Below the pieces are notes generated by a model. That model saw only the letters and a program-made list of their open reading frames with translations, was not told the origin of the DNA and made no database searches. Of a stretch of 21,067 nucleotides of DNA, positions 1 to 21,067 are shown piece by piece. This stretch comes from a virus, in the IMG/VR virus record IMGVR_UViG_3300030329_004640, positions 1-21,067 of that record, one strand, 5' to 3'. Position 1 is the stretch's first letter, and each line of letters starts with the position of its first letter. The translations under genes were made by a program, and so were the position numbers.

Positions 1-2
1 CA

Positions 3-752
3 AATTTTAGTGATGCCATTACCAATGCGGCTAAATCTATACAACAAGGTATGAGTAATACAGTCGGAGAACCTGACCGCCGGCAATATCAAGATGCAGT
101 AAATGATTTAGGCATAGAAGAAATCTTTACCTTTGAACCTAGAAATGTAAGGGGAATATCTAGATTTGCAGTAAAAAGAGGTAAAAAGATTATAGAAATT
201 GGGGAATTTTATGAAGATTTCTTAGAACAATTAGAGCCTACTGAAGCAACTGATGATTTCAAAGAAGGTCTTCTTAACATAATTAAAGTCCAAGAATGGT
301 TAGCAACAATGACTGATTTCGTTGAATCGAGCATCGCATCTTTATTAAAAGGACATAGGCTATATCAAGAAGGCGTAGTTATTCCCCAAATGGAAAATCT
401 TTCTTCTTTGAAAATAGAACATTTATTAGAAATTATCTTATTGATAGATGAAAGTTTTACCCGTGAAGATGATAAAACCACAATTTTATATCAAGAAATA
501 GATAAGTTTGCTGACAAGGAAGATTGGGATAAGGTAGAAGAGTTATTAGAAGAAGTAGAATCTAATACTGCGGAATTATTTAGCGACGTTGCTATCGAAC
601 TACAAAAATCATTTGAAAAACAACTACAAAATATGATTGAAAATGCAGAAGCGGGACAAAAATATGACCGCAGATACAAGGCTCCGAATGCATCTATTAG
701 TAAGGTCATGTTAAGAAAATTAAAAGAAGCAGGATTCATTGAGGAAATATAA
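3..752 (+). CDS. Unrecognised protein, 5' end outside the window
   Basis: I do not recognise this protein. The reading frame is open from the left edge of the window, so the gene probably begins upstream. The first in-frame ATG (position 51) has no ribosome-binding site at a usable distance, and the 16 codons before it look coding. From that ATG the protein is 233 aa. It is acidic and mostly helical, with a Glu/Asp-rich stretch over about residues 155-190 that could form a coiled coil. The C-terminal end is basic and could be a small helix-turn-helix-like tail, but that is a guess. No signal peptide or membrane segment is visible. It is separated by 17 bases from the next gene, which has its own ribosome-binding site, and both lie upstream of terminase in one direction. 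The neighbourhood suggests a virion or morphogenesis role, but nothing in the sequence proves it. Confidence 0.7.
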   Translation, partial: NFSDAITNAAKSIQQGMSNTVGEPDRRQYQDAVNDLGIEEIFTFEPRNVRGISRFAVKRGKKIIEIGEFYEDFLEQLEPTEATDDFKEGLLNIIKVQEWLATMTDFVESSIASLLKGHRLYQEGVVIPQMENLSSLKIEHLLEIILLIDESFTREDDKTTILYQEIDKFADKEDWDKVEELLEEVESNTAELFSDVAIELQKSFEKQLQNMIENAEAGQKYDRRYKAPNASISKVMLRKLKEAGFIEEI

Positions 753-769
753 TAGTAGGAGAGAGTGTC

Positions 770-3202
770 ATGAACATAAATGAATTCATAAATGAAATTA
801 AGGACTTTTCACCTTCAAAAAGAAGAAGAAAGTGGAAATCATGGTATAATTCTCAAGAGAAAGAAATGAAAGAAGAGGGATTGAGTGAATTAGAAATACA
901 ATCAAAACTAAAAGAATATAGAAGAGAATATGATTTGATTAGTGAAAGCGGTTCAATGGGCGTAATTGAAGACATGATGGACGCTTTTCAAGGAGAACTG
1001 AATATATATGAAGGGGGCATATTTTTTCCAGTAAATGAACTGCATAAAAAACATCTACCAAGACGAAACCTACAATTAAAATATAATACTGGTGATTCTA
1101 CTGCCAAACAAATTTTTAAGGGAGTAAAAAAAATCGCCACAGGAATTCTAGAAGATAATCTAGAGACAATGTTAGAGCATATTGAAGAAAAAGAATTGAC
1201 TAGAGAACTAGGAACAATTTCAACAAAAACATTCTCTATTGAAAGTTATTTGGGTGGTTTAGACATCAAAGATATTTATGTTAGGGACGAACTGTATAAC
1301 TATTGGGCAGAAATAAAAAATAGATACCCAAAATTAGTCGAAGCCCACAAAAATTTGAAAACAGAAGCGAAACCAATATTAGAAAAAATGATAGAAGAAT
1401 TAGGTGAAGAAAGCGGAAATCTTGTAAAATTAAAATCTGAACTTACAAAATTAGAAGAGTGGGATGAACCTCCTAAGTGGATTTTAGAAATTGATAAGGT
1501 AGATAAAGAAGAAATGTCTATTTTTGGACGGTTCTACAATTATGTATTAGACCTTGAAATATTGTATAACATAGGAAAGGATATTGAAAGGAAGAAAGAT
1601 AGCCGAGATAAAGAAGATTATGGAGACTTGGCTTCTGCAATGTGGGCTGAAGTGAATGATAAGCCTACACAACAAGGAGAATTTGGAGATACTATGCTCG
1701 ACCCCAAACTTTCTTCTTCAACAGAAGATGATGAACATATTGATTTTATTACAGAAAAGGTTTCTCTTGACCCTTTATTGGCCCTCTATATGAAAAGAAA
1801 CAAATCAAAATTAGTAGCAATTACTGAAAAGGGATATGATGAACTTGAAAATAAAATTGAAGACTGGCTGGAAAATTCCAAAATTCCAACTATAACAGGT
1901 GGGGATGAAGATGAAATAATCATGCACAATATTCTTGTCCATAATAGAGTAATTAAGGATATAGAAAATATTAGAGATACAATTTCTATTGATGTGGGTA
2001 GGGGCGGAACAGAATACTGGCTACCTTATACTATTGCTTTAGATATAGATGTGTCCGAAAATGAAACCCCAATAGATGCGGATAAAAATAAAAATGATGT
2101 AGAATTTTATCTTAGAAAGGTTGCAGATTTTATTTCCGATGAAGAAATTCAGTTTCCTTCTGTTCCCGTATTTGGTAGGGGTTCGACATTAGGTAGCAAA
2201 ATTACTAACTTAACTGCCAAAGAACGACTAAAATACCAACGCCTTGCCGAACAACAACAAACATTAACTGGTAGGATTACTGGAACAGGTGACCCATCGA
2301 CTATTACTGACCTTGCAGAAGAAGTAAAAGAACATGTAAAATATTTTTTAGAAGCACTAAATGATTATTATTTTGCGCCAGTTTATTCAGGGAAAATAGC
2401 AGGGAGAATTCCTAATTTTATTGTTTCTTATCCTGCTAAAAAAATCATGGCTGTTGCACAAAATTTCAAAGTCCATGTGCTTAAAGGAAATGTATATCAA
2501 CAGATGCTTCAAACTGATGTAAATGTTGGTCATCGAGAATTAGATGACATCTATAATTTTTTGAAAGAGGTTACCTCTAGAGGCACAACCACAATTGATG
2601 AAGATTTACAAGACTTAGCGTTGGCAGCAATAAGTGGCCTAAATAAAATGTTTCAGGGCTGGAAAAAGAGAAACCTTAGACATGTTGGGGCCATTATTTA
2701 TCATATTATAAATGAAGAAGACCCTGATTCTGAACTTAAAAGATTAATAAAGTTAAGAGGTAAATCTGTAGAAGACTTATCTAAGGAATTTCATGCTAAT
2801 GCAGGTGATGAATACCCTCTTTTTGCCTTGCCATTTTACCTAGAAGATAATTTTGGATTGTATCAAGCAAAGGAAATGGATTCTAAAACAAAGGAAAGCA
2901 GTAAGAAATTAAGAAATCTATTAGCCAGCATTGATGATATGCCGGTTCTTCTTAAGCAATTGTTGAAAGCCCATGATGCAATTAGAAAAGCAATGGGCAA
3001 AGAAACTAATTTTGCTATGAGGCCGATGACCATTGATAATTATGAAGAAGTAATTGAGAAAATTTATCTAAATCATAATGTAGATTTGGCTCATCTAGAA
3101 ATAGAAAATATTGTTAAAGAGGTAGATTCATTTTCTAATATTGCTAAGTGCTACGGCATTACTGAAGAAATTGTATATCAAGTGAAATCTGAATTTAGGT
3201 GA
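770..3202 (+). CDS. Large unrecognised helical protein (810 aa)
   Basis: I do not recognise this 810-aa protein. The ATG start follows an AGGAGAG ribosome-binding site at 756-762. The N-terminus (M-N-I-N-E-F-I-N-E-I-K-D-F-S-P) is followed by a basic patch, SKRRRKWK. This opening partly resembles the W-x-x-I-L-K-D-L-S-P opening of the protein at 11894, and also the EFI-type capsid-targeting sequence of T4 internal proteins. The rest is charged and mostly helical, with an acidic region around residues 290-330. The final 25 or so residues could form a helix-turn-helix. No Walker motif, zinc ligands or membrane segment are visible. The stop codon lies inside the AGGTGA ribosome-binding site of the following gene, so the two are probably translationally coupled. 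Size and position allow an internal head protein or another large virion protein. This is inference only. Confidence 0.75.
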   Translation: MNINEFINEIKDFSPSKRRRKWKSWYNSQEKEMKEEGLSELEIQSKLKEYRREYDLISESGSMGVIEDMMDAFQGELNIYEGGIFFPVNELHKKHLPRRNLQLKYNTGDSTAKQIFKGVKKIATGILEDNLETMLEHIEEKELTRELGTISTKTFSIESYLGGLDIKDIYVRDELYNYWAEIKNRYPKLVEAHKNLKTEAKPILEKMIEELGEESGNLVKLKSELTKLEEWDEPPKWILEIDKVDKEEMSIFGRFYNYVLDLEILYNIGKDIERKKDSRDKEDYGDLASAMWAEVNDKPTQQGEFGDTMLDPKLSSSTEDDEHIDFITEKVSLDPLLALYMKRNKSKLVAITEKGYDELENKIEDWLENSKIPTITGGDEDEIIMHNILVHNRVIKDIENIRDTISIDVGRGGTEYWLPYTIALDIDVSENETPIDADKNKNDVEFYLRKVADFISDEEIQFPSVPVFGRGSTLGSKITNLTAKERLKYQRLAEQQQTLTGRITGTGDPSTITDLAEEVKEHVKYFLEALNDYYFAPVYSGKIAGRIPNFIVSYPAKKIMAVAQNFKVHVLKGNVYQQMLQTDVNVGHRELDDIYNFLKEVTSRGTTTIDEDLQDLALAAISGLNKMFQGWKKRNLRHVGAIIYHIINEEDPDSELKRLIKLRGKSVEDLSKEFHANAGDEYPLFALPFYLEDNFGLYQAKEMDSKTKESSKKLRNLLASIDDMPVLLKQLLKAHDAIRKAMGKETNFAMRPMTIDNYEEVIEKIYLNHNVDLAHLEIENIVKEVDSFSNIAKCYGITEEIVYQVKSEFR

Positions 3203-3206
3203 TGTT

Positions 3207-3713
3207 ATGTCTTGGTGGACAATACTCAAAGAGGTCACTATTAGTGAACCTATGAATGAAGAAGAGTTGGTTTCTTTGAGTAGAGAACAACCTAAACCTT
3301 GGATTAAAAGAACAGATAGATGGAAAAACCTAACAAGGACTATTTTTAATGCGCCCAATGAACAATATTGGGTAGTATATGGTAGAAAGGGAACAAAGGA
3401 AGAGGGCAAACCTATGGCTGCACAAGGAGTAGCCTATACTGATGGGATATATTTAGGGCAGGGACTTAGGAATATAGGAGAAGGAGGAAAGGAATATGCT
3501 TTCGATATTGCTAGAGAAGTTTTCGAAACTAAAAGAAAGAAACCAGCAATATTATTTGCTAACCAATATTCAGAACCCATTTTCAAAAGATTAGGATTTG
3601 AAGAGGGAACTTTAGACGATGTAAGAGAATTATCAAAAGAAATCGCTAACAACCTTCAAAAAAACATTCCCAACTATCAAAACTGGAATGAAAAACTATT
3701 GATATTGAGGTAG
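3207..3713 (+). CDS. GNAT-like N-acetyltransferase domain protein
   Basis: This 168-aa protein probably has a GNAT (Gcn5-related acetyltransferase) fold, which transfers the acetyl group of acetyl-CoA to an amine. Two landmarks support this. Residues 88-93 read R-N-I-G-E-G, matching the family's acetyl-CoA-binding signature R/Q-x-x-G-x-G/A, and they are followed by a helix. Residues 125-131 read I-F-K-R-L-G-F, typical of the last GNAT helix and strand. The order and spacing of these motifs fit the family. The substrate cannot be told. The protein opens with M-S-W-W-T-I-L-K-E, one of several N-termini here sharing W-x-x-I-L-K. That hints it could be carried inside the virion to modify a host or virion protein, which is inference. 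The ATG lies just after AGGTGAT, which contains the stop of the previous gene. The next gene starts 4 bases downstream. Confidence 0.65.
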   Translation: MSWWTILKEVTISEPMNEEELVSLSREQPKPWIKRTDRWKNLTRTIFNAPNEQYWVVYGRKGTKEEGKPMAAQGVAYTDGIYLGQGLRNIGEGGKEYAFDIAREVFETKRKKPAILFANQYSEPIFKRLGFEEGTLDDVRELSKEIANNLQKNIPNYQNWNEKLLILR

Positions 3714-3717
3714 GAAA

Positions 3718-4197
3718 ATGTGGGAAGATATTCTCAAGTCTGACTTTACAGTTAAGACTAATTTTCCTGATGCTGACTTTTGGCTACAAAAAAGAGGTAG
3801 TGATAAAACAGTAGGTATGCCTAAAGAAAGGTATGATGAGGATGCAACAAGACCTAATACTGCAAGTAGATATGATATAGGAATTAAGATAAATAATTCT
3901 GAAATAGATAAAGAACATGTTCTAGAATTTTTTTGGGACACATATAATAGAAGACATTGGGAGGTTCATTCTTATGGTAGTCTAAATCTACAACACATTC
4001 GCATAGATGATGTAAAAAAGATTCTAGAAGGATATGAAAAGGGTGAAGTTAGAAACAAAGAAACAATGGGTAAAATACAAACCGCATATGAAAAGTGGAT
4101 AGACCAAACAGAAACTTTTGCTAAACTATTAATGCAGACTCCTAAATTAAGTGTGAAGGGAAGAAAGATACTAAATTTTTTGAGGAATAAATTATGA
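3718..4197 (+). CDS. Small protein resembling a type I restriction specificity (HsdS) recognition domain
   Basis: This 159-aa protein overlaps the start of TerL by ATGA. It opens with M-W-E-D-I-L-K-S, another case of the shared W-x-x-I-L-K tag. After the tag, residues 18-35 (D-A-D-F-W-L-Q-K-R-G-S ... V-G-M-P) and a later stretch ending in G-S-L-N-L-Q-H-I-R-I-D-D-V-K-K-I resemble the opening and closing parts of HsdS target-recognition domains. In HsdS, a similar segment precedes the conserved helix that follows each recognition domain. This is a remembered pattern, not an alignment, and no methylase or restriction subunit is nearby. The protein could instead be a virus-specific DNA-binding or virion protein. 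Its position directly before terminase also fits a small terminase subunit, but I see no clear helix-turn-helix. Confidence 0.6.
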   Translation: MWEDILKSDFTVKTNFPDADFWLQKRGSDKTVGMPKERYDEDATRPNTASRYDIGIKINNSEIDKEHVLEFFWDTYNRRHWEVHSYGSLNLQHIRIDDVKKILEGYEKGEVRNKETMGKIQTAYEKWIDQTETFAKLLMQTPKLSVKGRKILNFLRNKL

Positions 4198-5639
4198 CAG
4201 AAATAGAAGCCCTCAATCTTGAGCATGAATTGGATTTACAATTATCCAAAGCATCCTTTCCATATTTCTTTCAGCATGTTTGCGGTCCAGCACTAGGACA
4301 TGAACATTATTTCTATCCTAACTATATGGAAGAGTGGCAAGAATTAATGAACACTACACAAAGAACAGTTTTGATTTGTAGTCGTGACCACGGAAAGTCT
4401 GTATTTATGCATTGTTGGGTAATTTGGAATTTAATTTTTCAACCGAAGGGCTATCAAATGCTTTACATTTCATCAAACCAAAAACAGACTTTGGTTCATA
4501 TGAGGGACATTGACAAATACTTTTCACACCCTGCTCTTAAGAAATTTAAACCCGCTAGAGGTTGGGCTGTTGGACATATCCGATTAACAAATGGTAATGA
4601 AATTCTAGCACGTTCAGTAGGTTCTCAGATTCGTGGTCTTCACCCCAATGAAATAATTATTGACGACCCTTTGAAAGAATTTAGCATATCAGCAATTCAA
4701 AAGGTCACCGATTGGTTTTATGGAGACATGATTCCAACACTTCACCATACTGCTTCATTAAGAGTAATCGGAACTCCATTTAGTTATACAGATATTTACC
4801 AACAACTAGCAGAAAATGAAGCCTATACTGTTAGAAATTATCCTTGTCTAAATTCCCTTAACGAACCACTTTGGCCTGACCGTTGGGACTATGATGCATT
4901 AATGTCCCGTAAGGCAGAAATTGGTTCTCTTAAATTTACAAGAGAATATCTTTGTGTTCCGATTTCAACAGGGGCTTCATTGTTTAATCCCGAATATCTT
5001 GACCAATCTAAAAACAAAGACCTTGTTTTGAAACCTCATAGGAGAGAGGGCTACAAATATTATGTTGGTGTTGACCCTGCAATTTCTACAGATGGAGACT
5101 ATAACGTAATTACAGTTTTAGAAGTAGATGATAAGGATAACAAATCGGTAGTCTATGTTGACCGAGCAAAAAATGTAGAGTTTAGGCAGAACATTGAGAA
5201 GGTTAGAGTAATTGGAAAAATATTCAATCCTGAAGTGGTGCTGTTTGAAACAAATACCTTTGCTAAATCCTTTACTCAGGAATTAAGGAATGTTTCTGAT
5301 ATTAATGTGCATGACTTCAACACTACTAGAAAAAAGAAACAAGAAGTTATTTTGAATCTACAGATGAATTTTGAAAATGGTAAAATACATCTTCCTTATG
5401 GAAATGAAGAAAGTAGGAGGGTGTCTTCTACTTTAATTGAGGAATTATCTATGTTTGCAATAACAGAATCAGGTAGATTTGAAGGTGTTGGCGCACACGA
5501 CGATATGGTTATGAGTCTTGCTTTGGCTAATGCTGCTACTCATCAATATACAGATACATATGTCCTTTTAGATGAGTTAGATATTTTTACTGCACCCGTT
5601 CAGCCTACTAGTGGCGGCATCATGGGTCTAAATTTTTGA
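4194..5639 (+). CDS. terL: Terminase large subunit (packaging ATPase and nuclease)
   Basis: This is the motor that cuts concatemeric viral DNA and pumps it through the portal into the empty prohead. The N-terminal ATPase half carries a Walker A-type loop S-R-D-H-G-K-S at residues 63-69. The Walker B strand with its acidic pair is E-I-I-I-D-D-P at 153-159. A coupling-type motif, V-I-G-T-P-F, follows. The C-terminal half is an RNase H-like nuclease with the expected metal-binding acids: D294 in G-V-D-P-A, E352 in F-E-T-N, and D436/D437 in H-D-D-M. At 481 aa it has the usual TerL length and looks intact. The ATG overlaps the stop of the upstream gene as ATGA. The stop codon leads straight into the ribosome-binding site of the next gene (TGAGGTGAAATAAATG). 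Identification is firm from the motif set and from the downstream portal and capsid genes. Confidence 0.95.
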   Translation: MTEIEALNLEHELDLQLSKASFPYFFQHVCGPALGHEHYFYPNYMEEWQELMNTTQRTVLICSRDHGKSVFMHCWVIWNLIFQPKGYQMLYISSNQKQTLVHMRDIDKYFSHPALKKFKPARGWAVGHIRLTNGNEILARSVGSQIRGLHPNEIIIDDPLKEFSISAIQKVTDWFYGDMIPTLHHTASLRVIGTPFSYTDIYQQLAENEAYTVRNYPCLNSLNEPLWPDRWDYDALMSRKAEIGSLKFTREYLCVPISTGASLFNPEYLDQSKNKDLVLKPHRREGYKYYVGVDPAISTDGDYNVITVLEVDDKDNKSVVYVDRAKNVEFRQNIEKVRVIGKIFNPEVVLFETNTFAKSFTQELRNVSDINVHDFNTTRKKKQEVILNLQMNFENGKIHLPYGNEESRRVSSTLIEELSMFAITESGRFEGVGAHDDMVMSLALANAATHQYTDTYVLLDELDIFTAPVQPTSGGIMGLNF

Positions 5640-5649
5640 GGTGAAATAA

Positions 5650-7029
5650 ATGATTGTAAAAAGCACACCTGAACAAAAAAGACAAGCGGCAGAAAAACTC
5701 ATAGAAGTCGCAAGGCTTGAAGAAGAGGAAGAAGAGGCTAAAGACGAAATAGAACAATCACTTAATATTGAATTAGATAGTCCTGAACTAAAGTCATTTT
5801 TTGATTCTATTGGTATAACAAACAATCATGAAACCGTTTCTAAATTATCCAACTATTTGAATATTCAGCCTAAAGAAGCACAAAAATATTTTTCTTTTCC
5901 TAATGAATACATTATACAGGACCATACTGTTCCCGATATAATTAAAACCATGAGAAAACATCGAAGGAAATTAAAGGGTGAAGATAGAAACAAAATGAAT
6001 AAGGCTATTGATACTCTTATAGAAGGATATTCAGAACATCTAAACAAATGCATTGACAGTATTTATTGGCTAAGGGATTATCAACCAGCCCTAAAGAAAA
6101 TGCGATTCAATGAAAAAGACCTACACAAACTCTATGAAATAAAATCCGCAGATGAAAGAAGAGAAGTCATAGATTCCCTTTGTAAATATTGGGAGGCAGA
6201 ACTCGAACAAGAAGGAATGCCATACGGAACAGAATATTCCACTCTACAAAAAACAATGAATGTTGCTAAAAGAGAATTTAGACAGCACATTTCTAAAAAG
6301 AATATTAGAAAGAGTCTAAAAGAAGACACTAAAGATTTCATAATGAAAATGGTTTGTGAAGAGGGAGGTATTGGCGCAAGACAAATTTTTGATAGGATGC
6401 CACCAAAACTTCACAAAAGATGTTCTCCTAATATGATTTCTAAGTTAGTAAAATCACTTAACATTACAGATGTAAATGGAGCCTACTACAAACTATCCGA
6501 TGACATCAAAAAGAATATTTGGGCCTATACTGCGGCCTTTATTGATTCAGACGGATATATCACAGTAGATAGAAGTATGAATCCTAGAGTTGGATTGGTA
6601 GCAACGGGGGATAGGGGCAAAGCATTCATGCTTGAAATACAGAAGTCATTAGGAATAGGAAAATTACACCTTGACCAAAAATCACCACAGAATACTAGAC
6701 CAGTTAATCGTCTTAATTTTTATTCTCAAGATGACATAACAAAACTATTGACTAATTGTAGGCCACATTTTAGAATGAAAGGAAAGAATGCTGACTTACT
6801 TTTAGAACTAATTAAGATGAAAAGAGGATTCAAGAAAGCATCATGGTATAAGCAACGCTGTGATGAAATCTTTAAATTAATGAAATGGGAAAACCATAGG
6901 GACCATGTAGGGTATGATTTTACTAAAGAAGGAATTGATGTTGAAACTGTTGCAAAATTACATGATAATTGCAAAATGAAATTAATGAGTCAAGAAGAAA
7001 ACATATCCACCCCTATGTTAAAAGCGTAG
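5650..7029 (+). CDS. LAGLIDADG homing endonuclease domain fused to an unrecognised N-terminal region
   Basis: The C-terminal third is a LAGLIDADG endonuclease, an enzyme that makes a site-specific double-strand break and usually promotes its own spread. The signature is T-A-A-F-I-D-S-D-G-Y at residues 294-303. It is followed by a beta strand starting I-T-V, a segment resembling the usual second half (L-G-I-G-K-L), and a Lys/Arg-rich end. Only one LAGLIDADG copy is present, so it would act as a dimer. The preceding residues (about 228-285) look like a winged helix-turn-helix. Residues 1-225 are charged, with an E-rich coiled segment at 18-40, and I do not recognise them. The gene sits between TerL and portal, inside the packaging block. 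The N-terminal part may be a native viral protein carrying the endonuclease as a fusion, or the whole may be a free-standing enzyme. No self-splicing intein residues are visible. Confidence 0.85.
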   Translation: MIVKSTPEQKRQAAEKLIEVARLEEEEEEAKDEIEQSLNIELDSPELKSFFDSIGITNNHETVSKLSNYLNIQPKEAQKYFSFPNEYIIQDHTVPDIIKTMRKHRRKLKGEDRNKMNKAIDTLIEGYSEHLNKCIDSIYWLRDYQPALKKMRFNEKDLHKLYEIKSADERREVIDSLCKYWEAELEQEGMPYGTEYSTLQKTMNVAKREFRQHISKKNIRKSLKEDTKDFIMKMVCEEGGIGARQIFDRMPPKLHKRCSPNMISKLVKSLNITDVNGAYYKLSDDIKKNIWAYTAAFIDSDGYITVDRSMNPRVGLVATGDRGKAFMLEIQKSLGIGKLHLDQKSPQNTRPVNRLNFYSQDDITKLLTNCRPHFRMKGKNADLLLELIKMKRGFKKASWYKQRCDEIFKLMKWENHRDHVGYDFTKEGIDVETVAKLHDNCKMKLMSQEENISTPMLKA

Positions 7030-7076
7030 GCACATTGATAACATAAAGGGTCACGTTCAGATTGGAGGGGGATAAT

Positions 7077-8723
7077 TTGGCAGAAAAGAGGCGATTTAAA
7101 ATCAGCAACTTGTTTAGGAAAAGCACTCCTAAACCCCTTGATAGGCAAATCTACAACATAGGCATTCAAGAAAAGACCCCTGCTCAATTATTAAACGGGC
7201 CTCTTATCTACAACATTGTTCAGCATTCAGTAATTGTTAGGACATGTTTGGTTCAATTGAAACAGGAATCATTTCGGCGTGGGTATCATTGGGAGAAAGC
7301 ATTTGAAGCCCGATGTAAGAAATGCAATAAAGAACACGATAGACCTGTTCAAGAATGTGCTAAGTGCGGTAGCACAGAATTGGAACTACCTAATCCCGAA
7401 CAGTTAGAATATGCTGAAAAATTCTTAGAAGGATATGTCAATAACTCTACACAATTATTTATTGATGTGCTAAAGGAATTAGAAGATGATTTGAATATCA
7501 TGGATGATGCTTTCTTAGTATTCGTTAAAGAATATTACATTGATGGTAATGGCAAAATAAGAATGCACAGGATAAAGGAATTATTTAGGGGCGACCCCGT
7601 GACCATGCACATTTATGCTGATGAAGATGGAGTTAGAGGAACAAAAGGATTTACTTGCATTCATCATAGAGACATTCTAGCAGAAGAACCATATGAAAGA
7701 TGTGAAACTTGTGGAGGCGCAATGTTTCCGGTATATTTTGTAAATAGGGCTAAGGGAGAAGACCAATATTTCATAGAGGGTGAAGTCCTACATTTTAGTA
7801 AATATAGTCCTAGTAGGATGTATGGGTTGTCTCCAATCTTAACATTATACAATCACATTATGACATTAATTGCTATGGAAAATTATGTTAATTCTTCATA
7901 CACTAAGAGTAGAATGCCTAGAGGATTATTAGCGGTGCAAACTCGCAATATGGAATCTATGATGGCGTTTTGGCGTGGTGTTAAAGAAAGAATGGAACAA
8001 GACCCTCATTATATTCCTGTTATGGGAATTGAAAGCGAGGCTGGAAAGGGTTCAATTGAATGGATTAAGTTCATGGATAGCCTAAAAGAAATGGACTATG
8101 TTTCTGTAAAAGAAGATTTGCGTGATAGGATTGCAGCGTTTTATGGAGTAAGTAAAATCTTCATGGCTGATAATACTACAAGTGGTGGACTAAATAATGA
8201 AGGTATGCAAATATTGGTGACTAATCGTGCGGTGCAAATGGCACAAACTGTCTACAATGATTATGTATTCCCGTTTATTCAAAACCAATTTGGAATAACA
8301 GATTGGAATTTGAAACTACCTCCTTCTGAAGAAGAGGATGAAATTGCTGCCCTAAGAAAAAGAGAAATTGAAGTGCAGATTGCAGCCTCAATTAAAAATC
8401 TAGGATTTGAAATAGAAATGGATGAAGATGGAAATTTCACCTATGAAAAAGAACAGCCTAAAGAAGATATGGAACAAAAAGGTATTGAAGGAGACTCCCC
8501 ATCAGGAGGAATGAATTTAGCAGGTTCTAATCTTGACCAAAGGGATATAGATGAAATGCAAAGAGAAGCAATTCAAGGAGGGGATTCTAAACCACAAGAG
8601 AATCCTCCGGCCACAAGGAATAAACCTGCAAAGAGTGTCGGACCCGATAAGAGATTTGCAGGATTACCAAAAGATGCGGGGAATCAAAACGTGGATAAAA
8701 GGAATGAAAGGAGAGTGGGATGA
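7077..8723 (+). CDS. Portal protein with embedded zinc knuckles
   Basis: The portal forms the ring at one head vertex through which TerL pumps DNA and to which the tail attaches. Recognition rests on position (after TerL, before protease and capsid) and on the central region. That region has V-L-H-F-S-K-Y-S-P-S-R-M-Y-G and, near the C-terminus, A-A-F-Y-G-V-S-K-I-F followed by the long helix typical of HK97/SPP1-type portals. I chose the TTG at 7077 because GGAGG lies 8 bases upstream. A TTG at 7062 would sit before that site. Two zinc-knuckle-like sets are visible: C80/C83 with C94/C97, and C194/H197 with C209/C212. The C-terminal 100 residues are polar and glutamine/glycine-rich, likely disordered. 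With 548 aa the protein is of usual portal length. The stop overlaps the next gene by ATGA. Confidence 0.85.
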   Translation: MAEKRRFKISNLFRKSTPKPLDRQIYNIGIQEKTPAQLLNGPLIYNIVQHSVIVRTCLVQLKQESFRRGYHWEKAFEARCKKCNKEHDRPVQECAKCGSTELELPNPEQLEYAEKFLEGYVNNSTQLFIDVLKELEDDLNIMDDAFLVFVKEYYIDGNGKIRMHRIKELFRGDPVTMHIYADEDGVRGTKGFTCIHHRDILAEEPYERCETCGGAMFPVYFVNRAKGEDQYFIEGEVLHFSKYSPSRMYGLSPILTLYNHIMTLIAMENYVNSSYTKSRMPRGLLAVQTRNMESMMAFWRGVKERMEQDPHYIPVMGIESEAGKGSIEWIKFMDSLKEMDYVSVKEDLRDRIAAFYGVSKIFMADNTTSGGLNNEGMQILVTNRAVQMAQTVYNDYVFPFIQNQFGITDWNLKLPPSEEEDEIAALRKREIEVQIAASIKNLGFEIEMDEDGNFTYEKEQPKEDMEQKGIEGDSPSGGMNLAGSNLDQRDIDEMQREAIQGGDSKPQENPPATRNKPAKSVGPDKRFAGLPKDAGNQNVDKRNERRVG

Positions 8724-8950
8724 TGACAGAAGACATTAGACAAAAAGAAAAGAGACTAAGAAAAGAATTGGCACAGGCTAAGGCCCAAATGTCATTAGAA
8801 GATAACAAGAAAGAAATCCCACGCAATTATGATATTGCTGGAATTGATGCTAGAACTTCACATAAAGCAACACATGGTTCTTCAGATATTCCTGATGTAA
8901 TTCTTTTACCAAAGAAAAAGCGTCAACAAAAAGAAAACATTCCATTCTGA
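8720..8950 (+). CDS. Small unrecognised protein (76 aa)
   Basis: This short protein is charged, with an N-terminal helix rich in Lys, Glu and Arg (about residues 4-30). A less structured C-terminal half ends in a run of basic residues (P-K-K-K-R-Q-Q-K). The start overlaps the portal stop as ATGATG. GGAG at 8710-8713 serves either the ATG at 8720 or the one at 8723, so the exact start is uncertain by one codon. The stop is followed at once by the GGG of the next gene's ribosome-binding site. I do not recognise the family. Placement just after the portal is compatible with a small head or connector accessory protein, without direct evidence. Confidence 0.7.
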   Translation: MMTEDIRQKEKRLRKELAQAKAQMSLEDNKKEIPRNYDIAGIDARTSHKATHGSSDIPDVILLPKKKRQQKENIPF

Positions 8951-8959
8951 GGGATTATC

Positions 8960-11869
8960 TTGAAGAATATTCTATCTAATAGGGGCATTAGGGATATTTT
9001 ATCCCAGTCTAATTTAGACCCTTATACTGATAGACTTGTAAAAAATAAAGCAGCCTTAGATGTTATTTCAAAGTCTTTAGAAGAGAACATCAATGAAAAG
9101 AATTTTTCTGAATATAAAAGATTGATTAAAGCAGTTGAAGATGAAACTGATGAAGAAAGAAAAAAGAGAGCCAAAAAAGAAGCAGCAGCGGCAAGAAGAA
9201 AGGAGAAGAAAGAACAGAAAGAACGACAAGTTTCCATACAAGAAAAACTTGAACGGGAAAGACTTGAAGAAGAAAAAAGATTTGAAGAAGAAGAACTTCT
9301 TAGAGAGAAAATAAAAACTCTTGAAGAAGAAATACAAGATGCCAAGGATGAAGGGGTAGATGTTGAAATTTTAGAAGAACAAATAGACATGCTTGATGAA
9401 TACAAACAAAGACTTTCGGGTAAAAAGGAAAAGGAAGAAGAACGAGAAAAAAGAAAAATAGAACTCGAAAGTGAAAGGGAAAGGGAAAAGGAACAACGAG
9501 AGGCTACTTCAAAGGAAACGAGAAAAATTATAGAAAGGGAGAAAAAAGCAAGAAAGAAAGCAGCAGCAAAGCGAAAAAAGGCAGAAAAAAGAGAAAAGGA
9601 AAAGGCAAACATATGGAAAGAATGGAATGAAGTAAAGGAAAAATTAGAAACTCTTTCTGAAAGGGAAGATAATGCTTCATCTATTAAAGACTATGAAGGA
9701 ATAGTTGGTAATTTATCTTACAAAGGTGGTATTGAAGATGCATCAGAAAGTTTTTTGATGGCGTTGATTAAATTAATAGGGGGTAGTGATGTTATTAGTA
9801 GTCAATTAGGTGCAATGGTTGATGAGAAAGATAAAGAAGACCGAGTAGATTTTCGCTATGCTATTATTGAACAATTTAAAAGAAAGAAAAAAGGAGAGCC
9901 TAAACAAGCAATAAAGGAAACAGTTAATGTTGAAGCCTTAGAAAAGGAAATAAGAAAAATACTTTCTAAAAAGATAGAATGGAAGTCATTATTTAGAGAA
10001 AAACAACTGGAAGAACTAAAAAAGAAACTTAATAGTTTCAGGAAGAAGAGAAAAGAAATAGAGAAGCAACTAAAAGAAATACAAAATTCCGAATATAAAG
10101 AAGAAATTTCGGTAATTACTGAAGAAGATTTTGAAGAAAATAAAGAACAAATGACGAAAGAAATAACAAATAAATTATTAGAAGTTTCGCAATCTATTGA
10201 AGAAGTTGAAGAAATAATTATTTCTAAAGAACAACAAAAAGATAAAAAAATTAAAATGGCTATTATGACCAAATCTACTGAAAACATTGGGGTCTTGCCT
10301 CTTATTCATGAACATTTGTTTGGTCATCTTCCTAAATTTTATTTAAAAAGAAAAAGAACAGAACAGTTTTTTCCTGAAACTGAAACAAGTTTCTTTAATC
10401 CTGAAACAAAAAAATTAGAGCCTTTTGTAAGAGAAGCAACAACAAGGAAAGTTAAGACATTAGAAACAGAATTAAATAGACTTAAAAGAGAAGTTAGAAA
10501 GGATGTAAAAAGATTGTATGAGGAAAAATTTGAAACTGAAGGTTCAAGAAAATTAGAATTTGAAGTGAAAGCAATTTCTTCACCCGAATTTGGCAATATG
10601 GATAGTGAAAAAATTCAAAATGAAATTGCAAAATTATTAGATATGAAAAAACAACTTCAAGAAGAAATAGAAAATTCTGTTCTAAAACATGACGAAGCCC
10701 TAAAACATAGAGGGGAAACTTCCAAAGAAGATTTAAAAGAAGTAAATGAAGAAATAGAAGATATTCAATTGGATATTCAAGATTATAAGAAACAAGTAGA
10801 TGAATGGGCTAAAATAGAACAAGTTAAGCCTGAAAATATTAAATTCAATAAAATTAAAGGAAAACTTAGAGAAGGCTCTCTTAAAGAAAAAGAAATAGCA
10901 GGAAAAATAGAAATGCTTGAGGAAAAAATAAAGGAAATGGATGCAATAGCAGAACTGGCAGATGTCGCTATGTTATCTAGTAGTGATGGTGGAAAAACTG
11001 AACAAGAAATTGAAAGAAATAGAATATCTTTACAACAAAAAATTGGCCGAGCCAAATCCGAGGCTTCAAAAATAAAACACCAAAAAGAATATGAATTTTG
11101 GACTGGCGAATTTGAAAAATTAAAAGAAAGACAAGAGGATTTTAAAGGAGAACATGGCATGTCTCCTGAAAAATATTTGAAAAACTACCATCAATTACTA
11201 AACCAACATAAACAGGAAAGTAGTAAAGAAATAGTGTTTTTCCTTGATGATTTACAAATAGAAGCAAAAAAGAAATTAGAAATGTTATTGTTGAATAGGC
11301 GAACTCTAGAAGACAATCTTGAGTATGCAGACGGAAGAAAACGCAAAGTAGAGGTAAAAGAATTTAAAGAAAAACTTGAAAATAAAAATAAAAAGGCAGA
11401 AAGGGGTCTAGATATGAAAATAAAAAGGTATCAAGAAATTCAAGAAGTATTAGAAGAATATGAAAATTCTGAAGCAGATATTAAAGAGATAAATAAAAAA
11501 CTAAGAGGCATGGCTTTAGATGAAAAAGAGACAGCACTCCAATTAATGCCCGAATATGATATTAAGAAAACGAATAAAGAAACCAAAGAATTTAGCACAA
11601 TAAATGAAACTATATCAAGAATGTTAGAGAAAGAAGTGGCTAATTCAAACGATGCCGTTGAAAATCTTGAATATTTGAAATTTTTCAAAAATGTAGACGT
11701 TAATCAAGCAATCACAACAATGGATGATTATGCTGAAAATATAGTTGACCCATCAACCTTAAGAAGACTACAAAAAATGATTTCTAAAGCGAAAAAATAT
11801 TTAGAGAACCGTAATGAATTAATAGAAGAAATGATTGAAGCAATACGGGAATCTGAAAGAAAGGACTAA
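8960..11869 (+). CDS. Very long coiled-coil protein (969 aa)
   Basis: This 969-aa protein is dominated by Lys and Glu and is predicted by eye to be almost wholly helical. Long heptad-like stretches run over about residues 55-215, 315-410, 490-620 and 640-940. A shorter, less charged region around 250-290 and another near 430-480 may be small folded parts. There is no Walker A or B motif, so it is not an SMC or Rad50 ATPase. No hydrophobic segment of membrane length is visible, which is unlike many tape-measure proteins. The TTG start follows TGAGGG. The opening M-K-N-I-L-S is a weak echo of the N-terminal tag found in neighbouring genes. Position between portal and capsid genes argues for a structural, internal or scaffold-like role. 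A tape measure is possible but would normally lie after the capsid genes. Base composition is notably A-rich on this strand. Confidence 0.75.
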   Translation: MKNILSNRGIRDILSQSNLDPYTDRLVKNKAALDVISKSLEENINEKNFSEYKRLIKAVEDETDEERKKRAKKEAAAARRKEKKEQKERQVSIQEKLERERLEEEKRFEEEELLREKIKTLEEEIQDAKDEGVDVEILEEQIDMLDEYKQRLSGKKEKEEEREKRKIELESEREREKEQREATSKETRKIIEREKKARKKAAAKRKKAEKREKEKANIWKEWNEVKEKLETLSEREDNASSIKDYEGIVGNLSYKGGIEDASESFLMALIKLIGGSDVISSQLGAMVDEKDKEDRVDFRYAIIEQFKRKKKGEPKQAIKETVNVEALEKEIRKILSKKIEWKSLFREKQLEELKKKLNSFRKKRKEIEKQLKEIQNSEYKEEISVITEEDFEENKEQMTKEITNKLLEVSQSIEEVEEIIISKEQQKDKKIKMAIMTKSTENIGVLPLIHEHLFGHLPKFYLKRKRTEQFFPETETSFFNPETKKLEPFVREATTRKVKTLETELNRLKREVRKDVKRLYEEKFETEGSRKLEFEVKAISSPEFGNMDSEKIQNEIAKLLDMKKQLQEEIENSVLKHDEALKHRGETSKEDLKEVNEEIEDIQLDIQDYKKQVDEWAKIEQVKPENIKFNKIKGKLREGSLKEKEIAGKIEMLEEKIKEMDAIAELADVAMLSSSDGGKTEQEIERNRISLQQKIGRAKSEASKIKHQKEYEFWTGEFEKLKERQEDFKGEHGMSPEKYLKNYHQLLNQHKQESSKEIVFFLDDLQIEAKKKLEMLLLNRRTLEDNLEYADGRKRKVEVKEFKEKLENKNKKAERGLDMKIKRYQEIQEVLEEYENSEADIKEINKKLRGMALDEKETALQLMPEYDIKKTNKETKEFSTINETISRMLEKEVANSNDAVENLEYLKFFKNVDVNQAITTMDDYAENIVDPSTLRRLQKMISKAKKYLENRNELIEEMIEAIRESERKD

Positions 11870-11893
11870 AAATAACTTAAGGTAGGCGATACT

Positions 11894-12292
11894 ATGGGAT
11901 GGGAGAACATACTCAAGGACTTAAGCCCTAGAGAAAGGGCTGAAGTAGAAGAATTCGCTCCTGAAGAAATGAAAAAGGAACAAAGTCCTATCCTTGAACA
12001 ATTGGATAAAAAACAAAGAAGGCGACTAAAGAAAACACTTCAGGCGGCTGAACCCACAGAATACTTTGGTCAGGATTTTACTCAATTAGGTGAATTGCTT
12101 GACATGATGCGAGAATTGGATTTGGTTAAATCCGACAAAAAATTAAACAAACGTATGGAAACAATGAGTGATGAGAACATTGATATTGTGGCTATGGCGA
12201 GCAAACTCCGTAAGTCCTATGAAACATTATACAGGCAAATTAGAGGAATAGTCTATCCTAGAAGTAGAGACACGCTGAGGGATGAAGAATGA
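11894..12292 (+). CDS. Small helical protein with the shared W-x-x-I-L-K N-terminus (132 aa)
   Basis: This 132-aa charged helical protein begins M-G-W-E-N-I-L-K-D-L-S-P, the clearest example of the tag also seen at 3207 and 3718. After the tag come an acidic segment, a basic cluster K-K-Q-R-R-R-L-K-K around residues 40-48, and two or three further helices. I do not recognise the family and see no catalytic motif. The ATG follows AAGGTAGG. The stop overlaps the next start as ATGA. The tag suggests it shares a destination or a partner with the other tagged proteins. The head module around it makes the capsid interior the simplest guess. Confidence 0.75.
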   Translation: MGWENILKDLSPRERAEVEEFAPEEMKKEQSPILEQLDKKQRRRLKKTLQAAEPTEYFGQDFTQLGELLDMMRELDLVKSDKKLNKRMETMSDENIDIVAMASKLRKSYETLYRQIRGIVYPRSRDTLRDEE

Positions 12293-12519
12293 CAGAAGAA
12301 AATGAAATGGTATTATTACTAAAAGAATTAGTTAGCAGAATTAAAGCATTGGAGGCAGTAGCATTCAATGATGACAACATCCTAATGAAATCAGGGTTTG
12401 TTGTAGCGAATACTCCAACACCTAGCATTGACAATAAAATTGGTGCTTCATTTAATATGAATGAAGTTGCCAATATGTCATTCGATGAAATGGAAAAGAT
12501 AATCAAAAACATGGAGTGA
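12289..12519 (+). CDS. Small unrecognised protein (76 aa)
   Basis: The ATG overlaps the upstream stop (ATGA) and has GAGGGA 6 bases upstream. The N-terminal 25 or so residues form a likely amphipathic helix. A short Pro/Thr/Ser segment (N-T-P-T-P-S) follows, and a Met/Asn/Glu-rich end. I see no motif and do not recognise the protein. It belongs to a run of three small genes between the coiled-coil protein and the ligase, all closely spaced, which suggests they are co-translated. Confidence 0.65.
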   Translation: MTEENEMVLLLKELVSRIKALEAVAFNDDNILMKSGFVVANTPTPSIDNKIGASFNMNEVANMSFDEMEKIIKNME

Positions 12520-12524
12520 GTAAT

Positions 12525-12755
12525 ATGCCTGAAAAAATCACTAAAGAAGAAAGTATGGTTCAAAGGGCCATTGAAGCGGCTAGACTAGCAAAACAAATGC
12601 TTGAAGCAACAGGTAGTGCTTTTGAAATTCCTGATGCTGAAGAAGTGAAAGTAAAGAGGCCAAAGGCTGAGAAGGATAAAACCAAACCTAAGAAGACAGA
12701 AGATACTCATTCAGGATATGGTTCTGCTGGCGATGAAGATGAATATAAGATTTAG
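12525..12755 (+). CDS. Small unrecognised protein with a charged tail (76 aa)
   Basis: I take the ATG at 12525 as the start because GGAG at 12513-12516 lies 8 bases before it. A GTG at 12516 would overlap that site. The first 30 residues form a helix. The rest is low complexity: a Lys/Pro-rich stretch (about residues 43-60) then a Gly/Asp/Glu-rich end, probably disordered. I do not recognise a family. The next gene, the ligase, begins 18 bases downstream behind its own GGTGAT site. Confidence 0.65.
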   Translation: MPEKITKEESMVQRAIEAARLAKQMLEATGSAFEIPDAEEVKVKRPKAEKDKTKPKKTEDTHSGYGSAGDEDEYKI

Positions 12756-12773
12756 AAATATAGGTGATAAATT

Positions 12774-15275
12774 GTGCCTGAATCCGGTCTTATGTTTGAA
12801 AAGGAACCCGATTCCATTTCATATCAAATAATAACCTTATTTGAAAAGACTAGGGTTGCCTATCTTTCTGCTAAAGCAGATTCCAAAAACTACGGCTCTA
12901 GATGGAGAAAGGCCGTTGAAGACATTCGAGAGGAAATTGATGATTTAGATTCATTAGGAAGGCAATTAAACACCTTTCTAGAAGAAAAGGATTTAGAAGA
13001 TAAAGAAGCCATGAATCCTGAAAGCCTTACTGCTAAAAAAATATATGAGGGAATTAAAGAATTGAGGTTTAAGTCTGAAGATGTAATGGACCCATTCTCT
13101 AAACGATTCAAAGATGATGTATTAGAAAATCTATTAGAAAGTCCTGAAATTATGGTGAAGTTTATTCACTATGCTCTACGTTCAGATAATACAACCTTAC
13201 CTGATGAATTGTATGAAATCAAAGATATGGAACCTGATGATTTAACAGCAGGAATGGATGGTCTAGATATTTCCCCTGATGATATTCCTCTCTACATAGT
13301 AGAACATTATGGCGATGGAAAAAATTCAAAGAAAGTAGAAAGTAAATTTAAGGCAGCACTTAATCTTCTAAAATTAATATTCCTTTCTAAGTATTCTAAA
13401 AAGAAATGGGCAAAATTACTAGGTATAGAATTAAAAAAGGCTGAAGAGAAAGCCCTAGTTAATTTCATTGTGCCTAACAAACCGATGTATAGAATATTCG
13501 ATATTGAAGACATGAATGAATTAAAAGGATTTTCAGGAGAATATGTTGTTCAAGAAAAATATGATGGGATGAGAATTCAAATACATAAAATAGATAACAA
13601 TGTGAAAATCTATTCTTATAATGAAAAAGACATTACAGAAAAATGTCCTCAACAAATTAAGGTAATGAAATTGAAACATTTCGGTGATTGTATTCTTGAT
13701 GCAGAATTAATTCTTTTTGATGGTGATAAAGCCCTACACCGAGCCGATACCATAGCCCACGTTTTCAAAAATAAATACAAAGATGCAGAATTGAAAGCCC
13801 ATGTGTTTGATATAATGCGCCATGAAAACCAAAACCTAATTGATGAACCCCTCCGTGAAAGAATAAACATTCTATTCAATAATTATTCTTTACATTCTGA
13901 TGATAAGTTAGCATTCCCTTCTAAGAAAGATACTAGAATCGCAGATACTATGGAGGATATAGAAACATATTCTAAAGGTATAATGGAAATGCCAACATCC
14001 GAAGGAGTTGTAATCAAAGACATAGAATCAACCTACTTTATAGGAACAAAGAAAAATCCAAAGTGGATTAAGTGGAAAAAATTTGTTGATTTAGATTTGA
14101 TAGTATTAGATAAAAAGAAGACAAAATCCAATATGTATTCTTATGCTTTGGGAGCAGCAGCCTTTAATGAAGAAGGAAAATACATTGAGGAAATTCATGG
14201 TAGACAATACATGAATGTTGGAAAAGCCAACAATACAAAATTAGATGTTGATATTGGGGATATTGTTAGAGTAAAGGTAGATGAGGTGAAATCTTCTGAT
14301 GAAAGATTCACAATATATGGTAGTAAAATTATTGAAATCCCTGAAGTAGACCAACCGGATAAGACAATAACATTAGAAATGTTATCTAAAGATACTAAGC
14401 CTAGTTTAAAATTTAAGGCAAAGGCTCTCAAAAAGGGCATTATGATTACTGACCTTATTCATGGAGAAGCCATCTTAAAATCTATGGATGGATTTACCCT
14501 TTATGAATTTGAAAAAGAAAACCTAATGTCAAAGAATGCTATGGCTAATCTAGACATGTGGAAAGAAGAAGCAGAAAGTATCATGAAAACCAAACAAAGT
14601 AAGTTGACTGTTTCTGTATTTAACTATTTGAAATCTAATGGGGCTAAAACTCCTAAAGAAATCCATAACTTTCTAGTTAAGCACCATCCTGATTTATATG
14701 ATGATATTTTAGATAGTAAGATGAATAAGGTAAAAGATTGGCTTGAAGAAAGAGATGGTATATCTTTTGATGAAAGGACTGATAAACTCTATGCTGAAGA
14801 TGATAAAATAATGGCAGATTCTCCAATAATTAAATATGAAACTCCTAAAGAGTATCAAAGTGGAGAATTCAAACTACATCTGAGAGAAGACGATAACCTA
14901 AACCTATCAATAAAATTAGGAGACACTTCATTGGTTTGGACTATTGACATTAATACAAATGATGATATTTTTGCACTATTTGGTAAAGCAGCAAAGTTTC
15001 CAGCAGAAGTAGCAAGAAATGTTTCTAAAAAGAAATTAGTAGATACTGGCGAAATAAAATTAGGTGTTCAAAGAAATGGCTACCATGAATACTTTTTATC
15101 AGGAAATAAATTTGAAACTAAAATGCATTTTAGATTATTACCAGTAGATGATAAAGAAATGTGGTTGGCTTGGACAGGATATAGACAGGAACCAGCAGAT
15201 AAAGAAGGAGATGAAGGTCTTTGGAATATTAATGAAGACAAGTTTTTTAGGATAAAAATACCTAATTCAGAATAA
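12774..15275 (+). CDS. ATP-dependent DNA ligase, multidomain
   Basis: This enzyme seals nicks in DNA using ATP, through a lysine-AMP intermediate. Motif I is E-K-Y-D-G-M-R with the adenylated lysine at K262. Motif III has E311 in D-A-E-L-I-L-F-D-G. Motif IV has E410 in S-E-G-V-V-I-K-D, and motif V has K433 and K435 in K-W-I-K-W-K-K. An OB-fold (about residues 440-540) follows with D-I-G-D-I-V-R-V-K-V. The N-terminal 240 residues are helical and probably the DNA-binding domain of archaeal/eukaryotic-type ligases. At 833 aa it is much longer than the usual 550-600. The extra part has a winged-helix-like domain (about 609-673) and a beta-rich C-terminal domain (about 680-833), discussed in the findings. 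The GTG start follows GGTGAT. A ligase between portal and capsid genes is unusual; replication genes normally lie elsewhere. Confidence 0.92.
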   Translation: MPESGLMFEKEPDSISYQIITLFEKTRVAYLSAKADSKNYGSRWRKAVEDIREEIDDLDSLGRQLNTFLEEKDLEDKEAMNPESLTAKKIYEGIKELRFKSEDVMDPFSKRFKDDVLENLLESPEIMVKFIHYALRSDNTTLPDELYEIKDMEPDDLTAGMDGLDISPDDIPLYIVEHYGDGKNSKKVESKFKAALNLLKLIFLSKYSKKKWAKLLGIELKKAEEKALVNFIVPNKPMYRIFDIEDMNELKGFSGEYVVQEKYDGMRIQIHKIDNNVKIYSYNEKDITEKCPQQIKVMKLKHFGDCILDAELILFDGDKALHRADTIAHVFKNKYKDAELKAHVFDIMRHENQNLIDEPLRERINILFNNYSLHSDDKLAFPSKKDTRIADTMEDIETYSKGIMEMPTSEGVVIKDIESTYFIGTKKNPKWIKWKKFVDLDLIVLDKKKTKSNMYSYALGAAAFNEEGKYIEEIHGRQYMNVGKANNTKLDVDIGDIVRVKVDEVKSSDERFTIYGSKIIEIPEVDQPDKTITLEMLSKDTKPSLKFKAKALKKGIMITDLIHGEAILKSMDGFTLYEFEKENLMSKNAMANLDMWKEEAESIMKTKQSKLTVSVFNYLKSNGAKTPKEIHNFLVKHHPDLYDDILDSKMNKVKDWLEERDGISFDERTDKLYAEDDKIMADSPIIKYETPKEYQSGEFKLHLREDDNLNLSIKLGDTSLVWTIDINTNDDIFALFGKAAKFPAEVARNVSKKKLVDTGEIKLGVQRNGYHEYFLSGNKFETKMHFRLLPVDDKEMWLAWTGYRQEPADKEGDEGLWNINEDKFFRIKIPNSE

Positions 15276-15313
15276 TTATTATATAGTCAATGTAAAAAAG
15301 GAGGGTTGAGCAA
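15276..15313 (+). promoter_or_regulatory. Short gap with TATA-like sequence before the capsid module
   Basis: This is one of the few gaps in the window. It holds an A/T run reading TTATATAG (15279-15286) that resembles an archaeal TATA box, then AAAAGGAGG (15295-15303) as the ribosome-binding site of the protease gene. If the TATA box were used, transcription would start around 15306-15312, after the ribosome-binding site. The two signals do not fit together well, so the promoter reading is weak. The ribosome-binding site is solid and unusually strong for this window. Confidence 0.25.
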
Positions 15314-16498
15314 ATGGCATCTGCTGTATTGTCGAAGGAAAACGATTTCAGGATTCTAAAGAGTAGTCAGGATTTAATGATAGGAGGATATGCAAGTATA
15401 GAAATGGTCGATAAACAAAATGACCTAATAACACTATCTGCATTAAAGAAAGCCGCCTCCGAATTTATGGAAAGAGAAAAATTCAGAAATGTAATGACAA
15501 ATCATTCAAATGTTCAAGTCGGAGAAGTAGTAAAAAATTACCGAGACAAAAATGGAAAATTATGGAAAACTGAAGTAGATGATGTTGGATTCTTTGTAGT
15601 AATAAAATTAAGGGATGATATAGAAAAGGCTAAGGAAATTAATAGAGGAATAAGAAAGGGAACATTAAGGTCTTTTAGCATAGGTGGACAAGCACTCAAA
15701 AAAATCAAAAAGGAAAGTGAAGAACTGGGAGAATACAACGAAATCAGCAAATTAGAATTGCATGAAGTGACCATTTGTGAAAAAGGAATAAACCCCGAAG
15801 CAAGATTCGATATATTGAAACAAGAAAAAGGTGAAAAAGAAATGACCGAAAAACTAGAAAAAGCATTGGAAGAGTTAGATACCCTACTAAAAGAGGTAAA
15901 TACGCTCAGAAAAGAAGAAGAAATGGAGAAGGATGAAATGCCTGAATTAGAGGCTATGGATTCTGAAGAAGAAGAAGAAATGATGGAATACAGCGATACT
16001 GAGGCAAAAGCAAAGCCTTCACTAGATGCTGGTGTTCTAGAAGATGGAGAGCCATCTGATAGAGTAGTCCACAATGATAGCGGAACTCCTGTTAATAATG
16101 GACAGGCTGCAACTACCGTTGTAAAAGCATTCGATAATTCAGAATTGACAACATTGAATCTTTCAGTAGAAAATGTAGAGAAAGCATATGCAGAATTCCG
16201 TCAGGAGCAATTAGAGAAGAGAGCATATGACAATCTAAGAAAAGAGTTTGAGGCTCGATTTGAAAATGAAATTAGCCATCGTGAAAATGTTCTAGAAAAG
16301 AGCAAGTATGATGCACAGTCTGAAGTAAATGCTCTAAAAGAGGAACTTTCAGAACTAAGAAAGTCATTCACTTCTGAAAAGAATACTATTCTCAAAGCAC
16401 AACAGGATGCGGCGGCATTGCCTGAAGGCTTCCCTACTAGCCTAGATGAAATTGCTAGTATGGATTGGTCTGAATTAAACCGCTTTGTTGGAAATTGA
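15314..16498 (+). CDS. Prohead protease fused to scaffold
   Basis: The N-terminal 170 residues resemble the phage prohead serine protease family (HK97/herpesvirus assemblin fold), which degrades the scaffold and trims capsid proteins during head maturation. Visible active-site candidates are H64 in T-N-H-S-N, S120 or S122 in R-S-F-S-I-G-G, and H150/E151 in E-L-H-E-V-T-I. The order and spacing fit the family. From residue 177 the sequence changes to an acidic, Glu-rich coiled coil (to about 225), a low-complexity Asp/Ser/Gly/Pro region, then further long helices (about 290-365). This is a typical scaffold layout. A well-placed internal ribosome-binding site and ATG at 15842 probably give a separate scaffold protein. 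The gene lies directly before the major capsid gene, as expected, and its stop merges into that gene's ribosome-binding site (TGAGGGGG). Confidence 0.85.
   Translation: MASAVLSKENDFRILKSSQDLMIGGYASIEMVDKQNDLITLSALKKAASEFMEREKFRNVMTNHSNVQVGEVVKNYRDKNGKLWKTEVDDVGFFVVIKLRDDIEKAKEINRGIRKGTLRSFSIGGQALKKIKKESEELGEYNEISKLELHEVTICEKGINPEARFDILKQEKGEKEMTEKLEKALEELDTLLKEVNTLRKEEEMEKDEMPELEAMDSEEEEEMMEYSDTEAKAKPSLDAGVLEDGEPSDRVVHNDSGTPVNNGQAATTVVKAFDNSELTTLNLSVENVEKAYAEFRQEQLEKRAYDNLRKEFEARFENEISHRENVLEKSKYDAQSEVNALKEELSELRKSFTSEKNTILKAQQDAAALPEGFPTSLDEIASMDWSELNRFVGN
15828..15844 (+). promoter_or_regulatory. Internal ribosome-binding site and start codon for the scaffold
   Basis: AAGGTGAA is followed after about 8 bases by ATG, in frame within the protease gene. 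The same GGTGA-type site precedes many true starts in this window. Lys/Glu-rich coding sequence can produce such a match by chance, so the domain boundary at the same place is the main support. Confidence 0.5.
15842..16498 (+). CDS. Nested scaffold protein from an internal start (218 aa)
   Basis: An in-frame ATG at codon 177 of the protease gene is preceded by AAGGTG (15828-15833) with 8 bases of spacing, the same site type used by other genes here. It falls exactly at the switch from protease fold to acidic coiled coil. Translation from it would give a 218-aa scaffold without protease. Lambda C/Nu3 uses this arrangement, with the scaffold made in excess from an internal start. The sequence supports the start; actual use is inferred. 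Confidence 0.55.
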   Translation: MTEKLEKALEELDTLLKEVNTLRKEEEMEKDEMPELEAMDSEEEEEMMEYSDTEAKAKPSLDAGVLEDGEPSDRVVHNDSGTPVNNGQAATTVVKAFDNSELTTLNLSVENVEKAYAEFRQEQLEKRAYDNLRKEFEARFENEISHRENVLEKSKYDAQSEVNALKEELSELRKSFTSEKNTILKAQQDAAALPEGFPTSLDEIASMDWSELNRFVGN

Positions 16499-16511
16499 GG
16501 GGGAATGAAAT

Positions 16512-17855
16512 ATGGCAGGATATATTAACACAATGAAAGATTTAGAGGCTGAAGCATACGGATTAACCAATGCTTTTGGTGGAAACGACATTTTGAAACA
16601 AGCGGGCGTTGTTCAAGGTATTCATACCGCCCACGATATTGCAGATGCAGCCGCAAGCGGCGTGACTGGAATATCAACAACAACCGGATTACATAATGTT
16701 CTTTATGGACAAAAGGTTTGGTCAATGTTGAATAGAGAAGTAAATGCACTATCAATGATTTCTAAGAGGCCATATACTTCTTCAGGATGGAGAGTTTTGA
16801 AAGCACGACCATTCGGAGGTTCAGGAAATACTTTGGCAGAATCACTACAAAGCGATGGTTCAGGTGGAGGAATTGGTGCGGATGACCCACAAGCAGATGA
16901 AATTGGTGGAGTTCCTGAGAATGCAGGACTTTCTACTGCGGCAGATGGTCTAGGTTCTATGGCTCCAACTTATGCACAATTGTTTATGAGTCCAAAAATC
17001 GTTGCTCATCAATTTGACTTCTCAGAATTAGCAATGGAGATGGCAAAGATTGACGATGGAATTGGAGACATTCGAGCGCAAATGAGAAAAGATATGGGAA
17101 TTGCCCACGCTGAAGCACAGAATATGATGCTTGTTATGCCACTAGAGCATTATGGTGAAGTAAGTGCATTGCCCGACATTGAGAGAAATTATACCTCATT
17201 GAACAAGATTATTACTAGCAGGGCAGAATTGTTGGCAATTGATGGTGGAGTTATCGCAACAGACACTACTAGCGCATCAAACGCTCTAGGAAAGATTTAC
17301 GGCGATGAAAGATTTAGTGCTGCTTCTTTCTTAGATGCAACAATATCTTTCAATAGCGCATATACTTCTAGTGATGTTAGGCCATTAACTCTAACTATTG
17401 TTAATGATTTGATTAGGCAACTAAGAGAGGCTGGAGGAACACCAAAGGTCATTCTAACAGGATATGATACAATTCAGGCAATGGCTGACTTATTGCAGTC
17501 TCAAGAGCGTTTCATGGACAGAAAGGAAATTATTCCTACTGTTAATGGAGTAAGAGGTGTAAAAGGTGCAGAAGTTGGATTTAGAGTAGCAACATACTAC
17601 GACATTCCACTAATCCCAGTAAAGGATATGGCAAGCACAGGACAGGGAGCAACAAAGATTTCTGATATGATGTTCTTAGATACAGACCATCTTTGGCTCG
17701 CTGTTATGAAACCAACACAATATTTCGAGGATGGTATCGCAAACGGAAACCCATTCGGTGTAGGTCGTCTAGGAAATCAGGCTCTTTACCGAACAATTGG
17801 AGAAGTAGGATGTTCATTCTTCAAGGGCCAAGGAAAGATTACCAACCTACAATGA
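16512..17855 (+). CDS. Major capsid protein (HK97-like)
   Basis: The product is 447 aa and I assign it as the HK97-fold major capsid protein that builds the icosahedral head. The evidence is position straight after protease/scaffold, usual length, and composition: Ala/Gly-rich, moderately charged, mixed helix and strand. The long region around residues 165-205 (with F-S-E-L-A-M-E-M-A) resembles the spine helix of this family. The later part, with V-I-L-T-G-Y-D-T-I and then W-L-A-V-M-K-P-T-Q-Y-F, fits the A-domain and P-domain of related capsid proteins. The glycine-rich stretch (about 112-135) may be the extended loop. The first 35 or so residues may be removed on maturation, but I see no definite cleavage site. 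The ATG follows GGGGGAATGAAAT. Base composition is slightly richer in GC and codons look more selected than in neighbours, as expected for a highly expressed gene. Confidence 0.85.
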   Translation: MAGYINTMKDLEAEAYGLTNAFGGNDILKQAGVVQGIHTAHDIADAAASGVTGISTTTGLHNVLYGQKVWSMLNREVNALSMISKRPYTSSGWRVLKARPFGGSGNTLAESLQSDGSGGGIGADDPQADEIGGVPENAGLSTAADGLGSMAPTYAQLFMSPKIVAHQFDFSELAMEMAKIDDGIGDIRAQMRKDMGIAHAEAQNMMLVMPLEHYGEVSALPDIERNYTSLNKIITSRAELLAIDGGVIATDTTSASNALGKIYGDERFSAASFLDATISFNSAYTSSDVRPLTLTIVNDLIRQLREAGGTPKVILTGYDTIQAMADLLQSQERFMDRKEIIPTVNGVRGVKGAEVGFRVATYYDIPLIPVKDMASTGQGATKISDMMFLDTDHLWLAVMKPTQYFEDGIANGNPFGVGRLGNQALYRTIGEVGCSFFKGQGKITNLQ

Positions 17856-17865
17856 GGTGTTTTAA

Positions 17866-18231
17866 TTGACAGAAGAAGTTTATACGGTCACTCTTTTAGA
17901 AGACCATAAAGGACTAACTCGCCCTAGTGTAATTGGTGACGAATACATGGTGGATGCCATGATTGATGTTTCTACTTATGATGCATCGGGTGTGGTATTA
18001 AGCGCATCTGATTTTGGACTAAACACAATAACTGCAATTTGTAATACAGGAATAGCCAATGTATTATTTTATCCAACCTTTTCTATGAGCGGCTCTACTG
18101 GCAAATACACAAGTAGTAGTAGCGTGACAATGCTAATTGTTCAAGCATTACAAGCAACTCCCGCAGAAGTAGCAGATGGTGGAACTCATTCAGGAATGCA
18201 GTTTAGAGTCCGAGTATGGGGCAATATTTGA
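17866..18231 (+). CDS. Small beta-rich protein after the capsid gene (121 aa)
   Basis: The TTG start lies 6 bases after GAGGTG, which itself contains the capsid gene's stop codon. The protein is rich in Thr, Ser, Val and Gly and alternates polar and hydrophobic residues, suggesting a beta sandwich. No membrane segment or catalytic motif is visible. Small beta-rich proteins immediately downstream of a major capsid gene are commonly head decoration or stabilising proteins, or fibre-like head proteins. I infer that role here but do not recognise the family. The stop again merges into the next ribosome-binding site (TGAGGTGATTG). Confidence 0.75.
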   Translation: MTEEVYTVTLLEDHKGLTRPSVIGDEYMVDAMIDVSTYDASGVVLSASDFGLNTITAICNTGIANVLFYPTFSMSGSTGKYTSSSSVTMLIVQALQATPAEVADGGTHSGMQFRVRVWGNI

Positions 18232-18242
18232 GGTGATTGTCT

Positions 18243-18644
18243 TTGGCGGAAATCCGTTTAAGTGAGACTTCTAGCACCCGTTCTCTAAAATTAAATACAG
18301 GTTTCGGAACTAGTGTAATAACTAGAGAAGAAGGTTCTGCTATTACTGTCCCTAAAGCAACGCTTTTTATGGGGGATGCTAATTTTACTATTACTTTTAC
18401 AGAAGATGACAGAAAAGAAATGGAATCCCTAGATGGTAAATTCCTATCTTTTGCACAAAAAGCACAGAATATGGATGAAGCATCAGGAACAGACCTTTCA
18501 AAACTACTACTACCAAAGAAGTCAATGCCAAAGAAAGTCGTTGAAGCCCCTAAAAAGGCTGCTAAAAAGGTAAAAGAAACCATTTCTAAAAAGTCTGAGC
18601 CAGTAGTGGAACCTTCGGATGAGCCTTCAGAAGATACAGAATAA
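18243..18644 (+). CDS. Small protein with lysine-rich then acidic tail (133 aa)
   Basis: I use the TTG at 18243 because it is 7 bases after AGGTG. A TTG at 18237 overlaps that site. Residues 1-75 look like a small mixed beta domain with Thr-rich strands. After it comes a basic linker dense in Lys, Ala and Pro (about residues 90-118, P-K-K-A-A-K-K-V-K type). The extreme C-terminus is acidic (E-P-S-D-E-P-S-E-D). Such a tail is probably disordered. The basic part resembles histone-H1-like tails that bind DNA, while the folded part could attach to the capsid. Function is not recognised. It sits in the small-protein cluster after the capsid gene. Confidence 0.75.
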   Translation: MAEIRLSETSSTRSLKLNTGFGTSVITREEGSAITVPKATLFMGDANFTITFTEDDRKEMESLDGKFLSFAQKAQNMDEASGTDLSKLLLPKKSMPKKVVEAPKKAAKKVKETISKKSEPVVEPSDEPSEDTE

Positions 18645-18695
18645 CCGTTATCTTCAAGTATTAACGCACTCCACCCTTAAACGGGAGAGGATATT
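18645..18695. other. 51-base gap between capsid-associated genes
   Basis: This is the longest gap in the window. It contains a weak inverted repeat (CGTTA ... TAACG, about 11 bases apart) and GGGAGAGG at 18683-18690, which serves the gene at 18696. There is no U-tract terminator and no convincing TATA box. Confidence 0.4.
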
Positions 18696-19022
18696 ATGGC
18701 AGATACAAGTAGGTCAAGTGGTGTATTAACTGCATCGGCAGTAGTAGCAACAAATCCATGTAGGTTGAAAAGTGTTCACTTTTCTGTTTTTGCTGGTGGC
18801 CCTGATGTAATTACTATCAAGGTTTGGGATTCAAAAGATGCTACAACAAGTGGAAATACAGAATTAGCAAGATTTGTTGTAAAACAAAGCCAAGCAGTTA
18901 GTAATGCAGAATATGATATGCATGGAGTTTTAGCAAGAGAAGGACTTTACTTACAAATTGCTAATAGTGCGGGCAGTCCTGACGCTAATACTATACATGC
19001 AGTTTCAGTAGAATTTAATTGA
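18696..19022 (+). CDS. Small beta-sandwich-like protein (108 aa)
   Basis: The ATG follows GGGAGAGG. The 108-aa protein alternates hydrophobic and polar residues in short strands (for example V-H-F-S-V-F-A-G-G and I-T-I-K-V-W-D) and ends with A-V-S-V-E-F-N. This is the pattern of a compact beta sandwich or jelly roll such as those of phage decoration, head-fibre or tail-associated proteins. It has a single cysteine and no membrane segment. I do not recognise the family. The three small genes after the capsid gene probably include the head decoration protein, but I cannot say which. Its stop merges with the next ribosome-binding site (TGAGGTAAT). Confidence 0.75.
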   Translation: MADTSRSSGVLTASAVVATNPCRLKSVHFSVFAGGPDVITIKVWDSKDATTSGNTELARFVVKQSQAVSNAEYDMHGVLAREGLYLQIANSAGSPDANTIHAVSVEFN

Positions 19023-19031
19023 GGTAATAAA

Positions 19032-19430
19032 ATGGCAGCATTGGAACACGATACAAGACTAGTAATGACGATTTTATTTGTAGGAACAGTTAGTGGGGCA
19101 AATGTTTTCTTTTACGCAGAATATGGAATGAATTTTCCATATAGTAATTTTGAACATGCTTTATTGTTTGGTCTAATTACTGTTGGTGGAATTATGTGTC
19201 TAAAGGCACTATTCGACCTATCACTAAATGAAAGAATAGAAATGTGGTTATTGGATAGAAGAATCAAACACTATTGGGAAAGAAAACAAAGAGATGAAAG
19301 TGTTCGTGCAAAACTAAAAGATACTATGAAACAGTATTCCACAACATATAATATTCCACAGGCACAATTGGTTCCTTCATTTGAAAGCGATGGCGTAGGA
19401 AACGAGTTTTTAACAGCACTACAAGAATGA
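19032..19430 (+). CDS. Two-helix membrane protein (132 aa)
   Basis: Two hydrophobic segments are visible, about residues 9-28 (L-V-M-T-I-L-F-V-G-T-V) and 42-62 (A-L-L-F-G-L-I-T-V-G-G-I-M-C-L). They are joined by a short loop, so both ends should face the same side. The following 70 residues are highly charged, with a basic helix (R-R-I-K-H-Y-W-E-R-K) and probably lie in the cytoplasm. No signal peptide cleavage site is evident. I do not recognise the family. It is the first of three consecutive membrane-linked genes, ending with the GTPase at 19668, and its spacing suggests they are made together. Confidence 0.75.
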   Translation: MAALEHDTRLVMTILFVGTVSGANVFFYAEYGMNFPYSNFEHALLFGLITVGGIMCLKALFDLSLNERIEMWLLDRRIKHYWERKQRDESVRAKLKDTMKQYSTTYNIPQAQLVPSFESDGVGNEFLTALQE

Positions 19431-19442
19431 AGGTGATGCTTT

Positions 19443-19661
19443 TTGGTATTGGCTGGCTTCGATGAAGGGGCAATGGCCTATGATTTACAAAGAGCGCATT
19501 CAGCAGACATTTGGTTCATAAAATTCCGAGCATATTTTTGGGGAACATGTGCTTCTTTAAGCGCATTACTTTTGGGTAATATCCTTGGAGTTTTTGATGT
19601 GAATATTATGGGTTGGATGGTAGATTCTTTAAGCGATGCATGGCATCATACATTTGGGTGA
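19443..19661 (+). CDS. Small single-span membrane protein (72 aa)
   Basis: The TTG at 19443 is 7 bases after AAGGTG. An ATG at 19436 is out of frame. A hydrophobic segment covers about residues 30-50 (A-Y-F-W-G-T-C-A-S-L-S-A-L-L-L-G). The N-terminal part, V-L-A-G-F then acidic residues, shares the opening V-L-A-G-F with the GTPase gene just downstream, although nothing else is alike. The C-terminus is Trp/His-containing and amphipathic. No family is recognised. Small proteins of this type can be holins, but a single span plus the neighbouring GTPase makes a partner role at the membrane equally possible. Confidence 0.7.
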   Translation: MVLAGFDEGAMAYDLQRAHSADIWFIKFRAYFWGTCASLSALLLGNILGVFDVNIMGWMVDSLSDAWHHTFG

Positions 19662-19667
19662 TTTGAT

Positions 19668-20330
19668 GTGTCTGTTCTCGCTGGTTTCGCAATAGTAATT
19701 ACTGAAGCAGTAGTATCATTTTACAAAAGACTCCATGCTATTAATTTTGGAATTTATGGTGCTACAATGGTGGGTAAAACAACTTTACATCACCAATTGA
19801 GAACAAGAGGTGAAGTCCCTCAAATAAAAAAACGCACAGTAGGTTTGCATAGAGGCACTAGAAAAGTCATTAAAATTGATGGTAATATGAATACGGTAAA
19901 GACAGCAGATGTTGGTGGAGAAGCATTCTATTGGAAAGAATGGATAAAGGATATGAGAAATCGCCATGTAAAATATATTATTTTCATGATTGACCATAGA
20001 CATTTAGATTCTTCTGCAAATTTAGACCATCAACTAGCATGGAAATTTTTAGTAGATTCTATTTGTTCAGATAGATGGCCTAATGGTAAAAAGAAAAAGG
20101 AACATGATTATCCTCTTGCTATTGGGCTTTGGGCAAATAAATATGATGTTTGGAATGAAAAATATCCTACTGAAGATGATATAGAAAAGCACCCCATTTT
20201 TGAGCCGTTCAAGTATGGTATGGGCAAACTAAATGACAAGGGAATCCCAACATTCAAATATATTATATCGGCTAAATCCCAACCGGAAATGGTCTATCGG
20301 GGCGTTCTGACAATGATAAAGGATTATTGA
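19668..20330 (+). CDS. Membrane-anchored small GTPase (Ras/Arf-like)
   Basis: This 220-aa protein carries all five GTPase motifs in order. G1 (P-loop) is G-A-T-M-V-G-K-T-T at residues 31-39. A candidate G2 threonine lies in K-R-T-V-G-L, around 54-60. G3 is D-V-G-G-E at 81-85, G4 is N-K-Y-D at 157-160, and G5 is S-A-K at 201-203. G4 and G5 give specificity for guanine, so this is a GTP-binding switch and not a generic ATPase. Residue 85 (E) takes the place of the usual Q after D-x-G-G, which often lowers intrinsic hydrolysis. The first 18 residues (V-L-A-G-F-A-I-V-I-T-E-A-V-V) are hydrophobic and likely anchor it in the membrane. The GTG start lies 7 bases after GGGTG. It follows two small membrane proteins, suggesting one membrane complex. 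The partner process is unknown. Confidence 0.85.
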   Translation: MSVLAGFAIVITEAVVSFYKRLHAINFGIYGATMVGKTTLHHQLRTRGEVPQIKKRTVGLHRGTRKVIKIDGNMNTVKTADVGGEAFYWKEWIKDMRNRHVKYIIFMIDHRHLDSSANLDHQLAWKFLVDSICSDRWPNGKKKKEHDYPLAIGLWANKYDVWNEKYPTEDDIEKHPIFEPFKYGMGKLNDKGIPTFKYIISAKSQPEMVYRGVLTMIKDY

Positions 20331-20335
20331 TTACT

Positions 20336-20965
20336 ATGTTTCAACAACCGAATTTAATAGGCATGAATACTGCAAGCAATAATGTAGCGGCTGAGTTTTT
20401 ACCTCCACTACAAAAAGCAAGAGCATCGGGTCCAATAGAAGAATACAAATTTTTCAATGTTAGACCTAAAAGAAAATTAAAGGAATTACAAAAAGTATTA
20501 TTACCTGAAAAGAAAAAATTCATATTTTTGAAATATAGTTTTAAATTTAATCTAAAAGATAGGTGTGTTGTTTGTGGAATGCACCATGTATGGGAGGCAG
20601 GGGATTTACTAAGACCGCCTCTTCCACTAAGCCATGTCACTAAAGGTAGGCCATTAAGAGGAACATTTTGTCCTAAACATTCTTCAATGCACAGACAATT
20701 AGAAACCCTACAACAAGAAATATTGGCTGATGAACACGGATTAGATTTTATGGCATTTAAGCCTAGAATGCCAAAGGTTCTAAAAAAGGGACCATTACAG
20801 ACATTATCAAAAGAAGATGTGATTTCATTAACTGCAACCGGATGGATTATTAAACCACCCTCCGTCAACGGAGATGAAAGCCCACCGGAGGAATTAGTTA
20901 GGCTGGCAGGAGAAATAAAATTAGCCGCAGATAGGATTGATTTTTTGATGGAAAAGGGAGAATGA
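20336..20965 (+). CDS. Zinc-binding protein, unrecognised (209 aa)
   Basis: A likely zinc site is formed by C77-x-x-C80 with H83 or H84, plus C112-x-x-H115 and H119. This makes a CCH-CHH-type cluster around a 30-residue loop (residues 81-111) rich in Pro and Leu. The N-terminal 75 residues are basic, and the C-terminal part has a helix near 195-209. I do not recognise a family. It could bind nucleic acid or simply be a zinc-stabilised structural protein. The ATG at 20336 is chosen. A TTG at 20327 lies only 3 bases after AAAGGA and overlaps the GTPase stop, so it is a less likely alternative adding 3 residues. Gene order places it at the end of the membrane cassette or the start of the next structural block. 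Confidence 0.7.
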   Translation: MFQQPNLIGMNTASNNVAAEFLPPLQKARASGPIEEYKFFNVRPKRKLKELQKVLLPEKKKFIFLKYSFKFNLKDRCVVCGMHHVWEAGDLLRPPLPLSHVTKGRPLRGTFCPKHSSMHRQLETLQQEILADEHGLDFMAFKPRMPKVLKKGPLQTLSKEDVISLTATGWIIKPPSVNGDESPPEELVRLAGEIKLAADRIDFLMEKGE

Positions 20966-20969
20966 TAGA

Positions 20970-21067
20970 ATGGGATTATTTGGAACAAGCAATAACGCAA
21001 TTATGACTACGTTGAATGGACAAAGCGATGCTCAATTCAAAAGCATGAATAATTTATTATCTTTACA
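20970..21067 (+). CDS. Start of a further gene, cut by the window edge
   Basis: An ATG at 20970 lies 4 bases after the previous stop, with GGGAGAATGATAG upstream supplying GGGAG. The frame stays open to the end of the window, giving 32 residues beginning M-G-L-F-G-T-S-N-N-A. The visible part is polar, with N, S and Q. It is too short to name. Gene density and strand match its neighbours, so it is probably real. Confidence 0.6.
   Translation, partial: MGLFGTSNNAIMTTLNGQSDAQFKSMNNLLSL

Follow-up and report, generated by a model that had tools for sequence, protein, structure and literature searches.

A conserved head-operon cassette of a divergent Arf-like small GTPase and two small membrane proteins in magrovirus-type tailed archaeal viruses

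Molecular switches of the Ras/Arf type power the budding of vesicles in archaeal and eukaryotic cells. In Haloferax volcanii, the Arf-like small GTPase ArvA (OapA) is required for vesicle formation, which is strongly lowered by deletion of arvA and raised by overexpression of ArvA (PMC10927574). The N-terminal helix of ArvA is amphipathic, like that of Arf1, and the ArvA operon includes a Zn-ribbon protein (ArvC); loss of the Zn-ribbon protein increases vesiculation (PMC10927574). Small GTPases are a known kind of protein, and viral examples are known from giant viruses. Magrovirales are tailed viruses of 90-110 kb with a family B polymerase, a ligase, a major capsid protein related to that of Druskaviridae and, in the aoguangvirids, a GroEL-type chaperonin, and they are associated with Poseidoniales (MGII; PMC10768690, PMC12999244). 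They are known from metagenomes only (PMC12999244), and surface-ocean magroviruses have been reported to be ubiquitous (PMC10160649).

The stretch of DNA analysed here (21,067 nucleotides, IMG/VR record IMGVR_UViG_3300030329_004640; "the window") covers part of a tailed archaeal virus genome and encodes TerL (named by similarity), portal (named from its position), a prohead protease matching PF04586 in profile search, a major capsid protein (MCP) and an ATP-dependent DNA ligase. Its MCP and the genes at the centre of this study are the following:

16512..17855, + strand, MCP (PF17236, phrog_24667; relatives among Druskaviridae MCPs)
19032..19430, + strand, two-span membrane protein, 132 aa, with two hydrophobic segments
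19443..19661, + strand, one-span membrane protein, 72 aa read from TTG; a single hydrophobic segment
19668..20330, + strand, Ras-superfamily small GTPase with Arf-like G3, 220 aa, GTG start (from motifs, AF2 model and PDB matches)
20336..20965, + strand, zinc-motif protein, 209 aa counted from ATG (the TTG-start ORF begins at 20327), CxxC-(31)-CxxH

A search of 50,697 annotated phage records for relatives of the MCP turned up only Druskaviridae and a pair of methanogen viruses, the identities being 22-25%. We gathered 16 longer relatives of the window virus via the GTPase gene (81-98 kb, plus a single 185-kb record with doubled genes); family B DNA polymerase is present in all 16, mostly as two ORFs, and Cpn60 chaperonin in 13. 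These two genes, the MCP and the ligase fit the published description of Magrovirales, and we class the window virus as a tailed archaeal virus of magrovirus type; its host would, from the literature on this order, be Poseidoniales. Three further observations concern other genes of the window. The ligase gene (12774-15275) lies within the head module directly before the prohead protease, also in relatives; the ORF after TerL (5650-7029) has, by eye, the look of a homing-endonuclease-type insertion with a C-terminal LAGLIDADG-like AAFIDSDGYI; and an extremely charged, coiled-coil-like protein of 969 aa between portal and ligase (8960-11869) is, again by eye, perhaps a scaffold or core protein.

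The initial annotation had described a two-span and then a one-span membrane protein placed directly before a GTPase with tight spacing, and this layout holds: 12 nt separate the first ORF from the second, and 6 nt the second from the third. By hydropathy, the window's two-span protein has hydrophobic segments at residues 10-28 and 43-61, and two such segments are found in all 142 family sequences (KD 1.3). The loop is short, the first span carries a conserved TRLxMTxLFVGxxSGxN, and the C-terminal tail is basic and helical, ending in FLxxL. The one-span protein has its hydrophobic segment at residues 42-60, with one segment in 136 of 139 family sequences (KD 1.3), and ahead of the span stands RAHSAD, in which R17, A18, H19, S20, A21 and D22 are each at least 97% conserved. 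With dN/dS at 0.03-0.12 for the two-span protein and roughly 0.03-0.14 over the cassette genes, we regard these genes as real and constrained.

The GTPase family was aligned from 140 distinct sequences. In the window, its functional elements are:

19671..19730, + strand, hydrophobic N-terminal helix, residues 2-21 (hydropathy, AF2)
19758..19784, + strand, G1/P-loop GATMVGKTT, residues 31-39 (GxxxxGKTT in 140/140)
19833..19844, + strand, G2 RTVG, residues 56-59 (R56, T57, the G2 Thr, and G59 in 140/140)
19908..19943, + strand, G3/switch II DVGGEAFYWKEW, residues 81-92 (DxGG[E/Q], D-to-W distance 11 in 140/140)
20136..20147, + strand, G4 NKYD, residues 157-160 (N157, K158 and D160 in 140/140)
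20268..20276, + strand, G5 SAK, residues 201-203 (140/140)

The full G1-G5 set that had been read from the window protein alone (residues 31-39, 81-85, 157-160 and 201-203) is thereby confirmed and extends to the whole family: G31, G36, K37, T38, T39, T57, G59, D81, G83, G84, N157, K158, D160, S201, A202 and K203 are 100% invariant (n=140), which rules out a chance set of motifs. The window G3 reads DVGGE (81-85), and Trp92, 11 residues past the G3 Asp, is invariant in all 140 sequences. This spacing is that of the Arf-type DxGGQ motif with Trp at +11, yet residue 85 is Glu in 114 of the 140 sequences and Gln in the other 26. One GTPase gene (locus L239, 11318-11689) is interrupted by a single in-frame stop at the codon that specifies the invariant Trp125 in relatives; this gene copy may be broken, or the stop may be a sequencing error.

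The N-terminus is hydrophobic, as had also been noted at the outset, with a mean KD over residues 1-19 of 1.84 in the window and 1.61 across the family. The AF2 helix spans residues 4-22, G6, F7 and E13 are invariant, and the helix ends in KR. Because a charge, the invariant Glu13, sits within the hydrophobic helix, the N-terminus may lie against a partner or enter the membrane shallowly instead of crossing it as an ordinary span.

Profile search, fold search and AF2 model agree on a Ras-superfamily small GTPase, the identity first proposed for the protein, and place it in no non-GTPase P-loop family; such a family is ruled out because the fold, like each of the five motifs, is that of a GTPase. 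Window positions 19668-20330 therefore encode a Ras-superfamily (TRAFAC) small GTPase, for which the motifs predict GTP binding and hydrolysis. The AF2 model (pTM 0.76) has the small-GTPase fold, and its best structural matches are Loki RagO, Arl8b, Arf1 and Arl2 (Z 17.4-17.7); Rab structures match at Z about 16. Small GTPases and G-alpha stand at the top of both structure-match lists, and every one of the 1000 Foldseek chains listed reaches a Z of at least 8, where the VIA-align scores cover Foldseek's own matches only and families absent from the listing may still match. We assign no single family because the difference in Z between Arf/Arl/Rag and Rab is too small.

The sequence searches gave a similar picture, in that the best-matching family differs by member between Arf, Ras and Rab. 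For one member (L070), the best PDB sequence match was 8oun, an archaeal-type GTP-binding protein (E 0.0039), followed by Arl8/Arl10; 8ouk, from the same series, is titled Asgard Arf, and the L070 alignments to 8oun and Arl8 share the D-to-W spacing of +11 of the viral GTPases. The family profile and another member yielded weak PDB matches to Ras or Rab11. No Pfam or NCBIfam model scored above its cut-off for the window protein and its relatives, the best Pfam models below cut-off being MMR_HSR1, Roc, SRPRB, Ras and Arf, and the NCBIfam small_GTP domain reached 23.7 bits with the window protein (cut-off 42.5). For Arf (PF00025), the best member scored 20.7 bits, below the cut-off of 22.3, and any match was seen in 10 of 40 members. 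SRP receptor beta (PF09439) matched 29 of the 40, below cut-off where scored (cut-off 25 bits; 15.6 for the window protein, and among five scored relatives L079 came highest, at 19.4). Roc (PF08477) stayed at 18.7 bits for the window protein (cut-off 27), and the protein has no space for a COR domain because it stops at 220 aa. As to the MglA family, whose partner gene is MglB/roadblock, no roadblock match was found among the cassette neighbours, which are membrane and zinc-motif proteins.

Set against described GTPases, the viral protein shares with the Asgard Arf proteins (8ouk series, 8oun) and eukaryotic Arf/Arl the switch II Trp at +11, an N-terminal helix of membrane type and structural matches at Z 16-17.7, but differs from them in having mostly Glu instead of Gln at position 85, SAK as G5, a longer N-terminal helix and a score under the PF00025 cut-off. 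It resembles SRP receptor beta (SRPRB) as a membrane-anchored small GTPase, anchoring being predicted here, and in the frequent profile match; unlike for SRPRB, all scored viral members fall below the cut-off and the cassette has no SRalpha partner gene. The closest viral folds in BFVD among the matches listed are giant-virus Ras/Rab proteins (Edafosvirus, Pithovirus), which are likewise virus-encoded and of the same small-GTPase fold but are only 10-20% identical among these matches, have eukaryotic hosts and lie in no tailed-virus head operon. From these features we call the protein a divergent Arf-like member of the Ras superfamily and leave its subfamily unassigned.

To measure linkage without bias, we gathered loci by the MCP alone and kept those that continue for 3.5 kb or more past it. 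All 93 such loci (88 distinct DNA stretches, 71 clusters at 95% identity) encode the GTPase together with the two membrane proteins. The neighbouring membrane genes are absent from none of them, and the check proposed in the initial annotation, whether the three genes stay together in related viruses, comes out in favour of the cassette; chance neighbourhood is ruled out. Gene order and strand are identical in all 212 loci carrying the three genes and the zinc-motif gene. Among capsid contigs with almost enough downstream sequence, one (L174) lacks the cassette; it extends 3419 nt downstream, slightly short of the 3500-nt limit, and has a terminase-like ORF directly after the head genes, so that it looks like an assembly chimera or a rearrangement. 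Conservation of the GTPase exceeds that of its own neighbours, of the ligase and of the protease. Magrovirus-type viruses inherit the three genes together, as a core set located among structural genes; the initial annotation had noted neither this core status nor the zinc-motif gene that follows.

Outside these viruses, no relative of the GTPase was found in PHROGs or in the 50,697 annotated phage records (INPHARED), in line with the earlier remark that small GTPases are not standard parts of tailed-virus head modules. A scan of genomes for a host origin returned only two matching contigs (L085 and L086), both in a GTDB genome labelled Maricaulis and probably a magrovirus put in the wrong bin; beyond them there was no cellular homologue in a scan that covered no Poseidoniales genomes, so a host homologue is possible. 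There was no PADLOC defence-system match and no plasmid relative of note. The magrovirus literature that we searched, which leaves aside some of the main genome papers and hence possible prior annotation, does not mention a Ras/Arf-like GTPase. As judged by these searches, a Ras/Arf-like GTPase as a core head-operon gene of a tailed archaeal virus is new to PHROGs and INPHARED.

In 58 sequences of the zinc-motif protein downstream, C77, C80, C112 and H115 never vary, and the protein is present in 92 of the 93 MCP-found loci. Its gene is less tightly coupled to the cassette genes than these are among themselves, because 18 of the 92 loci have an insertion between it and the GTPase gene. These inserts are variable accessory ORFs, often with a WxxILK start, and resemble a cargo-like hotspot (e.g. 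L047, 8660-9226). The zinc-motif protein gave no convincing match in Pfam, PDB sequences or PDB folds; a known GAP was rejected on the lack of a Pfam or PDB match and of a recognisable GAP fold, and the protein is possibly a regulator or a head/tail protein.

The WxxILK start recurs elsewhere. In the form M(x)W-[KEQ]-[DN]-[IV]-[LI]-K it opens dozens of unrelated late-module proteins in magrovirus-type loci, including these ORFs:

3207-3713, 3718-4197 and 11894-12292 of the window, WxxILK-start ORFs
2790-17037 of locus L254, 15 WxxILK-start ORFs

Of 4355 ORFs, 249 (5.7%) have WxxILK within 25 residues of the N-terminus, compared with 0.5% per internal stretch of 25 aa, and the 167 distinct near-N-terminal cases fall into 76 BLAST clusters. 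One genome has 15 such ORFs in a 20-kb late stretch, against a single one in a total of eight further 20-kb stretches picked from outside the head module, and nearly all N-termini of the prohead protease that we inspected carry a [DE]FxILK-like form. WxxILK looks like a targeting signal that these proteins have in common, possibly for the inside of the capsid, or may be a scaffold-binding tag.

Compared by description and not by sequence, ArvA appears to be the nearest experimentally studied parallel to the viral GTPase. Both are archaeal, single-domain and Arf-like with a hydrophobic or amphipathic N-terminal helix, both come near PF01926 and PF00025 in profile searches, and both operons hold a zinc-motif protein. 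Two small membrane proteins set the viral operon apart from that of ArvA, and the viral zinc-motif protein, unlike ArvC (PF09845), has no Pfam match; in searches of the window and of 15 long relatives, neither ArvB (PF09846, OapB) nor ArvC (OapC) gave a match above cut-off. An ArvA-like action of the viral GTPase need not mean ArvA identity.

Since an Arf-type GTPase with a hydrophobic N-terminus and membrane partners is set among structural genes and has in no case been seen lost, the cassette is most likely a late, membrane-bound Arf-like switch that acts on the host membrane in virion assembly or release. We put at about 40% the more specific reading that the three proteins form a GTP-switched membrane complex of the core late module serving egress or membrane remodelling; the initial annotation had likewise suggested that they may form a membrane complex, for egress, host-membrane remodelling or virion assembly. 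The GTPase would then be located at the cytoplasmic side of the host membrane, where it would dock on the two small membrane proteins or be held by them, and in its GTP state would deform or organise the membrane. This action would most likely free virions from a host that has no peptidoglycan, be it by budding-like deformation, vesiculation or local opening, and the zinc-motif protein could regulate the GTPase in the way suggested for ArvC and ArvA. According to a review, holin-endolysin egress is ineffective in archaea without peptidoglycan, and archaeal virus isolates had no known holin gene (PMC4456609). That an order of tailed prokaryotic viruses makes an Arf-like switch of its own for membrane remodelling, encoded by a core late gene, and that its virions exit the archaeal cell through GTPase-driven deformation of the membrane instead of holin-endolysin lysis, is possible but in our judgement doubtful. 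Several points count against egress: the position among head genes suits a role in head assembly equally well, the magroviruses searched have no OapB or OapC, no family profile scores above cut-off, and the zinc-motif protein has no recognisable GAP fold.

In a head-assembly role, the cassette would tether the assembly of prohead or portal, or packaging, to the host membrane on its inner side, and the GTPase would time one of the steps. An analogy is T4 gp40, a membrane protein that aids portal-initiated head assembly at the membrane. The cassette does lie in the head operon, between decoration-type proteins and the head-tail adaptor, and GTPase and MCP are equally conserved, both having a median identity of 75% to their window counterparts. 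The head module of Druskaviridae (HVTV-1, HCTV-1), with a related MCP and similar gene order, also speaks for this role, as it has a one-span membrane protein in the equivalent slot:

11220-11552 of L081, HVTV-1 gp124, one-span membrane protein
11224-11553 of L082, HCTV-1 gp116, one-span membrane protein

However, HVTV-1 gp124 has no detectable homology to the two cassette membrane proteins (hhalign probability 0.2 and 0.1%), and its identification as their homologue is unsupported. Unlike in magroviruses, the next gene encodes an adaptor-like protein without a P-loop, which rules out HVTV-1 gp125 as a GTPase counterpart. Profile searches detected none of the three cassette genes in these haloarchaeal sister viruses, whose heads are thus built without the GTPase, and we consider an assembly platform rather unlikely.

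The same place among head genes would suit virion components: carried inside the particle or fixed to it, the three proteins would work during entry, where they would help DNA to cross, or would reseal, the membrane of the next host, and hydrophobic virion proteins could insert during entry. None of the 93 cassette sets carries the N-terminal WxxILK, a possible capsid-targeting tag, which speaks weakly against packaging given that the role of the tag is conjectural; overall we find a virion component improbable. Control of the host or of superinfection, in which a membrane GTPase competes with or redirects host traffic through SRbeta-like targeting or vesicle formation, would accord with the Arf/SRPRB-type profile similarity, below cut-off, of many members. 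Genes of this sort are usually accessory and patchy, whereas the GTPase is found in every relative and within the structural operon, and we hold such a takeover to be quite improbable.

For the way in which tailed archaeal viruses leave cells that have no peptidoglycan, a core, membrane-linked small GTPase is a concrete and testable candidate. If the GTPase remodels membranes, tailed archaeal viruses would join the lineages that use Arf-type switches, and the viral protein would inform our view of membrane bending by ArvA and other archaeal GTPases.
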